Source of the DNA: Burkholderiaceae bacterium
Lineage (GTDB): Bacteria; Pseudomonadota; Gammaproteobacteria; Burkholderiales; Burkholderiaceae_C
Reading direction: 5' to 3'
NCBI GenBank assembly: GCA_919902775.1
Contig: CAKKRJ010000004.1
Coordinates: 1 to 64,000 of the forward strand
Length of the DNA: 64,000 nucleotides
In this document: positions 1-64,000 of the stretch, one piece after another
How positions within the stretch are numbered: position 1 is the first letter of the stretch
How the letters are laid out: each line of letters starts with the position of its first letter
Made by a program: the position numbers and the translations under genes
Notes under the pieces: generated by a model
The model's database searches: none
Seen by the model: only the letters and a program-made list of their open reading frames with translations
Told to the model about the DNA's origin: nothing

Positions 1-55
1 GAGTCCCGAGTCCCGAGTCCCGAGTCCCGAGTCCCGAGTCCCGAGTCCCGAGTCC
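1..55. repeat. Heptanucleotide tandem repeat (GAGTCCC)n
   Basis: Seven perfect copies of the 7-base unit GAGTCCC plus six bases of an eighth run from the first base of the window, so the array probably continues to the left. It ends 21 bases short of the rmlC stop codon and lies outside any gene seen here. A pure 7-mer array is prone to slipped-strand copy-number change; whether it affects a gene to the left cannot be seen. Confidence 0.95.
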
Positions 56-76
56 ATTTTCTTGTTGTTATCCATG

Positions 77-628
77 CTATGCAAAAACCTCTGCCTCACC
101 CAAAACCTTAGCAGCAGCATCTTTCGCAGCCAATTTAGGTTCTCCATCAAGTGGCCACTCAATTCCTACTGCTGGATCGTTCCACAGCAAGCTACGCTCA
201 TGTTCTGGAAACCAATAATCGGTAGTTTTGTATAAAAATTCTGCGCTTTCACTGGTGACAACGAACCCATGCGCAAAACCCGGAGGAATCCACAGCTGGC
301 GCTTATTTTCAGAAGTCAGCTCAACACCCACCCACTTTCCGAAATTGGGTGACGAACGTCGCAAATCTACAGAAACGTCGAACACAGATCCACTGATCAC
401 ACGAACCAATTTGCCCTGAGGGTGCTGAATTTGATAGTGAAGTCCGCGCAGCACATTGCATTCAGACCGACTATGGTTATCCTGCACAAAATTCACGTTC
501 AAGCCTGTAGCAGCCTCGAAATCGCGTTGATTAAAGCTTTCGGAAAAGAAACCTTGTGCGGCGTCTAAGACCCGCGGCTCCAGCATCAGTACATCTGGCA
601 AAGCCAGCTTGGTGACTTGGAAGGGCAT
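77..628 (-). CDS. rmlC: dTDP-4-dehydrorhamnose 3,5-epimerase RmlC
   Basis: 183 aa, the normal RmlC length. It epimerises C3 and C5 of dTDP-4-keto-6-deoxyglucose in the cytoplasmic dTDP-rhamnose pathway. The family core is visible: RGLHYQ (residues 61-66) with the catalytic His64, the cupin strand RQLWIPPGFAHGF (about 110-122) and the active-site tyrosine in YKTTDYW (about 133-139). It is the last gene of the operon seen here, three bases after the preceding glycosyltransferase. No rmlD is in the window, so either it lies further left or the 3,5-epimerised ketosugar goes to a product other than rhamnose. Confidence 0.93.
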   Translation of the reverse strand: MPFQVTKLALPDVLMLEPRVLDAAQGFFSESFNQRDFEAATGLNVNFVQDNHSRSECNVLRGLHYQIQHPQGKLVRVISGSVFDVSVDLRRSSPNFGKWVGVELTSENKRQLWIPPGFAHGFVVTSESAEFLYKTTDYWFPEHERSLLWNDPAVGIEWPLDGEPKLAAKDAAAKVLGEAEVFA

Positions 629-631
629 AAG

Positions 632-1357
632 TTAAATAGTCCTTGAATTATCAGTACGAACCTTCATGGCACCATGAAAACCAATCAAATTACTCCCATG
701 CTGTCGGTAAAGCGCTAGCGGTTCGGAAATCACAAAGCATGATCGTTGCTCGCATGCCAAGTCGCAGATCAACTCATCATGGGCGAATTTTTCGTCATGA
801 GGTCTTTGAGTCTGGCTCAGTTCTGAGTCGAGCACCTTTAACAAAGACCGAGAAACAGTCAATGTGAATCCAGGCCAAAAGCGCCCGCCACGCATTTCCT
901 CAAGGGTCAGAGGTCTGGTGGAGTCGATATCCGGAAAGCTCACTCCGAGCCAGTTCAGGCTTCTGTCAACGACTTTTGCGCTGTGCGCAACCAAGTCATA
1001 GTCCTTCGTTGTCAATACAGCACTGACTTGACTCAATTTATGAGGCAACCAAACATCGTCTTGATCGCAAAACGCTACATGCGTTCCTTTGCACATGGAC
1101 GCAGCTTTTAAAAAGTTTCGCCCATATCCAAGGCGCACGGTGTTTTGCTCAAACCGGACTGGAAAGGGGGCATGCAGAGCGAAACTTTTGATCAGCGAGA
1201 CGGTATCGTCCCTGGAACCGTCGTCAGTAATGATCAATTCCAACGGTGACCAATCCTGCGCCGCAAGACTCTTGAGCTGATCCTGCAAATACAGCCCTCC
1301 GTTGTAGGTCGCCATGGCCACTGATATGGTTGAACGCGCCTTCATCACTTTATCCAA
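632..1357 (-). CDS. Family 2 glycosyltransferase
   Basis: 241 aa with a GT-A fold N-terminus: VAMATYNGG (about residues 13-21) for nucleotide binding, ITDDGSRDDT (about 43-52) and the DxD-like motif FCDQDDVW (about 96-103). The C-terminal part fits rhamnosyl- and aminosugar-transferase members of GT2, but donor and acceptor cannot be read from sequence. It starts 16 bases after rmlA and ends 3 bases before rmlC, so it is part of the operon and may use the sugar made by its neighbours. An internal Met at residue 5 is an alternative start. Confidence 0.85.
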   Translation of the reverse strand: MDKVMKARSTISVAMATYNGGLYLQDQLKSLAAQDWSPLELIITDDGSRDDTVSLIKSFALHAPFPVRFEQNTVRLGYGRNFLKAASMCKGTHVAFCDQDDVWLPHKLSQVSAVLTTKDYDLVAHSAKVVDRSLNWLGVSFPDIDSTRPLTLEEMRGGRFWPGFTLTVSRSLLKVLDSELSQTQRPHDEKFAHDELICDLACEQRSCFVISEPLALYRQHGSNLIGFHGAMKVRTDNSRTI

Positions 1358-1373
1358 GACTTGAACATCAGTT

Positions 1374-2242
1374 TTATTTGATTAGACTAAGCAAATATTG
1401 CCCATACGCGTTTTTCTTCAACGGCTCAGCCAATTTTTGCAACTGCTCCGCCTTGATCCACCCTTGCCGATATACAATTTCTTCCGGGCAAGACACCATC
1501 AAGCCCTGGCGTTTTTGCAGGGTAGCAATGAACCCTGCCGCCTCTAGCAAGCTGTCGTGCGTACCCGTATCCAGCCAAGCATAACCACGCCGCATCATTT
1601 CAACGTTCAACTGGCCCATCTCAAGGTAACGCCTGTTGACATCCGTGATTTCTAGCTCACCCCGAGCAGAAGGCTTCACTTCGGCGGCAATGTCACACAC
1701 CTGTTGATCGTAAAAATACAAGCCAGTTACAGCATATTTGCTCTTTGGCTTCTGTGGTTTTTCCTCGATGCTGATGGCTCTGTAAGCTGAATCGAACTCC
1801 ACCACACCATAACGCTCCGGGTCATGCACATGGTAGGCAAACACGCTGGCCCCCACTGCCCGCGCATCAGCACTGGCCAGAAGGCCACCCAATTCATGCC
1901 CATAGAAAATGTTGTCACCCAAAACCAGCGCGCTGGGCTGGTTGCCCACAAAATCACGGCCAATGATGAACGCTTGCGCCAACCCGTCTGGGCTGGACTG
2001 CACTGCGTACTGAATATTCATGCCCCACTGGCTGCCGTCACCCAAGAGCTCAGTGAAACGAGGCGTGTCTTGCGGCGTGCTGATCAGCAACACATCGCGG
2101 ATTCCAGCCAGCATCAGCGTGGTCAGCGGGTAGTACACCATGGGCTTGTCGTAAACCGGCATGAGCTGCTTGCTGACGGCCTGTGTCACAGGGTACAAAC
2201 GGGTGCCAGAGCCACCCGCCAAAATAATACCTTTACGGGCGG

Positions 2243-2246
<4 letters not shown>
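1374..2246 (-). CDS. rmlA: Glucose-1-phosphate thymidylyltransferase RmlA
   Basis: 290 aa, matching family length. It makes dTDP-glucose from dTTP and glucose-1-phosphate, the entry step for dTDP-6-deoxysugars. The pyrophosphorylase signature [14 protein letters not shown] is near residues 6-19, followed by [17 protein letters not shown] and VLGDNIFYG, and [19 protein letters not shown] holds the sugar-binding residues. I chose the ATG at 2246 because it overlaps the rmlB stop as ATGA; a start 11 codons upstream would run deep into rmlB. Confidence 0.95.
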
Positions 2247-3336
<1,090 letters not shown>

Positions 3337-3340
<4 letters not shown>

Positions 3341-4575
3341 ACGATTTTTGAAGCCTGCCCCATCACATTTGCGATGGCATCACACGTCTTCTGAATCTCA
3401 CTACCAGTCAAAGTGGGGTGAACCAGCCACATCAAACTGGTTTCACCCAAATCTTTGGCAACCGGCAATCGAGCAGCTGGTCGCCAGCCCGTGTTGTCAA
3501 AGGCTTTTTCCAGATACACCTCAGAGCAGCTGCCCTGGTAACAAGGCACACCCGCCGCATTGATTTCGGCAATGATCCGATCCCGACTCCAGCCAGGCGA
3601 CAGATTTTCAGGGCGAACATAAGCATAAAACTTGTACTGGGCATGCACGCAGCCAGCGGCGCCACACCGGCCGGGGCAAGATGCACAGCCAAACCTTGGC
3701 AACCTCGCTGCACCACCATCACCAGTAAATGGGGCCAACGCAGCAGCCAACTTCTCGGCATTGGCCTGACGCTTGCTCGTCCAATCCGCCATACGTCGCA
3801 GCTGAATCCGCCCAATGACCGCCTGCATCTCCAACATACGCCAGTTGGAGCCAAAACTCTCATGCAACCATCGAAACCCCGGCGGGTGCTGTCGCTCGTA
3901 CACCGCCTCGTAACTCTTGCCATGGTCCTTGAACGACCACATCGCCCGCCAAAGCGCCTCGTCATTCGTTGTCACCATGCCGCCCTCGCCACCGGTGGTC
4001 ATGATCTTGTCCTGGCAAAAACTCCAGGCTCCCACATGGCCAATGCTGCCCACAGGCCGACCCTTGTAACGCGCCCCATGCGCCTGGGCGCAATCCTCAA
4101 TCACCTTCAAGCCACGCTCAGCCGCCAACGCCATGATCGGGTCCATGTCGCACGGCCAACCCGCCAAATGCACACACACCACCGCCTTGGTCCGGGGCGA
4201 TAACACCGCTGCAATGGTACGGGCCGACAAATTACCGCTGTCCGCTTCCACATCAGCAAAAACAGGCACCGCGCCCGCATTGACCACACACGAAATCGAT
4301 GCAATGAAAGTGCGAGGCGTGACCACCACCTCATCGCCCGGCCCCACGCCCAAAGCCTTCAGCGCCACGTCGAGTGCCAGCGTGCCATTGGCCAGCGCAA
4401 CCGCGTGCGCCGTGCCGCACCAGGCGGCAAACTCCTTTTCAAACTCGCGGGTCTCGGTGCCCGTCCAATAGTTCACTTTGTTGGACATCACCACACGGTG
4501 CACTGCATTGGCCTCTTCGGAGGTGAAACTGGGCCAGGGTGAAAACGTCGTATTTAGCACAACTATTCCAATCAA
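3337..4575 (-). CDS. DegT/DnrJ/EryC1 family sugar aminotransferase with a Cys-rich insert
   Basis: 412 aa PLP enzyme, probably acting on the dTDP-4-keto-6-deoxyhexose made by the adjacent RmlA/RmlB to give a dTDP-4-amino-4,6-dideoxysugar (viosamine or thomosamine type; stereochemistry not predictable). Visible landmarks: [21 protein letters not shown] (about 64-84, split here for reading), EDCAQAHGA with the PLP-ring Asp, and [15 protein letters not shown] with the Schiff-base lysine. Near residues 300-315 there is a cysteine cluster, [14 protein letters not shown], just before the AQYKFYAYV strand; this is unusual for the family and could bind metal. It overlaps rmlB by ATGA. Confidence 0.88.
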
Positions 4576-4583
4576 AAATTATT

Positions 4584-5591
4584 TCAACCAGCTCGACACA
4601 AGTCTCTAAAGTGCGCAATCTTTACTTCCTGCTCGGAGATGAACTCAAGTGGTTCTGGGCTCCACGAATCAGTGGGCATAAGCTTGCAAATGGAATGGTC
4701 TTCTTCGAACACCATGCGATTGACTTTGGCGCTTGATTCAAAGAAAGGCTGAACAATTTTCTGCGCATGCTCATCTTTCACATTGCAAGTCAGCAAGCGA
4801 CTCATGAAATTTGTCCGATCGTTTCGGATCTGATGCGGAAAGAAATTCTGCAAAGAATAGGAGTACCCAAATGTGGACGAAATCATTGTGAAAGGGAACA
4901 TGAAAATACTCATGTAACCTTCATATGAATAGTCGATGTTAAATAACGAGCCAAGTCTTGCAAGTTGTTTCTTGATCCTGACATCACCGACAGGCGCTTG
5001 CCAAACGGAGTTCGAGCCATGGAAGGTATTTACACCATCTTCTAGTTTCAAAGTGGCAAGTGTTCCGGGGTGCACCATACCGATGTGATAGGGCTCAAGC
5101 GCATTCTCAAGTGCCAATGGCCATGCACACTCGTACTCGTATGAACTCAAATCCACTCTGCCACTGATATTGAATGAAATATTCTCGATGTACTGCGCCA
5201 CCGCATCCAGCTGCGCGTAGAGGTCTTTATCTGGCGCGACCCCCAAAAACAAAAAGTCACCGCACCAGTCAAGCTTGTACCGCCTCAGATCTGCTTTGGC
5301 AATATCACAGCCCTTGAACTGCTCAACCGCTGGAATGATCAACTTGCCTGATTTGAATGTCCAACCATGGTATTTGCAGGTGTTGGCCTGATTGCCAAAA
5401 TCCGTCAAATAGATCAAAGTGCCACGGTGTGCACAACGGTTGTCAAAGGCAACGTAATCGCCACCATCATTGAAAACTACCACATCACCGATCGGCGTCT
5501 TGAACCGCAAAAAGTCACCATCGTTGGGCAACTCATTGCGATGGCAGACCATGTGCCAATACTTCTGAAACAGCTTAATTCCAAGGTCCAT
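4584..5591 (-). CDS. Rieske non-heme iron oxygenase, alpha-subunit type
   Basis: About 335 aa. The N-terminal Rieske [2Fe-2S] ligands are C-x-H (CAH in NRCAHRGT) and C-x2-H (CKYH in CKYHGW), about 16 residues apart. The C-terminal catalytic domain carries ENALEPYHIGMVHPG, the expected mononuclear-iron helix with two histidines. The family hydroxylates, demethylates or otherwise oxidises small molecules using reductase partners; no reductase is nearby. Between an acyltransferase and a sugar aminotransferase it may oxidise the acyl group or the sugar (inference). The ATG at 5591 lies one base after the upstream stop and begins at MDLGIKLFQKYWH; an upstream start would add nine residues. Confidence 0.82.
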   Translation of the reverse strand: MDLGIKLFQKYWHMVCHRNELPNDGDFLRFKTPIGDVVVFNDGGDYVAFDNRCAHRGTLIYLTDFGNQANTCKYHGWTFKSGKLIIPAVEQFKGCDIAKADLRRYKLDWCGDFLFLGVAPDKDLYAQLDAVAQYIENISFNISGRVDLSSYEYECAWPLALENALEPYHIGMVHPGTLATLKLEDGVNTFHGSNSVWQAPVGDVRIKKQLARLGSLFNIDYSYEGYMSIFMFPFTMISSTFGYSYSLQNFFPHQIRNDRTNFMSRLLTCNVKDEHAQKIVQPFFESSAKVNRMVFEEDHSICKLMPTDSWSPEPLEFISEQEVKIAHFRDLCRAG

Positions 5592-5592
5592 A

Positions 5593-6228
5593 TCAAAGCC
5601 TCTTTGCAGGCGGTGCATAAACCACTGTGTCGGCGGGCACAGAACGCATCACAACGGCCCCAGCACCAATGCGCGCACCAGTCCCAATTTTGACTTTTGG
5701 CAAAACACGCGAACCGCTTCCAAAAAATGCACACTCCTCAACCTGGACCCACCCTGTTAAATCGACATGTGAACTCAAAGTCGAAAAACTGCCTAGTCGA
5801 ACATCGTGGCCAATACTGGCATTACCGTTGATGGCACACAAATCTCCAACGACTGCATCGGCCGACACGAAAGCCTGCGGGCAGAGCACTACACCTTCAC
5901 CCAGCCTGGCTGAACGCGCAATAACTGCAGAAGGATGAATGAGGGTAGCAAAAGTCGCACCCTTGTTCTTGAGTTCCGAAAACAGAGATTTTTTTGCCCT
6001 AGGGTCACCAATGGCCATCAGCAATTGATCACCAGGCTGCGGGGTAAAGGCAGAAATGCTTCCTAGATAAGGGACAGAGTACGGAAAACCTTGCAAAGCA
6101 TTTGAGTTGTCATCCAGAAAACCTGTCACAGAGATGCTTTTGCCTAAGTCGACGAGATCCTCAACCCAGTTGATCAACTCGCGCGCAAATGCGCCACAAC
6201 CCACCAAGATCAATCTTTTTGCCATCAT
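5593..6228 (-). CDS. NeuD/PglD-type sugar O/N-acyltransferase
   Basis: About 211 aa. The N-terminus RLILVGCGAFARELINWVEDL is the PglD/NeuD Rossmann-like sugar-binding domain, and from about residue 90 there is a left-handed beta-helix of hexapeptide repeats (SAVIARSARLGEGVVL, NASIGHDVRLG, AVVMRS). PglD relatives transfer acetyl from acetyl-CoA to the 4-amino group of a UDP- or dTDP-4-amino sugar, and some use other acyl donors. Lying next to an ACP/KAS III block and a sugar aminotransferase, it is the best candidate for putting an acyl group on the amino sugar. The ATGATG start overlaps the SDR stop. Confidence 0.85.
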   Translation of the reverse strand: MMAKRLILVGCGAFARELINWVEDLVDLGKSISVTGFLDDNSNALQGFPYSVPYLGSISAFTPQPGDQLLMAIGDPRAKKSLFSELKNKGATFATLIHPSAVIARSARLGEGVVLCPQAFVSADAVVGDLCAINGNASIGHDVRLGSFSTLSSHVDLTGWVQVEECAFFGSGSRVLPKVKIGTGARIGAGAVVMRSVPADTVVYAPPAKRL

Positions 6229-6989
6229 CGCACCGTGTAGCCGCCGTCTACAAACATGGTCGTACCTGTCACCCAACGACTGGCCGGACTCAATAAATAG
6301 ACTGCAGCCTGTGCGACATCAGCCGGAGTACCAAAGCCAAGCAAGTGTGAATTGGCATAGGCTTGAGCTGCATCGTCCCCACTGCCTTTGGTCAAGCGCT
6401 CATGCATAGCGGTTTGAACTGCGCCGGCCGCAATAGAGTTAACCCTGATCTGCCTTGGCGCCAGCTCACATGCAAGCGAACGAACCATGCCATCGATAGC
6501 TGCCTTAGCTGCACTGTATGCCGTCATGCCAACCTGACCGGTTGACCCTGCAACCGACGACATGAATACCAAAGAAGCCCCATCAACCAACGCATTTTTT
6601 CCGCTCAAGGCCCTGGCCATCCCGAAAGCAGCAAACAAACTGCTGCCTAGCACATCTTCAAGCTGCGCCTGTTTGATCATTCGCACAGGGCGAATCATCT
6701 CAATGCCTGCTGAATGGAATACGCCATTCAAAGGGCCAGTGGTCTCCAGCAAACCTTTCACCCAATCATTGGTTTGATCTGCAGTCTCCAGAGCTGTCGC
6801 AAAAGCCAGATGACCCGTTCCAATAAGAGAAGTCAAAGTTTCGTTCAGTCGTTCTTCATCTCGACCATTCAGTACTACACGAGCACCACACTCTGCCAAT
6901 AACATGGCCGTAGCACGACCAATGCCCGAGGACGCCCCCGTAACCAGGAACGTCATCCCCTGAAGGACATCATTTCTAAACAAGTTCAT
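6225..6989 (-). CDS. SDR-family 3-oxoacyl-ACP reductase-like enzyme
   Basis: 254 aa classical short-chain dehydrogenase. TGASSGIGRA near the N-terminus binds the cofactor, SSVAGSTGQ supplies the catalytic Ser and YSAAKAAIDG the Tyr-x3-Lys. VNSIAAGAVQT and the VTGTTMFVDGGYT end are typical of FabG-like members. Directly after KAS III-ACP-KAS III it most likely reduces a 3-ketoacyl-ACP to a 3-hydroxyacyl-ACP (context inference). The start at 6989 is chosen for its ATGA overlap with the preceding gene; a longer form would begin at 7010. Confidence 0.85.
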   Translation of the reverse strand: MNLFRNDVLQGMTFLVTGASSGIGRATAMLLAECGARVVLNGRDEERLNETLTSLIGTGHLAFATALETADQTNDWVKGLLETTGPLNGVFHSAGIEMIRPVRMIKQAQLEDVLGSSLFAAFGMARALSGKNALVDGASLVFMSSVAGSTGQVGMTAYSAAKAAIDGMVRSLACELAPRQIRVNSIAAGAVQTAMHERLTKGSGDDAAQAYANSHLLGFGTPADVAQAAVYLLSPASRWVTGTTMFVDGGYTVR

Positions 6990-8047
6990 GAATGAATCGT
7001 CTCCACGCATTTAAGGGGGCCGACATCCAAAGAAGCGCCCGCCCACGAATAGCCCACACCGAAACCGAACATGCCTAAACGCATAGATTCACTAGATAAG
7101 CGGTCTCGAAGATTGGTAGTCATCAACAGTGGGATCGACGCGCAACTTGTGTTGCCGTATTGATCAATGTTGATCGGAGCCTTTTCAGCACCAAGCTTCG
7201 ACTTCTTGATCAGATGCCTGAGCATGAACATATTGGCCTGGTGCAACAAAAAACCATCATGCTTGTCCAGCGACAAACCTGAAGACAAAATAGTTTCATT
7301 CACCAATGCCGGAACAGCCTTCAGTGTGAAATTGAAAATTTCACCACCGTCCATGTACAAGCAATCTGCATCTTTATCAATTAACCGTTCGTCTTTACAG
7401 AGAGAATAATCTTTAAATCCACCACGAGGCACGATCAAATTTTTCGCACCGCGGCCATCCGTCCCCATCACGAAGGAGGCTTTTTGTGCGACTGAAGCTT
7501 CAATGGCTGTAACAGTTCCGGCATCACCAAAAAGCAAAGCTGTCGACCGATCTTTAGGATCAACTATCTTGCTAATAGTGTCTCCAACAGCCAACAAGAC
7601 CCGACTGGCCGCTCCCGTCTGCACCATCGTCATTCCTAGCCATAACGCATACGGATAGCCCGAACAGCCAAGGTTCACATCAAAGGCAATGCATGCTGGG
7701 GAAATCTGCAGTTCTGCCTGTAAAGCGCACGCGGATGCAGGCAATCTGAAGTCAGGCGTTTGTGAAACAAAAATCAGCGCATCGACCGACGCGGGGTCCC
7801 AATCCAATTGCCGTAGTAGATGTGCGCCCGCCTTGGCACATAAGTTTCTTGTTGATGTGCTTTCATCAGTCCAATACCGATTTTCAACACCAATCATTTT
7901 GACAACGTCTTTGACGGCGGCCTCGCCAAACTCGCCATCAAAGTGGGAGTTGTCAACTTTACGACCTGGTAAACATGAAACAACCCCCGCAATGGCAGCG
8001 CCCGAAACCTGTACCGTACGCCCTACAGCATTGGACTGATCTGTCAT
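6986..8047 (-). CDS. 3-oxoacyl-ACP synthase III-like condensing enzyme (copy 1)
   Basis: 353 aa thiolase-fold KAS III. The catalytic triad is visible: Cys in NLGCSGYPYAL, His in LLHQANMFM and Asn in YGNTSCASIP. FabH enzymes condense an acyl-CoA with malonyl-ACP. This is the second of two non-identical copies flanking a dedicated ACP, which suggests a special-purpose acyl chain rather than housekeeping fatty-acid initiation. Two bases separate it from the acp stop, and it overlaps the SDR gene by ATGA. Confidence 0.9.
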   Translation of the reverse strand: MTDQSNAVGRTVQVSGAAIAGVVSCLPGRKVDNSHFDGEFGEAAVKDVVKMIGVENRYWTDESTSTRNLCAKAGAHLLRQLDWDPASVDALIFVSQTPDFRLPASACALQAELQISPACIAFDVNLGCSGYPYALWLGMTMVQTGAASRVLLAVGDTISKIVDPKDRSTALLFGDAGTVTAIEASVAQKASFVMGTDGRGAKNLIVPRGGFKDYSLCKDERLIDKDADCLYMDGGEIFNFTLKAVPALVNETILSSGLSLDKHDGFLLHQANMFMLRHLIKKSKLGAEKAPINIDQYGNTSCASIPLLMTTNLRDRLSSESMRLGMFGFGVGYSWAGASLDVGPLKCVETIHS

Positions 8048-8049
8048 GT

Positions 8050-8280
8050 TCAGCCTTTCTTGGCTGCAGCGATCAGGTTTTCAATGTCAGCAATGGTTTT
8101 GCACTCACCCAACGCCTTACCTTCAAGCATGACCCCAAAACAATCGTCCGCCAATGCAATGGTGGAAACAATCGCCAGCGAGTCCCAGGCCGCCTCACCC
8201 GAGTGCAGCTCAAATTCGGAAGAAATCTTGCTTGCATCAACCTCAAAAATTTCGGCCATGCCTTCATAAAATTCGCTCAT
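8050..8280 (-). CDS. Acyl carrier protein
   Basis: 76 aa acidic protein with the phosphopantetheine motif WDSLAIVS, whose Ser (about residue 34) carries the prosthetic group. Its divergence from a housekeeping AcpP (no DSLDTVEL) and its place between two KAS III genes mark it as a cluster-specific carrier. A purine-rich AGAAAAAGATG stretch precedes the start. Confidence 0.9.
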   Translation of the reverse strand: MSEFYEGMAEIFEVDASKISSEFELHSGEAAWDSLAIVSTIALADDCFGVMLEGKALGECKTIADIENLIAAAKKG

Positions 8281-8293
8281 CTTTTTCTCCAGG

Positions 8294-9316
8294 TTAAAAA
8301 TTCAATAAACACGCTGCCCAAGAATACCCAACGCCGAAACCCACCAGCATGAGCCTTTGCCCGCGAATGAGCCTTCCTTGGTGGATCAACTTGAACAGCG
8401 CCATTGGGATGGTGGACGAAACCGTGTTGCCACAGTCATCCATGGTGATTGGTAATTTCTCTTCAGGCACCTTCAATTTTTTCCGCAAGGCTTCAAGCAT
8501 GAACTTGTTAGCCTGATGCAGCACAAAGAAATCAATATCCTCTTTGCTCTTACCAGCCTTCAGCAAGAGCGTATCCGCAGCTTTGGGCACCTCTTTCAAT
8601 GAAAAGGCCATCACCTCAGCACCGTTCATGTACAAATTCTCACGACTTCTGACGTTACCAGAGTCGTCAGTTTGCTCAGTTGACGTGTCGCAAGACTTGG
8701 GCAACCGATACATACCGGCTTCAACGATCAAATTTTTCGCACCTGCCCCATCTGTCCCAAAGACAAATGGCCCAATCGCTTCTTCTGCATCCTCACTTGC
8801 CACAACGGCTGTTGCTGCGGATGCGTCACCAAACAAGGTGCGCACGCTTTTATCTAGAGGGTGAATGTATTTGGAATACGTATCAGCTGTTAAAAGCAAT
8901 ATGCAACGCGCAGCTCCTGTTTCTATCAAGCCTTTTGCCATTGACAATCCGTAGACAAACCCAGAACACCCAAGGTTGATGTCCAAGGCCCCTGCCTGGC
9001 GTGAAATACCCAACCGATCTTGCAGCACGCACGCTGTAGTAGGAAGCACGTAGTCAGGGGCTTGAGTACAGAGAATGATGAAGTCCACATCCTGCGCTGC
9101 GACCTGCCCTTGCGCAAACAAGTTGCGAGCAGCTTCGTAAGCCATATCTCCAGCCGTTTGGTGTTCGCTGGCAATGCGCCTTTCGCTGATGCCTGTTTTT
9201 TCAAGAATCTTCTCAGCAGGCCATTCAGGATAGAGCTTTGCCAACTCATCATTGCCCAGGACCGTATCTGGCAAATAAACCGCTATATCTTTAAGACGTG
9301 CACTGACTTTTTTCAT
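8294..9316 (-). CDS. 3-oxoacyl-ACP synthase III-like condensing enzyme (copy 2)
   Basis: 340 aa KAS III with intact catalytic residues: Cys in DINLGCSGFVYG, His in FVLHQANKFM and Asn in CGNTVSSTIP. It resembles copy 1 in architecture but differs clearly in sequence, including the loop after IVEAGMYRL, so the two may have different acyl specificities or form a heterodimer (inference). It overlaps the initiating-transferase gene by ATGA. Confidence 0.9.
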   Translation of the reverse strand: MKKVSARLKDIAVYLPDTVLGNDELAKLYPEWPAEKILEKTGISERRIASEHQTAGDMAYEAARNLFAQGQVAAQDVDFIILCTQAPDYVLPTTACVLQDRLGISRQAGALDINLGCSGFVYGLSMAKGLIETGAARCILLLTADTYSKYIHPLDKSVRTLFGDASAATAVVASEDAEEAIGPFVFGTDGAGAKNLIVEAGMYRLPKSCDTSTEQTDDSGNVRSRENLYMNGAEVMAFSLKEVPKAADTLLLKAGKSKEDIDFFVLHQANKFMLEALRKKLKVPEEKLPITMDDCGNTVSSTIPMALFKLIHQGRLIRGQRLMLVGFGVGYSWAACLLNF

Positions 9317-9930
9317 TTTGATTGCTCAGAAGACTTCATGACCGGTGATCCTGTGAACGCAGACATTGTGGCCTCACCAGCACCGCTAATTCCATCGCGC
9401 ACCAGCACCTTTTTGACGGTGAGCCAGAGAATCTTTATGTCCAACCACAGGCTCTTATTGTCCACGTACCAAACATCGAGCTTGAATTTATCTTCCCAGC
9501 TGATGGCGTTACGGCCATTCACCTGCGCCCAGCCGGTGACGCCCGGTCGTACCTCGTGCCTACGTGCCTGCTCTGGGGAGTAAAGTGGCAAGTACTGCAT
9601 CAATAGCGGGCGTGGCCCCACCAGACTCATCTCGCCTTTGAGCACGTTCCATAGTTCTGGCAATTCGTCCAGGCTGCTGGAGCGCAAAAAGCGGCCAAAG
9701 GACGTCAGACGCACGGCGTCTGGTAACAGCTTGCCGTCGGGGCCGCATTCGCTAGTCATGGTCCGGAACTTAACCATCTTGAATGGGACGCCATGCAGCC
9801 CAGGACGTACTTGGGTAAAAAAGACTGGGCTTCCCAGTTTTCGGCGCACGTACCAGGTCAGAAATGCCAATGGCAGCGCCAAGACCACCAGACCAAAGAC
9901 TGCAGCAGTGAAGTCAAAAAACCGCTTCAA
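9313..9930 (-). CDS. PglC-like initiating phosphoglycosyl transferase
   Basis: 205 aa small monotopic phosphoglycosyl transferase. One N-terminal membrane segment (about residues 4-26, FFDFTAAVFGLVVLALPLAF) is followed by SPVFFTQVRPGLHG, FKMVKFRTM, LDELPELWNVLKGEMSLVGPRPL and EVRPGVTGWAQVNGRN, all signatures of the PglC/WcaJ catalytic domain. It moves a sugar-1-phosphate from UDP-sugar to undecaprenyl phosphate at the inner membrane, starting the repeat unit. The length lacks the WcaJ N-terminal domain. The start codon is TTG in a TTGA overlap with the upstream stop. Confidence 0.92.
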   Translation of the reverse strand: MKRFFDFTAAVFGLVVLALPLAFLTWYVRRKLGSPVFFTQVRPGLHGVPFKMVKFRTMTSECGPDGKLLPDAVRLTSFGRFLRSSSLDELPELWNVLKGEMSLVGPRPLLMQYLPLYSPEQARRHEVRPGVTGWAQVNGRNAISWEDKFKLDVWYVDNKSLWLDIKILWLTVKKVLVRDGISGAGEATMSAFTGSPVMKSSEQSK

Positions 9931-11060
9931 TTGATTCCCATTTCACGCAGCATCACAGCGTTAACTTTGTGTACATCGTATTTATTTTCTGCCAATTGCC
10001 TGCCGCGTTGGCCCATGCGTTGGGCGAGTCCAGGCTCTTGAATAAAGTGCTCCATGGCAGCAGCCAAGGCATCGGCCGATTTGACAGGGACTAAAAATCC
10101 ATTATCGCCGTTAACCACAGTTTCACGACACCCCGGGGCGTCAGTAGTAATCACGGCTCGCCCCATGGCCATGGCCTCCAATACGGTGCGTGGTGTGCCC
10201 TCGCGGTAGCTGGGGAGCACATACACACTGCAGGCCTCTATGGCGGGGCGTACATCGGCCAGTTTGCCCACATAGTCAATGCTGCCTTCGGCCACCCAGG
10301 CATCAAGTTCAGTCTGACTGACAGAGTTTGGATTGCTGTCTATGTCGCCCACCAGTACAAATCGCACCGCAGGGTTACGCTGCTTGATGATCCTTGCTGC
10401 CTGAGCGTACTCCCGTATGCCCTTGTCACCAAGCAGGCGTCCAATACACAGAAAGCTTGGCTCGTTTACGCCTTTGCTCGTTGCAGCTAAGGGACGACAG
10501 TCATAGCGACTTAGGTCCACGCCCGAACCATTGACCACGCACACCTTGCTGTCTTGCCTCAACAGGCCGCGCTGGCGAAAAAGAGCCAGATCATCTGGAT
10601 TCTGAAAAAAGACCAGGTTGGCTCGAGCCAGGGCAAGTTTGTAAAGGACCTGCACCAGAGCCTGCAGCTTGCTGCGTTTCCCCTCACCTTGAAAGGCATA
10701 GCCCAGCCCAGTAATCAGTGCAAAGCGCTGTGGCACACGTGCCAGCCATGCAGCCAGAGTGCCATAAATCACAGGCTTGATGGTGTAGCCCAACACCTTT
10801 TCCGGTTGAATGCGAAGCATCAAACGCCACAGCGCCCAGGTAGTGCGCAGGTCGGCCAAAGGGTTAGTGCCAGTGCGCGCCATGGGGACTTCATGCACGG
10901 TCAAGCCCAAGGCCTGCAGTTGCTGCCGAGTGCGGTTTTGTGAAGGCATGTCAGGCGCCGCTACGTGCACATCTAGGCCACGAGCTTGCAATGCAGCCAT
11001 GAGAGGGCCGCGAAAATTGATCAAGGAATCGGCCAAGCCCGCCACCAGCAGAATTCTCAT
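9927..11060 (-). CDS. GT4 family glycosyltransferase
   Basis: 377 aa GT-B fold protein. The N-terminal acceptor domain begins MRILLVAGLADSLINFRGPL, and the C-terminal donor site shows FLCIGRLLGDKGI, LPSYREGTPRTVLEAMAMGRAVITTDAPGC and ENGDNGF-like NGDNGFLV. This is the PglA/WbpT type that adds a HexNAc or HexNAc-uronic residue to a lipid-linked sugar. Being beside the initiating transferase suggests it adds the second sugar (inference). It overlaps the flanking genes by 4 bases on both sides. Confidence 0.88.
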   Translation of the reverse strand: MRILLVAGLADSLINFRGPLMAALQARGLDVHVAAPDMPSQNRTRQQLQALGLTVHEVPMARTGTNPLADLRTTWALWRLMLRIQPEKVLGYTIKPVIYGTLAAWLARVPQRFALITGLGYAFQGEGKRSKLQALVQVLYKLALARANLVFFQNPDDLALFRQRGLLRQDSKVCVVNGSGVDLSRYDCRPLAATSKGVNEPSFLCIGRLLGDKGIREYAQAARIIKQRNPAVRFVLVGDIDSNPNSVSQTELDAWVAEGSIDYVGKLADVRPAIEACSVYVLPSYREGTPRTVLEAMAMGRAVITTDAPGCRETVVNGDNGFLVPVKSADALAAAMEHFIQEPGLAQRMGQRGRQLAENKYDVHKVNAVMLREMGIN

Positions 11061-13030
11061 ACTGGTTTACCCATCATCGTGCTTTGCTTGCTCAGCCAAG
11101 CTTGGAACATGAGCACACACCACAAGGCATGCTGGTGGTTACGACGGCCGCTCAGATGTTCGGTCCATTTCTGTCTTACGAGACCTGAGTTGAGATATCC
11201 ATCGCGTTTGAGGCGCGCAGGGCTCAAAAGGTCTTCAGCCCATTCCCGCAGAGGCCCTCGCAGCCACTGTTCCAATGGCACCCCAAAGCCCACCTTGGGT
11301 CGCTCTATCAATGCCTGCGGTACATGGCGGTAGAGCACCTGCCGCAACGCCCACTTGGTGACCAAGCCATTTTGTGTGGGACGAAGCTTGTAGGCCATAG
11401 GCAAACGCCAAGCGAACTCCACCACACGATGATCTAAAAAAGGCACACGCGTCTCAAGACTAACGCCCATGGCCGCTCTGTCAACCTTGGTCAAGATGTC
11501 GTCGGGCAAGTAGTTGAGCCCGTCCAGGACCATCATGCGCTGCACATCGCTCAGACCCAAAAGTTCAGGCATCTGCAAAAAATGACCGTGAGAAACGGGA
11601 ACATTCAAGAGCTTGCGCGGTTCAGGCCAGCCCGTAGCGACCAATCCTTGGTAAAGGGCATCGATAGAATCTGCCGACATGACCGATGCACCCTTGTGCA
11701 ACTTGTCCCCCACACCTGCCCAACGCCCTGACCCAGGCAGATGACCGGCCAAGCGATTGAGGGTGGCCGGAGAAAAACGGGTCAGGCCCCATGCAGCGGC
11801 TTGACGCAATGGCCCAGGAACCTTTGACAAACGAGGCCAGAGACTGGCGCTGATTTGGTAACGGTTGTAGCCGGCAAAAATTTCATCGCCCGCGTCGCCC
11901 GACAAGGCCACTGTAACGTGCTGCCTGGTCATTTGACTCACCAGAAAGGTGGGGATTTGGGATGAATCGGCAAATGGTTCGTCGTAAAGCGAGGGCAAAC
12001 GGGGAATCACGTCGAGCGCCTGCTGGGGGGTGACATACAACTCGGTGTGGTCAGTTCCCAGATGATTTGCTACTGCCTTTGCGTGTTCCGCCTCGTTGAA
12101 AGCTTCTTCCGCAAAGCCAATTGAAAATGTCTTAACCGGTCGACTACTTTGGGCCTGCATGAGCGCAACAATGGTGGAAGAATCCACCCCGCCAGACAAG
12201 AAGGCACCCAAAGGAACATCGGCCATCATTTGCTGGCCCACCGCATCTTTAAGCAAATCTTCTAGGGCATCTACTGCTTCTGACTCAGTACCCTCGAACG
12301 GCTGCTTAACACCTTGCGTGGCCACATCTTCAATAGACCAATAGCGATTTACGACCGGCTCCGGTGACTTCAGGCTCACCGTCAATAGCGTTCCTGGCGC
12401 AACCTTATAGATTCCTTTGAAAATGCTCCGGAAGCCTGCCACGACCATGTTTTGCATGAAAGAAGCCAGTGCATCAGAGCAAATTGATGCATCGAAAGCA
12501 GGGTGTACTCGCAATGCCTTGAGTTCGGAGCCAAAGAGAAAAACTGCTTCACTACCCTTCCCTTGCCAACCGTAGTAGAGCGGCTTTTCACCTAACCGGT
12601 CGCGCCCTAAAGTCAAGGTGTTGGTGTGCTTATCCCAAACAGCAAAGGCAAACATACCAATGCACTTTTGAATGGTATTTTCAATACCCCAGGCGTCAAA
12701 GCCTGCGAGCAGAGTTTCTGTGTCTGAATGTCCGCGCCACTTAACAGCTGATTTTATCAGGTCAAACCGACACAAATCATGATTATATATTTCCCCATTA
12801 AATGTCAATACATATCTACCACTTGATGACACCATAGGCTGAGTACCTGCAGGCGACAGGTCAAGAATAGCTAATCTACGGTGAGCAAGGGCTATTCCGG
12901 AGTTAGTATCAACATAAACACCCTCAGCATCTGGTCCGCGGTGAAATAATTTATCTGACATTCTCCTAATGAAAAAATCAGGATCATTTTTAAATCCAGA
13001 ATTGCCTAGAAACCCAACAAATCCACACAT
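11057..13030 (-). CDS. Asparagine synthase-like glutamine amidotransferase
   Basis: 657 aa. Cys2 after Met (MCGFVGFLG) is the class II glutaminase nucleophile, RGPDAEGVY and LAHRRLAILDLS follow, and the synthetase domain has the PP-loop LSGGVDSSTIVAL. In several O-antigen clusters such proteins (WbpS/WbqG type) amidate the carboxylate of a hexuronic acid; with a WbpO-like dehydrogenase in the same operon, amidation of GalNAcA or GlcNAcA is the likely role rather than asparagine synthesis. It is two bases from wzy and overlaps the GT4 gene. Confidence 0.9.
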   Translation of the reverse strand: MCGFVGFLGNSGFKNDPDFFIRRMSDKLFHRGPDAEGVYVDTNSGIALAHRRLAILDLSPAGTQPMVSSSGRYVLTFNGEIYNHDLCRFDLIKSAVKWRGHSDTETLLAGFDAWGIENTIQKCIGMFAFAVWDKHTNTLTLGRDRLGEKPLYYGWQGKGSEAVFLFGSELKALRVHPAFDASICSDALASFMQNMVVAGFRSIFKGIYKVAPGTLLTVSLKSPEPVVNRYWSIEDVATQGVKQPFEGTESEAVDALEDLLKDAVGQQMMADVPLGAFLSGGVDSSTIVALMQAQSSRPVKTFSIGFAEEAFNEAEHAKAVANHLGTDHTELYVTPQQALDVIPRLPSLYDEPFADSSQIPTFLVSQMTRQHVTVALSGDAGDEIFAGYNRYQISASLWPRLSKVPGPLRQAAAWGLTRFSPATLNRLAGHLPGSGRWAGVGDKLHKGASVMSADSIDALYQGLVATGWPEPRKLLNVPVSHGHFLQMPELLGLSDVQRMMVLDGLNYLPDDILTKVDRAAMGVSLETRVPFLDHRVVEFAWRLPMAYKLRPTQNGLVTKWALRQVLYRHVPQALIERPKVGFGVPLEQWLRGPLREWAEDLLSPARLKRDGYLNSGLVRQKWTEHLSGRRNHQHALWCVLMFQAWLSKQSTMMGKPV

Positions 13031-13032
13031 GA

Positions 13033-14205
13033 TTAATCAATAAATTTCGAATGAACTACATTGCGCGGTCGCACAAGTGCTGCACTGTTGGATGAAACAA
13101 ATAGTGCAAAGAGAACAATCCAGAACAATGGAATTCGAAGCATGTAATGAGAAAAACCATACACCAAAAAAGATACCACAAGGCCTACCTGCTTGTGCAT
13201 TCCTAAGCGCCATAGATTCACTAATAAAAGGCCTATCAATAACAAAAAACTAAATAATCCAAGAAATCCAGATTGTGTTGCAATGTCGAGATAAATATTG
13301 TGCGATTCCCATCCTTCGAAGGGCGCACTGTAACCTGCATGTCCACCAGGCCCCCAACCCCAGACAGGAGACTCATAAACTGCCAATATTGAGTTCCACC
13401 ATAATGGCAGTCTTCCGTTTCCATCAAAATCGCCAGTTTTATTGAAAAATTGAAAAGCACCAAACATAAATAAAATTAGCACACCAAAATAAAATGAGAT
13501 TTTAAACAACCACAAAACAACACTTGATCTCCATTTTAGATTTAAATCCAACATGTATGGCACCAACATCAAAACAAAAACACTCATGATAGTAGCACTA
13601 CTATTAACCAAAATCAAAATAATAGCCAGTGGTATCGAATAAAATAATTTAAAATTAAACCTGAGATTGGATATATAAAAATTATAATAGAATGCAGCAA
13701 TCAGAAAAAGTCCAAGCTGATTTGGATTCTCCGACCACCCTTTAAATCGCCCCACATCTGCCAAACTGGTTAAATCCTCACCACCACCATACCAAAAGTC
13801 AATTGGGATTGGGAGGCCTGTAGCCAATAATGATAAAACAAACCCAGCAAAAAGAAACTGAATACTCAAATAAGACCCATAAATCACGTGGTCAATATTA
13901 AATCTACCCGATGAAATTATGACAAATGAACCAAAAATCGAATACATCAAGGCAAACACATCCCTATAATCTCCCAAGATGCTTTTCTCAATAATCGAAT
14001 TTGTTAACAATCCAGCAAGCAAAACAGATGCAAAAAAAATAGAAAAAGTTAGCAATGATTTATTTAAATTCAATAAATTTTTGCTATCAACTATGAGAGC
14101 AATCATCAATATAATGAAGGTTAACTCAGAAAGACCTACACCAGCCAATCGAAACTGAGTGGCAGACATTGAAAAAGCCCAAAAAGTAACAAGCCAAGAA
14201 AACAT
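13033..14205 (-). CDS. wzy: O-antigen polymerase/ligase-like membrane protein (Wzy candidate)
   Basis: 390 aa, mostly hydrophobic, with roughly 10-12 membrane segments. The Wzy_C-like pattern is visible late in the protein: GNGRLPLWWNSILAVYESPVWGWGPG, then SHNIYLDIATQSG, the usual periplasmic loop of polymerases. It should join lipid-linked repeat units on the periplasmic side after flipping. The gene is much more AT-rich than its neighbours, as are the two upstream genes, which is normal for the specificity core of O-unit loci. The start overlaps the upstream stop by one base. Confidence 0.8.
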   Translation of the reverse strand: MFSWLVTFWAFSMSATQFRLAGVGLSELTFIILMIALIVDSKNLLNLNKSLLTFSIFFASVLLAGLLTNSIIEKSILGDYRDVFALMYSIFGSFVIISSGRFNIDHVIYGSYLSIQFLFAGFVLSLLATGLPIPIDFWYGGGEDLTSLADVGRFKGWSENPNQLGLFLIAAFYYNFYISNLRFNFKLFYSIPLAIILILVNSSATIMSVFVLMLVPYMLDLNLKWRSSVVLWLFKISFYFGVLILFMFGAFQFFNKTGDFDGNGRLPLWWNSILAVYESPVWGWGPGGHAGYSAPFEGWESHNIYLDIATQSGFLGLFSFLLLIGLLLVNLWRLGMHKQVGLVVSFLVYGFSHYMLRIPLFWIVLFALFVSSNSAALVRPRNVVHSKFID

Positions 14206-15089
14206 TATTTGCTAATTTTTTTCAATACAGAATTTATTAATGAAGGTCCATGCGCAAAATACATCAAATAAATAATTCCAGTAAAGTATTTTTTTGATAT
14301 TTTTTCTCGCTTTAACAAAGATTTAAAAAGCGTAATGAGTGAAAAAAATCCGACAAATTTTCTATATTCTTTTCTGTTTCGTACGAACGCAGCCCATAAC
14401 CTAAGTTGATCTAAGCGCTGGCGATTAACCCTATTACTTAATAAAGAACTTGTTAATGAACCAACAGAACCAACTCTATATCCACCAAGTTTATTTGACA
14501 ACAAGACTCCTTTTGAATTATCAAGCAAAATCAGCGAAAACTCAAAGTCATACATTAAGTATTTATCTGTTTCAAAAGGAATCCCATTGTACCTGTACAT
14601 GAGCGATGAATTAGCCCCCCAACTTCCAAATGCCAATAAATCCTCTAATTTTAAATCAATATTTTTTTTTAATTTTGCTTCATCATTATCTAGAAGATCA
14701 CCACATTCCCTGTAAAGATGTACATCATGCCATGCAACTACATATTCTGGATTTTGCTCCAAAAAATCAAATTGGACGCGCAATTTTTCCCTGTAAAAAA
14801 AATCATCGCCATCACAATGACATATATATTTGCCACGCGCATGAGATCTTGCCAATAATGTGTTTTGGGTTGGCCCTATATTTTCATTGTTTAATATTAA
14901 TTTAATTATGCCTTCATATCTCTCTCCATAACCCATCAGGATTTCTCTTGTCGCATCGGTTGAGCAATCATCAGCAACAATTATTTCATATGGAACCTCT
15001 ATATCTTGATCAAGAATTGACTCAAGACATTTTTCAATGTACTTTTCTTGATTAAATGTTGGCACACATACAGAGATCACCGGCTTCAT
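14205..15089 (-). CDS. Family 2 glycosyltransferase
   Basis: 294 aa. GT-A signature ISVCVPTFNQEKYI at the N-terminus, VADDCSTD (about 40-47) and the DxD-like CHCDGDDFFY (about 92-101). The rest is less conserved and the sugar specificity cannot be assigned. It sits between wzx and wzy, is strongly AT-rich, and overlaps wzx by ATGA. Confidence 0.87.
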   Translation of the reverse strand: MKPVISVCVPTFNQEKYIEKCLESILDQDIEVPYEIIVADDCSTDATREILMGYGERYEGIIKLILNNENIGPTQNTLLARSHARGKYICHCDGDDFFYREKLRVQFDFLEQNPEYVVAWHDVHLYRECGDLLDNDEAKLKKNIDLKLEDLLAFGSWGANSSLMYRYNGIPFETDKYLMYDFEFSLILLDNSKGVLLSNKLGGYRVGSVGSLTSSLLSNRVNRQRLDQLRLWAAFVRNRKEYRKFVGFFSLITLFKSLLKREKISKKYFTGIIYLMYFAHGPSLINSVLKKISK

Positions 15090-16561
15090 TTATACCCAAC
15101 CTTCAACTTTTTGATGGACACGCATATCATGAGCAAAGCAACCCCGAGTAAAATTAATTCGATTGCCAATAAAGCTCGATCTTGACTCCAATTTAAATTT
15201 TTAGCAAACAGAGCAACCAATATCGCAGGAGATATTATTTTAACAATGTCAAAAAACAACCATTTCAAATGCAAGTGCGGCGCTAACCTATGATGTACGA
15301 GTGGCACCCAACTGAAAAAATAAACCACATTTGACACAAGCCAAGCCCAGCCTGCTCCAACCATTCCGTATCTCTGAGAAGCCCAAATTACAGAGGGTAC
15401 TAGCACCACCACAAATACTGCATTACCCATCACGTGCAGCTTTAAATCACCCTTAGCATACTGGAGATAATATGGAAAAGCGCCCAAAGCCAAAAATCCG
15501 TAACCAATTGAATATAAAGATAGAGTTGATGAACTCTTATTGACAAGTTCCAAATCACCTGACCACATCCAAAGCACTTGACTTGAGAAAAGGGCCAATA
15601 TTAGAGTTACTGGTGCGACTACCATCGTTACAGTTTGTGAAGCATTTCGATATAATTCTATCAATTGTTCTTTTCTGCCTTCAGCCTGAAGCCTTGCCAT
15701 TCGCGGCATTAGAGCATTGGTAATTGGGCCACTTGCAACCATAATTCCGCTAGCCAATAGGACTGCAACCGTAAAATAGCCATAATCCTCCAATGGCAAT
15801 ATTTTAGACAATACCAATTTATCTGTTTGCGTTACCAACACCCATATTGAAGAAGTAAAAGCGATAGATAGGGCAAACTTTAGCACCGGCTTGATCGGTT
15901 CTAATTCTACTTTTATCCGTTGATCTTTAGGTTTTTCAGGTAATAACCGATGTCCTTGAATGGCCATCCCTCCTAACTCGAAAATAGCCACAAGTAACTG
16001 AAAGTAAAAATATACCAAAGGCTCATTGCTGACAAACATAATCAACGGCAACACCAGCACAAAACGTCCTGTTGTCACAATAATATTCATACCACTTAGC
16101 CATATCAATCTTTCAGCACCTGTTACAATACCTCTATAATAGCCACTCATCCACCGCATAGCGGCAATCAAAGCCATTATCTGCAAAGATGCAGTTATTT
16201 CATTAGCTGATAATGATTTAGCTTTAAGCCATTGCTCCGCTATTGGTTCTGCCAGAGCGAACAATAAGGTGCCTCCAAGCAATGCAATAAATCCAAACAG
16301 AACTTCTAATGCACGTGCAAGGCGAAGATACTCCAGAGCGTGGGTTGCTCCTCCGTGAAAACGAGCACTTTCACGGGACATCGTATGAGTCAGTCCCATA
16401 TCCAGCAGGTTAAAGGCAACCTGCAACATCGCAAAAAAACCTACAAGTCCATAAGCTTCTGCACCCATGTACTTGACGTACATAGGTACAGTAACGATAG
16501 CGACGATAGTTCCATATATTTGACTTGCATAGTTCGCAATGATATTTTTTTTAAAGCTCAA
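15086..16561 (-). CDS. wzx: Polysaccharide flippase (Wzx candidate)
   Basis: 491 aa MATE/MOP-superfamily exporter with about 12-14 predicted membrane helices. The N-terminus NIIANYASQIYGTIVAIVTVPMYVKYMG is typical, with short charged loops and a conserved-looking central half (LAIAFTSSIWVLVTQTDKLVLSKILP). It should flip the undecaprenyl-linked repeat unit across the inner membrane. A 75-base very AT-rich spacer precedes it, the only sizeable gap in the operon. Confidence 0.87.
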   Translation of the reverse strand: MSFKKNIIANYASQIYGTIVAIVTVPMYVKYMGAEAYGLVGFFAMLQVAFNLLDMGLTHTMSRESARFHGGATHALEYLRLARALEVLFGFIALLGGTLLFALAEPIAEQWLKAKSLSANEITASLQIMALIAAMRWMSGYYRGIVTGAERLIWLSGMNIIVTTGRFVLVLPLIMFVSNEPLVYFYFQLLVAIFELGGMAIQGHRLLPEKPKDQRIKVELEPIKPVLKFALSIAFTSSIWVLVTQTDKLVLSKILPLEDYGYFTVAVLLASGIMVASGPITNALMPRMARLQAEGRKEQLIELYRNASQTVTMVVAPVTLILALFSSQVLWMWSGDLELVNKSSSTLSLYSIGYGFLALGAFPYYLQYAKGDLKLHVMGNAVFVVVLVPSVIWASQRYGMVGAGWAWLVSNVVYFFSWVPLVHHRLAPHLHLKWLFFDIVKIISPAILVALFAKNLNWSQDRALLAIELILLGVALLMICVSIKKLKVGYK

Positions 16562-16636
16562 TTTTTATTCTTTATTAAACGTGCTATTTTAATAATATTT
16601 AATTTTTAGTATTCGGCCATTAAAATATATTAATCC

Positions 16637-17743
16637 TCAAAATTTTGCAATCAGATCGACTACACGACTCTGATCTTGACCGCTCAATGCAGGGTAAATT
16701 GGTAGGCAAAGCACTTCTTGCGCGGCCAGTGTTGCAACCGGAATATTGCTCGGTGCTGACGATGGTAAGCCGCGATACATTGAAAACTCCGAAATCAAGG
16801 GGTAGAAATACCGCCGGGCATTTATGCTGGAATCCTTCAACTTTTGGTGTAAGGCATCGCGACTTAGCGGGTAGTCCTCCCCTACTAGGATTGGAAAGTA
16901 CGAATGGTTACGCGTTCGACTGGCGGTTTGCGGCAGGCAACGGATACCTTTGACGTCTTTAAGACCCTCGCGATAATAGGCATCCACCTCAGCGCGGCGC
17001 TGCATGACTATGTCCATGTGTTTCAACTGCAGCATGCCAAAGGCGGCGTTGATTTCGCTCATCTTGCCATTGATCCCAGGTGCGACCACAGTGATTTCGT
17101 CCACAATTCCAAAGTTTTTGAGTTGATCAATGCGCTGCTTAGTTTTGGCATCAGGGCATACAATAGCGCCGCCCTCAAATGTATTGAACACCTTGGTGGC
17201 GTGAAAACTGATGCACGACAAGTCGCCATGTCGCAGTACACTGCCGCCCTCGTCTTCCACCCCAAAGGCATGGCAGGCGTCGTAGATGACCCGTAGGTTG
17301 TAGTTGTCGGCAATTTTCTGAATGGCGGCCACGTCGCAAGGGTTGCCATAGCAGTGCACCGGCATGATGGCAGTGGTTTGCGGGGTGATAGCGGCCTCGA
17401 TCTTGGCGGGGTCCATGTTCAGGGTGTTGGGCTCCACGTCAACAAACACAGGCTTGTTGCCGTGCCAGTGCAAAGAGTGAGCCGTGGCCACAAAGCTGTA
17501 CGGGGTGGTGATGACTTCGCCCGTCACGCGCAGGGCTTGAAGTGCGGTAATGAGTGCCAGCGTACCGTTGGAAAATAGCGCAATGTGTTCTACGCCCAGA
17601 TATTCGCAAAGGGCTTTTTCGAGCTGTTGATGATACGGGCCACCGTTGGTCAGGATCTTGTTATCCCAAATCTGTTGCAGATAGGGTGTGAACTCTTCCA
17701 GCGGGGGCAGGTAGGGCTGGGTTACGAAGATGGGTTTTGTCAT
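16637..17743 (-). CDS. DegT/DnrJ/EryC1 family aminotransferase (VioA/FdtB type)
   Basis: 368 aa PLP enzyme. FSNGTLALITALQAL binds the phosphate, YDACHAFGV supplies the ring-binding Asp and SFHATKVFNTFEGG the catalytic Lys. The SFHATK..N..EGG form is typical of members that aminate dTDP-4-keto-6-deoxyhexoses at C3 or C4. It is one of two DegT enzymes in the operon, so at least one aminodideoxy sugar, possibly two, is predicted. It is about 10 bases downstream of tviC. Confidence 0.88.
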   Translation of the reverse strand: MTKPIFVTQPYLPPLEEFTPYLQQIWDNKILTNGGPYHQQLEKALCEYLGVEHIALFSNGTLALITALQALRVTGEVITTPYSFVATAHSLHWHGNKPVFVDVEPNTLNMDPAKIEAAITPQTTAIMPVHCYGNPCDVAAIQKIADNYNLRVIYDACHAFGVEDEGGSVLRHGDLSCISFHATKVFNTFEGGAIVCPDAKTKQRIDQLKNFGIVDEITVVAPGINGKMSEINAAFGMLQLKHMDIVMQRRAEVDAYYREGLKDVKGIRCLPQTASRTRNHSYFPILVGEDYPLSRDALHQKLKDSSINARRYFYPLISEFSMYRGLPSSAPSNIPVATLAAQEVLCLPIYPALSGQDQSRVVDLIAKF

Positions 17744-17752
17744 ACGAACTTG

Positions 17753-18817
17753 TTAGCGGTTAGCTACATACCAAGGCATGGCTACGCTAATGCCATCCTG
17801 GATGCGGTGGGTGGGCGCAAAACCCAGCAGGAGCTGCGCCTTGCCAATGTCGGCCTGGCTGTGGCGCACATCGCCCGCCCGAAAGTCGCGGTAGCTGGGT
17901 TGTTTGGCGGGGCTGAAGCCGTCGGCCTGCAGCGCGTCGCGCAGGGCGGCAAAGAGTTGGTTGAGCGTGGTGCGGTCGCCCACGGCCACGTTGTAGACCT
18001 GATCTTTGGCTTCGTCTGCGGCTGTGGCAGCCAACAGGTTGGCTTGCACCGCGTTGGCCACAAAGCAGAAGTCGCGGCTGGTTTCGCCATCGCCATTGAT
18101 GTACACCGTTTCGCCTTTGAGCATGGCCGCCGTCCATTTGGGGATGACGGCGGCATAAGCCCCGTTGGGGTCCTGCCGGGGGCCAAACACATTGAAATAG
18201 CGCAGCCCAATGGCCTTGAAGCCGTAGCTGCGGGCAAAAACGTTGGCGTACAACTCGTTCACATATTTGGTCACAGCATAGGGGCTGAGTGGATTGCCAA
18301 TGTTTTTTTCCACCTTGGGCAGGGCTGGGTGGTCACCATAGGTGCTGCTGCTGGCGGCGTAGGTAAAGCTTTTGACCTTGGCATCGCGGGCGGCGACCAG
18401 CATGTTCAAAAAGCCCGAGATATTGGTCTCATTGGTGGTGATGGGGTCCGCCAAGCTGCGCGGAACGCTGCCCAGTGCCGCTTGATGCAGGACGTAGTCG
18501 ACGGGCAATCGCGGCGAGGACGCAGCTCCTACAGGGTCGTGCCAGGCCATGGCGACTTGGCAATCTTGCAGCTTGCGGATGTCGCCGTTGATGAAGTGGA
18601 AGTTGGCCCATTGGGCGGGGGTGACAAGGGTTTGAACTTCGTCAAGGTTGCGTTGGTGGCCGGTGGCAAAGTTGTCCAGGCCTACCACTCTCTGGTCGAG
18701 CTTGAGCAGGGTCTCAAGCAGGTTGCTGCCAATAAACCCAGCCACGCCAGTGACGAGCCAGATTTTGGGCGTTTGGCGCAGTTCGGCTTGTAGTTGTTCG
18801 TAGCGGGTCATATTCAC
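17753..18817 (-). CDS. tviC: UDP-GlcNAc(A) 4-epimerase, TviC/WbpP type, with an in-frame insertion
   Basis: 354 aa extended [24 protein letters not shown] (first half of the protein's N-terminus) binds [18 protein letters not shown] and [12 protein letters not shown] carry the catalytic Ser/Thr and Tyr-x3-Lys, and the sequence closely follows WbpP/TviC. Between [11 protein letters not shown] and [16 protein letters not shown] there is an insertion of about 14 residues (around [13 protein letters not shown]) that those proteins, as I remember them, lack; it coincides with a REP-like element. It interconverts UDP-GlcNAc and UDP-GalNAc or their uronic acids. It overlaps tviB by 4 bases. Confidence 0.93.
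18508..18534 (-). repeat. REP-like palindromic element inside tviC
   Basis: The minus strand reads CTGTAGGAGCTGCG, then TCCTCGC, then CGCGAT: a TGTAGGAGC head followed by a short GC hairpin and a GCGAT end, the REP layout also seen at 2948-2977. It is in frame and encodes the extra residues between the DIRKLQDC and VDYVLHQ motifs. Confidence 0.65.
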
Positions 18818-20088
18818 AGGCGTCCGTCTGCAGCGCCCATGGGTAGGATGCTTTTCACATCAAAGACTACAGCGTTCGGCTGGCCCAAGGCTTTGATGCC
18901 TTGTTCGCCAAGCTCAAAAAATTGCTTATGCCCCACGGCCAGAACGATGGCTGCATATTGCCCGGCAGCAGGCGTCTGGGCCAGGCATTTCAGGCCGTGT
19001 TCGTGTTCGGCTTCGGTCAAGTCGATCCAGGGGTCGTACACATCGACCTGCGTGTTGTAGCCCTGCAAAGCTTTTACGATGTCCACAACTTTGGTGTTGC
19101 GCACGTCGGGGCAGTTTTCTTTAAAGGTCAGGCCCAGCACCAGCACTTTGCTGCCCAGCACGGGCAGGCCCTTGCGCAGCATGAGCTTGACGGTTTCGTC
19201 TGCCACATGTCCAGCCATGCTGTCGTTGATGCGACGGCCGGCCAAGATCACCTCGGGGTGGTAGCCGACCTCTTGCGCCTTGTGCGTGAGGTAGTACGGA
19301 TCCACGCCAATGCAGTGCCCGCCCACCAGGCCGGGCCTGAAGGGCAAAAAGTTCCATTTGGTACCTGCGGCTTGCAGCACTTCCAGAGTGTCGATGCCCA
19401 GCTTGTGAAAGATTAGGCTGAGTTCGTTCATGAGCGCGATATTCACGTCGCGCTGTGTGTTTTCGATCACCTTAGCGGCTTCGGCCACTTTGATGGAGCT
19501 GGCTTTATGGGTGCCTGCAGTGATGATTTGTTGGTAGAGCCGATCCACATCTTCTGCCACTGCTGGCGTGCTCCCGCTGGTGACCTTCTTGATGGTGGGC
19601 AGGCGGTGCTCCTTGTCACCAGGGTTGATGCGCTCGGGGCTGTAGCCGCAAAAAAAGTCTTGGTTGAACTTAAGGCCGCTGAACTTTTCCAGCACGGGAA
19701 CGCAGACTTCTTCTGTGGCGCCGGGGTACACGGTGGATTCGTAAATGACGATGTCACCGGCTTTGAGCACTTTGCCCACTGTCTCGCTGGCCTTAACCAA
19801 AGGCGTCATATCCGGGCGATTAGCCTGGTCTACTGGGGTGGGCACGGTGACAATGTAGATTTGTACCTGCTGCAGTTCCTGTACGTTGCAGCTGTAGCGC
19901 AGGTGTTTGGCCCCAGCCAATTCCTGCGGGCTGCATTCGAGCGTGTGGTCTTGCCCACCTTGCAGTTCCTCTACACGCTTCGCGTTGATATCAAAGCCGA
20001 TGACAGGGCGGACTTTGCCAAATTCAACGGCAAGCGGTAGGCCCACATAACCCAGGCCAATAATGGCAATTTGTTTTTGATGATTCAT
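18814..20088 (-). CDS. tviB: UDP-HexNAc 6-dehydrogenase, TviB/WbpO type
   Basis: 424 aa nucleotide-sugar dehydrogenase. The NAD site [18 protein letters not shown] is at about residues 7-24, the catalytic Cys lies in [12 protein letters not shown] (about 260-271), and [16 protein letters not shown] starts the C-terminal domain. It performs the four-electron oxidation of UDP-GalNAc or UDP-GlcNAc to the uronic acid. Paired with TviC and the amidotransferase, it predicts a HexNAcA or HexNAcAN residue. First biosynthetic gene of the operon, 3 bases after the regulator. Confidence 0.94.
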
Positions 20089-20091
20089 AAA

Positions 20092-20442
20092 TTAAAGGCT
20101 TACAGGTTTTGCCAAATCGGATTGCAGCGCTTCGATTTCCGCTCGAAGACTTTCGTATTCCTGCATCTTGCGTTTGAGAAAGCTGCCTGTCAGCACAGCT
20201 TTTTCAGCAATACCCTGCGGCGTAAGTACGTAGATGTAGCCAAACTTGTTCTTGCTTTGGCTGAAGTTCTGCACCTTGACCCAGCCTTTATCTATGAGCG
20301 CTTTCAGGCAGTAGTTCAGTCCACTGGTGCTGATGCCCAATTTTTCAGCAATTTCGCGCTGCGTCATGTCGGGGTTGTCTTGCAGCATGCGCAAGACTCG
20401 GAAGTAGGTGTCTTCTTGGAGCTGGGATCGGCGGGAGGTCAT
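20092..20442 (-). CDS. MarR-family EPS-associated transcriptional regulator
   Basis: 116 aa with a winged helix: a helix-turn-helix around DMTQREIAEKLGISTSGLNYCLKAL (about residues 25-49), a wing at NKFGYIYVLTPQGIAEKAV, and a C-terminal coiled segment KMQEYESLRAEIEALQSDLAK. It matches the small MarR-like family found at the head of exopolysaccharide loci in Gram-negatives. It is the first gene of the operon, directly after the ops-like element, and probably regulates the locus; whether it represses or activates is not evident. Confidence 0.88.
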   Translation of the reverse strand: MTSRRSQLQEDTYFRVLRMLQDNPDMTQREIAEKLGISTSGLNYCLKALIDKGWVKVQNFSQSKNKFGYIYVLTPQGIAEKAVLTGSFLKRKMQEYESLRAEIEALQSDLAKPVSL

Positions 20443-20459
20443 GTGAGGGGGGTTTTGGC

Positions 20460-20471
20460 CACGCTACCGCC
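20460..20471 (-). promoter_or_regulatory. ops element (RfaH/NusG-paralog recruitment site)
   Basis: The minus strand reads GGCGGTAGCGTG, a 12/12 match to the core of the E. coli ops pause element, followed by GCC. It lies 18 bases upstream of the first gene of the polysaccharide operon, the position and orientation of ops sites in RfaH-controlled loci. An RfaH-like gene is at 24290-25201. Upstream on the same strand GTTCC-CCTGC-GGAAC can form a small hairpin. Confidence 0.8.
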
Positions 20472-20547
20472 ATGCCGTGTCACGATCGGCAAGCGCGTTA
20501 GGAGCTGTTCCGCAGGGGAACGTTTGTGCGAATTCGCATGATTTTAG

Positions 20548-20575
20548 GTTCTATCCCATGAATTTTCTGTGACAA
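20548..20575 (-). promoter_or_regulatory. Possible sigma-70 promoter of the polysaccharide operon
   Basis: On the minus strand TTGTCA (5/6 to the -35 consensus) and TAGAAC (4/6 to -10) are 16 bases apart, leaving a leader of roughly 100 bases with the ops element at its end. It is the best match in the 162-base gap between the partition gene and the EPS regulator, but the -10 is weak. Confidence 0.35.
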
Positions 20576-20604
20576 CAGCAAAATATTTATCGAAAACATC
20601 AGGG

Positions 20605-21639
20605 TTATGACGCTTCGCTAGCGTCTACTGGGGTTGTATCTGCCTGCTGCTGCACGGCCTCTTCCATGCTGACGGTATTCACAACCAGTTCAAACTGCTC
20701 CAGGATCTCTGGCTCGTGGCGGTGGATGTAGCTTTTGACGGCTTCGTTGGCAAGCAGCTTGGTGAGGTAGCCTTTGGCGACCACCAGGTTGAGCAGGTCG
20801 GAGCCGTAGTTTTGCTCTGCGTCTTTGTACTGCGTCTGCACCTGGCTCATTTCCTTTTCGAGCTTGACGATCTGCTCAATGGGAGAGGTTTTGTCGCGCT
20901 CGGCAGGTTTAAGGTCGGCGCGTTGCTCCGGCGGCGTGGCTTTGAGTAAAGCTTCGGCGTGAGCCACAGTAATGGTGTTGCTGGCCACCATCAGCTCCAC
21001 CGCCTCCACCTGGCGGGCTGCCTTCATGTTGCGCAGGATGCGGGTGACGTCTGGTGTGAACTGCTTGTCTTGCAATAGATCGATGGCTTCGGGGCAAATG
21101 CCTTCGAGCAGGTTGATACGGCGGTTGATGGAGCTGAGATTGACGTTGAAGGCCCGTGCCAGACGCTCACGGCTGACGCCCCGGTCGATGGCGCGGCGCA
21201 GCATGTAGTGCTCTTGGACGGTTGAGAGCCTGTTTAATAAATGGTTGTAAGAATAACTTTCGTCATCTTTGGCCATGAGGCAGGGCGCGGTTTCCATACC
21301 CAGCTCTTTGAGGGCCAGCACCCGCAGGTGGCCGTCTAGCAATAGGAATTCTGACTTTTTGGGGTCGGGCTGGATGACCGACAGGGGTTCAATGAGCCCG
21401 ATTTCGTGGATGGACGAGACGACCTGCTTGTATTTGCGGGTGCTCATGGTGCCGTCCATGATCTTTTTGCTGGGCAGCAACTGGTCCAGCGGCACCTGGT
21501 AGGTTTCAAGCTCAAAGCCCAGAAGGGTGTTGAGCGGAGCTGTCGGTAAGTTGGGGCCCTCGTCTGTATGGCCGGTGGGCTGGAAGATGCCGGGGTACAT
21601 CTCGGCGATTTTGGGTTTAGCGTTGCTGCTGGGGTTCAT
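20605..21639 (-). CDS. ParB/RepB-like partition-family protein (second copy)
   Basis: 344 aa. A ParB/Srx-type domain spans about residues 45-115 (LDQLLPSKKIMDG, SIHEIGLIEPLSVI, LLLDGHLRVLALKELG), followed by a helix-turn-helix (ISRERLARAFNVNLSSINRRINLL-like, here GVSRERLARAFNVN) and a RepB-type C-terminal region with a coiled segment PIEQIVKLEKEMSQVQTQYK. The usual GERR motif is changed to DGHLR, so it may not be a canonical CTPase. No parA is nearby. It overlaps the next ParB-like gene by ATGA. Confidence 0.8.
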   Translation of the reverse strand: MNPSSNAKPKIAEMYPGIFQPTGHTDEGPNLPTAPLNTLLGFELETYQVPLDQLLPSKKIMDGTMSTRKYKQVVSSIHEIGLIEPLSVIQPDPKKSEFLLLDGHLRVLALKELGMETAPCLMAKDDESYSYNHLLNRLSTVQEHYMLRRAIDRGVSRERLARAFNVNLSSINRRINLLEGICPEAIDLLQDKQFTPDVTRILRNMKAARQVEAVELMVASNTITVAHAEALLKATPPEQRADLKPAERDKTSPIEQIVKLEKEMSQVQTQYKDAEQNYGSDLLNLVVAKGYLTKLLANEAVKSYIHRHEPEILEQFELVVNTVSMEEAVQQQADTTPVDASEAS

Positions 21640-22565
21640 GCTTGGGCTCCTTCAAAGTGGTTGATGCGTTCGGCCAGGTACTTGGGCAGGGTGTCCAGCC
21701 CTTCGGCGCGCAGCAGAGTGACAAAGTTTTCATCGGCAAAGAGTTTTTTGAGGCCCTGCACCACCAGCAGCAGGCGCTGGTGAGCATGCTCGGCCTTGAG
21801 GACCATCTTGCGCTGACGCTCCACCTCTTTTTGGTAGGTGCGCACCAGGCTGTAGCTGGAGGTGGGCGGCTTGATCTGCGCCGCGTTGGGAGATGACGGA
21901 CCCAACTCCTGACGCTTTTCGATCAGGCGCTTGGCCTCGATGATCTGGCGGCCTTTGAGCTGGCCGTTTTCATAGGCTTCTTGCAGCAGATCGCCCAGGT
22001 TGGATTCGCCGCCCTCCCCGTTGGAGTTTTGCGGGTCATTGGCGCTGGCCCGGGCAATCTCGAGGGCTGTGGTGAGCGGGATGGAGCCACGCTGTACGCC
22101 TTCGATCAGCCGCTCTTCGCCCTGCTCCAGCAAAAAGACGATGTCGCGCACGTATTTGGGAGACAGGCCCGTCTTTTGGATGATCACATCGGCCGTGTAA
22201 CCTCGCTCGCGCAGCAGCTCAATGTCTGCGAGGATCTCCAGCGGGCGGTAACCCCGGCGGGCGATGTTTTCGGCCAGGCTCATGATGAAGGCGTCTTCAT
22301 CGCTCACGTCCACCACCAAGGCGGGGATGTGCGTCTCGCCCAGGATGCGGAAGGCGTTCAGGCGCCCTTCTCCACAGACCAACACGTATTTGGGTTGGCC
22401 ATCCTCACCGGCACGCTCGGCCACGGTGATGGGTTTTTTGAGGCCGATGAGCTGAATGCTCTCGACGATCTCCTCAAAGACCTTCATGTTGCGGTCGCGG
22501 GAGTTGAGCACCTCGATGCGTGCAATGGGCACCAAGCTCACGTTTTCTGGGGTGTCGGTCATCAT
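21636..22565 (-). CDS. ParB N-terminal domain protein (first copy)
   Basis: 309 aa. The ParB/Spo0J nuclease-like domain is clear: VPIARIEVLNSRDRN, GLKKPITVA, VLVCGEGRLNAFRILG and FIMSLAENIARRGYRPLE, followed by a helix-turn-helix (YTADVIIQKTGLSPKYVRDI). The C-terminal third is charged and probably helical. With the neighbouring RepB-like gene and the serine recombinase it forms a three-gene set without ParA, suggesting a role in DNA binding or mobile-element maintenance rather than ordinary chromosome partition (inference). Confidence 0.82.
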   Translation of the reverse strand: MMTDTPENVSLVPIARIEVLNSRDRNMKVFEEIVESIQLIGLKKPITVAERAGEDGQPKYVLVCGEGRLNAFRILGETHIPALVVDVSDEDAFIMSLAENIARRGYRPLEILADIELLRERGYTADVIIQKTGLSPKYVRDIVFLLEQGEERLIEGVQRGSIPLTTALEIARASANDPQNSNGEGGESNLGDLLQEAYENGQLKGRQIIEAKRLIEKRQELGPSSPNAAQIKPPTSSYSLVRTYQKEVERQRKMVLKAEHAHQRLLLVVQGLKKLFADENFVTLLRAEGLDTLPKYLAERINHFEGAQA

Positions 22566-22637
22566 GTAGGTCTCCTTGATGAGTGTGTTGGGGTGGTGAG
22601 CATGGAGTGAGTCCTTTCAGGTTTATGGAGGGGGGGC

Positions 22638-24185
22638 TTAAAACTTACGCTGCAATCGTTCGCGCTCTGACATGCCGTAAAAGAAGTTCAGGTCGTCAAA
22701 GCGGAAGCACTCGAAATTGGCGCTGTTGCGGTTGCAGACCCGGATCTCCTGTTCGGGCAAGTCCAGACGGGGCAGAAGGTAGTAGTCGAGCTCGCTCGCG
22801 TTTTGCGGGTCAAGCCGCACCGCGACGGTGATGTCTGGGTTGAAGCGTTCGGTGTCAAACCGGATGCGCCAGCGGTGCTGGCCATTGGGCAAGGTCTGGC
22901 AGCGAGCCAGCACCAAGCTGATGACCAACTCGTCGTTGAGGGTGAGCAGGTCGGTCTTGCCGTCGCGGTGCACGCTGCCGCCCAGCTCGGCAATAGTCTC
23001 TTCGGTGCGGCGTACGATCTCGGGATGGAGCTGCCGCAGCCGCCGGTTGATCTCGATGAAGCCCTGATCGCGCGAGGTATGAAACCCCACCAGCTCATAG
23101 GCGCGGGTGAGGCTGCCAAAGCGGTGGGCATAGGTGATGGCGCATGGCAAGCCCGGGGCCTGGTCGATGATGAGGCCGGACAACGTGCCGCAATCGGCAT
23201 AAAGCTGCTTGAGGTGAGCCAGCAACTCGTCATCGCTGTAACGGCGGGTGCGCTCAGCCAGCACTTCTTGGGCTTTGAGGAAGGTGTCCAGCGGTACGAT
23301 GCCTTCAAACGCGCCCTCTTTGCGGATCCACATGGCTGGCGGGTTGTTGACATGCAGCTTTTTGAGCTTGAAGGAATGGCGGTTGTAGACGTTGTTGCCG
23401 ATGTACTTTTCGTTGGTCAAAACCTGGCGCACGGTGCTGTAGGTCCACGATCGGTCAAAGTCGGTGCGAATGCCTTGCGCGTTGAGCCGGTTGGCGATGT
23501 CCACAAATGAGGCATCTTCCTCAATTAGCCACCGAAACATCTGCAAGACGGTGGCGACTTCATGCTCGGGGCCGGGCATGAGGATGACGCGATCGGTCTG
23601 CAGGCTCTTGTGCTCGCCGTTCTTGAGCTCGCTTTTGATGGTGCCGGTTTGGTCGATCAGCACACGGCGCAAGCCATAACCTGCGGTGCCACCTTGCCGA
23701 AACCCCATTTCAATCAGGCGGCATTGACCGGCAAAGACCTTGGCTGACAGCTCCCGGCTGTATTCCCCCGCCATCGCGCGCTTGACGCCTTTGACGATCG
23801 TGGAGACTGGTGAGCCGTCGTTTTCAAACTGCTCGGCCACGTAGGCCACGTGGATGTTCTTGCGTTTGCAGATGTACTCGTAGTAAGCCGACTCGTCCGC
23901 ATCCTGAAACCGGCCCCAGCGGCTGACGTCATAGACCAGGATCAGGCTGAAGTCGGTATTGCCGGATTCGACGTCGTGAATCAGCCGCTGCAGAGAAGCG
24001 CGACCATCGATAGACAGGCCGCTTTTGCCTTCGTCGGCATAGGTGCGCACGATCTCGATGCCACGCCGGTCAGCGTATTCCTGGATCTTGTCGGCCTGGT
24101 TGTGCGTGGAGTACTGTTGATGCTCGGTGGACATGCGCACGTACTGGGCAGCTCTGAATGATTTGGGTGGTTCTTCTGGGTGCAT
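22638..24185 (-). CDS. Large serine recombinase
   Basis: About 515 aa. The resolvase catalytic domain begins near residue 10 with QYVRMSTEHQQYSTHNQ, in which the Ser of RMS is the nucleophile; YADEGKSGLSIDGR, LVYDVSRWGRF and KRAMAGEYSRELS complete it. A recombinase domain follows (GYGLRRVLID, IEEDASFVDIANRLNAQGI, YSTVRQVLTNEKYIGN). I see no cysteine zinc ribbon in the C-terminal half. It could integrate or invert DNA for its own element or for the adjacent prophage, which has no visible integrase. The start is uncertain: ATG 24185 gives the usual length; ATG 24299 overlaps the NusG-like gene. Confidence 0.85.
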   Translation of the reverse strand: MHPEEPPKSFRAAQYVRMSTEHQQYSTHNQADKIQEYADRRGIEIVRTYADEGKSGLSIDGRASLQRLIHDVESGNTDFSLILVYDVSRWGRFQDADESAYYEYICKRKNIHVAYVAEQFENDGSPVSTIVKGVKRAMAGEYSRELSAKVFAGQCRLIEMGFRQGGTAGYGLRRVLIDQTGTIKSELKNGEHKSLQTDRVILMPGPEHEVATVLQMFRWLIEEDASFVDIANRLNAQGIRTDFDRSWTYSTVRQVLTNEKYIGNNVYNRHSFKLKKLHVNNPPAMWIRKEGAFEGIVPLDTFLKAQEVLAERTRRYSDDELLAHLKQLYADCGTLSGLIIDQAPGLPCAITYAHRFGSLTRAYELVGFHTSRDQGFIEINRRLRQLHPEIVRRTEETIAELGGSVHRDGKTDLLTLNDELVISLVLARCQTLPNGQHRWRIRFDTERFNPDITVAVRLDPQNASELDYYLLPRLDLPEQEIRVCNRNSANFECFRFDDLNFFYGMSERERLQRKF

Positions 24186-24289
24186 GGAGGTCTGGGGTAC
24201 TGCTGGGTTTTGTTCGTGCAGACCATGTTGGCTTCGAAGCGGCAGAGCTATCAAGTCATTTCTGGACCCAACTTGCAGACTTTTTGCGA

Positions 24290-25201
24290 TCAGCCACATT
24301 TACGCAACTTGCCTGGCTCGATGCGCATGGGCACCGGCTTGTTGAGCATGGACAGCAAGATCATGGAGCGCCGCTCGGCATCTGCCGTTTGGTAGATCGC
24401 CTCGATGCCAGCGAAGGGGCCATGGGTGATGACGACCTTGTCGCCTGCGGCAAAGAGAGCCTGGGGATTGGACTGCTGGAGTTGCTCGCGCTCGTGCAGT
24501 GCCGTGATGAGCTCTGCATCGACCTTGGGCGGGTGACCGCCAAATTTGACCAACTCGCGCACACCCAAGGTGGACCGAATAGGCGACCAGCTTTGGCCTT
24601 GACCGCTGGTGTCCAGCTGCACAAACACGTAGCTGGGGAACATGGGCTCGGCCACCACCACCGGCTTGCCCCGGCGGACCTTTTCCACATAGAGCATTGG
24701 CATGTAGCAACGGAAGTTTTGCCGCTGCAAGTTGGTGGTGGCTGTGTCTTCTTGGCGGGCTTTGGTGTGGACCAGGTACCAGGCGTGGTTGGGTTGCAGG
24801 CTGAGGTCTTGAGGTGGACTGACCAGGGATGGCATTGGCAGCTTGGGCTCAGCCATAGGCATCGGCGCCTTCACCTTGGGCGCGGGCTTGAGGTCTTCAC
24901 GCACCGCTGGCTTGAAGACCGTGGGATCGGATTCAACGCCCTGGGTGTTGACCGCCAGGTCAAGCGATCGGGCAATTGAGCGGATGAGCGGCAATGGCCG
25001 CTCGTGCTGCAGCACTTGCCTGAGGAGGTTTCGAACTTCACGCTGCTCGAAGGCCTCCAGGTCTTCAAGTCGGTAGTGAACGGCAAGCCCTTGCTGAAAG
25101 ATGGGCAGGCCATCGTCTTGCCAGCGCAGCTTTTGCAAACTGCCGGGGGTGAGGCCCAGGCGCTCAGCGGCCTCTTGCGTGGTGAGCAGCCTGGGGGTCA
25201 T
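24290..25201 (-). CDS. NusG/RfaH-like antitermination factor with N-terminal helix-turn-helix
   Basis: 303 aa. Residues 1-60 form an excisionase/MerR-like HTH (LLTTQEAAERLGLTPGSLQKL, then YRLEDLEAFEQREV). A proline-rich linker (about 95-150) leads to an NGN domain starting WYLVHTKARQEDTATTNLQRQ and including PMFPSYVFVQLD, and a KOW-type end FAAGDKVVITHGPFAGIEAIYQ. NGN+KOW is the RfaH/NusG layout, binding RNA polymerase to suppress pausing; the HTH fusion is unusual. A perfect ops core lies 4 kb downstream in the polysaccharide leader, the likely target. The ATG at 25201 begins MTPRLLTTQEAA; a start 17 codons upstream adds unrelated residues. Confidence 0.85.
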   Translation of the reverse strand: MTPRLLTTQEAAERLGLTPGSLQKLRWQDDGLPIFQQGLAVHYRLEDLEAFEQREVRNLLRQVLQHERPLPLIRSIARSLDLAVNTQGVESDPTVFKPAVREDLKPAPKVKAPMPMAEPKLPMPSLVSPPQDLSLQPNHAWYLVHTKARQEDTATTNLQRQNFRCYMPMLYVEKVRRGKPVVVAEPMFPSYVFVQLDTSGQGQSWSPIRSTLGVRELVKFGGHPPKVDAELITALHEREQLQQSNPQALFAAGDKVVITHGPFAGIEAIYQTADAERRSMILLSMLNKPVPMRIEPGKLRKCG

Positions 25202-25305
25202 ACATCGCTTGTTATGAGTGTCATACCAGCATGAACGCTCTGGTGGGCACACAAGTCAAGCGAATGGGAGCGCTGTTTTAAAGGGGTGTGGCTGTTGCCC
25301 CCGTT

Positions 25306-25893
25306 CTATGGCTTTTCTCCGGCTTTGGCCTGTTCGGCGTACCAGCGCTGGAATGACAAAACCATGAGCGTGGCCTCGGCAGCATCACTGGCCAGTTGTT
25401 CGCAGCTCACGGGGATCTGAGCGCTGGTGAGATCAGGTAAAGCGTGGGCGGCGGCTGCATCAACACCGGTGGCAGACTGGGCATGGGCGGACAAGGGGCC
25501 GGGACTGCTGGTGCTGGTTGAGTCGCGCAGGCGGTCAGCGTCAGTGCGCAGGACAGGAGGCACAGACTGCGAATTGGGCGAGTCAGGCGATACAGCCACT
25601 GGAATGGCGGAAGCCTTTGGGGGTTGCCACAGGCGCTGAAGTTGGATTTTGCGAGTGTCATGGTCGGAGGTGATACGCTTGTTGATCTGTTCTTGCCGGT
25701 TTTGAACCTGGGCCACCTGCAGGGATTGCTGCAAGGCGGTGGTTTGTTGCTGCAGTCTCTCTGCGTCCCACGCCTGCTGAACGCCCTGCTGCCCCAGCCG
25801 GTGGCCAGCCCAAAACAGGCCCGCAGCCAACAGGCTTGAGACGATCCATCGCAGGGGCAAGGCGCCAAGCCAGGGTAATAGCCACGCACTCAT
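25306..25893 (-). CDS. Rz-like i-spanin
   Basis: 195 aa. One N-terminal membrane anchor (about residues 5-27, WLGALPLRWIVSSLLAAGLFWAG) is followed by a long Gln-rich coiled coil (WDAERLQQQTTALQQSLQVAQVQNRQEQ) reaching into the periplasm, as in lambda Rz. It bridges inner and outer membrane with Rz1 in the last step of lysis. The start at 25893 overlaps the endolysin stop as ATGA. A Cys (SCEQLASDAAEATLM) is near the C-terminus. Rz1 is nested in another frame. Confidence 0.85.
   Translation of the reverse strand: MSAWLLPWLGALPLRWIVSSLLAAGLFWAGHRLGQQGVQQAWDAERLQQQTTALQQSLQVAQVQNRQEQINKRITSDHDTRKIQLQRLWQPPKASAIPVAVSPDSPNSQSVPPVLRTDADRLRDSTSTSSPGPLSAHAQSATGVDAAAAHALPDLTSAQIPVSCEQLASDAAEATLMVLSFQRWYAEQAKAGEKP
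25407..25595 (-). CDS. Nested Rz1-like o-spanin lipoprotein
   Basis: Lies wholly inside the Rz gene in a different frame. A basic stretch and hydrophobic core RLTRPIRSLCLLSCALTLTA end in the lipobox LTAC, leaving a 40-residue proline-rich mature part (CATQPAPAVPAPCPPMPSLPP and onward), the size and character of mature lambda Rz1. No ATG or GTG precedes the signal at a suitable place; a CTG at 25595 is the nearest candidate, so the exact start is uncertain. The protein should be an outer-membrane lipoprotein acting with Rz. Confidence 0.75.
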   Translation of the reverse strand: MYRLTRPIRSLCLLSCALTLTACATQPAPAVPAPCPPMPSLPPVLMQPPPTLYLISPALRSP

Positions 25894-26372
25894 GTGGCCC
25901 CCGGTGATAGGTTCAGCGGCAGGTCCAGCGCTTCGAGCTGGTACTTGTCGATCATGGTGATCAACTTGTCGGCATAACGCGGGTCGGTGGCATAGCCCGC
26001 CTTGGCCACGGCTTGGGCGAAGGCTTTGCCTGTGGTGCAGGCGAAACAGGCGGCGTAGCGTTTGTTGCGGCGCAAAAACTGCCCATGGTCCACCAAACAG
26101 CCATGCCAATCGGGGTAGGCACGCCAGTCCGCCGGGATGACCACCCATTGCTGGTTCAGAAACTCTCGGGTGTTGAGGGTGATGCGCTGGCCCGTCCAGC
26201 TGCGGTCGGCCTTGATGCCAAAGAGGTTCATGGCCCGCTTGGCCAGGCCCGACTCACCCCAGCCGGACTCCAGAGCGGCTTGGGCCACCACGAAGCTGGC
26301 GGGGATGTTTGTCTGTAAGCGGCTGGCTTGGGCAGCTGGGCCGATGAGCGCGATGAAGTCTTGCGGTTTCAC
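25890..26372 (-). CDS. Phage endolysin, GH73 glucosaminidase (FlgJ-like)
   Basis: 160 aa. The glucosaminidase core is visible: FVVAQAALESGWGESGLAKRAMNLFGIKA (about residues 28-56) with the catalytic Glu in ALESGWGES, and later YAACFACTTGKAFAQAVAKAGYATDPRYADKL, typical of FlgJ-type enzymes cleaving the GlcNAc-MurNAc bond. There is no signal peptide, so it should need the holin. It overlaps both the holin and Rz by ATGA, giving a compact holin-endolysin-Rz/Rz1 cassette. Confidence 0.9.
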   Translation of the reverse strand: MKPQDFIALIGPAAQASRLQTNIPASFVVAQAALESGWGESGLAKRAMNLFGIKADRSWTGQRITLNTREFLNQQWVVIPADWRAYPDWHGCLVDHGQFLRRNKRYAACFACTTGKAFAQAVAKAGYATDPRYADKLITMIDKYQLEALDLPLNLSPGAT

Positions 26373-26752
26373 AGCATCTCCTTCACGTCCTTGGCCACCT
26401 GGTCGATGGAAGCGTCTCGGCGCTGACCGATGAAGTTAAACACCCAGCGCACCATGGCCCAGCCGGGCAAACCGCAGGCGAACATGAGCCCGCCCAGGGC
26501 GCACAGGCCTACCGTAGAAAACGCCCAATGGTGCAAATGAAAATGCTCGACCGTGATGGCACCGCCCCCAATGCTGGAAACCACGGTGCTGATGAGCCCT
26601 ACGGCCCATTCGCGTTTGTCACGCGGTGGCGTCATGAGCATGACCACCACCGCAGCCAAAGTGGCCCCACTGGCCACCGCCGCAGCAGTGCCGCCAAAGG
26701 CCTTGTAGGCGACGGCCGCCCCTGCCACGCCTGAGCTTGTCGGTTCGGGCAT
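26369..26752 (-). CDS. Putative holin
   Basis: 127 aa with about three hydrophobic segments: GGTAAAVASGATLAAVVVMLM (about 19-39), VGLISTVVSSIGGGAI (about 51-66) and STVGLCALGGLMFACGLPGWAM (about 79-100), and a charged C-terminal tail. Size, topology and position directly before the endolysin fit a phage holin, though the sequence family is not certain. ATG 26752 has GGAG seven bases upstream; a TTG four codons earlier is less likely. A terminator ends just upstream. Confidence 0.75.
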   Translation of the reverse strand: MPEPTSSGVAGAAVAYKAFGGTAAAVASGATLAAVVVMLMTPPRDKREWAVGLISTVVSSIGGGAITVEHFHLHHWAFSTVGLCALGGLMFACGLPGWAMVRWVFNFIGQRRDASIDQVAKDVKEML

Positions 26753-26767
26753 ACGTTTCTCCAAAGT

Positions 26768-26801
26768 AAAAAACCCGCGCTGACCGAAGCTAGGCGGGTG
26801 T
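26768..26801 (-). terminator. Rho-independent terminator after the radical SAM gene
   Basis: On the minus strand ACCCGC pairs with GCGGGT around a 15-base loop containing TTCG, followed directly by TTTTTT. It lies between the radical SAM gene and the holin, so transcripts from the tail side should stop or be reduced here and lysis genes need read-through or their own promoter. Confidence 0.7.
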
Positions 26802-26811
26802 GTGTTGGGTT

Positions 26812-26859
26812 GACTGTTGAATAGACTGTTGAATGGACTGTTGAATTGACTGTCGAACT
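26812..26859. repeat. Four tandem 12-base repeats
   Basis: Unit GACTGTTGAATN occurs four times in a row (last copy GACTGTCGAACT). It sits between the radical SAM stop and the terminator. On the minus strand one open frame reads NSTV/HSTV/YSTV repeats and begins with a TTG overlapping the radical SAM stop, but no ribosome-binding site precedes it. Confidence 0.9.
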
Positions 26860-26873
26860 AATTGTGTTTTGAC

Positions 26874-28232
26874 TCAAGCAGCGACAGTTCGGTCGTAGGC
26901 CAGGATCGGAATCACGCGCTTGGTGCTTTGTTCGGGGACTCCATGGAGCTGCCCGAAGATGTCTTTGCGGTCTTCACGAAAGTCGCCGTCGATGTAGTAC
27001 GGAATGCAACCCGTGAGGTACTCGATGGCCGCAGCCAAAAATGGCACGTTGTCCGAATAAGCTGCGTCGCAACCTGCATCCCACAGCGGCCCCTGCAAAA
27101 ACATGCATGAGCCCTTGCACAGTTGCAGCACCGGGCAACTGAGGCAATCGGGCCTGTGGCTCCAGTGCGTAGCGCTGCGCATCTTGACCGCCTGCAGATT
27201 CGACAAATGGCCAATCTGGTGAGGTTGACCATTGGGCGCAGTGGCTGCTGCGCTGACGTTCTGACAGGTGAGCACATTGCCGTGCAGGTCCACCGCCAGG
27301 TTGTTCAGCTTGTCCATGCCGCACTTTTGACCCAGCGAGGTTGCTGGTCGAGCTGAGCGGATAGACTGCACAAAGTCCATGATGCGCTGCTGCGCCACCG
27401 ACATGCGCGAAGCCAAGCCCTGGCGCAGTTCTTTGTAGGCCAAGGCCCTGAACCGCACATGGTCCTGCTGGGTTTGCAAGGTTGCCGCCAATCCGCCTTC
27501 GTCGTAGGGATCAATGAAAGCACCCTCCCCGATGTTCACGTCCTGGCCAAACCGCTGCTGCAACCAGGCCTGAATCTGCGCCCGACTTTGGTTGCCAGCA
27601 TGGACCATGGCGTTGATGCTGATACGGCCCTGAGGATGCAAGCGGGCATACAGGTCCATGATGGCGGCGAATTTCTTAGGGTCGCTCAATGGATCGGGGC
27701 CACGGGTCGACTGGCCTGGACCGTCGTGCGACAAGCCCACAGAAAACCCCATGCGGTCAAGCCACTCGTTCTTACCAGCATCGAGCAAGCTGCCGTTGGT
27801 GATGACGCTGAACTGAGCATCCGGATACAAACCACGCAAACGTTCAGCAAGCGGCTTAAGCGTCTTCCAGTACACCAAGGGCTCGCCACCCCAGAATTCG
27901 ATGCGCTCGGGTGGTTCAAGAAGCGCATCGGTCAGTTGACTGATGAACGGCTCGATGTCATCCGGGTTGCTCGCATCCGCATGCGGCACAAAGCGCTGGT
28001 TGCAGTAACTGCATTCGTAATTGCAGGACAGCCCCAGGCTGATCTTGAGGATGCGCACCTGGCCCTTACGGCCAGGTTGATTGACCGAGACCACTGTGGC
28101 ACCTCGGAAACTGCCGGGCTGAACCGGCACCACGGGTGTGCCGTCCTGCCAGGTCAGCGTGGACAACTGGTTGTCGTAGTGCAGGAAAACTTTCTTGCCG
28201 TCTTGGCGCAAGGCGTGAATCTGAAACTTCAT
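26874..28232 (-). CDS. Radical SAM/SPASM protein, putative peptide or protein maturase
   Basis: 452 aa. The SAM [4Fe-4S] motif C-x3-C-x2-C is in LSCNYECSYCNQRF (about residues 90-103), with EFWGGEPLVY (GGEP, SAM binding) at about 141-150. A SPASM-type C-terminal region has the ordered cysteines KCGMDKLNNLAVDLHGNVLTC, CLSCPVLQLCKGSC and WDAGC for auxiliary clusters. Enzymes of this layout modify Cys, Ser or other residues of peptides (anSME, RiPP maturases). Here it is phage-borne, next to oxygenases and near a fibre with a Cys-rich tail. The ATG at 28232 overlaps the oxygenase stop as ATGA and has AAAGG upstream; an upstream in-frame ATG (28424) would add 64 shadow residues. Confidence 0.9.
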   Translation of the reverse strand: MKFQIHALRQDGKKVFLHYDNQLSTLTWQDGTPVVPVQPGSFRGATVVSVNQPGRKGQVRILKISLGLSCNYECSYCNQRFVPHADASNPDDIEPFISQLTDALLEPPERIEFWGGEPLVYWKTLKPLAERLRGLYPDAQFSVITNGSLLDAGKNEWLDRMGFSVGLSHDGPGQSTRGPDPLSDPKKFAAIMDLYARLHPQGRISINAMVHAGNQSRAQIQAWLQQRFGQDVNIGEGAFIDPYDEGGLAATLQTQQDHVRFRALAYKELRQGLASRMSVAQQRIMDFVQSIRSARPATSLGQKCGMDKLNNLAVDLHGNVLTCQNVSAAATAPNGQPHQIGHLSNLQAVKMRSATHWSHRPDCLSCPVLQLCKGSCMFLQGPLWDAGCDAAYSDNVPFLAAAIEYLTGCIPYYIDGDFREDRKDIFGQLHGVPEQSTKRVIPILAYDRTVAA

Positions 28233-28837
28233 GAAAGAACCTTTGGCGGCTCCTGCAGCCGCGTTTTGAACACCAAGACCGGCCGCAGATCGCGGCAGGC
28301 ACGGGAGATGGGGTTGACGCCATGGCGGATGTGCCCAGCAAAGAACACCACCCGAGCGGGCGCGGGCATGACCGATCCCAACAGGCGACCCTCCTGGTCG
28401 TAGAACACTGTCTCTCCGCCCCACCCTGCTTGCCAGTGCCGCACGCCGTAGATCAACAGGGTTCTGTCCAGCGGATGCTGGCTATCAATGTGGACATTGC
28501 CTTCATTGCCGTGGGTGTTGGCATTGGCGTAGACGCCATGGCACTGGGTCATGACAGGCAGTTGCAGCGCCCGCATGCATGACAGCCAAACATCAGAGAG
28601 CACGCTGGTTTGATCCTGCAGGAATTGCGGCGTGCAGCTGTAGTCCGAAGCTTGGTTGATGGGCCAGTCCCGACCCAACAATTCGCGGTGCCAGATCGGA
28701 AACGGCTCCGGCTCGTTTTTGTTGGTGATGCGGTAGTAGCGGTACTGCAGGTGCTGCAGCCAATCGACGAGCTCCTGCGTTACGCCCGGATCCAGAACGC
28801 CATCTGCGAATGAAACGGGACTGCGGGCGTCAAGCAT
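28229..28837 (-). CDS. 2OG-Fe(II) dioxygenase, prolyl 4-hydroxylase-like
   Basis: 202 aa double-stranded beta-helix protein. The iron ligands are readable: H-x-D in GNVHIDSQHP (about residues 116-125), the distal His in GHIRHGVNPIS, and the 2-oxoglutarate-binding Arg shortly after in CRDLRPVLVF. GGETVFYDQEGRLLGSVMPAPARVVFF is the usual strand pattern before the distal His. Such enzymes hydroxylate Pro, Lys, Asp or Asn side chains or small molecules. The start at 28837 overlaps the preceding gene by 8 bases and it shares ATGA with the radical SAM gene, so co-expression with the maturase is expected. Confidence 0.85.
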   Translation of the reverse strand: MLDARSPVSFADGVLDPGVTQELVDWLQHLQYRYYRITNKNEPEPFPIWHRELLGRDWPINQASDYSCTPQFLQDQTSVLSDVWLSCMRALQLPVMTQCHGVYANANTHGNEGNVHIDSQHPLDRTLLIYGVRHWQAGWGGETVFYDQEGRLLGSVMPAPARVVFFAGHIRHGVNPISRACRDLRPVLVFKTRLQEPPKVLS

Positions 28838-29549
28838 GTTCTGCCTCCGGTTCTGCGACCGAGTGAAACTCGATGGCCAGGGTGTCGCGTGTCTGGCTGC
28901 GCAGAGGAAAGTAGCCATGCGGCGTGCACAGGGGCATGGTCACAAGCAAGCCCGGCTGCGGCGTGATCGGGAAATGCACCGGTGTTTCCCAGGGCAGCAG
29001 GGTTTCATTGACGCGTTTGGCCGGATTGCCAATGACCATACAACCCGGCGTTCGCACATTGGGGCTGTCGGTCCTTGGGTAGTCCGCTTGCAAAAACAGC
29101 ACCGTGTTGAGCCCCGCACGCGAGCTGGCGATGTGCTCAGCCACATGAAATCCCGGCTGACAGCGCATGATGTGGGCGCTCAGCCGGTATCGGTATGTGC
29201 CCCAGATGGATTGCAGGTGCTCACGGACCACCGCCAACATGTCATCCAGACCATCCGCCGGGGATACGCCTCCCTGCAACAGGTCGTGGCTGCGGCACTG
29301 CCAAGCCTCGGGACCCCAGCGATGTTCGGCGTCTTCCCGAAAGACGGCCGTCGCCAGTCGTTCAAGCCGCTCTCGAGGCAAGCCAGAGGGCTGGACGTAC
29401 ACGGTACTGGGCCACAAAGAAAAAACCCAACGTTGGAGTGACGTTGGGTGGTTTTCTGAGGCGACAGTCAATGAGGGCGGGTGTGGGCTGGCTTGTGTGG
29501 CCACCGCCATGATGGGTGGCGGGGCGTGCGCTGATGCATCAAATGACAT
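28830..29549 (-). CDS. Putative 2OG-Fe(II) oxygenase-like protein (degenerate motifs)
   Basis: 239 aa. The pattern FHVAEHIASSRAGLNTVLFLQADYP, then PGLLVTMPLCTPHGYFPL and TRDTLAIEFHSV recalls 2OG-Fe(II) oxygenases of the his-rich DSBH type, with a candidate distal His (PHGY) and Arg (TRDTLAIEF), but the H-x-D/E pair is not canonical. Function is therefore tentative. AAGGAGTG precedes ATG 29549, a strong start. The first 45 residues are proline-rich and low-complexity, and a terminator-like hairpin lies in this part of the gene, so a later GTG start (near VYVQPSGL) is the alternative. Confidence 0.55.
   Translation of the reverse strand: MSFDASAHAPPPIMAVATQASPHPPSLTVASENHPTSLQRWVFSLWPSTVYVQPSGLPRERLERLATAVFREDAEHRWGPEAWQCRSHDLLQGGVSPADGLDDMLAVVREHLQSIWGTYRYRLSAHIMRCQPGFHVAEHIASSRAGLNTVLFLQADYPRTDSPNVRTPGCMVIGNPAKRVNETLLPWETPVHFPITPQPGLLVTMPLCTPHGYFPLRSQTRDTLAIEFHSVAEPEAEHA
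29416..29455 (-). terminator. Terminator-like hairpin within the 5' part of the oxygenase gene
   Basis: A perfect 9-base inverted repeat (ACCCAACGT / ACGTTGGGT, 7-base loop, 29425-29449) is followed on the minus strand by TTTTTTCTTT and on the plus strand by GGTTTTC. This is a textbook intrinsic terminator for minus-strand transcripts, but it sits about 95-125 bases inside the open frame that begins at 29549. Confidence 0.7.
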
Positions 29550-30528
29550 GAATCACTCCTTGGGCCAGTGCGGTGACGGCCCCTAATCCAAATTGAAGGT
29601 GCAGGTTTTCTCCGGCACGCAGGCCCAGGGCCAGGGCCCGAATTTGGGCCCTTCCTGCAACCATGCGAACGCGCTGATGTGGGACATAGCCCGAGACGGC
29701 GTGCACATGCAGCCAGGCATCGGCGGGCTCTGAAGCCCGTATTTCCAACTCCACCCACTGGTCTGTTGTCACCACTGGTGGGGCTTGCACAGTGAGCTTG
29801 GGCATGTGTTCATGCAGCCGGGTGATGGTGTGGGCATGCCCGGCCAGAGCGTCACTTGGCTTGGCATAAGTCACGTGCTCATCCACTTGAAGGTTGGTCC
29901 AAAGTGGTCCGCCTGGGTGAGCGTTGATGCGCAGCACCATCTGAGCGCTGAGCGGCGATTTATGCCATGGCACAAGGCATGACCCGGCAACCAAGTGCAG
30001 CGGGCGCGCCTTGGTGAGCGACAAAGACAAGGCGGTAAAGCCCTCGCTGTCTACCCGGCTGCTGCGGGTTAGCAGATGGCGGTTGAAGGGTGTCATGAAA
30101 CGCCAGGTATCTGTGCACAGCACAAACATCCAGGCGGCCCAATCACTCAGGTGCTCGCCGTACATGCGGGGCTTGGCGCGCATGGCCTGTGGGTCCAGAG
30201 CGATTTCATCGACCAGGCCCCACTGAACGCCTTCAATGGTCTCGGTGTGGCCGGATGGCATGTCCAATCTGACTGGCAAGATAAATGGGCTGGACTGTCC
30301 TCGTCTAGGCAATGAATGCGCAGCTAGGATTGAGGCGCCTGAAGAATGGACTTGATACTGCTTTTGGGTCACCTTGCCGACAGGGTAATTTGGCTGGAAC
30401 GTCTCCAATGGCTCCCACAGCCGCCAGGTCAGGCGATCCGCTTCAGCCAGAACCTCCACGGCCAGCGGCTGTTTGAATTCATCGACCCGCTGCACGAAGC
30501 GAGCGCAGACTATTTCAGCACCGCTCAC
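29539..30528 (-). CDS. Unrecognised phage fibre-region protein
   Basis: 329 aa without a family I recognise. No signal peptide or membrane segment. It is rich in beta-prone stretches, and the second half (QWVELEIRASEPADAWLHVHAVSGYVPHQRVRMVAGRAQIRAL) looks like an Ig-like or carbohydrate-binding beta-sandwich. It overlaps the upstream gene by ATGA and the downstream oxygenase by 11 bases. A virion accessory or a partner of the modification enzymes are both possible. Confidence 0.7.
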   Translation of the reverse strand: MSGAEIVCARFVQRVDEFKQPLAVEVLAEADRLTWRLWEPLETFQPNYPVGKVTQKQYQVHSSGASILAAHSLPRRGQSSPFILPVRLDMPSGHTETIEGVQWGLVDEIALDPQAMRAKPRMYGEHLSDWAAWMFVLCTDTWRFMTPFNRHLLTRSSRVDSEGFTALSLSLTKARPLHLVAGSCLVPWHKSPLSAQMVLRINAHPGGPLWTNLQVDEHVTYAKPSDALAGHAHTITRLHEHMPKLTVQAPPVVTTDQWVELEIRASEPADAWLHVHAVSGYVPHQRVRMVAGRAQIRALALGLRAGENLHLQFGLGAVTALAQGVIHVI

Positions 30529-31319
30529 ACCCGCACCTCCAGCTCTTCGACACCGCTAAACCACTTGAACCCCAGCTTGATCTTGACCAGAGCACCAGGA
30601 TCTGCGCCAAAGAGCGTGACAAGGGCTTGCCCTTGATCCAGGTTTGGGCGGCTGTTGCTCAGGGCTCCGGCCGTAGTGCTCAGCAGCACCTGCCCGGACG
30701 CCGGGAGCACCATCCCCTGGTCATTGACCGCCGTGATGCGGATGCGCCGTGGCTCACCCCCCTCATCGACCAGCCGAAACGAGGGAAATGCCAGAGCCAT
30801 GGCAACCGAATTGCTTTCCCACTCTTGGTCAAACTCAAAACCGGTTACCTCGGTCTGACCCGCTTGGGGAGAAAACATGAGCACCAGCGAAGGCTCTAAG
30901 CCCAGCGGTGGGATCCAAAGCTGGGCCAAGACCAACATGGGCTGCTGGTTCCAGTACTGCCGAAACCCCTCTTTGGACAAAGCAGTCTGTGCGAATTTGT
31001 TGATCCACACCGGCTCGCTCTGTCCTTGGCGCAAGGCAAAGAGCCAGACGGTGTAGCCGTTGCCGGGGTCTCCGGCCAACTGATGCATGTCAGCTTGCCG
31101 CAGGGCATGAACGAATGCACTTTGATGACCTGACAGGGTGGGCTGCGCAGATTCGTCAATGACACGACCAGACTCATCAAGCGCCAACTCGTAAGCGGGC
31201 AGCAGATGTTCGATGTAGAAATCACCATCGATCAGTTCGATGCGGATTTTGTTGGTGCTTTGCGCGTTGTTCACGCTAGCTGGACTTTGCCAAGGATAGG
31301 GCATGCGGATGGTTTTCAT
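30525..31319 (-). CDS. Unrecognised phage fibre-region protein
   Basis: 264 aa, not recognised. It starts at MKTIRMPYPWQSP 14 bases after the Cys-rich fibre gene; an ATG 14 codons upstream would overlap that gene's 3' end. The C-terminal 90 residues (RRIRITAVNDQGMVLPASGQVLLSTTAGALSN...ALVTLFG) resemble an Ig-like beta-sandwich such as invasin/Big domains. It may be a structural adhesin or assembly partner of the fibre. Confidence 0.7.
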   Translation of the reverse strand: MKTIRMPYPWQSPASVNNAQSTNKIRIELIDGDFYIEHLLPAYELALDESGRVIDESAQPTLSGHQSAFVHALRQADMHQLAGDPGNGYTVWLFALRQGQSEPVWINKFAQTALSKEGFRQYWNQQPMLVLAQLWIPPLGLEPSLVLMFSPQAGQTEVTGFEFDQEWESNSVAMALAFPSFRLVDEGGEPRRIRITAVNDQGMVLPASGQVLLSTTAGALSNSRPNLDQGQALVTLFGADPGALVKIKLGFKWFSGVEELEVRV

Positions 31320-31333
31320 GGACAAGCTCCACA

Positions 31334-32281
31334 TCAGCAGCCGCAACAATTGCAGTTGCAATCACAGTTGGTGAAATATTTGACCGATCGCAGTCGAATC
31401 TGGCCGCCCTCATCAATCAGCTCATGAATACGACCAGAGTTGACGTTGCCGCTGCCATAGCAATTGATGGCCACATCACCCGTGCCGGGTTGGCTTGCGC
31501 AGTTGGCGGTTGACCGGAAGAAGTAGTCGTGCAGCCAGCCATAGTTGGCGGTCCACATGGAGCCGCCGTTGTTCATGTACATGTCCCAGTTGCCGTCGGT
31601 CTTCAAAAACCCCATCAGGTTGCTGTTGACGTGCAGATAACGGGTACTGCCTTGATCTGTGTCGTAAAAGTCGATCGTGGGTGCAGTGCTCTGCACGGTC
31701 TGGCTGGGCAGTGTCAGGCGCCCACTCATGCTGTCGCCAGTGCGCGCTACCCGCCCCGACAAATCGATGTTGACCGTGGCGTTGCCGTTCGCGTCAGGAC
31801 CACCACCGTTAACCGTGCGGACAAAGGCCGAGGCGTCGTAGCCGTCCAATCGGTCCGCGTCCGTCGCCTTGGCGCTGATGCCCAGATAGGCCGCGTTGTG
31901 GTTGTGCGAAGTCGATGCAAAAGCGCTGGCGTGCTGGCCGTCGAGCAGGTCGGCATCGAGCCCGGAGCCGGAGCCATCCACAGTCAGCAGCTTGGCCAGC
32001 ACATCGGCAGCGGTGTAGGCGGCGGCATTGAGCTTGGCTGCAAACTGGGCATCGATCCCACTGGCCAAGTCCATGATGAAGCGCCAGTTATCCGGGTTGG
32101 TGCCGATCAGCTGATAGAGCTTGAGCTGGTCCGTGCGGTAGCACAGCATGCCCACTTGTTGGTTGGTCGTCGGAAATGTGGTGCCGCTGTTGCAGGAGAT
32201 CGCCGTCTTGTCGTTGTTCAGGATCTCGATGAGCGAGTCAGACAGCGTGCGCGACGACGGGATGTCGGTGAAGTTTTGCAT
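31334..32281 (-). CDS. Phage tail-fibre-like protein with a six-cysteine C-terminal tail
   Basis: 315 aa. The N-terminal part (MQNFTDIPSSRTLSDSLIEI onward) is a common tail-fibre start. The middle contains the short fibre repeats LDADLLDGQHASAFAS and ATDADRLDGYDASAF (the DxLDGxxAxxF phage fibre repeat), then TGDSMSGRLTL. The C-terminal region looks like a beta-rich receptor-binding tip. The last 11 residues are NCDCNCNCCGC, six cysteines in eleven positions, right before the stop. Such a tail suggests metal binding, disulfides or enzymatic modification. An upstream in-frame ATG 18 codons earlier is possible but overlaps the preceding gene. Confidence 0.85.
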   Translation of the reverse strand: MQNFTDIPSSRTLSDSLIEILNNDKTAISCNSGTTFPTTNQQVGMLCYRTDQLKLYQLIGTNPDNWRFIMDLASGIDAQFAAKLNAAAYTAADVLAKLLTVDGSGSGLDADLLDGQHASAFASTSHNHNAAYLGISAKATDADRLDGYDASAFVRTVNGGGPDANGNATVNIDLSGRVARTGDSMSGRLTLPSQTVQSTAPTIDFYDTDQGSTRYLHVNSNLMGFLKTDGNWDMYMNNGGSMWTANYGWLHDYFFRSTANCASQPGTGDVAINCYGSGNVNSGRIHELIDEGGQIRLRSVKYFTNCDCNCNCCGC

Positions 32282-32318
32282 GGTGAATGGGTGGGCAAAT
32301 GACTTGAGAGACTGCGGT

Positions 32319-33671
32319 TCAGTAGCCCTGCGCAATCCAGGTGAACGTGCCGGTCACGCGAGCGCCAGAAGTGTTTTCTAAAGCTGCTGTAAAGCCTGTC
32401 CGGGTGACCGCACTGGCAAGACGCGGGATGGCGACCACCGTGCCGCCCTTATGGGTCATGGTCACCTCAGGCGGCACCCTAAAAATTCGGGCAAAACCAA
32501 TCACAGCGCCTGCCTGCGCATCGGTGATCTGCACAGTGCCCCGGTCAAAGACATCGGGCACATCCACCGTCACGCGCAGCGCATCAATGAAGCCCCGGTC
32601 GGAGTTTCTGGACTTCAGGATGGCCCGAAACAAGGCCTTCTGATAGGTGTAGTCACCCTGAATGAAGTCCCGGAAATCCGTGTAGCCCGGTGGATGCCCC
32701 GCTTCGACGATGCTTGCGAAGTCGGCCTCGGTGATCTCAGTGCTGGCCACGATCATGTCGCTGATCACACCGTTGGCGTGGCGGCGGTACTGCTCGGTAA
32801 GCGCCAAGGCTTCATGAGCCTTGAGGCGCATCGCCCGGCGCAGGGCATCCGAGACACCCAGCCCTTCTTGCAAGAGCCGCCTGTACGCCACTGTGCGGCC
32901 CAAGGTTTCGGCAAACGCCAATGCCTCGACCACTTGCTTGACGGATCTGCGGGTAAGCTGATCGTTTGTGCTGAGAGCCTCAGCGACTGGCTTTTGAAGC
33001 CGCCTGGCGGTCTGATCGCTCACAGCAAAACCTTCGCCAATGCGCAGGAAGAAGGCGATCAGGTCGTAATAAGTTTCAGCAAATTTCAGCGCTTCGGAGA
33101 CCTGTTTTCTGAAACCTTGATCCAGGCCATCGGTCAAAACCACCTTTTCAGTGAATGCTTTGGCAGATACCCGAGCGGATACCGATGCCACCGGCAGGCT
33201 CTCGGCATGCTTTTGGCGCATCTGGCGCGACAGGCCTTCGGTCACAGGCAAGCCTTCTTGCAGGGCTTTGGCTAGTGACCGGGCCAAGCCATCCAGCGTT
33301 TGGAGGTTTTCTTGAACGGACTTGCGGCTGGAATTGGAAACGCCATCTGCCACCCCCAGCGACTCAACCCAGCGCAGGACATAAGCGATCAGGTCGTAGT
33401 AGGTGTCGGCAAATCCGAGTGCCTCTGCCTTTTGCAGTGCGGCTTGATGCCGACGGGTTTCTGCGAATGATAAAGTTTCAGTCAGGCGTTTGCCATGCTG
33501 ACGGCCTGAAGCCTCAACCCAAGCGAGTGTGGCAGCCACTGTGACCACATAGACAGCGGGGTAAGCCGTGAGCCACGATTTGCCTGCACTGGCGCTATGC
33601 CAAGTGAAACTGGCATTGGCCCAGGTGTAGCGCGGCCCTTGGGACTCGCCTACAGTGACTGTCTCGGCCAT
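32319..33671 (-). CDS. Repeat-containing phage tail/fibre protein
   Basis: 450 aa. Residues about 60-300 are made of imperfect repeats of roughly 20-25 residues with a K/R...EaL.(f/v)aE/D...R pattern, including two long near copies (ADTYYDLIAYVLRWVESLGV and AETYYDLIAFFLRIGEGFAV). The C-terminal 110 residues (YTDFRDFIQGDYTYQKALFR ... FARIFRVPPEVTMTHKGGTVVAIP ... GTFTWIAQGY) look like a compact beta domain similar to H-type lectin ends of phage tail proteins. It lies 5 bases after the preceding gene. Likely a fibre shaft with a binding tip. Confidence 0.75.
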   Translation of the reverse strand: MAETVTVGESQGPRYTWANASFTWHSASAGKSWLTAYPAVYVVTVAATLAWVEASGRQHGKRLTETLSFAETRRHQAALQKAEALGFADTYYDLIAYVLRWVESLGVADGVSNSSRKSVQENLQTLDGLARSLAKALQEGLPVTEGLSRQMRQKHAESLPVASVSARVSAKAFTEKVVLTDGLDQGFRKQVSEALKFAETYYDLIAFFLRIGEGFAVSDQTARRLQKPVAEALSTNDQLTRRSVKQVVEALAFAETLGRTVAYRRLLQEGLGVSDALRRAMRLKAHEALALTEQYRRHANGVISDMIVASTEITEADFASIVEAGHPPGYTDFRDFIQGDYTYQKALFRAILKSRNSDRGFIDALRVTVDVPDVFDRGTVQITDAQAGAVIGFARIFRVPPEVTMTHKGGTVVAIPRLASAVTRTGFTAALENTSGARVTGTFTWIAQGY

Positions 33672-33676
33672 GGTGA

Positions 33677-34123
33677 TCAGCTCATGGTGAAGGTGAACAC
33701 GGCCGTCAGACTGTCATCCGCCCCCTTGTTCACCACCGGGAACACCACCCTGTCGAGCATGATGCCGCCCGATGCGGCATTGAACACCCCGGCTTCTGTG
33801 ATCGCTCCCGTGCCGTCACCTGCAGGGAAGTCGGCCGTAAAGCTGAAGGCTTTGGTGCCAACTGTGTGGGCGTAGGTGGCGGCGTTTCGATCGAGCTCGG
33901 AAACCAGGGCCGACTGGCTGGCCGCAGCCGCCGTGGTGCCCGTGCCCAAGGCGATGAAACCCATGACCGAGGGACGACTGGCGGGTTTGCCGATGGCGTC
34001 GGCGATGAAATCAAAGCCAACGTTGACGATGATGTTGTCTTTGTGAACGGTTTCGATGTCGCCACTGGCGCGTCGAACAATGAGGGTCATCGCCCCCTGC
34101 AGTTGCATGGTTTCGTCAATCAT
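33677..34123 (-). CDS. Phage tail-region structural protein
   Basis: 148 aa. MIDETMQLQGAMTLIVRR, then VNVGFDFIADAIG...FIALGTGTTAAAASQSALVSELDR and a beta-rich end. This arrangement (a short N-terminus, then an ALGTGTT-like turn and an AGVFNA motif) recurs in small fibre-associated proteins of lambdoid phages; function unknown. ATG 34123 has AAGG upstream; an ATG 32 codons earlier would cross the terminator. Confidence 0.75.
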   Translation of the reverse strand: MIDETMQLQGAMTLIVRRASGDIETVHKDNIIVNVGFDFIADAIGKPASRPSVMGFIALGTGTTAAAASQSALVSELDRNAATYAHTVGTKAFSFTADFPAGDGTGAITEAGVFNAASGGIMLDRVVFPVVNKGADDSLTAVFTFTMS

Positions 34124-34157
34124 GTGGTGCCTTAAAAAATTCACGGAATGTGAAGTG

Positions 34158-34196
34158 CTTAAAAAAAAGCGCCACCACTTTTGAAAGCAGCGCCTG
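34158..34196 (-). terminator. Rho-independent terminator after the J gene
   Basis: On the minus strand AGGCGC pairs with GCGCTT (one G-T) with an inner CTTT-CA-AAAG stem, followed by TTTTTTTT. It separates the host-specificity gene from the fibre genes. Confidence 0.65.
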
Positions 34197-34245
34197 TGAT
34201 GGCTACGCGGAATCTGCAAAAGCAGACTGTGTGAACAGCCCCGGC

Positions 34246-37200
34246 TCAGTACAGCCGCAAACTGCTGAACGCGCCCACGGGCTCAAGCCGTGCGCTGGCC
34301 GACTGGACACCGCCGCCCATCCGGGCGGCAAAGAGGCGGCGTTCTGTGCTGGTCTGGCACACCCCCAGGCAGACCCGATCGGATGATTCCAGCCCAAATG
34401 TCAGCGTGACGCGCCGGGACAGGTGGTCTTCCAGGAAGAAGTCTTGCGTTTGGGCGTCATAGCCCAGCAGCAACGCGCCGCTCGGTCCCGTTGCTTTCCA
34501 GATCACGCAGGTCGTGACCTCTTGGGGAATAAACCAGAACGAGGTGTGGAACACCTGCGGCATGTTCACAGTCCAGGCCACCTGGGTGGTGTCCTTGACC
34601 ATCAGCCCCTTGCCATAGCGGCCATCGCCGTAACTCACGCCCGCCGACTGGCTCGTTACTGCATTGCCAATGCCCATCACCGAGCCGCTGAGCCGCCAAC
34701 CGTAGAGTTCACCCGGGTGCAGCACATCCTCTCGCGCCATCTGAAACCGTGCATCCACGTTGGCGATGGCGCCGTCGTAGGTCCACTGCCTTCGAGCGGC
34801 GTCACCGCTCCAGACAAAGTTAGCTTCCTGCCAGGTGGTGCGGTCATCGACCGAAGCGCCCAAGCTGCTGAGCAAAGTGTTCTGCGCCCGGATGGGCGAG
34901 ACCAGATCCAACTCGAACAGGTATTCGGCCACTTGCGCGCCGGTGTTCATGCGCAGCACGTTTTTTCCATTGACCGTGACCACCGAGGCGAAGTGCTTGG
35001 TGCCAGCAAAGCCCCCTGCTTGCTCGTCGCGCTCGAGGATCAGGTTAGCGTTTTGCGGCTGGGCCACCACGGTCGAGACGAAGGTGGGCGTGTCGCTGTA
35101 GATGCCGGGCGAGGCGATCGCCTTGATCCAGAACTTGCGCTCGCCATCAAATCCTGAGGGCAGCGTGTAGCTGGTGGACTTGACCTCGGCCACAAAGAGC
35201 GATGCGTCCCATGCCGCACCTTCTCGCAGCTCGTAGCCCACCACCTCGGGCTCTGGGTTGGGTTGCCAGCGAAACTCCAGCCGGTTGGCCGACTGCACGA
35301 CATCGAACTGGCGCACCGTGGCCGGGGCCAGCAAGGTCAGCACAAAGGTGGTGACATGCGCACTGTAGTGGCCCGAGGTGTCGTAAGCGCGGATGTGGTA
35401 CGGGTACTGCGCTGCAGCATCCTGGTCGTGGACCATCTGGGTTCCCGAGGTCTTGGCGACCAATCTGGCGTCGTCCCAGCCGGAACCCACTCTCACCTCA
35501 TAGCCCGCCAGGTCGGCATCGGGCAGTTCGTCCCAGCTCAGCAGCAGATCGGACATGCGCCGCTGCACGGTAAAGCCGGTCACATCCGAGGGAGGCAGTG
35601 TCTTGCCCAGTACTGTAGCGCTGAGTGTGGCGGGCACACTTTCTTTACGGGTGATGCCGATGGCCCTTAAGCTGAACTCGTACTCACCCTCCTGTGCATC
35701 GCGGATTTCTGCGTAATTGGCGCTCACCAGCGGCAAGCTCACGAAGTTGCCACCGCCCACCCGGTAAGCAAGCCGGTAGGCAATGGCCGCAGGCACCTCA
35801 GTCCAGGACAGTTGGACCAGCACCTGCGCCCGGTCTTTGACCCGGTACAGACTCACTTGCATGCTGAGGGTTGTGGGGGCGGCAGGCATGTCCGACAGCA
35901 CCGTGATGGCGCGCGGCTGCAGCGCCAGGCCCTCTTCGATGGCCATGTACTTGCCTGGGTTGTGGGCCAGGGCCGTGACTTCATGCACACCGGGCTCGCG
36001 CTCGGCCGCTGACACCACCCGAAACAGTTGCGGCTCGATGATGGAGGAAGCCAACACCCAGATGGCATCGGTTTGCGGTGCCATGCTGAAGGGGATGCTG
36101 ACCGTGAGGGTTCGCCGAGCGTGTGCATCACCGCTGGACGCAGCGAAGGTTGCTCCGACCAGGCGCTCTTCTACACTGCCATTGGGCAAGATCACCGAAA
36201 GCCGCCAGGGTAAATCGGCTGGCAAATCCTGATCCAGGGTAACGCTGGTGGTGGTGGCTGCTGCGACGCGCCCCCCAAGGCGCATGCCGCCCCGACTTGG
36301 GTCAGCTACCTGGATGACATCGCCCGGGCGCACCACAGCACCTTCCAAGCCTGTGCGGAAAGTGATGATTTCTGATTCAGACTGCTCGGAGTACAGCAGC
36401 CACTTGCCCACCCGGTTGGCCTGCCCGCGCGAGGTGCAGCCCATGGCCACCACATCGGCTTGCACCACGCCGTAGCGCGCGATGCCCGCCACATCCTCAA
36501 CGTATTCCACCTTCTGCCTGTAAAAATCCTCCGGATCGACCCAGCTGACCAGGGCCACGGTGTGCCGAGCCTTGGCGGACGAGCCCTGGTAGGCGAACTC
36601 GCCATCGATGACGTTGGCAGCAGTGAACTGGTAGACCGGGTCTTGGGGTGCGTCCTGCGTGACGGTGATGGCACCACCCGACCAATAGGCCATCCCCCGA
36701 AAGACCGAAGCCATGTCCTGCACCACCTTGTAGGCCTGCTCGCGGGTTTGCAGGTACAGGTTGCAGGTGAAGCGAGGCTCGTACCCACCCAGGCCATCGG
36801 GCACGAATTCGTCACAGTAACGGGCCACCCGGTACAGCGCCCACTTGTCAACCTGAGACTCAGGGATGAAATGCCCCAAGCCATAGCGGGTGTTGGTGAC
36901 CAGATCGTAAAAACACCAAGCCGGGTTGTCCGTCCAGGCCACCTTGAAGGTGCCGTCCCAGACACCCGTGTATGAACGGGACTCGGGGTCGTAGTTGGAC
37001 GGCACCCGCACACGCAGGAGTTTGAGCTCATAGCTGCGCCGGGGGATGGCGTTGAACTGCGAGGCGTCCACCCGTAGGGCCATCAAGGCGCTGTTGGGGT
37101 AGCGCAACTTGCTCTCGATGACCTCGGTGTACGAGTCCAAAAAGGTCTTGTTTTGCAGGCTGCTTTGGGTCGCGTCCTCGGTCAGCCTGCGAAGGCGGAC

Positions 37201-37791
37201 ATCCCAAGGACCTGCGCCGGACAGTGGCACGTAGTAGCTGCGTTGGTAGCGCGAAGTGGTCTTGCCAGAGACCGTGTCGGTGAGCACCTGCACAAAACCA
37301 GCGCCTGCTGACTGCAAGTCGATCGCATAGCTCACCGATGTGCCGTTCAAATCGCCGTTGGTCGTGTCCTGCAAGGTGAGCGCGGGCATGCTCACTTTAA
37401 GGCGCACAGCGTCCACGTCGGGGTCGGTGATGGCGCGCACCACCGGCTGGGCAAACTTGCATTCCACGCCGACCGAGACTTCGTTCTCTACCGAGGCAAA
37501 GCCAGGGATGTAGCCCTGCTGCTGGGTGCCGGGGCGACTTTCAAGCGTCACCCCAGAAAAGTTGTAGCTGCCATCGGCATTTTGAATCGGCGTGTCGTCC
37601 AAAAAGACCGACTGCAGGCCCTGGACCAGGCCTTCGATTTCTCCTTCGCACACCAAGTCGACCACACGGGCGTAGGCTTTGGAGCGCAGGCTGTCGGCAG
37701 CTTCTTGAGCCACACGGGCGCTGCCACCACCCGACTTGCCCCCACCACCTGCGCCGATGATCAACGGATTTGAAGCTGGCATCAGATTCAT
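34246..37791 (-). CDS. Host-specificity / tail tip protein J
   Basis: 1181 aa lambda J-like central tail-tip protein. A Gly-rich start (GAGGGGKSGGGSARVAQEAADSLRS) is followed by the J hallmark VVDLVCEGEIEGLVQG, the conserved core through residue about 560 (GVVQADVVAMGCTSRGQANRVGKWLLYSE, TFRTGLEGAVVRPGDVIQVADP), and then fibronectin type III-like modules between about 650 and 930 (PSDVTGFTVQRRMSDLLLSWDELPDADLAGYEVRVG). The C-terminal 200 residues would set host range. Located right after I, as in lambda. Confidence 0.92.
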   Translation of the reverse strand: MNLMPASNPLIIGAGGGGKSGGGSARVAQEAADSLRSKAYARVVDLVCEGEIEGLVQGLQSVFLDDTPIQNADGSYNFSGVTLESRPGTQQQGYIPGFASVENEVSVGVECKFAQPVVRAITDPDVDAVRLKVSMPALTLQDTTNGDLNGTSVSYAIDLQSAGAGFVQVLTDTVSGKTTSRYQRSYYVPLSGAGPWDVRLRRLTEDATQSSLQNKTFLDSYTEVIESKLRYPNSALMALRVDASQFNAIPRRSYELKLLRVRVPSNYDPESRSYTGVWDGTFKVAWTDNPAWCFYDLVTNTRYGLGHFIPESQVDKWALYRVARYCDEFVPDGLGGYEPRFTCNLYLQTREQAYKVVQDMASVFRGMAYWSGGAITVTQDAPQDPVYQFTAANVIDGEFAYQGSSAKARHTVALVSWVDPEDFYRQKVEYVEDVAGIARYGVVQADVVAMGCTSRGQANRVGKWLLYSEQSESEIITFRTGLEGAVVRPGDVIQVADPSRGGMRLGGRVAAATTTSVTLDQDLPADLPWRLSVILPNGSVEERLVGATFAASSGDAHARRTLTVSIPFSMAPQTDAIWVLASSIIEPQLFRVVSAAEREPGVHEVTALAHNPGKYMAIEEGLALQPRAITVLSDMPAAPTTLSMQVSLYRVKDRAQVLVQLSWTEVPAAIAYRLAYRVGGGNFVSLPLVSANYAEIRDAQEGEYEFSLRAIGITRKESVPATLSATVLGKTLPPSDVTGFTVQRRMSDLLLSWDELPDADLAGYEVRVGSGWDDARLVAKTSGTQMVHDQDAAAQYPYHIRAYDTSGHYSAHVTTFVLTLLAPATVRQFDVVQSANRLEFRWQPNPEPEVVGYELREGAAWDASLFVAEVKSTSYTLPSGFDGERKFWIKAIASPGIYSDTPTFVSTVVAQPQNANLILERDEQAGGFAGTKHFASVVTVNGKNVLRMNTGAQVAEYLFELDLVSPIRAQNTLLSSLGASVDDRTTWQEANFVWSGDAARRQWTYDGAIANVDARFQMAREDVLHPGELYGWRLSGSVMGIGNAVTSQSAGVSYGDGRYGKGLMVKDTTQVAWTVNMPQVFHTSFWFIPQEVTTCVIWKATGPSGALLLGYDAQTQDFFLEDHLSRRVTLTFGLESSDRVCLGVCQTSTERRLFAARMGGGVQSASARLEPVGAFSSLRLY

Positions 37792-37814
37792 GCAGTGATC
37801 TCATCGACAGGGAT

Positions 37815-38411
37815 TTAAAGGACAGGAATTTCATCGACATCGATGCCCGCACTGATCACGGCCGAACCCACGATCATGCGGCCGTAGCCCACGGGCACGG
37901 GATGGCCTTGAGCAGTGGTGTTCACGGCCCCGTTGAACACATAACTGGGGCGGTTTTCTGGGCGCTCGGACGGATCTGAAGCTTTGGCGGTGGGTGCAAT
38001 CATCTGGGCCACCCCACCCAAAATCATGGATGTTCCCACCGAATACAGGGTGGCTTGCGACAAGAATGAGCCAGCGGCTGCCCAGCCCATCGGGTTCCAC
38101 CAGGACACAGCAATCAAAGCTGCGCCCAGCAGGATCTGACCTAAACTATTGCCACCAGCCCCAGAGACGACAGGCGCGATGGTGATGCGCTGCTGGCCGG
38201 TGGGCTCATGCAAGCGCTCCAGTGCCAGGGCGTCCCGCCCGACCAGTACCCTGTAGCCCACACCCCGCTCGCCAGAGGACACCAACTCGCGCTCAAACTG
38301 CGGGAAGTTGGCGCACAGAGCGCGCACCGCCTCGGCGGCCGAAGCCACTGCCATATGATGGCGCCGCCCAAAGCGCCTGCCCAGTTCACCGAGAAGAAGG
38401 ATTGTGGCCAT
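37815..38411 (-). CDS. Tail assembly protein I
   Basis: 198 aa lambda I-like. The N-terminus is beta-grasp-like (TILLLGELGRRFG ... EAVRALCANFPQFERELV), and a hydrophobic middle (LGQILLGAALIAVSWW ... GTSMILGGVAQMIA) leads to the conserved end FNGAVNTTAQGHPVPVGYGRMIVGSAVISAGID. Acts with J and K in tail-tip assembly. Confidence 0.88.
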   Translation of the reverse strand: MATILLLGELGRRFGRRHHMAVASAAEAVRALCANFPQFERELVSSGERGVGYRVLVGRDALALERLHEPTGQQRITIAPVVSGAGGNSLGQILLGAALIAVSWWNPMGWAAAGSFLSQATLYSVGTSMILGGVAQMIAPTAKASDPSERPENRPSYVFNGAVNTTAQGHPVPVGYGRMIVGSAVISAGIDVDEIPVL

Positions 38412-38455
38412 CGCGAGACTCGTGCTGCAAGCTGTAAGAGAGGTAAAGGAAATGG

Positions 38456-39181
38456 TTAAAGATGCGGATGCAGGTCTGGATGCCGCAGCGCGTGGGTGGT
38501 GACCTTTTGCCAGTAACCGCCGTACACATCGCGACTCGATAGCCTGCCTTGCAAGTGATGCAAGATCAGCCCATCACCCAGATACACCGCCGCATGGTTG
38601 GGCACAGAGGCAGCGACTTGCATCAAGAGCACATCCCCCACTTTCAGACTCGTCCGATCCGTCAGATCCGTAACCCCAAACCCGGCGGATCCAAAGTTGT
38701 CCAGGTACAGGTTCATGCCCCGCTTCCACCACTCGTCAAAGCGCTCAAAATCGGGCAATTCAATGCCACGCTCCTGCGCGTACCAGTCGCGCACCAGGGC
38801 GTAGCAGTCAAGCACCCCATGCGCCCATTGACGGCCCACCAAGGGCGCGACATAGCCCACGGGCTTGATTTGTGCCCACTGACCAGCGGGGAACGACACG
38901 ATGGACCACGGCAGCCCTGTGGCTTCGCAAGCCACACGGTCGGCCTGACTGGGCTCAGGGGGCATGTTCGGGTGGGAATGGAACACCTCTACGATTTCCC
39001 CCTGGCGGTCGGCTGCCACATAGTCTTCGGGGTGGATCACGAACTGGTCAGTGCCCACACCGATGTTGCGGCAAGGGCAATAGACTTCGCGGCCCTTTTG
39101 AATGACCAACAGCCCACAGGCTTCACGGGGAAACTCTTTGGCGGCGTGGGCCAAGGCCAGAGATTGATTGATTTCATTCAT
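38456..39181 (-). CDS. Tail assembly protein K (JAMM + NlpC/P60)
   Basis: 241 aa two-domain protein. The N-terminal Mov34/JAMM-type metalloprotease shows EVFHSHPNMPPEPSQAD (about residues 64-80); the C-terminal NlpC/P60 peptidase shows Cys in LDCYALVRDWY (about 125-135) and His in NHAAVYLGDGLILHH. Lambda K-like proteins take part in tail-tip assembly and may cut peptidoglycan during DNA entry. The start lies within three tandem ATGAATGAAATCA copies (39169-39215). Confidence 0.9.
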   Translation of the reverse strand: MNEINQSLALAHAAKEFPREACGLLVIQKGREVYCPCRNIGVGTDQFVIHPEDYVAADRQGEIVEVFHSHPNMPPEPSQADRVACEATGLPWSIVSFPAGQWAQIKPVGYVAPLVGRQWAHGVLDCYALVRDWYAQERGIELPDFERFDEWWKRGMNLYLDNFGSAGFGVTDLTDRTSLKVGDVLLMQVAASVPNHAAVYLGDGLILHHLQGRLSSRDVYGGYWQKVTTHALRHPDLHPHL

Positions 39182-39215
39182 GCAGTGATTTCATTCATGT
39201 CTTGATTTCATTCAT
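39169..39215 (-). repeat. Three tandem 17-base repeats, each with a start codon, before K
   Basis: ATGAATGAAATCA occurs three times with 17-base spacing on the minus strand. The first two copies open six-codon frames (MNEIKT, MNEITA) whose TGA overlaps the ATG of the next copy; the third opens K (MNEINQS). The L stop overlaps the first copy. Confidence 0.85.
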
Positions 39216-39937
39216 CACCGGAACAAGCCCGCCGCCGGAAAGCCCCCGAAAGGCAATTCGGCATGTGCACCAAAGCGCCGCTGGCAAGAGGCCAGTCGTT
39301 TGCCACAAGCGTCTTGCGCTTTGCTGCTCACCACCTCGTCATTCGCATTGAAATACGCACTGCCCGTGTAGCCGCACTCGGCACCCCGGTAGGACCAAGG
39401 GCAGACGTTTTGCACAATCTGACGGCGCGGCAAGCTGACGCCTTCGAGATCAAAGGACGCGGCCAACTCGAACTCGACCACCTCGCGCGTTTCACGCAAC
39501 TTGCGGTCAACGCAGTAAACGTCGTCGGCGAATTCGGCCAAGGGGTCTGCTGTAGGGTTCGCGCCGCCCGCAAAATTGACCGCATCGAGGTACTTGGCCA
39601 GGGTCCGTTTGCGGGTGATCCTTGCACCCACCAAGTCCTGGTAGCTCAGCACCAGCGCCGTGATCGAGCCCGTGACGTTGGCCACCCGCAGCCGGGGACG
39701 GGGCACCTGACCGCCGCCATTGAACTCAAAGCCCTCAACCTGGATCGGAAACGCTTCATAGGCGTGGCCTTGCCAGACCACGCGTTGCATGAGGGCGTTG
39801 GTGCCCGCGTGAAAGCGCACCGGCCCCTGGCCAAAGAGCGACAGGTCCAGCACAAAGAGCTCGATCACGGCGCTGGGGGCGAGTTTCTGGATTTCTGAGG
39901 TGATCGCTTGGGAAGTCGTGGCTTGTTCGGTCATCAC
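39215..39937 (-). CDS. Minor tail protein L
   Basis: 240 aa lambda L-like. LAPSAVIELFVLDLSLFGQGPVRFH, FPIQVEGFEFNGGGQVPRP and the cysteine-rich QNVCPWSYRGAECGYTGSAYF are characteristic; related L proteins bind an iron-sulfur cluster through conserved cysteines (here C in NVCPWS, AECGYTG, DACGKRLASC). Overlaps M by ATGA (or uses ATG 39934). Confidence 0.9.
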   Translation of the reverse strand: MMTEQATTSQAITSEIQKLAPSAVIELFVLDLSLFGQGPVRFHAGTNALMQRVVWQGHAYEAFPIQVEGFEFNGGGQVPRPRLRVANVTGSITALVLSYQDLVGARITRKRTLAKYLDAVNFAGGANPTADPLAEFADDVYCVDRKLRETREVVEFELAASFDLEGVSLPRRQIVQNVCPWSYRGAECGYTGSAYFNANDEVVSSKAQDACGKRLASCQRRFGAHAELPFGGFPAAGLFR

Positions 39938-40269
39938 AGATCAAACACCTGTTTAAAAGTCGCCCGCACCGTCTCGACGTTGGGCTCATCCACCGAGCGG
40001 CTCCACTCTTCGCAGGTGAACTTGGCAGCGGTGCCTGCCGGGGTGGTCCAGTCAAAAGCCTGCGCGCCCCCGCGAGCGCGTAAGAAATCGTCGATCGCTC
40101 CAGCGTCCTGTGTGGTCCGCCCACGAAACTCCAGCGTCCAGACCTCGGCTTGGATGTGGATGCCAAAGGCCAAGCGCTGCTCATACCCGTCGCCAAATGC
40201 CACCCGCCGCACATTGGGCCGCATGGCCAGACTGGCACCCAGCGATGGAATCCATGTGAACACCGCCAT
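39934..40269 (-). CDS. Minor tail protein M
   Basis: 111 aa lambda M-like. FTWIPSLGASLAMRPNVRRVAFGDGYEQR and VWTLEFRGRTTQDAGAIDDFL followed by AFDWTTPAG match the family throughout its length. Tail-tip component connecting the tape measure to the baseplate. It begins one base after the tape-measure stop. Confidence 0.9.
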   Translation of the reverse strand: MAVFTWIPSLGASLAMRPNVRRVAFGDGYEQRLAFGIHIQAEVWTLEFRGRTTQDAGAIDDFLRARGGAQAFDWTTPAGTAAKFTCEEWSRSVDEPNVETVRATFKQVFDL

Positions 40270-42744
40270 TTACAAAGCCCTCCTGCTGTCGAGCAAGCCA
40301 CCGGCCCGTTTTTGCGCCAGCAGCTCCTGGCGCACCGCATTGGCCACCGCCTGACCTAGGTCACGACCGCCTGCGTTGTCGCCTCGCGCTGCTGCGCCAG
40401 CATCACTGACACTCACAGAAATATTGAACACATGGCCTGCGCCCATGGGGCTAGCAGCGCCACCGCTCATGGTCACGGGAATGGTCCGCCCATCGGGCAG
40501 CGGCACATAGGCCTCTGGCCGCGAGCCTTCGCCAAACACCGCCAGTTGCGGCGAATTGGCAATCCCGCCGCTGGCGTAGCCCCGCAGAGGTAATGGCCCC
40601 TCTGACGTCATGACTCCGCCATCGGCAAAGCCAAAGAAACTGCTCATGGCCTTGGCCAGGGGCAGCGTGATGGCGCGCTGGATCTGGATGCGGATCAGGT
40701 CCGAGATGATGGAGTTGGCCAGCGACCTGAAGTCGAGCTTACCCGTCATCACAAAGGCCACCAGCGCATCGGTCATGCCGTTGAAGGCGCGGATAGTTGC
40801 CGCTTCCATCTGCTTGCCGATTTGCTCAGCTTCTTCGGCCACTGCGCGCATGCCTTTGGCAAATCCGGCTTCGGGATCCGAGAGTTCCTTGGCCCGTTGC
40901 GTCAACAGTTGAGCGCCATCTGCCGCTTGGCGGGCGGCTTCCTCGATTTTGCGAAGGGCTTCGGCGAGTTTTTCATTACCGGGGGCGGCGTCTGCCAGGG
41001 CACGCGCTTGCTCGGCCAGTGTGGCCAGCTGGCTCGCACTTTCCTGACGGGCTTCGCCCAAACGGCGCAGCGACTCCAGCTCGCTGATGGCACCAGTCTC
41101 GCGCAGGGTTTTGATCTGCTCTTCGCTGGCACGCAACTGCGCCTGACCGCGCGAGGCCTGCTCTTGCAGGTCTTTGAGCGATTCGCCCGGCAGCCGGATC
41201 TGGCGCTCCAGGTCCGACTGCTGGGCATCGCGCTCGAGCTTTTGGCGTTTGAGGGCAATCTCCAGGAGCTTGTCCTGGAGCTTCAATTTTTCCTGGCTGG
41301 TTTTAGCGACCGTGTCGAGACCTTTGCGCAAAACAGCTTCTTCATCCGAGGACAAGGCAGAGAGCTTTTGCGTGAAATCTTGCTGCGCAGCCAAGCGAGC
41401 ATCACTGGCCTCCTTGAAACTCAGGTAGCCCTGGTTTTCATAGAGGTCGATGATGCGTTGGCGGTCCTTGAGAATGCCCGACTCTGCATCCACCAGGCTT
41501 TGCAGGCGTTTGAGCTCGCTGTCGATGCCCGCCATGGCCGTGGCTGTGACGGCCGTGGTGGCGGTGCTGTAGTTCAGGCGCTTGCGGGGCGCGGGTGCAG
41601 TTGTTTCAGAGTTGCTCGCATCGCTGCCTTTGCGGATGTCATCAAAGCGTTTGGTGACCGCATTGGCCAAGAGCGGCATGTCCCACAGCTCGACATAGTT
41701 CTGGTTGGCCTGCTCGACAATCGCGTTGCGTTTGTCCAGCGCCGCTTTGAGGCGTGCGCGGTTCTCTTCAGAAAATGGATTGAGCCCCTCGCCCCCCGCT
41801 AAAAACGTCCCCGCCAGCTCAATGTCTGCCCACACCGCCTGGAAACTGCCGATCACCGACTTGATGGTCTGGCCGATGCCGCGCAGGGCGTCGATGACCA
41901 CGGCGATGGCGTACGCCGTGTTCTGCGCCCAGGTGGTGAGCGAGCCTTCGGTGCGCAGGCGCTGGATACCACCCACCGCGTCCTGGGTGCCAAAGAGCAC
42001 CTGCTTGAGCTCCTGCGCGAGCACTGTCATGGACGGGATCGCAGCCGTGACCAGGGTCTGAGCGACAAAGCTCGTCTCGGCCTTCATACGAGCCAGCGCC
42101 TTGGAGGCGTTGTCCGCTTCCTCGATCTGCTGGGCCGTGAGCCGAATGTTGAGGTCCTGGTTTTCTGCAAGGTCCTTGAGGAAGGGCAGCATGGACGCGC
42201 CCGACTTGCCAAAAAGCTCCATGGCCAGGGCCGTCTTGCCCGCGCCGTCTTCAAATTCGGAGAGCTTTAAGGCCACATCGTTCATGACCTCGGCAGGATC
42301 GCGCAGGTTGCCGCTGGCATCCTTGGCCCTCACCCCCAAAAACTGCAACGCCTTGGTGGCACCGGCCGTTTCATCGTCCACACCCGCCAGACCTTTGGAG
42401 AGTTTGGCCAGACTCCCGCCAATGGCGTCCATCGCGGTGCCCGAGATGGTGGCCACGGGCGCAAAGCCCGACAGCGCCGTGGCGCTCGCCCCCGTTTGCT
42501 CGGCCAGACCTTGCAGCGCTGCCGAGGTCTCCAGGGTCTGGGTCACAAAGTCACGCAGTGCTGCTACAGAGGTGGTGCCAATGACGACCGCAAAAGCGGT
42601 TCGGGCAACGCCAGCGACCTGCTGCAGCGAGGCTTTCATGTCCGAGGCGTGCTTGTCCAGCAAACGTGCACTGCGCCCGAGATCGGCCTGAAACTCGGCG
42701 GTGTCGGCTGCAAGTTTGATGACCAAGGAGCCGATATCAGCCAT
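40270..42744 (-). CDS. Tail tape measure protein
   Basis: 824 aa. The N-terminus (MADIGSLVIKLAADTAEFQADLGRS) is the common TMP start; long helical coiled-coil tracts run about 430-660 (QKLERDAQQSDLERQIRLPGES...), with hydrophobic segments near AFAVVIGTTSVAAL and ITLPLAKAMSSFFGFADGG, and a lambda H-like C-terminus ending LLAQKRAGGLLDSRRAL. Sets tail length. It follows the chaperone frameshift pair by 10 bases. Confidence 0.9.
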   Translation of the reverse strand: MADIGSLVIKLAADTAEFQADLGRSARLLDKHASDMKASLQQVAGVARTAFAVVIGTTSVAALRDFVTQTLETSAALQGLAEQTGASATALSGFAPVATISGTAMDAIGGSLAKLSKGLAGVDDETAGATKALQFLGVRAKDASGNLRDPAEVMNDVALKLSEFEDGAGKTALAMELFGKSGASMLPFLKDLAENQDLNIRLTAQQIEEADNASKALARMKAETSFVAQTLVTAAIPSMTVLAQELKQVLFGTQDAVGGIQRLRTEGSLTTWAQNTAYAIAVVIDALRGIGQTIKSVIGSFQAVWADIELAGTFLAGGEGLNPFSEENRARLKAALDKRNAIVEQANQNYVELWDMPLLANAVTKRFDDIRKGSDASNSETTAPAPRKRLNYSTATTAVTATAMAGIDSELKRLQSLVDAESGILKDRQRIIDLYENQGYLSFKEASDARLAAQQDFTQKLSALSSDEEAVLRKGLDTVAKTSQEKLKLQDKLLEIALKRQKLERDAQQSDLERQIRLPGESLKDLQEQASRGQAQLRASEEQIKTLRETGAISELESLRRLGEARQESASQLATLAEQARALADAAPGNEKLAEALRKIEEAARQAADGAQLLTQRAKELSDPEAGFAKGMRAVAEEAEQIGKQMEAATIRAFNGMTDALVAFVMTGKLDFRSLANSIISDLIRIQIQRAITLPLAKAMSSFFGFADGGVMTSEGPLPLRGYASGGIANSPQLAVFGEGSRPEAYVPLPDGRTIPVTMSGGAASPMGAGHVFNISVSVSDAGAAARGDNAGGRDLGQAVANAVRQELLAQKRAGGLLDSRRAL

Positions 42745-42754
42745 GGGGGTTGCC

Positions 42755-43099
42755 TTATCTCTTGACGCGGTGCGCGAACATGGCCTTGAAGCGGGCGATG
42801 TTCAGGCGTGCCGCATCTGTTTCAGATGCCTTGGGTTGATCTGAACGGTGTGGCTTGTGGTGATCTTTGTGGTGTTTGTCCACAAAGGGCATGAAGTCTT
42901 CGGGCGTGAAGGGCTTGCCTTCTTTGCTGCGGTGGGCGTTGGCCAAGGTGGACGCGACGATGGCCGAGCGCAAGTCCGCCCGGAAATCCCCAAAGGGCTC
43001 CAACTGATAAAACGCCATCCACTCGGTGAGCTCGTCAGAGCCCATGCGCGCCAGCAACTCGCGCACTGGCAGACCCAAAGCCAGCGCCAGCCGAAACAC
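42755..43099 (-). CDS. GpT-like part of the tail assembly chaperone (expressed by -1 frameshift)
   Basis: 114 aa from its first ATG, but the frame is open upstream to the slippery site at 43129-43135. After a -1 shift from the preceding gene the translation continues ...KKRLIASPARRFVFRLALALGLPVRELL, giving a G-T fusion. The C-terminal HHKDHHKPHRSDQ stretch is His-rich. In lambda the GT product recruits the tail tube to the tape measure. Independent initiation at 43099 is not needed. Confidence 0.85.
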   Translation of the reverse strand: MFRLALALGLPVRELLARMGSDELTEWMAFYQLEPFGDFRADLRSAIVASTLANAHRSKEGKPFTPEDFMPFVDKHHKDHHKPHRSDQPKASETDAARLNIARFKAMFAHRVKR

Positions 43100-43122
43100 A
43101 AAGCGCCGGGCCGGGCTGGCGA

Positions 43123-43488
43123 TCAGGCGTTTTTTGCGGCTTGTGCCTCATCGGTACCGATGCCGTTCAGGCGCTGGGCCACAGCAAAGACCCGGTCGAG
43201 CGCCCGAGCGCTTTTGCGGCCCAAGGCGTCGATGTCACCATCATGAAACATGCGCTCGCCCGACTCGCTGCACAGGGTGAGCGAGACCAGGCGCGCGCGC
43301 ACGTTGTGCATGCGTTGATCGTTAGACGAGGTGTTTGAATCCCTCGTGATCAGGCTGGCTTCAAAGGCGTCGCGGTCGGTGCCGGTCATGGTGCGCACGT
43401 ACACCTGGCCGCCCCATTCGGGAACGCTCACGATTTCGCGCGGCAGGTCGTCTGCGGCCAGGATGGCTTCTTTGGACAGGAGGTTCAT
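43123..43488 (-). CDS. Tail assembly chaperone, GpG-like
   Basis: 121 aa. LSKEAILAADDLPREIVSVPEWGGQVYVRTM, then TGTDRDAFEASL is the family signature. It ends ...QAAKNA immediately after the slippery heptamer. ATG 43488 has AGGAGG upstream; a start 12 codons earlier would overlap the tube gene. Confidence 0.88.
   Translation of the reverse strand: MNLLSKEAILAADDLPREIVSVPEWGGQVYVRTMTGTDRDAFEASLITRDSNTSSNDQRMHNVRARLVSLTLCSESGERMFHDGDIDALGRKSARALDRVFAVAQRLNGIGTDEAQAAKNA
43129..43135 (-). other. Programmed -1 frameshift site A AAA AAC
   Basis: The minus strand reads GCC GCA AAA AAC GCC TGA; the zero-frame codons AAA AAC form a canonical slippery heptamer ending two codons before the stop. The -1 frame joins the downstream tail-chaperone frame without interruption. 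Confidence 0.88.
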
Positions 43489-43492
43489 GGGT

Positions 43493-43903
43493 TTAGCTTT
43501 CTGTGATGTCGCCGTCGATTTCAATGGTCACGCTGGCTTCAACCACCGCGTCCACACCGCCTTGCACGCTGAACTGCGTGACATAGCCGTAAAACGTCCA
43601 AGTGGCTGCAGCCACATCGGTGAAGGTGATCCGAAACTGGCGACGGGTGCGGTTGGCGCGGTCGGTACGCAGGCCCTGGTGCACTGCGTCTTCGGGGTTG
43701 TAGTGAAGGCTCAGCGAAAGCTGACCTTCGTCGCGCAGGCCCACGCGTTTTTCTTTGGAGGTTGAGGCCAGATTGGTCACGTCAATGACCGAAGCCTGGC
43801 CTCCGGGCCCCTGAAAGGAGACCACGTTGGGGATGATTTCAAAGGTGGTGGTGCCAAAGCGGGCAATGGCAATACCCTGTGCGGTGATGGCGGTGCTGCT
43901 CAT
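43493..43903 (-). CDS. Major tail tube protein
   Basis: 136 aa. FGTTTFEIIPNVVSFQGPGGQASVIDVTNLASTSKEKRVGLRDEG and the C-terminal strand pair TWTFYGYVTQFSVQGGVDAVVEASVTIEI match lambdoid/HK97 tube proteins (phage tail tube TTP family). Lies directly before the chaperone genes as expected. Confidence 0.85.
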   Translation of the reverse strand: MSSTAITAQGIAIARFGTTTFEIIPNVVSFQGPGGQASVIDVTNLASTSKEKRVGLRDEGQLSLSLHYNPEDAVHQGLRTDRANRTRRQFRITFTDVAAATWTFYGYVTQFSVQGGVDAVVEASVTIEIDGDITES

Positions 43904-43950
43904 GCACGTGCTCCTGTTGTGCGGTGAAACTGTTGTGGGCTGAAACGGGT

Positions 43951-44295
43951 TCAGCGGTGGTAGGTGTAGTCCACGCTCACCCGGTACAGCCGGGCTTGCG
44001 CTTCAAATTCACTGAGCCCCATGCGCACATCGGCGATGGTGCTTTTGTCCGCCAAAAGCGCCGCCAGGACCTGGTCTTGCAGGTGCAAGGCCTCCTGGTA
44101 GGTTCTGGCGTAGGTGTCGACCTGCACGCGAACGCGCTGCAGGCCTGCTGACAAATTTGGTCCATCGATGCCGAAGATGTGTTCTTGCGCTATGGGCGTG
44201 TAAACGATGGCTGGGTACTGGGTGCTTTCTGGAGCGACAAGGGCGTACACCTCACCACCGGCCAAGTTCTGGATGGCGTCAAAGAAGTCCTGCAC
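43951..44295 (-). CDS. Tail completion / DUF3168-like protein
   Basis: 114 aa. LVAPESTQYPAIVYTPIAQEHIFGIDGPN, VRVQVDTYARTYQEAL and YRVSVDYTYH follow the gp17-like tail completion family that caps the tube at the head side. Gene order (gp10-like, this, tube) agrees. Confidence 0.8.
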   Translation of the reverse strand: MQDFFDAIQNLAGGEVYALVAPESTQYPAIVYTPIAQEHIFGIDGPNLSAGLQRVRVQVDTYARTYQEALHLQDQVLAALLADKSTIADVRMGLSEFEAQARLYRVSVDYTYHR

Positions 44296-44304
44296 CGCTG
44301 TGTC

Positions 44305-44796
44305 CTAAGGTCTTGTGCTGAATTTTTTGGCTTCTAGCGCCACGCGCTGCTGCAAGCGCTCTTTCATGGCCTGAGCGGCTTCGCGCCGTTTGGCCTCGAG
44401 CGCCGGACGCAGAAATGGGCGTGCCGCCATCTTTCGGGTGCCAAACTCCACAAACCGCCAATACCAAGCGTCCTGGGACAGGTTGCCCTTTTTGCCCTGC
44501 TTGCGGTACTTCTTGCCGTGGCGCACCGTCACGAAGAAGGTCTGGCGCGTGAGGCTGGAGAGCTCTGGGATGTGCTTCATGATCACCGAGCGCTTGAGGG
44601 TGCCCGGTGGGGGCTGGTTCGGCCCCAGAGACTGCTGCGCCTTGGGTGCCCGGGCGCGGGCTTCGTCCCGCACGACCTTGGCCCCGGCGTACACCGACAC
44701 ACGCAGGCCGTTTCTGGCAACACGATCTGGCAATTCGCGCAGGGCTTTGCCCAGTTCTGTCAGGCCCTCGATCTTGACGGTTTCACGTTTAGCCAT
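44305..44796 (-). CDS. HK97 gp10-like neck protein
   Basis: 163 aa. VKIEGLTELGKALRELPDRVARNGLRVSVYAGAKVVRDEARARAP at the N-terminus and WYWRFVEFGTRKMAARPFLRPALEA at the centre are the gp10 signature. Connects the head to the tail completion protein. It overlaps the preceding gene by 8 bases. Confidence 0.88.
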   Translation of the reverse strand: MAKRETVKIEGLTELGKALRELPDRVARNGLRVSVYAGAKVVRDEARARAPKAQQSLGPNQPPPGTLKRSVIMKHIPELSSLTRQTFFVTVRHGKKYRKQGKKGNLSQDAWYWRFVEFGTRKMAARPFLRPALEAKRREAAQAMKERLQQRVALEAKKFSTRP

Positions 44797-45139
44797 CGTC
44801 TAGCCCTTCGGAAGCCAACAAGATGAGTTTGACCCGGCGCTCGTCCTCATCAAGAGCCGAATGGATGTTGAACACCCGGGCTTTGTAGAGCACCCGCATC
44901 TGGGCCACTTGGTGGGGGTTGTCAAAAAGGCTCTGGTGACGCACCGTGATCTGGTGGGTGAGTTCTGCCGAGATCCGCCCAGCGATCACCGCTTCACGCC
45001 CGGACAACGGCTGAATGTCAGCCCAGACGGTCGCCACATCGAGCCAGGTTCGACATGGGCCACCCTGGCGGTCTTTGGTGGTGCTGGGTCGCTGGATCCT
45101 GATGCGGCGCGTCAATGCGCCTGCTCCGATCGGGTTCAT
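44789..45139 (-). CDS. Head closure protein (SPP1 gp16-like)
   Basis: 116 aa. GALTRRIRIQRPSTTKDRQGGP, DVATVWADIQPLSGREAVIAG and ITVRHQSLFDNPHQVAQ are typical of the head-tail adaptor family. Closes the connector after DNA packaging. Confidence 0.88.
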   Translation of the reverse strand: MNPIGAGALTRRIRIQRPSTTKDRQGGPCRTWLDVATVWADIQPLSGREAVIAGRISAELTHQITVRHQSLFDNPHQVAQMRVLYKARVFNIHSALDEDERRVKLILLASEGLDDG

Positions 45140-45146
45140 AAAGGCC

Positions 45147-45770
45147 TCATATCAGGGGTACTTTGTAGGGATCGAGCAGGCCATCGACAAAGGGCAAGGG
45201 GTCAATCCGACCTCGGGCCATCGACGCGACTTCCTCGCGGTGGGCGTACAGACTGCCCAGACGCAACTTGATCCAGCTTTTGAGGCCTTCGGGCACATCC
45301 GCTGCGCTGCCATACCCGGCATCGAAGGTCACCGAGACGGCACCGATTTGTGGCAAGGCCACAGGCCAGATTTGTCCAAACACCGGGGTGATGCGGGCAG
45401 GCTCACAGGCCTTGTCCACTGTGTAATGGGCCGATGGCATGACTTGCGAAACACCCGCCATGTCCCGATAGCAAATCTCCAACACCGATTGCAGGGGTGA
45501 CTTGGGAATCAGAATGGCGTGCCCGGGCAGCGTGAAGGTCTGCCCTGCAGGCACCCCCATGAGGCCGCAGCCCGGAAAGCTGTCGAGCACCACGCGCCAA
45601 CGGGCCGTGACCAGCTGCCTCTGGGTCAGCATCTCGGCGGCCTGGCGGGCTGCCGAGATCAGGGCCTGAATCAGGGCATCGTCCTCGTCAAAGTCCACAC
45701 GCAGGTGGAGCTTGGCCTCGGCCAGCGAGACGGGCTCGGCCGCTGGCGGGGTGATCAACTGCATGGGCAT
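45147..45770 (-). CDS. Head-tail connector protein (phiE125 gp8 / gp6-like)
   Basis: 207 aa. The N-terminus PAAEPVSLAEAKLHLRVDFDEDDALIQALISAARQAAEMLTQRQL is the common gp6/gp8 connector start, and VSVTFDAGYGSAADVPEGLKSWIKLRLGSLYAHRE the usual C-terminal helix. Sits between portal and head closure protein. Confidence 0.88.
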   Translation of the reverse strand: MPMQLITPPAAEPVSLAEAKLHLRVDFDEDDALIQALISAARQAAEMLTQRQLVTARWRVVLDSFPGCGLMGVPAGQTFTLPGHAILIPKSPLQSVLEICYRDMAGVSQVMPSAHYTVDKACEPARITPVFGQIWPVALPQIGAVSVTFDAGYGSAADVPEGLKSWIKLRLGSLYAHREEVASMARGRIDPLPFVDGLLDPYKVPLI

Positions 45771-45790
45771 GCACCGCTCTCCCCTTCAGA

Positions 45791-46240
45791 TCAAACGATC
45801 TGAGCCACAGCAGCTTGGTTGGCTGTTTCGGCTGAAGCCAGTCGCGGGTTGACGCCCAGCAACTGCGCCGAGGTGTTGGCTGCAGCAGCAGCCACCGTGA
45901 CCACGAGGCGGGCGAAGGCAAAGCCATTGTTCACATCGAGCTCTTCAGGGCGCAAGTTGATGAGCGCCTGACAGTTGGCACCGTTGCTCGCCTGGGTGAG
46001 TTGCGCGATGGATTTGCCTGCCACGTCCTTGGCACCCGTGCCATTGGCGTCCTGGGCCTGTTGCAGCTTGGCGTCGACGGTGGCACCTGTGGCCAAAGCG
46101 CCGGTTTGAACCAGCGCCAACAGGCCATGATGGGCGCTGAGCGGCACCCAGCCGGTGTTGGCGACACCCGGTGCCTGGTTGCCCGGGTCGAGCGTGGCCA
46201 AAATAGACAGCTGCTCGCTGGCTTTTGCATTGGGAAACAT
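45791..46240 (-). CDS. Probable capsid decoration or head structural protein
   Basis: 149 aa, Ala/Asn/Gln-rich, without Cys-rich or catalytic motifs. Located between the capsid and the connector genes with 29 and 20-base gaps. The composition (LATLDPGNQAPGVANTGWVPL, VVTVAAAAANTSAQL) fits a head decoration protein, but I do not recognise the family firmly. Confidence 0.65.
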   Translation of the reverse strand: MFPNAKASEQLSILATLDPGNQAPGVANTGWVPLSAHHGLLALVQTGALATGATVDAKLQQAQDANGTGAKDVAGKSIAQLTQASNGANCQALINLRPEELDVNNGFAFARLVVTVAAAAANTSAQLLGVNPRLASAETANQAAVAQIV

Positions 46241-46269
46241 GAGGGTTCTCCTTCAAAGTAGGGCGACGA

Positions 46270-47601
46270 TCAGCGTGCGCCCAGTTGGACAAAGGGCGAC
46301 AAGGTGGCGTTGCCCTTGGCCGGTGCAATGGGCGCTGCGATCTTGGACTGGCCGTCCATGCGGAAGGTGGTCCGAAAGGCGGTGAGGTCCGAGTCGAAAT
46401 ACAGGTGCATGGAGGTGGCCGTTTGCATGCCACCGGCCTTGGTGATGGTCTGGTAGTACGACAGGTCGGCCAGCAACACATCGCCCGCCGCAGAAAAGCT
46501 GTTGGCGTGCTGGGAGACGAACACCGGGCGGCCGAGCAATGTGCCGTAGGGCGAGACCTGGATACCCCCGACGGGCAATCCCGTGGGCAGGTAAATCGGG
46601 TAGTTGCCCAGCATGAGCGTGAAAAGAGCTGGCAACACGTCGTTGTTGACGATCCACACGGCCTTGCCAAACGAGCCCGGCGGCAGACGCGAGATCATCT
46701 TGGCCAGGTTCTGGGCCAGAAGGGTCTGGGCGGCCTGGCCCGACTCCTTGGCCACCGTCACCGTGGTCGCGTTGGTCATGCAGCCCACAGGCAGGCCGGT
46801 GCCCGAGCCGAACAAGATCGACTCGTTGGTCTTCCAGCGAATGGAAGTGGCGATCTTGTCGGGCAGGTAGGTCGACAGCGCATTGGTGTCGTCCAGCAGT
46901 TCGTCGGTCACTGGCACCAGGGCCATGAGCTTTTTGAGGCGCAAGGTGGACAGACCCAGCACCGGTTTGGTGGCACCGGCCGGATTGGCTTCGCCTTGCC
47001 AGTAGGCTCGGATGCCGTTGGTGCCCCAGGGCGTGGTCTCGTCCTTGGGGAAGGCCATGGTGTTGCCCGTGATCTCGACGTTGTCAGTCAGCGGCAGCAA
47101 GGAGTCTTCACCCAAGGAGAGCTGGAAAATTTCTTGAGCGAATTGGGGCGGCACCAAAAAGCCACCGTCTTGCGCCGAGCCTTCGTTGCCAAAAGAGGCA
47201 GGGGCGACGGCACCGCGACCGGAGCCAATCAGGAGGCGCTCGTCGATGGCGCTGCCGGGGTTTTGCGCCTGACGCACGGTTTTGAGGAAGTCGCCCACGG
47301 TTTTGAAGCCGTGCTTGGGGTCGGCTTCGAGGTTGTCGGTGACGGAAATCACCGTAGCTGTGTGGCCATGAGAGACTGTCGAGTGGGCTACATTGGCCAT
47401 ATGCGCCTCTTCAGCGATCAGGGCAGCCTCGCGGTCGATGGCTGCTGACGCTGCCTCGATCTTGGCCTTGAGGGCGTTGAACGCATTCAACTCCTCATCG
47501 GTCATGTCGCGCTCTTCAGATGCGGCGATATCGGTCAGGGCACGTGCGTCCTTGACCAAGGTGGCTTTGCGAGCTTGAAGCTCGCGCAATTGCTTACTCA
47601 T
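46270..47601 (-). CDS. HK97-family major capsid protein
   Basis: 443 aa. A helical N-terminal scaffold (delta) part of about 130 residues (QLRELQARKATLVKDARALTDIAASEERDMT) is followed by the HK97 fold: GGFLVPPQFAQEIFQLSLGEDSL, AYWQGEANPAG and LKKLMALVPVTDELLDD. The S49 protease next to it would remove the N-terminal part during maturation. Confidence 0.92.
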   Translation of the reverse strand: MSKQLRELQARKATLVKDARALTDIAASEERDMTDEELNAFNALKAKIEAASAAIDREAALIAEEAHMANVAHSTVSHGHTATVISVTDNLEADPKHGFKTVGDFLKTVRQAQNPGSAIDERLLIGSGRGAVAPASFGNEGSAQDGGFLVPPQFAQEIFQLSLGEDSLLPLTDNVEITGNTMAFPKDETTPWGTNGIRAYWQGEANPAGATKPVLGLSTLRLKKLMALVPVTDELLDDTNALSTYLPDKIATSIRWKTNESILFGSGTGLPVGCMTNATTVTVAKESGQAAQTLLAQNLAKMISRLPPGSFGKAVWIVNNDVLPALFTLMLGNYPIYLPTGLPVGGIQVSPYGTLLGRPVFVSQHANSFSAAGDVLLADLSYYQTITKAGGMQTATSMHLYFDSDLTAFRTTFRMDGQSKIAAPIAPAKGNATLSPFVQLGAR

Positions 47602-47625
47602 TGGTGTTGCTCCAGAAATAAAAAT

Positions 47626-47661
47626 GCCGCCCAGGCAGTAAGCACGGGGCGGCGGTTTGAG
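47626..47661 (-). terminator. Terminator-like hairpin between protease and capsid genes
   Basis: On the minus strand GCCGCCC pairs with GGGCGGC around about 14 bases and is followed by ATTTTTATTT. It lies in the 127-base gap downstream of the protease and upstream of the capsid gene. It may reduce read-through or stabilise the 5' end of capsid mRNA. Confidence 0.6.
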
Positions 47662-47728
47662 GCGCGACCAACGGGTCGCAGGTGGTCGGCAGCCCTCAAC
47701 GGAGGACTGCTGAATTTGAGAAAAAGAT

Positions 47729-48667
47729 TCAGATCAGCGCGAGGGCTGCTCGGGCCTGAGCAAGCCGGGATGCTCCTAGTGGCTTTTGAGAGACGGCAGT
47801 CTTTTGCATCTTGGCCAGCACATCGTCAAAGGTGGCAACGCCGTCCACCATCTTGGCGGTAAGCGCCGCATCGGCACCCAGCACCCGACCCTCGCCCATG
47901 CCATCACGCACATCGGCAACTGAGACGCCTCGGCCTTTGGCCACAGCTTTGATGAAGGCGTTGTAGTAATCGTCCACACGGGACTGCATAAAGGCCTGTG
48001 CCTCAGGATCCAGCGGCACATATGGGTTGCCCTCGACCTTGAACTTGCCTGCCGAGATCAGGGTGGGTTTGACCCCCTCCTCTTCCAGCGCCTTCGAGAA
48101 ATCAAAGTGGGCCTGCCAGACACCGATGGAGCCCACCTCGCCACCCGGGGTGACATAAAACTCACCGGCTGAGCAACCGATCCAATAGGCGGCCGAGGCG
48201 GCCAGGCTGTTGGCCACGGCCACCACGGGCTTTTGGGCTCGGGCTTTGACGATCTCAGCGGCCAACTCGGCCACACCGTAGACGCTGCCGCCGGGGCTGT
48301 CGATGTCGATCAGGATCTGACCCACCGTGTCATCCGCCAGGACCTGGCGCAATGCGCTTGTGAATTTCTGAGTGCTGGTGCTGCCCGGCCCCGAGATGTC
48401 ATCGACCATGTTGCCGCGCTGCGTGACCACGCCATACAGAGGCAATACAGCGATGCCAGCGCCGGAATGGGAAGAGGCACGGTCTGTTGCGAACTGTTTG
48501 CGCGTATCCCGCAGCACCCGGTCCGTATTGATCTGAAACAGCGTCTCGTCGCTGGGGGACACGTCAGAAGACCAACGGGTGAGGACGGCAGTCATGGCCT
48601 GCAGACGCTCGGGCATCAATGCCCAGGGCGTGGTCAAAAATTCAGTGATCAGAAGTTGCTTGTTCAT
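47729..48667 (-). CDS. Head maturation protease, S49 (SppA-like)
   Basis: 312 aa. VLPLYGVVTQRGNM, ILIDIDSPGGSVYGVAELAAEI and ANSLAASAAYWIGCSAG (with the catalytic Ser) then AGKFKVEGNPY (candidate catalytic Lys) are the SppA core. In phages this type replaces the ClpP-like prohead protease and processes the capsid. It overlaps the portal gene by ATGA. Confidence 0.9.
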   Translation of the reverse strand: MNKQLLITEFLTTPWALMPERLQAMTAVLTRWSSDVSPSDETLFQINTDRVLRDTRKQFATDRASSHSGAGIAVLPLYGVVTQRGNMVDDISGPGSTSTQKFTSALRQVLADDTVGQILIDIDSPGGSVYGVAELAAEIVKARAQKPVVAVANSLAASAAYWIGCSAGEFYVTPGGEVGSIGVWQAHFDFSKALEEEGVKPTLISAGKFKVEGNPYVPLDPEAQAFMQSRVDDYYNAFIKAVAKGRGVSVADVRDGMGEGRVLGADAALTAKMVDGVATFDDVLAKMQKTAVSQKPLGASRLAQARAALALI

Positions 48668-50160
48668 TCGTGCATTCCAAGTTCGATGAGCGCTTGCGCC
48701 AGTGCATGCTCATCGGTAGGTGTTTCAATATGGGCGGCCCACTGCTCAACCCGTGATGGAGTCAAGCCGAAGGTCTCAGAGATCAAATTCACTTCTTTGG
48801 ATCCGATCACACCGGTCCTATTGATTCGACGGGCCAGACGCTGTGCATTGACATGAACCAAACCCCTCAGCCTCTGGCGAATGGCTTGATCGGACCCGGG
48901 GTCTGCGTCAGGTGCGGCCTGTGCGTCTGCCTCTTCACCTACCTCAACACTCTGTGATTCCAATGCCTCGGCCGCGTCCTCTTCGACCATGTTGAGCGGG
49001 CGAAGGGGTTGATCCAGACCAGAAATCGGGTTGAGGTTCTCGGCGATGCGGGCCTCGTTGCGGGTGAGCCAGCCGTTTTGGATGCCGCTTTGGTAGTAAG
49101 CCGAGCGGCTGGCCGCGTCACCGCGCATCAGGTTGGCGAAGTCAAACTCGATTTCAAGCTCATCGCCGTCCAGCATCAGGTCCGCTTCGATCGAAGCCTC
49201 CCAGCGCTCGGCCCAGGGCGTCATGGTGTGCATGACGAACTCCAGGCTTTGCTGCTCGATGTTCGAAAATGTCGCCCGATCCAGGTCCGCGATCATGTGT
49301 GGCGGCACCCGAAACAGGCGAGCGATGTCCGTGATCTGAAACTTGCGCAGCTCCAGGAACTGGGCGTCCTTGTTGGTCACGCCCACCTCATGGAACTTCA
49401 TGCCGTTTTCCAGAACCAAGACCTTGCCCCGGTTTGCACCGGACTGCGCCTGCTGGTAGGACTCACGAAATACCTTCTTGGCCTCAGCGTCCTTGAAGTT
49501 GCCCGGGAACTCGATCCAGCCACCCGTGGGTTTGGCATCGTTGTTGAAGAACCGGGCGCCATAGTCCTGCGCGGCCAGCGCCATGCCCAGACTCTCACGG
49601 GAAAGCTCGATGGGACTCAGGCCCAGCAAGCCGTCCGAGGACAAACCCCGCAGGTGCCAAACCTCGCCACGAGGCAGGATCATTTCGTGGCCTGCCTGGT
49701 TCTGAATCCGATATCGGTAGTCACCTTCAGTGAGCAGTTCCATTCGCACCCGGTCCGGATGAATAGGGATCAGCTCGGTGATCTCGCCCCGGCCGTTGGC
49801 CAGAATTTGGCAGAAGGCATTGCCACGCAGGGCCAAGTGCCCCTGCAGCATCTCGCGCCACTCGAACGGGTTCTGGTACCGGTTGGGCTTCTTGCCCAAC
49901 AAGCGGTAGAGCCAGTGGTCCGTCACCCGGTCCTTGCCGCCATCTGCTCGAGCGCGGTAGACCACCAGTGGCAGCGAGGCCATGGTCTCTGACAGGATGC
50001 GCACGCAGGCATAGACCGCTGCCAGTCGCATGGCAGAATCGGCCGAGACGCGCATGCCCGAGACACTGCGCACCGATACAGGCTCAAAAAAGAAATCGCC
50101 CCATGGGGAGCGATCATTTGCGGAAGCCTTGAATCGGTCAAAGAGGTTGAAGATTCCCAT
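48664..50160 (-). CDS. HK97-family portal protein
   Basis: 498 aa. SAMRLAAVYACVRILSETMASLPLVVYR, WREMLQGHLALRGNAFCQI, RGLSSDGLLGLSPIELSRESLG and FRVPPHMIADLDRATFSNIEQQ are all standard portal motifs. The C-terminal 90 residues are acidic (EEDAAEALESQSVEVGEEADAQ) and longer than usual. Forms the dodecameric DNA entry vertex. Confidence 0.93.
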   Translation of the reverse strand: MGIFNLFDRFKASANDRSPWGDFFFEPVSVRSVSGMRVSADSAMRLAAVYACVRILSETMASLPLVVYRARADGGKDRVTDHWLYRLLGKKPNRYQNPFEWREMLQGHLALRGNAFCQILANGRGEITELIPIHPDRVRMELLTEGDYRYRIQNQAGHEMILPRGEVWHLRGLSSDGLLGLSPIELSRESLGMALAAQDYGARFFNNDAKPTGGWIEFPGNFKDAEAKKVFRESYQQAQSGANRGKVLVLENGMKFHEVGVTNKDAQFLELRKFQITDIARLFRVPPHMIADLDRATFSNIEQQSLEFVMHTMTPWAERWEASIEADLMLDGDELEIEFDFANLMRGDAASRSAYYQSGIQNGWLTRNEARIAENLNPISGLDQPLRPLNMVEEDAAEALESQSVEVGEEADAQAAPDADPGSDQAIRQRLRGLVHVNAQRLARRINRTGVIGSKEVNLISETFGLTPSRVEQWAAHIETPTDEHALAQALIELGMHE

Positions 50161-50192
50161 CGGTAGTGTCAGAAAACGCGCCTGCCATCTCG

Positions 50193-51899
50193 TTAAAGCA
50201 GCATCAGCTCGTAGTCGGATCCCAGCACCACCGAGTCCCCCGGTTTGATCGCCCGTGAAAGGGCCATGATCAGTGCCACGATGCCGTCGATCTTGTTTTC
50301 TGCTCGCTCCTTGCGCGGGTAAATGTTGTCTTTGACGTCCGTGTGGGCCACCACGTTGCTGGCCATCCAGGCCAATACCGGGTCGCCGTCATGGACGAGC
50401 TTCTTTTGCAGGACCAGGGCTTCAAGCGTCTTCATCGGTTCGCTGAAATTGAGCACCGTCGGACGAACCTCGATCATGGGCAGGCCCTCGGAGAGCATCC
50501 GGGTAGACAGCTGTGTGGCCTGAAACGGATCGAAGGCCACGGCTTCCACTGAGAACCGGGATGCGATGTCCAGCAAATCGGCCTCGATCCAGCTGAAATC
50601 GATCACGTTGCCCGGCGTCACAGACAGGCGTCCGGTATGGGCCCAGCCCTCGTACTGGCTGTTGCCAGCAGCCTGGACCGTGTCCTCGGGCAGGTAGTAC
50701 TTGCCAAACACGGCATATGCGTCGGGTATATCGGGATACTGAAACACCATGACCAGCGCCGCAATGTCCGTCTTGCTGGCCAGGTCCAGGCCCACCCAGC
50801 AGGGCTGGCCCAGGAACTGGTCCAGCTCCAAATCCGGGTTGGTGCCCGCGTCCCAGGCCCGCATGTCCATCCAGGCCTTGTCCGCGCTCACCCATTCGTT
50901 AAGGTGCTTGGTCTTGAAGTTGTTGACCGCGCTGGGCAACTGCATGGCCTTGGCCTGCAGGGGCACCAGGATCTCCTCGCGCACTGAGATGCCCCAGTTG
51001 GGGTTAGCCTTGATGAGGGAGTCCTTGATGGTCCAGTCGTCCCCTTCATCGAGGCCGTAAATGATCCCGAACTGAGAGTCGTCTTCGAACACTCGGTTGA
51101 GCAGCTTGGTGACAAAGCTCCTGACCTCATAACAAATCCCCGAGCGGTTGCTGCCAGCCGTTGTGATCACCCACAGCAGTGAGTTGTCCCGCTTGCCGGT
51201 ACCGGTCTCTACCACGTCATAGACAGTTCGGGTCTTGTGGGCGTGCAGCTCGTCAATACAACCGAAGTGGATGTTCAAGCCGTCCAGCGTCGAGCCCTCA
51301 GCCGAGAGCGCTTCGAACTTTGAGCCCGTCTGCAGCACATGCATGTTGTGTGCCCCGACGTTCACCGCAAACCGGTTCCGAAATCCCGGGCTCAGGCGCG
51401 CCATGGTCTGCGCATCGCCAAAGACGATGCGGGCTTGATCGCGGGTTGTGGCCAGCGAGTACACCTCAGCGCCGCCCTCGCGGTCGGCCGCGAGCATGTA
51501 CAGACCCACCGCCGATGACAGCGTGGACTTGGCATTGCCCCGTGGCACCTCGATGTACGACCGCCTGAAACGGCGCTTGCCGTCCAATTTGACCCATCCG
51601 AATACCGTGGACAGGATGAACACCTGCCAAGGCTCCAGAACAATCATCCGGCTGGCCAGTGGTCCTTTGACGTGAGGCAGGCGCTCAATGAAAGCGCACA
51701 AGTTGTCGGCTGGTCTGTAAGGCCTGCCGTACCGGTCAAGCAGTTCCGGGTTGAACTGGTAGATGCTGCTCTTGCGTTTGAAGCGGATCAGGTCATCAAG
51801 TTGACGCTTGCAGGCCTTCTGAACCCACTCGCAGGTCAGGATCTCTCCCGATACGACGCGCTGTGCATATTGTTTGGCGCTCGCAGCGTATGTGCTCAT
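50193..51899 (-). CDS. Terminase large subunit
   Basis: 568 aa. The ATPase part shows FRRSYIEVPRGNAKSTLSSAVGLYM (Walker A with GNAKST) and LNIHFGCIDELHAHKT (Walker B) and AVITTAGSN-like WVITTAGSN (coupling motif); the nuclease domain has VGLDLASKTDIAALVMVF and later acidic residues. It packages DNA through the portal. TerS precedes it by 5 bases. Confidence 0.93.
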   Translation of the reverse strand: MSTYAASAKQYAQRVVSGEILTCEWVQKACKRQLDDLIRFKRKSSIYQFNPELLDRYGRPYRPADNLCAFIERLPHVKGPLASRMIVLEPWQVFILSTVFGWVKLDGKRRFRRSYIEVPRGNAKSTLSSAVGLYMLAADREGGAEVYSLATTRDQARIVFGDAQTMARLSPGFRNRFAVNVGAHNMHVLQTGSKFEALSAEGSTLDGLNIHFGCIDELHAHKTRTVYDVVETGTGKRDNSLLWVITTAGSNRSGICYEVRSFVTKLLNRVFEDDSQFGIIYGLDEGDDWTIKDSLIKANPNWGISVREEILVPLQAKAMQLPSAVNNFKTKHLNEWVSADKAWMDMRAWDAGTNPDLELDQFLGQPCWVGLDLASKTDIAALVMVFQYPDIPDAYAVFGKYYLPEDTVQAAGNSQYEGWAHTGRLSVTPGNVIDFSWIEADLLDIASRFSVEAVAFDPFQATQLSTRMLSEGLPMIEVRPTVLNFSEPMKTLEALVLQKKLVHDGDPVLAWMASNVVAHTDVKDNIYPRKERAENKIDGIVALIMALSRAIKPGDSVVLGSDYELMLL

Positions 51900-51904
51900 C
51901 GGTT

Positions 51905-52366
51905 CTACCCAACAATGTCCTCCCAGAGATCGAGCTCTTCGCCCGGCCGCTCGTTTGGAATGGAGATGCGCGAACGCGATGCAGGCGTGAACCCCATCTC
52001 GATCGCAGCCTTGGTCATGATCTGTGCCTGCTTGTTGGCAATGGCCAGGTACGGCGACTGCATGGGCACACCGCTGTGGGGCGCCTTCACCAAGAGCCCC
52101 GTTTTACCGATACCCGCCTGGGCCTGTCGGTACAGGTCTGCCGCGCAGGCCCAGATTTCCAGCACGGACATGTCCAGCTTGCGAATCAGGGTGGGCGGCG
52201 CGCATTCAAGCGCGTAGCGCCAAGCAGCCTTGGCCCCCTCTGGCATGTAGTCCGGAGGCTCGACCAGCAAGCCCTCTGGGATGGGCTCGTGGTAGTTGGT
52301 CCGGCATGGCTGCAAGGTCCCCTTGATCTGCTTGACTTGAGTCGGCAGTGGCTTGCGTCCGCCCAT
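51905..52366 (-). CDS. Terminase small subunit, P27 family
   Basis: 153 aa. MGGRKPLPTQVKQIKGTLQPCR is the P27 hallmark N-terminus, with helical DNA-binding and oligomerisation parts (AAWRYALECAPPTLIRKLDMSVLEIWACAADLY). Recognises the packaging site. A 162-base gap separates it from the HNH gene, containing a GGGGG-ATA-CCCCC hairpin at about 52436-52448. Confidence 0.9.
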   Translation of the reverse strand: MGGRKPLPTQVKQIKGTLQPCRTNYHEPIPEGLLVEPPDYMPEGAKAAWRYALECAPPTLIRKLDMSVLEIWACAADLYRQAQAGIGKTGLLVKAPHSGVPMQSPYLAIANKQAQIMTKAAIEMGFTPASRSRISIPNERPGEELDLWEDIVG

Positions 52367-52528
52367 AAATCACCCGCTTGGTTTGATGTTCATTTGATGC
52401 ACGGCCTTTGCTGCGCAGAGTCTTTGGAAAGGGGGATACCCCCCCTTGTTCAATTTGCACGCACAAAAATTTGCGCAAGCCCACGCATCTTGGGCGCCAG
52501 TCTGTAGAGATTCAGACCCCCTACCTCC

Positions 52529-52909
52529 TCAGGACGGGGCCTGGTTGCGCAGGGATGCCGCCTCTGAGGCGGTCTTGGCGTTGTGACAGGGCACGCACAG
52601 GCTCTGCAGGTTCGCTCGCTCAAAGCGCTCACCGCCAAGCTTCACTGGAACGATGTGATCGACCACCTTGGCGGGCTGCAGCACGCCCTTGGCCTGGCAC
52701 CTGCAGCAAAGCGGGTTATCCCGTAACACCGCTGCGCGCGTGTTGCGCCACCTGGCCGATTGATAGAAGCCCAGCTCTGTGTCGAACCCACGCCGCGCAC
52801 GCCCGTACTCACGGTGCACTTGGGGCTGGTGATTAGCGCAATAGCCGGGCACGTTCAGCACCTGCGCGCAACCCGGATATCTGCATGGAGTGGGCGCACT
52901 TCGCGGCAT
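52529..52909 (-). CDS. HNH endonuclease
   Basis: 126 aa. Cysteine pairs CRYPGCAQ and CRCQAKG flank the HNH core VVDHIVPVKLGGERFERANLQSLCVPCHNAKTA (His-His and Asn, zinc Cys pair). HNH proteins next to terS/terL are common in cos-type phages and can be needed for packaging. First gene of the late minus-strand block; plus-strand genes start 106 bases away. Confidence 0.9.
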   Translation of the reverse strand: MPRSAPTPCRYPGCAQVLNVPGYCANHQPQVHREYGRARRGFDTELGFYQSARWRNTRAAVLRDNPLCCRCQAKGVLQPAKVVDHIVPVKLGGERFERANLQSLCVPCHNAKTASEAASLRNQAPS

Positions 52910-53015
52910 CTCAATCGGCTTTCAAGGAATAAGCGACAGCTTCAAAAATTGACTTGGCTTCATCTTGATTCAGAGCGTCAATGCTCCACATCCAATCAAC
53001 ACAAGGAGAAAGCGC

Positions 53016-53225
53016 ATGAAATCAAGCCAAGAAATCGACCAGCTGTTCAACCGCATCGCGAACGAACACCTCTACATCGAAACCCTGGAGACCCAGCACA
53101 GAGACCGGCTGGACTTTCACGAGGTGGCGGTATGGGGCATCAAGTGCGCGCTGGCCGCAGCCTACGCAGAAGGTATCGCAGCAGGAAAAAAAGTAAAAGC
53201 AACAAGGAGCAAACAATGCAACTGA
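53016..53225 (+). CDS. DUF6900-like small protein
   Basis: 69 aa. IANEHLYIETLETQHRDRLDFHEVAVWGIKCALAAAYAEGI resembles the DUF6900 small proteins of phages and ICEs. AAGGAGA lies seven bases before ATG 53016; the open frame extends upstream but lacks a good start. Overlaps the next gene by 10 bases. Confidence 0.75.
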   Translation: MKSSQEIDQLFNRIANEHLYIETLETQHRDRLDFHEVAVWGIKCALAAAYAEGIAAGKKVKATRSKQCN

Positions 53226-53683
53226 CTGACACCCAGCGCACGCTACTCGAAGCAGCCGCCAAGCATCCACAAAAGAAACTGGTGGACTTTCCGGACAACC
53301 TCAAAGGAGGAGCTCGCATGAAAGTGATCACCGCCATGATCAACACGCAGTTGATTGAACCCTGCGCCGATGAACCCAACGTGTACATGGCCACGCAAAC
53401 GGGCATGCAAGCAATCGGCATCGCAACACAACCGGCAACACCGATCACAACCCAGGCCACACGTACAACACGTGAGGGCACCAAACAGGCGGTATTGATT
53501 GACCTGCTCAAACGACCCGAGGGCGTCACGCTGCCCCAGATGACTGAGGCCACAGGCTGGCAGGTTCACACCGTACGCGGCGCGATGGCAGGCGCGCTCA
53601 AAAAGAAGCTGGGGCTCGCGATCACATCAGAGAAGCAGACCGGCGCAGACCGCGTCTACCGCATCACCACCACAACCGTTTGA
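53216..53683 (+). CDS. DUF3489-like protein
   Basis: 155 aa. N-terminal helical part (LTDTQRTLLEAAAKHPQKKLVDFP), a Thr/Gln-rich linker (about 64-84) and a C-terminal winged-helix-like domain TKQAVLIDLLKRPEGVTLPQMTEATGWQVHTVRGAMAGALKKKLGL ending in DRVYRI, the DUF3489 signature. Probably DNA-binding; role unknown. AAGGAGC precedes ATG 53216. Confidence 0.8.
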   Translation: MQLTDTQRTLLEAAAKHPQKKLVDFPDNLKGGARMKVITAMINTQLIEPCADEPNVYMATQTGMQAIGIATQPATPITTQATRTTREGTKQAVLIDLLKRPEGVTLPQMTEATGWQVHTVRGAMAGALKKKLGLAITSEKQTGADRVYRITTTTV

Positions 53684-53690
53684 GGACCTC

Positions 53691-54050
53691 ATGAACCCAA
53701 TAACTATCACCATCGAATCCAAGCCTACGACCATCAACTTCGATGGCCGCGAATTGCAGGTTCAAAAGCTCAGCATCCCGCTGCCCTTTGGCAGAAAGCC
53801 ATCAGACATCTCTGAAATCGCCGCTGTCGGTGCCGACGCGGTCTACGTGACCGACATCCGCGAGATGGAGCCTGAAGAGTTCGACGGTTTCACGATGAAC
53901 CTGCACAAGAGTCGCGACTGGCTCAAGGGCAAAGGAGGTTATTACGGTGATGGCAGGCTGTGTGTTGCAGTGCATGCGCCCGGTCGTCCCTACCTGTTCA
54001 TTGATCCGTCTGGCGGAGATAACGTCCGCTATCTGGCGCGTCTTGGCTGA
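53691..54050 (+). CDS. Hypothetical phage/ICE small protein
   Basis: 119 aa, not recognised as a named family. The C-terminus LCVAVHAPGRPYLFIDPSGGDNVRYLARLG is beta-rich and recalls small proteins carried with DUF6900/DUF3489 genes. GAGGA precedes the ATG, 7 bases after the upstream stop, so the three genes form one operon. Confidence 0.7.
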   Translation: MNPITITIESKPTTINFDGRELQVQKLSIPLPFGRKPSDISEIAAVGADAVYVTDIREMEPEEFDGFTMNLHKSRDWLKGKGGYYGDGRLCVAVHAPGRPYLFIDPSGGDNVRYLARLG

Positions 54051-54148
54051 TCAGTCTCAGATAAGCAACTGATCAAAAAGATTTGATGAATCGCTTTACT
54101 TCGTCCCCAAGTGAAGCGTTCATAGAGGCATCGCAACAAGGAAAACCC

Positions 54149-54802
54149 ATGCACATCATCACCACACCGACAACGCAAAACGAGGCCTGGGGCTTTTGGG
54201 GAACGATGGGTGATCACGCGTGCGTAGCTTGGCCCGTCGCCATGCAACAAATCGCCGAGGTCACAGGCGAACCTCTTGAATCGGTCCGGGCATTCCTGGA
54301 CAGCAAGCAAGGCAGGCACTTCGCCGATTCGGTCCGAGATGGACAGGCCGGTGGACTTTCGATCAACGCTGCTGTCGCCCAAGCCATCGCCAAATGGATG
54401 GATTGGAAGATTGGCCGACTCACGGCGCGGGAAACTGGCATCCCACGAGGCCTGGTGGCCTCGACATCCATGGGCGTGGCTTGCATCCGCCCAAGGGGCG
54501 ATGGGTATCGCGCTGGAGGGATCTTCATACCTGCCCTCCAAACGAAATATTCCGATGCGCCGCTGGGAAGTCAAAAGCGGACTTGTCCGGTTTTGACAAT
54601 GTGGCCGACACTTTTGCCGCACTCAAACATCTATGACTCTTATCTGCATACGCGTATACGCGTAAAGAACAAATGTTCAATAGAGTCAGTTGTGTCAGAG
54701 AACTGGCAATCAGCTCGGGTTTTGAAATCTTTTTCATTGGGTTTGTCTCTCAATCGTCGTTGTAGGGATAGGCACGTGAAGGCAGCGAGGTGGGCTGTTT
54801 GA
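54149..54802 (+). CDS. Hypothetical protein, probably with a divergent or extended C-terminus
   Basis: 217 aa in the open frame, starting at MHIITTPTTQNEAWGFWGTMG behind AAGGAA. The first 105 residues (to about TARETGIPRGL) look coherent and like small phage/ICE proteins; beyond that the sequence becomes low-quality, passes a palindrome and overlaps the 3' end of the primase gene on the other strand by 53 bases. A frameshift or truncation near 54455 is suspected, so the functional part may end early. Confidence 0.5.
   Translation: MHIITTPTTQNEAWGFWGTMGDHACVAWPVAMQQIAEVTGEPLESVRAFLDSKQGRHFADSVRDGQAGGLSINAAVAQAIAKWMDWKIGRLTARETGIPRGLVASTSMGVACIRPRGDGYRAGGIFIPALQTKYSDAPLGSQKRTCPVLTMWPTLLPHSNIYDSYLHTRIRVKNKCSIESVVSENWQSARVLKSFSLGLSLNRRCRDRHVKAARWAV
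54649..54664. promoter_or_regulatory. Perfect 16-base palindrome TACGCGTATACGCGTA
   Basis: Self-complementary over all 16 bases, in the converging region between the plus-strand early genes and the primase 3' end. The symmetry is that of a dimeric repressor operator, although no repressor gene is seen nearby; it could also be chance in a CG-rich stretch. Confidence 0.5.
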
Positions 54803-57068
54803 GGTCAAGGCCCACGTAGCCGCGCACGCCCATTGAGTTGCGCCACTTCTCAAGGCGCCTGGTGAGCAAGGCATCCGAGAACCTGCGCTGTGTGCCCACG
54901 TACTCGCCACTGAGCTCGGCCCACTGCTTCCAGTCGTTAAAAAGCGTGGCCGTGAGTGCCTTGTGGCCGGGCCCTTGGTTGCAGCGCTCAGCGATCCACC
55001 GGCCCATGGCGTCCTCGGCTTCGAAGTACTCCTCGGTGGCCTCGGCCACGCTTTGGGGCTGCTTGAGTCCCAGCTTCTTCCACTGCAAGCAGCCCTCCAG
55101 CGCCCAAGCCAAGATGCCGTCACGCTCGGCCAGAAGCTTCTCGGTCAGGAGCGGATCACGCTTTTCTGGAGGGACCGTGATCGTGAAGGGGATCAGGTGC
55201 ATGCGGCGGCGCATGGCCTCATCGATGTTGCGGATCGCAGGCTTGTGGTTACCGGCAATCAAGAGCTTGAACTGCGGCCTGTAGGTGAAGAAGTCCTGGT
55301 GCATCAAGCGGGCCGTGATGTCGTCACCACCTGTGATCGCCTTGATCTTGGACTCGTTCCAGCGCCTGCCCTGCTCGGTTTCTGTCGCCGAAACGAAGCG
55401 AGCACCGCGAAGACCGGCCAGATCGGTGGGGTGACGATCGGTGCGCGACTCCATGAAGGTGTCCATCGGCGCATTGGCCGCGTAGTCGCCCAGCACCGTG
55501 GAGATCACGTTCACGAACACCGACTTGCCGTTCGCCCCCGTGCCATAGAGGAAAAACAGGGCGTGGGTGCTCAAGTCACCCGTCAGGCAATAGCCCACCA
55601 CGCGTTGCAGGTAGTCCTGCAGTTCTTGATCGCTCCCTGTGACGTTGACCAGGAAATTGCGCCAGACCGGGCATTCGCCTTGCGGCGTAGCCGTGGTCAC
55701 CTTGGTCATGCGACGATCGCGGTCGTGCGGTCCACGCGCACCGGTTCGCAGGTCCACGATGCCGCCGGGCGTGTTGAGCAGCCAGGCATTGGCATCCCAC
55801 TCTTCAACGGTGGCGCTTTGTCGGGGGTCCGATCGCACAAGACGCTCAACGGCCGAGATGGTGGCTGCACTGGCCATGCGGGCTTTCATGCGCGGTGTCT
55901 CAGCGAACATGGCGGCGCTGCGGCACACCGTGCGGCTCAGGTGCATGATGTGCAGCTGCTTGTCCACGTTCCAGCGCACGCCATTCCAGACCAACCATTT
56001 GGACCACGGGGCGCAGTAACGCCAGTCTTCGGCGAACTGGTGCGAGAACGCCAGAGCCAGCCCATCCTCTGTGGAATAGTCGATGCCCTCAATCGGCATG
56101 GCGATGTCGTTCGCGCCGAATTCACGCGTGATCGGCATACGCTCGCCCACGGCCAGAAACCCGGCAATGTCAAAGCCATCGATCAGAGCATCGGCCACAT
56201 CCCAGCCTTCGGGCTTTTCTGCGGGAGGCTGCAAGATGGCGCACGACTTGGCCCCTGCCTGCAAAATGGCCTGCGAGGCGCGGTCCGCGTACAGCCAACC
56301 GGGCTTGTCCCGATCGGGCCAGATGAGGACGTGCTTGCCCGACAGTGGCGACCAATCGGTTTTCTCGGCAGGTGCGTTGGCACCGTGCATGGCCGTGGTG
56401 GCGCACACGCCGAACTCGAGCAGGGCCTGTGCGCACTTTTCTCCTTCGACCAGAACCACCTGATCGGCCTTGAGCATGCCGGGCTGGTTGTACAGCGGAC
56501 GGGGCTCGGGCGGCATCATCTTGCGGCGACGCACATCCCAGGGCCTGAACTCCTTGCGTCCAGGCTCAGGGTCGTGCCGGTACACCACCGCGATGAGCTT
56601 GCCGCTGGCATCCTGGTAGTCCCACTTGGCTGTTGGGGGCCCCAGCTCATCGACCACTGGTGCCTTGGCCTTGCTTGCTGCCACGGCGCTGGGCGGCATG
56701 GTCGAGACACGGCCGAGCCATTCCCGGGCTTTCTCCAGCACCTGTGGGAATTGGGTCTGAACATTGAGGCTGTAGTAGCGGGCGATCAGATCGAAGATGT
56801 CTCCGCCCTCGCCTGTGGCCCGATCTGTCCACAGCCCGGCCTTGGGGCCAGAGAGCAATAACTCCAGGCTGTCGCCCGGACCACCCATCACATCGCCCAC
56901 CAGGTATTTGTTCTGGCGGCGCTTGCCCGAAGGCCAAATATCCACAGCCAGGAGGGCCAGCTGGTCATTGAGGGCTGTTCGGATTTCGGATTTTTCACGA
57001 TTGGCATCGGTGCCATCCCCCGCTGCTTTGCGCGTGATCGATGTGGGGGCATCGTTGAAATCAAGCAT
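54750..57068 (-). CDS. Phage primase-helicase (TOPRIM + D5/SF3)
   Basis: About 772 aa. A TOPRIM-like domain has VVLVEGEKCAQALLEFG and LIWPDRDKPG (about residues 215-260). The helicase part has GYCLTGDLSTHALFFLYGTGANGKSVFVNVI (Walker A GTGANGKS), TDLAGLRGARFVSATETEQG and ITGGDDITARLMHQDFFTYRPQFKLLIAGNHKP, the D5/P4-alpha C-terminal core. Starts replication. ATG 57068 has GGGAGGTG upstream; an earlier ATG at 57149 lies in the upstream gene. Overlaps that gene by 8 bases. Confidence 0.9.
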   Translation of the reverse strand: MLDFNDAPTSITRKAAGDGTDANREKSEIRTALNDQLALLAVDIWPSGKRRQNKYLVGDVMGGPGDSLELLLSGPKAGLWTDRATGEGGDIFDLIARYYSLNVQTQFPQVLEKAREWLGRVSTMPPSAVAASKAKAPVVDELGPPTAKWDYQDASGKLIAVVYRHDPEPGRKEFRPWDVRRRKMMPPEPRPLYNQPGMLKADQVVLVEGEKCAQALLEFGVCATTAMHGANAPAEKTDWSPLSGKHVLIWPDRDKPGWLYADRASQAILQAGAKSCAILQPPAEKPEGWDVADALIDGFDIAGFLAVGERMPITREFGANDIAMPIEGIDYSTEDGLALAFSHQFAEDWRYCAPWSKWLVWNGVRWNVDKQLHIMHLSRTVCRSAAMFAETPRMKARMASAATISAVERLVRSDPRQSATVEEWDANAWLLNTPGGIVDLRTGARGPHDRDRRMTKVTTATPQGECPVWRNFLVNVTGSDQELQDYLQRVVGYCLTGDLSTHALFFLYGTGANGKSVFVNVISTVLGDYAANAPMDTFMESRTDRHPTDLAGLRGARFVSATETEQGRRWNESKIKAITGGDDITARLMHQDFFTYRPQFKLLIAGNHKPAIRNIDEAMRRRMHLIPFTITVPPEKRDPLLTEKLLAERDGILAWALEGCLQWKKLGLKQPQSVAEATEEYFEAEDAMGRWIAERCNQGPGHKALTATLFNDWKQWAELSGEYVGTQRRFSDALLTRRLEKWRNSMGVRGYVGLDLKQPTSLPSRAYPYNDD

Positions 57069-57351
57069 GCGCACCTCCCTCTTTGAGAGCTGCGTCTTGT
57101 TCCTCAAGCAGCTTATGGGCATAGGCAATCTGCCACTGGTGCAGTTCACCCAATCTGAAGCGGACCAGTCGATTGACGCAGTAAAACGGCAACCCCAGGG
57201 CTTTGCGCTTTGCAGTTTTGGTGAAGTAGTACAGCGGCAGGTTCAGTGCCTTGGATGCTCGTTTGGCTGTGAGCAGCGGCTCATCGCTGAAGTCGTTATC
57301 GCCTGCTGCTTGCAGGCTCAATGGCGAAGCCAAAGATACAGGTTCATTCAT
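57061..57351 (-). CDS. Small HTH protein, excisionase-like
   Basis: 96 aa. LLTAKRASKALNLPLYYFTKTAKRKALGLPFYCVNRLVRFRLGELHQW looks like a winged helix-turn-helix of the excisionase/AlpA type, followed by a helical acidic tail. ATG 57351 (MNEPVSL) sits after a hairpin-rich spacer; a longer frame begins at 57390. Might regulate replication genes or act as a recombination directionality factor. Confidence 0.6.
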   Translation of the reverse strand: MNEPVSLASPLSLQAAGDNDFSDEPLLTAKRASKALNLPLYYFTKTAKRKALGLPFYCVNRLVRFRLGELHQWQIAYAHKLLEEQDAALKEGGAHA

Positions 57352-57410
57352 GAAATAGTCTCCCCTGCAGGTGATCTGGTACACCCGCATCGGTTGGTAG
57401 AAGTTGGAAT

Positions 57411-57477
57411 CCGCAGGACGCTGCGTCCTGCGGTGGAATCAGGTCAATCGACCCATAGTTGCCTCTATGGCGATTGA
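57411..57477. repeat. Two adjacent inverted repeats between early genes
   Basis: CCGCAGGACGC-T-GCGTCCTGCGG (57411-57433) is a perfect 11-base inverted repeat with a one-base centre, and CAATCGACCCATAG ... CTATGGCGATTG (about 57444-57475) forms an imperfect 12-base stem with a 6-base loop. Neither has a U-tract on either strand, so they are not intrinsic terminators; protein-binding or mRNA-structure roles are possible. Confidence 0.75.
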
Positions 57478-57887
57478 TCAAGTTGCATGCGAACAGGTGG
57501 GTACTTGCTGCGCTCGTGTTCTTGCACCATGGCCTCGACATAGGTCGTGACCACGGCATTGATCAACGCAAGGGCCTCTTGCTGGGTGTAGCTCGACAGT
57601 GGTCGGTCCATACCGATCTCACCGGCAGCCTCACCCAACGGCTTGAGGCACTGCTGCATGGCAGCCAGTTCGGCGTCCGTCGGATCAATCACGCCAGCTC
57701 CCGTCGGCAAAGTGCCCTCGCGCTCGAGTTCCCGCACACCGGCCGCGTACAGTCGGTGGAAACAGGCTTGGCAGCGCAGTGAGCAAAAGATCCAGTCGAT
57801 GGGGTACCGCTTGAGGTGCCCCACCTTGAAGCGAAGATCCACATGACCGAAGCCTTTGGCTTGACGGGAACACACCCAGCATTTCAT
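57465..57887 (-). CDS. DUF6511-like zinc-ribbon protein
   Basis: 140 aa. MKCWVCSRQAKGFGHVD and PIDWIFCSLRCQACFHRLY supply a C-x2-C / C-x3-C-x2-C zinc-ribbon pattern typical of DUF6511; the rest is helical. Function unknown; probably nucleic-acid binding. 12 bases after the preceding gene. Confidence 0.75.
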   Translation of the reverse strand: MKCWVCSRQAKGFGHVDLRFKVGHLKRYPIDWIFCSLRCQACFHRLYAAGVRELEREGTLPTGAGVIDPTDAELAAMQQCLKPLGEAAGEIGMDRPLSSYTQQEALALINAVVTTYVEAMVQEHERSKYPPVRMQLDQSP

Positions 57888-57899
57888 GCAAAGCCGCCA

Positions 57900-58616
57900 T
57901 CACTGCGCCCATGCAGGCCGACCCTGCGCATTGCCAGGACGAGGGGTGTAGCTGCCCCCGGACTGTGGGGCTGGTGCGGCTGATGCGGGAGAGGCCATTG
58001 CCGGGGCCCCACCGGAGCCTCCACCCGTGCCACCGTCGCGTTGCAACTTGGCCCGCATCAGCTCTGCGTATTCCTTGTGATCGGGCTCGATCACCAACCG
58101 GATGATGTTGCGGTACTCGCCCTGGCCATCTTTTTCAATGCCGATCCGGGCTGCGAATTCGGCACCATCGAGGTCACCGAAGCTGCGGATCTGGCGGGCA
58201 CGCTGCGCCTCTGGGGAGCCATCATCGGGGTGGATGTTGCGCGAACTGTTGAGCACGGCCTTGATGAAGCTGCGCCCCATCTGCGCCCAGATAGGCCCTT
58301 TGTTGGAGTGCAGACCAACATTGCTCCAGATCTTGCGTTTGGCAAACGACCCGGTGAGAAGCACGAACTCGCAGGACAGGAACACCGCGCCGGTTTCATC
58401 CGATGCCGTGGCATAGCCGCCCGTCCAGCCCTTGCTCGCGTCGTCATAGCCACCAGGTTTGATGGCCATGCGCACCAGTGCTTGGGTGCCCTTAGGAATC
58501 AGGTTGAACTCGCCTTGCTGTGCATCGGCGTCATTGAAATCACACCAAGCACCTGGGGCGCCGTGGGTGGAGGATTGGCCATAGGTTGCGGCCTGGTTGT
58601 AGGTGTCGTTGTTCAT
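57900..58616 (-). CDS. Phage early protein, possible ssDNA-binding protein
   Basis: 238 aa. CDFNDADAQQGEFNLIPKGTQALVRMAIKPGGYDD and VFLSCEFVLLTGSFAKRKIWSNVGLHS resemble DUF669-like phage proteins, and the Gly/Pro/Ala-rich tail (GGTGGGSGGAPAMASPASAAPAPQSGG, read in parts) is like the disordered C-terminus of SSB-type proteins. ATG 58616 follows AGGAAAACC. Assignment is tentative. Confidence 0.6.
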   Translation of the reverse strand: MNNDTYNQAATYGQSSTHGAPGAWCDFNDADAQQGEFNLIPKGTQALVRMAIKPGGYDDASKGWTGGYATASDETGAVFLSCEFVLLTGSFAKRKIWSNVGLHSNKGPIWAQMGRSFIKAVLNSSRNIHPDDGSPEAQRARQIRSFGDLDGAEFAARIGIEKDGQGEYRNIIRLVIEPDHKEYAELMRAKLQRDGGTGGGSGGAPAMASPASAAPAPQSGGSYTPRPGNAQGRPAWAQ

Positions 58617-58673
58617 TGAAGGTTTTCCTGTTGTGTGGGGGTTGTGTTCTGGTTTGTCCAAGTGGCAGTCCGC

Positions 58674-59159
58674 TCAAAGCTGGACTTCGCCGACCCAGCG
58701 GATCTGGAAGGTGGGTTCGGTGATCAGTTCTTTGCGGGCTGGCTGGAAGGCCGCTCGCAACAGTGGGTGCCAGCGGGCGTAGTCCTGCTCGGCCACCGAG
58801 AACTGGACTTGCATGAAGTCCTGCACCCGATCCCCGGCCACCACCATTCGCTCAGCGATCTGAGACAGGTGCTGCTGGTCCCAGACGATTTCTTTGGGCT
58901 GCGAGACATCGATCTGCAGGTCACCGTCGTCGATGCGGAACCTGGCTGCTTCCTCCTGGCCCAGGCTTTCGGCATGGCGGATCTGATCGGCGTAGCGGAT
59001 TTCCATGGCCCGGTTGATCCGGCCACGCATCTCCACCGTCCAGTCATTAAGCTGCTGCACCGCATTGCTGAAATGGGCCAACTGGTCTTTGGGCAGACGG
59101 CTGATCTGGCTCACGGAGAGGTCTGGCAGCGCAGCTTGCTGCAATTGCAGGTGGTTCAT
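58674..59159 (-). CDS. Hypothetical phage early protein
   Basis: 161 aa, not recognised. Largely helical and acidic in the first two thirds. Starts with MNHLQLQQAALPDLSVSQISRL in an ATGA overlap with the HTH gene, so it belongs to the early operon. Confidence 0.65.
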   Translation of the reverse strand: MNHLQLQQAALPDLSVSQISRLPKDQLAHFSNAVQQLNDWTVEMRGRINRAMEIRYADQIRHAESLGQEEAARFRIDDGDLQIDVSQPKEIVWDQQHLSQIAERMVVAGDRVQDFMQVQFSVAEQDYARWHPLLRAAFQPARKELITEPTFQIRWVGEVQL

Positions 59160-59440
59160 GCCGCACCTGCCTTCCCGGGGATACGCTTGGAGGTCGAGAC
59201 ATGCTGGACGCAGTTCTCGAAAGCGATCACGGCGTTCAGGGGGTAGCTCACCCGTTTGCCCAGCTTGAGATAGGTCGGCCCTGTGCCAGTCATACGCCAG
59301 CGCTGCAGGGTTTTAGGGCTCATGGCCCAGCGCGAGGCCAAGTCAGCCTCGGTCAGCACCAACTGCTTGGGCATGGTGGATTCAGGGGAAGTGGCGCTCA
59401 GGAAGACTGGCGCCTCGAGTGCTGGTGTTGCTAGCAGCAT
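59156..59440 (-). CDS. AlpA/HTH_17-like DNA-binding protein
   Basis: 94 aa. The HTH is LTEADLASRWAMSPKTLQRWRMTGTGPTYLKLGKRVSYPLNAVIAF (about residues 29-74), the form seen in phage excisionases and AlpA activators. AAGGAG precedes ATG 59440. First gene of the early minus-strand operon; would bind the adjacent repeat-rich control region. It may act as an excisionase even though no integrase is visible. Confidence 0.75.
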   Translation of the reverse strand: MLLATPALEAPVFLSATSPESTMPKQLVLTEADLASRWAMSPKTLQRWRMTGTGPTYLKLGKRVSYPLNAVIAFENCVQHVSTSKRIPGKAGAA

Positions 59441-59779
59441 TGGTAACTCCTTTCGAAGAGTTGGGGGACAACGCTGCTATTTCAGGAAATCAATAAAGAA
59501 CTGATAAGGAACTGAATAAAGAACTTTGGCGATATCTCCAGTTCTTTAATCCCCCAGTTTTTAATCCTGTGTGGCAGTGTTCAGTCTTGCGCCGCATACG
59601 ATTCGAGGGCCCTCATGAGAGGCCCTTGCCAAATGCACCGTAAACGCCTGGACCTGGCGAAATCAGCTGTGCCCACTGCAAAGATCTCCAAATAAAAAGC
59701 GCTTGATCAGAAAAATATCTTTGATTTTTGCTCGATTCATGCATAATGAGACTTTATTTATTGACTCTTGAGTGAAAAA
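59441..59779. promoter_or_regulatory. Intergenic control region with helically phased repeats
   Basis: This is the only gap over 300 bases. AATAAAGAACT occurs at 59492-59502 and 59515-59525, a variant ATAAGGAACT lies between them (59504-59513) and an inverted copy (AGTTCTTTAAT) is at 59540-59550. The 11-12-base spacing matches one helix turn, like operators or iterons. Near 59710-59745 TTTGAT and CATAAT (16 apart) form a weak plus-strand promoter for rloA. The rest shows nothing I can name. Confidence 0.6.
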
Positions 59780-61048
59780 ATGCTGATCGAGTTTCGGGTC
59801 AAGAACTTCCGCAGTCTGCGTGATGAGCAGGTGCTAAGTCTTGTTGCGTCTAAGGACAAGACCCTGCAAGACACCCACACCCAAGCAACTGGCATCAGCG
59901 CAGCACCGGCTCTGCTGCGGAGTGCTGTGGTCTACGGTGCCAACGCGAGCGGGAAATCCAATCTCATCAAAGCACTGCAATACATGCGAGGGGTGGTGAC
60001 AGAGTCGGCGACAGCGATCCAGCCCGGTCAGACCTTTGCCGTTCAGCCATTTAGACTTGATGCTGACTCGGCCAGCAAGCCCAGTGAATTCGAAATCACA
60101 TTCCTGCTTGACGGTGTGCGCTATCAATACGGATTTGCCATGACGGCTCAGCGCATCATCAGCGAACACCTGTTGGTTTACAGGGCTTTCAAGCCTCAAC
60201 GCTGGTTTGAACGCCGCTATGACATCGAAGCTGGCAAGGACGTTTATGACTTCGGTCCAGGCCTCAAGGGCTCCAAGAACCTATGGGAAGGTGCTACGCG
60301 GCCGAACTCACTGTTCCTGTCGATGGCCGTTCAACTAAACAGCGAGGCATTACGCCCAGTATTCGATTGGTTTGTGAATCGGCTGGTCATCTTCAACGAA
60401 CAAAACCAGCTCAATCCACAAATCTCAATCCAGATGCTCAAGCAGGCCGATGGGCGCAAAGAGATATGTAACTTCCTTTCTTCCGCCGACATCAGCATCG
60501 CTGACATCGATGTGGAAACTCGCAAGGTGCCGGGACAAGCGGTCCACTTCGATTTGGTGGCTGGAAAAACCGAAGTGCGCACAGAAGAAATGGAGGAGCA
60601 CAAGCTACGCTTCCATCACATCACCGAACAAGGCAAAGCCGTGTTTGATTTGATGGATGAATCCAACGGTACGCGCAATTTGTTATTCCTTGCAGGCCCC
60701 GTGTTGGACATCCTTAGAAAAGGACTGACACTGGTCATCGACGAACTCGATACCAGCCTGCACACTTTGCTGGTTCGCGAAATGGTGCGACTGTTTCACA
60801 GCCCGGAAATTAACACCGGTGGCGCACAGCTGATCTTTACAACTCACGACACCTCATTGCTGGATGCGCCTGATCTGTTCCGGCGTGATCAGGTATGGTT
60901 CGTAGAGAAAGACCGCGATCAAACTTCGACATTGGTTGGTTTGTCCGAATTTAGCCCGCGTAAAAACGAAGCGCTGGAGCGTGGCTACCTCATGGGGAGA
61001 TACGGAGGAGTGCCATTTCTCAGTCATACCCTCGGGCTGAAACTCTGA
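59780..61048 (+). CDS. rloA: RloA-like AAA ATPase
   Basis: 422 aa from ATG 59780 (MLIEFRVKNFRSLRDEQVLS), the standard RloA/AAA15 start; a TTG four codons upstream is unlikely. Walker A is VYGANASGKSNLIKAL (about residues 51-66) and Walker B-like TLVIDELDTSLHTLLV (about 318-333), an ABC/SMC-like ATPase with NGTRNLLFLAGPVLDIL as the signature region. With RloB it forms a pair known next to type I restriction systems and in defence islands; it probably senses or acts on foreign DNA. It overlaps rloB by one base. Confidence 0.88.
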   Translation: MLIEFRVKNFRSLRDEQVLSLVASKDKTLQDTHTQATGISAAPALLRSAVVYGANASGKSNLIKALQYMRGVVTESATAIQPGQTFAVQPFRLDADSASKPSEFEITFLLDGVRYQYGFAMTAQRIISEHLLVYRAFKPQRWFERRYDIEAGKDVYDFGPGLKGSKNLWEGATRPNSLFLSMAVQLNSEALRPVFDWFVNRLVIFNEQNQLNPQISIQMLKQADGRKEICNFLSSADISIADIDVETRKVPGQAVHFDLVAGKTEVRTEEMEEHKLRFHHITEQGKAVFDLMDESNGTRNLLFLAGPVLDILRKGLTLVIDELDTSLHTLLVREMVRLFHSPEINTGGAQLIFTTHDTSLLDAPDLFRRDQVWFVEKDRDQTSTLVGLSEFSPRKNEALERGYLMGRYGGVPFLSHTLGLKL

Positions 61049-61722
61049 TGGCTCGCGATAACTCACCGAAAGAGCGCCAGAAAAAGCAGCTGGAGCGTAA
61101 GCTAGATCGACGCGCGAGTTACGACCGCATCCTGATCGTTTCCGAAGGCAGCAAGACGGAGCCGAACTATTTTCGGGAAATTCGTGCTGCCTATCGTTTG
61201 CATACGGCTAATGTTGAAGTCCGTCCTAGCGAATTGGGCACTGCGCCGATTCAAGTTGTGCAATATGCACAGTCGTTATTCGAAGGTGGCGACCGGCACA
61301 GGAACATTCAGCGCCGCGCGTTTGAGAAGGTCTACGCAGTTTTTGACCGTGATGATCATGAAAGTTATCACGACGCATTGGCACTAGCGGCCTCATTGGA
61401 TGGAAACCTCAAGAACGATGCCAAGCAACTGATCCGTTTTCAAGCCATTGCGTCCGTACCCAGTTTTGAGCTTTGGCTCTTGCTGCATTTTGAGGACATT
61501 CAGGCTCCGTTACATCGTGACGAAGTAATGCGGCGTCTGAAGACTCACATTCAAGGCTATGACAAAGGTACGGGCAATGCGTTTGCAATCACAGGTGCAC
61601 ACTTGGCAATCGCCACGCATCGTGCCGAGCAGTTGGCAAGGCGGTTTTCTGCGCACACCGATCCAGAACCTTTCACTGCCATTGTCGAGTTGGTGAAATT
61701 GCTGACAATGCTTCGCGGCTAA
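61048..61722 (+). CDS. rloB: RloB-like protein
   Basis: 224 aa. After a basic N-terminus (KERQKKQLERKLDRRASYDRI) the RloB core ILIVSEGSKTEPNYFREIR carries a TOPRIM-like Glu, and VYAVFDRDDHESYHDAL supplies the acidic D-x-D pair; PSFELWLLLHFED and the TGTGNAFAITGAH region complete the family pattern. Likely a nuclease-type effector partner of RloA. The start overlaps the rloA stop (TGATG). Confidence 0.88.
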   Translation: MARDNSPKERQKKQLERKLDRRASYDRILIVSEGSKTEPNYFREIRAAYRLHTANVEVRPSELGTAPIQVVQYAQSLFEGGDRHRNIQRRAFEKVYAVFDRDDHESYHDALALAASLDGNLKNDAKQLIRFQAIASVPSFELWLLLHFEDIQAPLHRDEVMRRLKTHIQGYDKGTGNAFAITGAHLAIATHRAEQLARRFSAHTDPEPFTAIVELVKLLTMLRG

Positions 61723-61765
61723 CCTTGCTGTCATCAGCACCGCCGTTGTTCTGCAAAAATCTACG

Positions 61766-62725
61766 TTATAGAGGCGTTAACCGATACAACCCTTGACGGC
61801 GCTGACGCACTACTAGTTCTTCATATGCGTGCAATGGCCCCTCATACCGTGGGTCACCTCGATTAGATGTTTTCAACTTGAAGACATCTATCGGACGCTC
61901 ACTGCCCAGTCCAGCCTCTCTCATGAGGAACTCGGCAGGCTGCGCTAGGTGACGATGCTTCCAGAGTGCCGCAAAAAATTTCGCCTGGGCGTCGGTCAAG
62001 CGAATGGGACCGTGCGACCAGTCCTCCAAATGCACCCAGGAGAAGTCTTCACTGAACGGCCCATGGACAGCGACGCCTGGAATGTTGTCTTGCATGTCGT
62101 CGGCTTTTTCACCCTGGTCCTGATCGAGCAACGTCAATGCCAAGCCATGGAGGGCAAACCGGTCTTCCAATTGCCACCAAGTAGCCGTCCCGGCCAGCGG
62201 CTGCAGTGAGACTCGCACCAAGGGCCGTGGCGTGATCACCCAGCTTTGACTGCGCGGCTCTGGTCCATGAAAAATTCTCAACCCATGGCGCTCCACCAGG
62301 TCAATACGGCGTGCCAACACCACGGGCCGCTTCTTGTGCCGCCCAATGTCCCACACACCTTCGACGATCTGAGTCGTGGTGGCGTGTGGCGATATGTCCA
62401 GTGCGCCGCGCAGCTTGCGGATCAACCACTCGTCGTCCAGCCGCCAACTGCGCTGACTGGCCGGATCCAGCGCAAACGGCCCACAGTCCGGGCACTGCAC
62501 CATGAGTCCTTCATCGCTCCTGAAGATCGGACCACGGTACAGACCGCAGAAAGCGCATTCGGCATCCCGGCTGTTGGCGACACCAGCCACCACGGCCTTC
62601 GCTTGCTTGAGAAGCTGCAGTGCAGCTTTTTCTTCATCGTGCAGGCTGCTCTCAAAGGATGGATTGCCTCGCACGAACATCAAAGCGGCCAAGCTGATGG
62701 CCTGCTGATTGGGTGTCAGATCCAT
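61766..62725 (-). CDS. Unrecognised protein with zinc ribbon and winged-helix-like end
   Basis: 319 aa, not assigned to a named family. C-x2-C (CAFCGLY) and C-x2-C (CPDCGPF) about 25 residues apart suggest a zinc ribbon near residues 57-85. The C-terminus SERPIDVFKLKTSNRGDPRYEGPLHAYEELVVRQRRQGLYRL resembles a winged helix, so DNA binding is plausible. Seven bases downstream of the next gene, likely co-transcribed with it, and convergent with rloB. Confidence 0.75.
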   Translation of the reverse strand: MDLTPNQQAISLAALMFVRGNPSFESSLHDEEKAALQLLKQAKAVVAGVANSRDAECAFCGLYRGPIFRSDEGLMVQCPDCGPFALDPASQRSWRLDDEWLIRKLRGALDISPHATTTQIVEGVWDIGRHKKRPVVLARRIDLVERHGLRIFHGPEPRSQSWVITPRPLVRVSLQPLAGTATWWQLEDRFALHGLALTLLDQDQGEKADDMQDNIPGVAVHGPFSEDFSWVHLEDWSHGPIRLTDAQAKFFAALWKHRHLAQPAEFLMREAGLGSERPIDVFKLKTSNRGDPRYEGPLHAYEELVVRQRRQGLYRLTPL

Positions 62726-62732
62726 TCACGCC

Positions 62733-63974
62733 TCATTCGAACAAGCTGCTGGCCACGGCCTGAGGCTGTTCCTGCTCCCGGCCGGGTTTGAGCACCTGCT
62801 GCGCCTTCAGAATGCCCAGCTGAACCAGGTAACCCTCCAACTGTGCACGCAGCTTCTCATCGAACTTGTGCAGGTTCAGTCGCCCTTTGCTGGTGACCTC
62901 CACACTGACCACCTGACAGCGGCTTTTGCCCTGCATCGGCGCCAGGTAAAAGTTGAGCACAGCGGCCTGGATAGTCCAACCGCGTGCGAGCGGATTCTCT
63001 GCGCCGAAGTAGTCGTGCAGGAGGTCTGTCACGCAGCGCTGATCACTGGCCGCACTGGCCGTGCACTCCATCTTGAGTTGCCGGCATTCACTGACCACGG
63101 TCACGCTCTTGACCTGCAGGCCAACGAATCCGTCATCAATCGCCTGTGGGATGTTCAGTCCCAAGCGAAGCGTGGACAGGTTCAGGCGCGGTGCCTGGAT
63201 CCGCTGCGCATCGGCATCCACACCCAGCAGATGCCTGGCAAAAGCCTCACACAGCATAGCGTGGTACTTGGCTCCGCCACGGATGATAGTGCGAGCCACA
63301 CCGGTGGCCTGGGCGTATTCCAGCACCATGTGGATGTTCGGACTGCCCACCCGGCGCTGTAACTGGCTGCCCTCAAACTCCAGTTTGGCCGTGGCCAGGT
63401 CCTTGGCATGGATGGAAATCAGCTGTGTGCCGCGCGCGCGGTCCAATACATTGACCACGCACACCTCACCACACCCCAGCTCTCGTTGGTAGAAGCCTTT
63501 GATGGCATCACCGAATGCGGCGATCGATGCCTCGTCACGATTGATGGTTCGCTTCAGGCCCAGGTCATGCTGCTGGGCTTGCTGGCCATGGTGGTCCAGA
63601 TATTCGATTTCCCCTGCGGCTTCGAACAGCGCCGGGTGGTGGACGTACAGCCAGAAGGCCCGGTGCAGATCACTCTTGCAGGCAATGAGCCCCACCAGTT
63701 CGGCCGGTCGGTCATGGGCAGCCTGGAACATGGCCTGTTTGCCCAGTGGGTGGGCCAGCAGCGTGCAGGCATGCAACCCCGCCACGATGCGGTCTCGCAT
63801 GGCAACCACGGAGTGCGCCTGAATCAGCCCGATCAGGCGTCTTGAAGTCTGGACCGTGTCGCTCCATGCCCAGCCCTCAGGCATGGGCAAAGCGTGGCGC
63901 TCAATGAAGGCTTTGAGGGTGTCGTCGACAGGCAGGCTCAGCAATATGTCGGCGTAAGTTTGGTTTCTGCTCAC
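62733..63974 (-). CDS. Unrecognised 413-residue protein
   Basis: 413 aa from a GTG start preceded by AGGAGA. No family recognised. The sequence is globular, without membrane segments, rich in His near the middle (EIEYLDHHGQQAQQHDL), and has C-terminal beta-rich stretches (RGWTIQAAVLNFYLAPMQGKSRCQVVSVEV). With the zinc-ribbon protein it forms a two-gene unit next to the RloAB pair. It may be a defence or prophage-cargo gene, or chromosomal; nothing in it decides this. Confidence 0.75.
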   Translation of the reverse strand: MSRNQTYADILLSLPVDDTLKAFIERHALPMPEGWAWSDTVQTSRRLIGLIQAHSVVAMRDRIVAGLHACTLLAHPLGKQAMFQAAHDRPAELVGLIACKSDLHRAFWLYVHHPALFEAAGEIEYLDHHGQQAQQHDLGLKRTINRDEASIAAFGDAIKGFYQRELGCGEVCVVNVLDRARGTQLISIHAKDLATAKLEFEGSQLQRRVGSPNIHMVLEYAQATGVARTIIRGGAKYHAMLCEAFARHLLGVDADAQRIQAPRLNLSTLRLGLNIPQAIDDGFVGLQVKSVTVVSECRQLKMECTASAASDQRCVTDLLHDYFGAENPLARGWTIQAAVLNFYLAPMQGKSRCQVVSVEVTSKGRLNLHKFDEKLRAQLEGYLVQLGILKAQQVLKPGREQEQPQAVASSLFE

Positions 63975-64000
63975 GAATGTCTCCTAGTAGTTTTTCGTTG

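Follow-up and report, generated by a model that had tools for sequence, protein, structure and literature searches.

The window (the whole 64,000-nucleotide stretch of DNA analysed) carries on its minus strand three overlapping genes, for a radical SAM/SPASM protein (P0001), a 2OG-Fe(II) oxygenase (OX2, P0002) and a protein with the 2OG-oxygenase fold (OX1, P0003). All three had been described in an earlier, sequence-only reading and proved to be real (Table 1). Pfam and PHROGs matches confirmed that the block lies between fibre-like genes upstream and lysis-side genes downstream; the latter are a member of phrog_1024 (function unknown), which we take as holin-like, and a glucosaminidase endolysin. 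The block forms the end of a single, tightly packed operon whose first gene is that of the tail fibre. A gap of 14 bases follows the fibre gene and, from there to the radical SAM gene, neighbouring genes overlap by 4-11 bases, figures that use the starts we chose for the fibre gene and the first accessory gene. For the fibre gene, the list of open reading frames (ORFs) gives 31334-32335 from a TTG; the ORFs of relatives begin at MQNF, and this start was adopted. The arrangement is more than chance: the genome has a second copy at another place, with 83% DNA identity, and tens of loci show it again.

Table 1. Features of the fibre and maturase operon (positions in the window)
Feature	Positions	Strand	Basis
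Tail-fibre protein, 315 aa, presumed substrate	31334..32281	-	Start MQNFTDIPSS; PHROGs tail-fibre matches
C-terminal cysteine tail NCDCNCNCCGC of fibre	31337..31369	-	Sequence; CxCxC tails recur upstream of radical SAM genes
Accessory protein 1	30525..31319	-	No Pfam match; one homology cluster with accessory protein 2
Accessory protein 2	29539..30528	-	No Pfam match
OX1 (P0003), 2OG-Fe(II) oxygenase-fold protein	28830..29549	-	AlphaFold2 and Foldseek
Hairpin and T-run within first 42 codons of OX1	29425..29449	-	Not an intergenic boundary
OX2 (P0002), 2OG-Fe(II) oxygenase	28229..28837	-	PF13640, 30.8 bits (cutoff 27)
Radical SAM/SPASM maturase (P0001), 452 aa	26874..28232	-	CxxxCxxC, SPASM cysteines, TIGR04085
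Intrinsic terminator, between radical SAM and lysis genes	26768..26801	-	Hairpin of -13.2 kcal/mol, then T-run

P0001 contains a CxxxCxxC motif (C70, C74 and C77) and seven SPASM cysteines, as had been noticed earlier, and on these features it belongs to the radical SAM/SPASM proteins. C304, C323, C363, C366, C372 and C376 are invariant in an alignment of 37 rows and C388 is kept in 90% or more of them; the radical SAM cysteines are conserved among the radical SAM relatives. The protein scored 34.2 bits against TIGR04085 (cutoff 27) and 29.1 bits against Pfam PF04055, just below the cutoff of 29.5. It matches phrog_1802, which is labelled only 'radical SAM domain-containing protein'. As a genome probe the phrog_1802 profile was too general (148 of 150 genomes and 14 of 14 controls matched), and alignment A3 was used instead; the plasmid search gave no match at 1e-15. 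The folds nearest to the structure model (pLDDT 92) were anSME, CteB, ChlB, TigE and SuiB, the closest solved one being that of the anaerobic sulfatase maturase (anSMEcpe, 4k39). The best NCBIfam model was that of PapB and the ranthipeptide maturases (NF047865), also radical SAM/SPASM enzymes; the score of 54.3 bits against a cutoff of 340 places P0001 outside the PapB family. Because the models for anaerobic sulfatase maturase and viperin, two unrelated radical SAM enzymes, match the relatives just as fully as the PapB model does (each 37/37), the family resemblance does not point to thioether chemistry in particular. The sequence likeness to PapB suggests only that P0001 may work like PapB.

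The sequence-only reading had asked whether homologs co-occur with Cys-tailed fibre genes, and they do so in both directions. Relatives of the radical SAM protein were present at 90 loci, 81 of them with at least 4.5 kb upstream. An upstream gene with a C-terminal CxCxC tail was found in 77 of these 81 (81/90 over all loci), although the loci share ancestry, with 67 distinct radical SAM sequences among the 77 tail loci. The background was 12 among 5,682 other ORFs with a length of at least 60 aa, tail ORFs being excluded. Conversely, a radical SAM gene lay downstream of a C-terminal CNCNCNC tail in 22/22 loci with at least 3.5 kb downstream (29/34 in all); by our own comparison, 17 of the 22 are contigs outside the forward set. 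Where the same DNA pattern occurred outside a C-terminal tail, the radical SAM gene was found at 1 of 46 loci and, in a length-matched control (at least 3.5 kb), at 0 of 20. Within one fibre family (best 80 of 152 confirmed loci), 21 loci had both tail and radical SAM gene, 50 had neither, 1 had the radical SAM gene without a strict tail, and 8 had the tail motif without a radical SAM gene. In four loci just 16-19 bases separate the tail gene from the radical SAM gene, and up to five radical SAM-family matches occur at one locus. The genes of the putative precursor and maturase are thus linked, as those of RiPP systems are; leader removal was not seen, apart from possible Hint cleavage in other phages.

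The four forward loci that miss the strict motif differ among themselves. L091 has an imperfect tail and L092 a tail followed by a Hint domain, both with the radical SAM gene in pieces; L024 and L089 have no tail. Where members of the fibre family had the motif and no radical SAM gene (eight loci), two lack downstream DNA and five look spurious by eye. L243, where a gene ends in AKCCSCAC and the locus has no radical SAM gene, is an unexplained exception. The radical SAM protein was also followed up in seven other bacterial genomes (six of 398 others and one from a separate search). Three have a Cys tail (L316, L317 and L321); the surroundings of the four without a tail (L318, L319, L320 and L323) look chromosomal rather than phage.

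The tails sit on 11 clusters of fibre bodies without detected similarity, counted after four spurious clusters (10 ORFs) had been dropped; these ORFs are also excluded from the tail statistics. Between the cysteines, 263 of 352 residues are N, 41 A and 31 D, and Cys is the last residue in 56 of 80 distinct tails. Ten tail proteins scanned against NCBIfam gave no convincing named family (two matches, both below cutoff). Co-divergence of tail and radical SAM protein beyond body similarity found no support (partial rho 0.05; 241/1000 permutations). Accessory proteins from any of three clusters are present in 74/77 tail loci, and those of the window's cluster in 48/77; one cluster is unlike both others, which share a C-terminal stretch of 62 columns. 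DctP recurs in 13/77 tail loci, and most clusters intervening between tail gene and radical SAM gene have no family match.

The oxygenases are less constant. P0002 is a 2OG-Fe(II) dioxygenase, as proposed earlier: it matches the curated domain 2OG-FeII_Oxy_3 above cutoff and shows HxD...H...R by eye. We did not follow the label of its best PHROG, 'DNA endonuclease V'. For P0003 the same assignment stood as to fold and failed as to the HxD/E...H facial triad. P0003 had no Pfam, NCBIfam or PHROG match at the limits used. Its AlphaFold2 model (mean pLDDT 76) has a predicted double-stranded beta-helix fold that matched PHD2 and the P. putida prolyl hydroxylase (P4H) in Foldseek at a TM-score of about 0.5. 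H139 and H211 are invariant in a 24-row alignment; the acid two residues after H139 is present in many rows, and the OX1 subgroup of the window has Ala141. One OX1 relative (L028) matches PF13759, below cutoff. Co-occurrence with an oxygenase holds in the broad sense that any of three profiles matches in 49/77 tail loci (two of them, L040 and L065, weakly); both window families are together in just 15/77. Since none of the three profiles matches in 28/77, we rejected the oxygenases as the core of the system, and the three-gene cassette does not stand as a unit. The constant unit is the radical SAM protein with the Cys-tailed protein.

Two cultivated Achromobacter phages, JWF (NC_029075) and 2-1 (OQ974181), resemble the window: each has the radical SAM protein (about 52% identity) and a fibre with an NC tail. 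Unlike the window, they have a Hint domain (self-cleaving type) after the tail, an arrangement also seen in one Halomonas locus. In JWF gp028, Hom_end_hint scored 47.5 bits (cutoff 32.1) over the first 37 of 228 positions and starts at residue 308, directly after the tail. In phage 2-1 the Hint domain behind the tail was recognised by sequence, and in the Halomonas locus it scored below cutoff. One gene separates fibre and radical SAM genes in both phages; in JWF this gene falls into a different accessory cluster.

In many phages, it appears, a tail-fibre protein closes with a tail of alternating Asn and Cys, and a radical enzyme encoded beside it probably finishes the fibre tip chemically in the style of peptide antibiotics. 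The observed basis is gene content, enzyme families, conserved cysteines, two-way co-occurrence, dissimilar bodies and Hint domains behind the tail. We consider it likely that these phage tails incorporate a RiPP-like maturation system and, as one part of it, highly probable that the Cys tail is the substrate of the radical SAM enzyme. The tail-less bacterial genomes, the lack of support for co-divergence and the four forward loci that miss the strict motif count against this reading. A role of the tip in adsorption has about an even chance; thioether cross-linking is a tentative assignment, somewhat short of even. The fibre would be made with a C-terminal tail in which Cys alternates mostly with Asn, Ala or Asp, and the neighbouring enzyme would modify it either before assembly or in the course of it. 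The most likely products would be thioethers that join the Cys sulphur to a carbon atom of an Asn or Asp close by, like those that PapB makes on Cys-Xn-Asp. In the window's phage the two 2OG-Fe(II) oxygenases may add oxidation, e.g. hydroxylation. This would yield a compact tip that is stable to oxidation, probably close to the end with which the fibre contacts its receptor; in genes that extend beyond the tail, cleavage by the Hint domain would leave the tail as C-terminus.

According to one PapB study (PMC9413430), PapB links Cys to Asp or Glu at Cys-Xn-Asp with n of 0-6, which is compatible with the Cys-Asn/Asp alternation of the phage tails. In contrast to PapB, the enzyme here would act on the end of a virion protein of 315 aa, with Asn far outnumbering Asp. 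Unlike the substrates of anaerobic sulfatase maturase, the phage tail lacks a motif of the CxPxR type. NCBIfam also names a SPASM peptide maturase, FlmE (NF052473), and a 2OG-Fe(II) oxygenase, FlmC (NF052475), under one gene prefix. P0002 matches FlmC at 4.7e-13 (49.6 bits, cutoff 240), and 16/37 radical SAM relatives match FlmE/OhkG. In the open-licence PMC literature we found no paper on the FlmE/FlmC pair, and no account of a radical SAM enzyme modifying a phage fibre or of comparable chemistry on phage adhesins.

Cysteines in alternation bind metals well, and the tail might instead form a tip that binds metal or Fe-S. Alternatively, the tail cysteines might be oxidised (e.g. to formylglycine); in either case the enzymes would tune the tail rather than cross-link it. 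The anaerobic sulfatase maturase, whose target for oxidation is a Cys or Ser of its protein substrate, fits such a scheme as top fold match and through its model that matches all relatives. However, P0001 reaches only 41 bits of the 349-bit cutoff of that model, and no recurrent metal-loading gene was recognised; the recurring neighbours are accessory proteins, 2OG oxygenases and DctP, although most intervening clusters have no family match. We regard this explanation as unlikely. It is less probable still that the Cys-tailed fibres are just travelling companions of the radical SAM protein and oxygenases, whose true target would be another protein, such as one of the accessory proteins or a peptide of the host. 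The tail-less bacterial genomes and the near-constant accessory proteins would agree with such a substrate; the complete reverse test, the close spacing of tail and radical SAM genes in four loci and the tails on dissimilar bodies argue against it, and the accessory proteins split into three clusters whereas the tail is constant.

Hairpins at both ends of the block suggested a further explanation, a moron that benefits the host, is expressed in the lysogen and has terminators of its own. The downstream terminator does lie between genes, and it could be recognised again in 7 of the 13 relatives displayed, the sequence displayed for the remaining 6 being another stretch; our hairpin scan missed it, its loop exceeding the scan's loop limit. 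The upstream hairpin marks no boundary: the P0003 ORF starts at ATG 29549 behind AAGGAG, a good ribosome-binding site, and hence encloses the hairpin, a possible attenuator. A promoter scan of sigma-70 type found no site at the cassette (1 within 22000-34000, elsewhere; shuffles give 2.7). Moreover, the genes overlap from accessory protein 1 through the radical SAM gene in an operon packed from the fibre gene onward, and the order of tail gene, accessory gene and radical SAM gene is kept in most loci listed. We therefore rejected the terminator-bracketed moron, which now seems very remote.

With maturation of the fibre tail as the preferred explanation, the odds seem evenly poised that there is a widespread class of RiPP-chemistry virion parts, in which dedicated radical SAM enzymes cross-link (Asn-Cys)n tips, borne by many dissimilar types of fibre, into a distal, sometimes oxygenase-decorated knob that Hint domains release or cap in some phages. 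The phage radical SAM family (phrog_1802) gains a candidate substrate and a testable job, and the system could be a source of enzymes for modifying large folded proteins at a short C-terminal Cys tag. If the proposal is true, neither structure prediction nor recombinant fibres produced in the absence of the enzyme would reveal the modification. Peptide natural-product chemistry would then be used on virion adhesins, giving a virus a new way to harden or diversify its receptor contact.

The three minus-strand genes of the sequence-only reading, encoding a radical SAM/SPASM protein (P0001, here rSAM) and two oxygenase-like proteins (P0002 or OX2; P0003 or OX1), agreed with the sequence. P0001 scored above the cutoff of the SPASM model and narrowly below that of the Pfam radical SAM model (29.1 versus 29.5). 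Cysteines 70/74/77, 304, 323, 363, 366, 372 and 376 were invariant in an alignment of 37 rows, in which C388 was conserved at 90% or more. P0002 was assigned to the 2OG-Fe(II) oxygenases by Pfam. P0003 gave no family match, and its predicted structure (mean pLDDT 76; residues 1-36 disordered) resembled PHD2, 2rg4, 3bvc and a Pseudomonas prolyl hydroxylase (TM about 0.5); one relative (L028) matched PF13759, under the cutoff. In the OX1 subgroup of the window, Ala stands two residues past the first invariant His, where many relatives carry an acid (HxA versus HxD/E). HxA in place of HxD/E is seen in Fe/2OG halogenases. The OX1 pattern is halogenase-like, or function was possibly lost; P0003 could lack activity, rely on a different acid or operate in some other way. 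A second cassette copy in the same genome (contig C3; DNA identity 83%) has its own fibre, ending ANCNCNCNCCGC.

Coordinates of features in the window and in loci collected for comparison
Source	Feature	Position	Strand
Window	P0001, rSAM	26874-28232	-
Window	P0002, OX2	28229-28837	-
Window	P0003, OX1	28830-29549	-
Window	Tail-fibre gene, presumed substrate	31334-32281	-
Window	Upstream hairpin	29425-29449	-
Window	Downstream terminator	26768-26801	-
Window	NusG-domain protein	24290-25252	
L056	Heme oxygenase gene	11353-11886	
L067	DctP gene	11765-12712	
L101	Two small ORFs beside rSAM genes	2383-3116	
L243	Phage protein, 236 aa	1749-2459	
L320	RiPP-precursor-like ORF	9839-10780	

The fibre of the window ends in NCDCNCNCCGC. 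The co-occurrence of such Cys-tailed fibre genes with rSAM homologs, raised in the sequence-only reading, was borne out in both directions. For the forward test, 90 loci carrying a relative of rSAM (78 on viral contigs, taken from the best 80 of 83 matches, and 12 on genome contigs) were searched for a same-strand gene at most 8 kb upstream with CxCxC within its last 40 residues. A tail gene lay upstream of rSAM in 77 of the 81 loci with at least 4.5 kb of upstream DNA, against a background of 12 in 5,682 other closed ORFs of at least 60 aa in the same loci. Among the misses, the tail was absent from L024 and L089, imperfect (NCNCDRNCGC) in the Polynucleobacter prophage L091 and followed by a Hint-like domain in L092; rSAM was in pieces in the latter two. 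For the reverse test, viral contigs were searched with a DNA pattern for CNCNCNC (at least 80 loci). Among the matches listed, the pattern lay in frame near the C-terminus in 34 loci; rSAM was downstream in 29 of these, and in 22/22 of those that had 3.5 kb or more of DNA downstream (the contigs of five of the 22 were also part of the forward test). Where the pattern lay elsewhere, again among the matches listed, rSAM was found in 1 of 46 loci (L116) and in 0 of the 20 in which the pattern was followed by 3.5 kb or more of DNA.

Relatives of the fibre of Achromobacter phage JWF provided a third test. The best 80 of 152 confirmed relatives comprised 21 loci with tail and rSAM, 50 with neither, one with rSAM and no strict tail (L217, its rSAM in pieces) and eight with the motif and no rSAM. 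Two of the eight (L231, L238) were short of downstream DNA and five appeared by eye to be spurious ORFs, which leaves L243 as an exception, its protein ending AKCCSCAC in a locus with no rSAM of the P0001 family. Both L091 and L217 are prophage loci with fragmented rSAM, and joint decay is possible for L091 with its imperfect tail.

In the fibres of JWF and of Achromobacter phage 2-1, the protein continues past the tail. In JWF, NCNCDCNCNCSC leads directly into a Hint domain, also named by the depositors (Pfam Hom_end_hint at 47.5 bits; the match starts at residue 308 and spans only the first 37 model positions), and this junction recurs in a Halomonas locus, under the Pfam cutoff. Since cleavage by a Hint domain occurs at the first residue of that domain, the Cys tail would form the end of the mature fibre. 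This placement suggests, as independent support, that the tail would have to be C-terminal.

The tail motif was spread over 15 clusters of fibre body (the protein less its tail), of which 11 remained once four judged spurious by eye were removed. The residues interleaved with Cys were Asn (263/352), Ala (41/352) and Asp (31/352). Between L057 and L084, tails were 0.97 similar, rSAMs 0.89 and bodies 0.46. Across 55 dereplicated loci, there was no support for the tail tracking rSAM once body similarity was removed (partial rho 0.05; 241 of 1000 permutations). Elsewhere (L039, L046, L049), one rSAM is preceded by three tandem genes, each marked as Cys-tailed at its end; single Cys-tail genes accompany five rSAM-family matches in L321, where a Hint-like stretch follows the tail (by eye; no Pfam match), and four matches plus one more CxxxCxxC ORF in L107.

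The rSAM model (pLDDT 92) was closest to anSME, CteB, ChlB, TigE and SuiB, followed by viperin-like and other small-molecule enzymes; its top viral structural match was a Podoviridae sp. ctXdu7 protein (TM 0.76-0.80). PapB was the best NCBIfam model for P0001, at 54 bits far below its cutoff of 340, and matched 37/37 rSAM relatives, as did the sulfatase-maturase and viperin models. PapB joins Cys to Asp at Cys-Xn-Asp, with n of 0-6 (PMC9413430). Because tail Cys alternates with Asn, Ala or Asp, thioether formation on the tail is favoured as the most economical guess. Oxygenases occurred in 49 of the 77 tail loci, counted anywhere in the locus, and so are optional; accessory proteins of three clusters occurred in 74.

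The proposed bracketing of the cassette by terminators did not survive: the upstream hairpin sits within the P0003 ORF, and the downstream terminator is intergenic, visible in 7 of the 13 relatives printed. The P0003 ORF has AAGGAG six bases ahead of its ATG. Summed over 13 pairwise comparisons against the window, third-position changes made up 105/237 in its first 38 codons versus 635/947 in the rest, which argues that the start is weakly constrained as protein. A match to the hairpin patterns was present in 13/13 relatives, and the hairpin is possibly an intragenic attenuator reducing enzyme level relative to fibre. Since the junctions from fibre to rSAM are a 14-base gap or overlaps of 4-11 bases, the unit starts at the fibre.

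Beyond the lysis genes, the window encodes a protein with a NusG domain (Pfam 9.5e-22) and, at its N-terminus, HTH_17 (2e-6), a possible phage-borne NusG/RfaH-like regulator. In other loci, a TRAP-type solute-binding DctP gene (L067; Pfam 2.8e-47) belongs to a cluster found near rSAM in 14 loci, a heme oxygenase gene (L056; Pfam 1.6e-16) overlaps the end of the rSAM ORF, and two small ORFs beside the rSAM genes of L101 encode 20 and 18 cysteines. At least five further genes separate tail gene from rSAM in L022 and L025, including one pair whose His motifs look desaturase-like by eye; Pfam gave no match for the one scanned.

The rSAM and oxygenase families are already known; what is undescribed, as far as could be searched, is their apparent use on the tip of a virion adhesin, and we found no account of such enzymes acting on a phage fibre tip in the open-licence PMC literature. 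Among 399 genomes drawn from the order (threshold E 1e-60 or better), rSAM occurred in six besides that of the window; among 398 drawn across the phylum, in the window's genome only. A separate search added a seventh other genome (G097). Within the roughly 12-19 kb inspected around each rSAM, the Cys tail was present in three of the seven (L316, L317, L321) and not found in four (L318, L319, L320, L323). The L318 locus adjoins flagellin (Pfam), and L320 clusters rSAM with two further, weakly recognised radical SAM genes. Adjoining these in L320 is an ORF in which a RiPP-precursor-like part (leader ending LEQVAGGGG, hydrophobic core) is fused to a Hint-like domain (by eye; no Pfam match). Since four of the seven are tail-less and the surroundings of L319 and L323 appear chromosomal by eye, rSAM members outside phages, with other substrates, probably exist.
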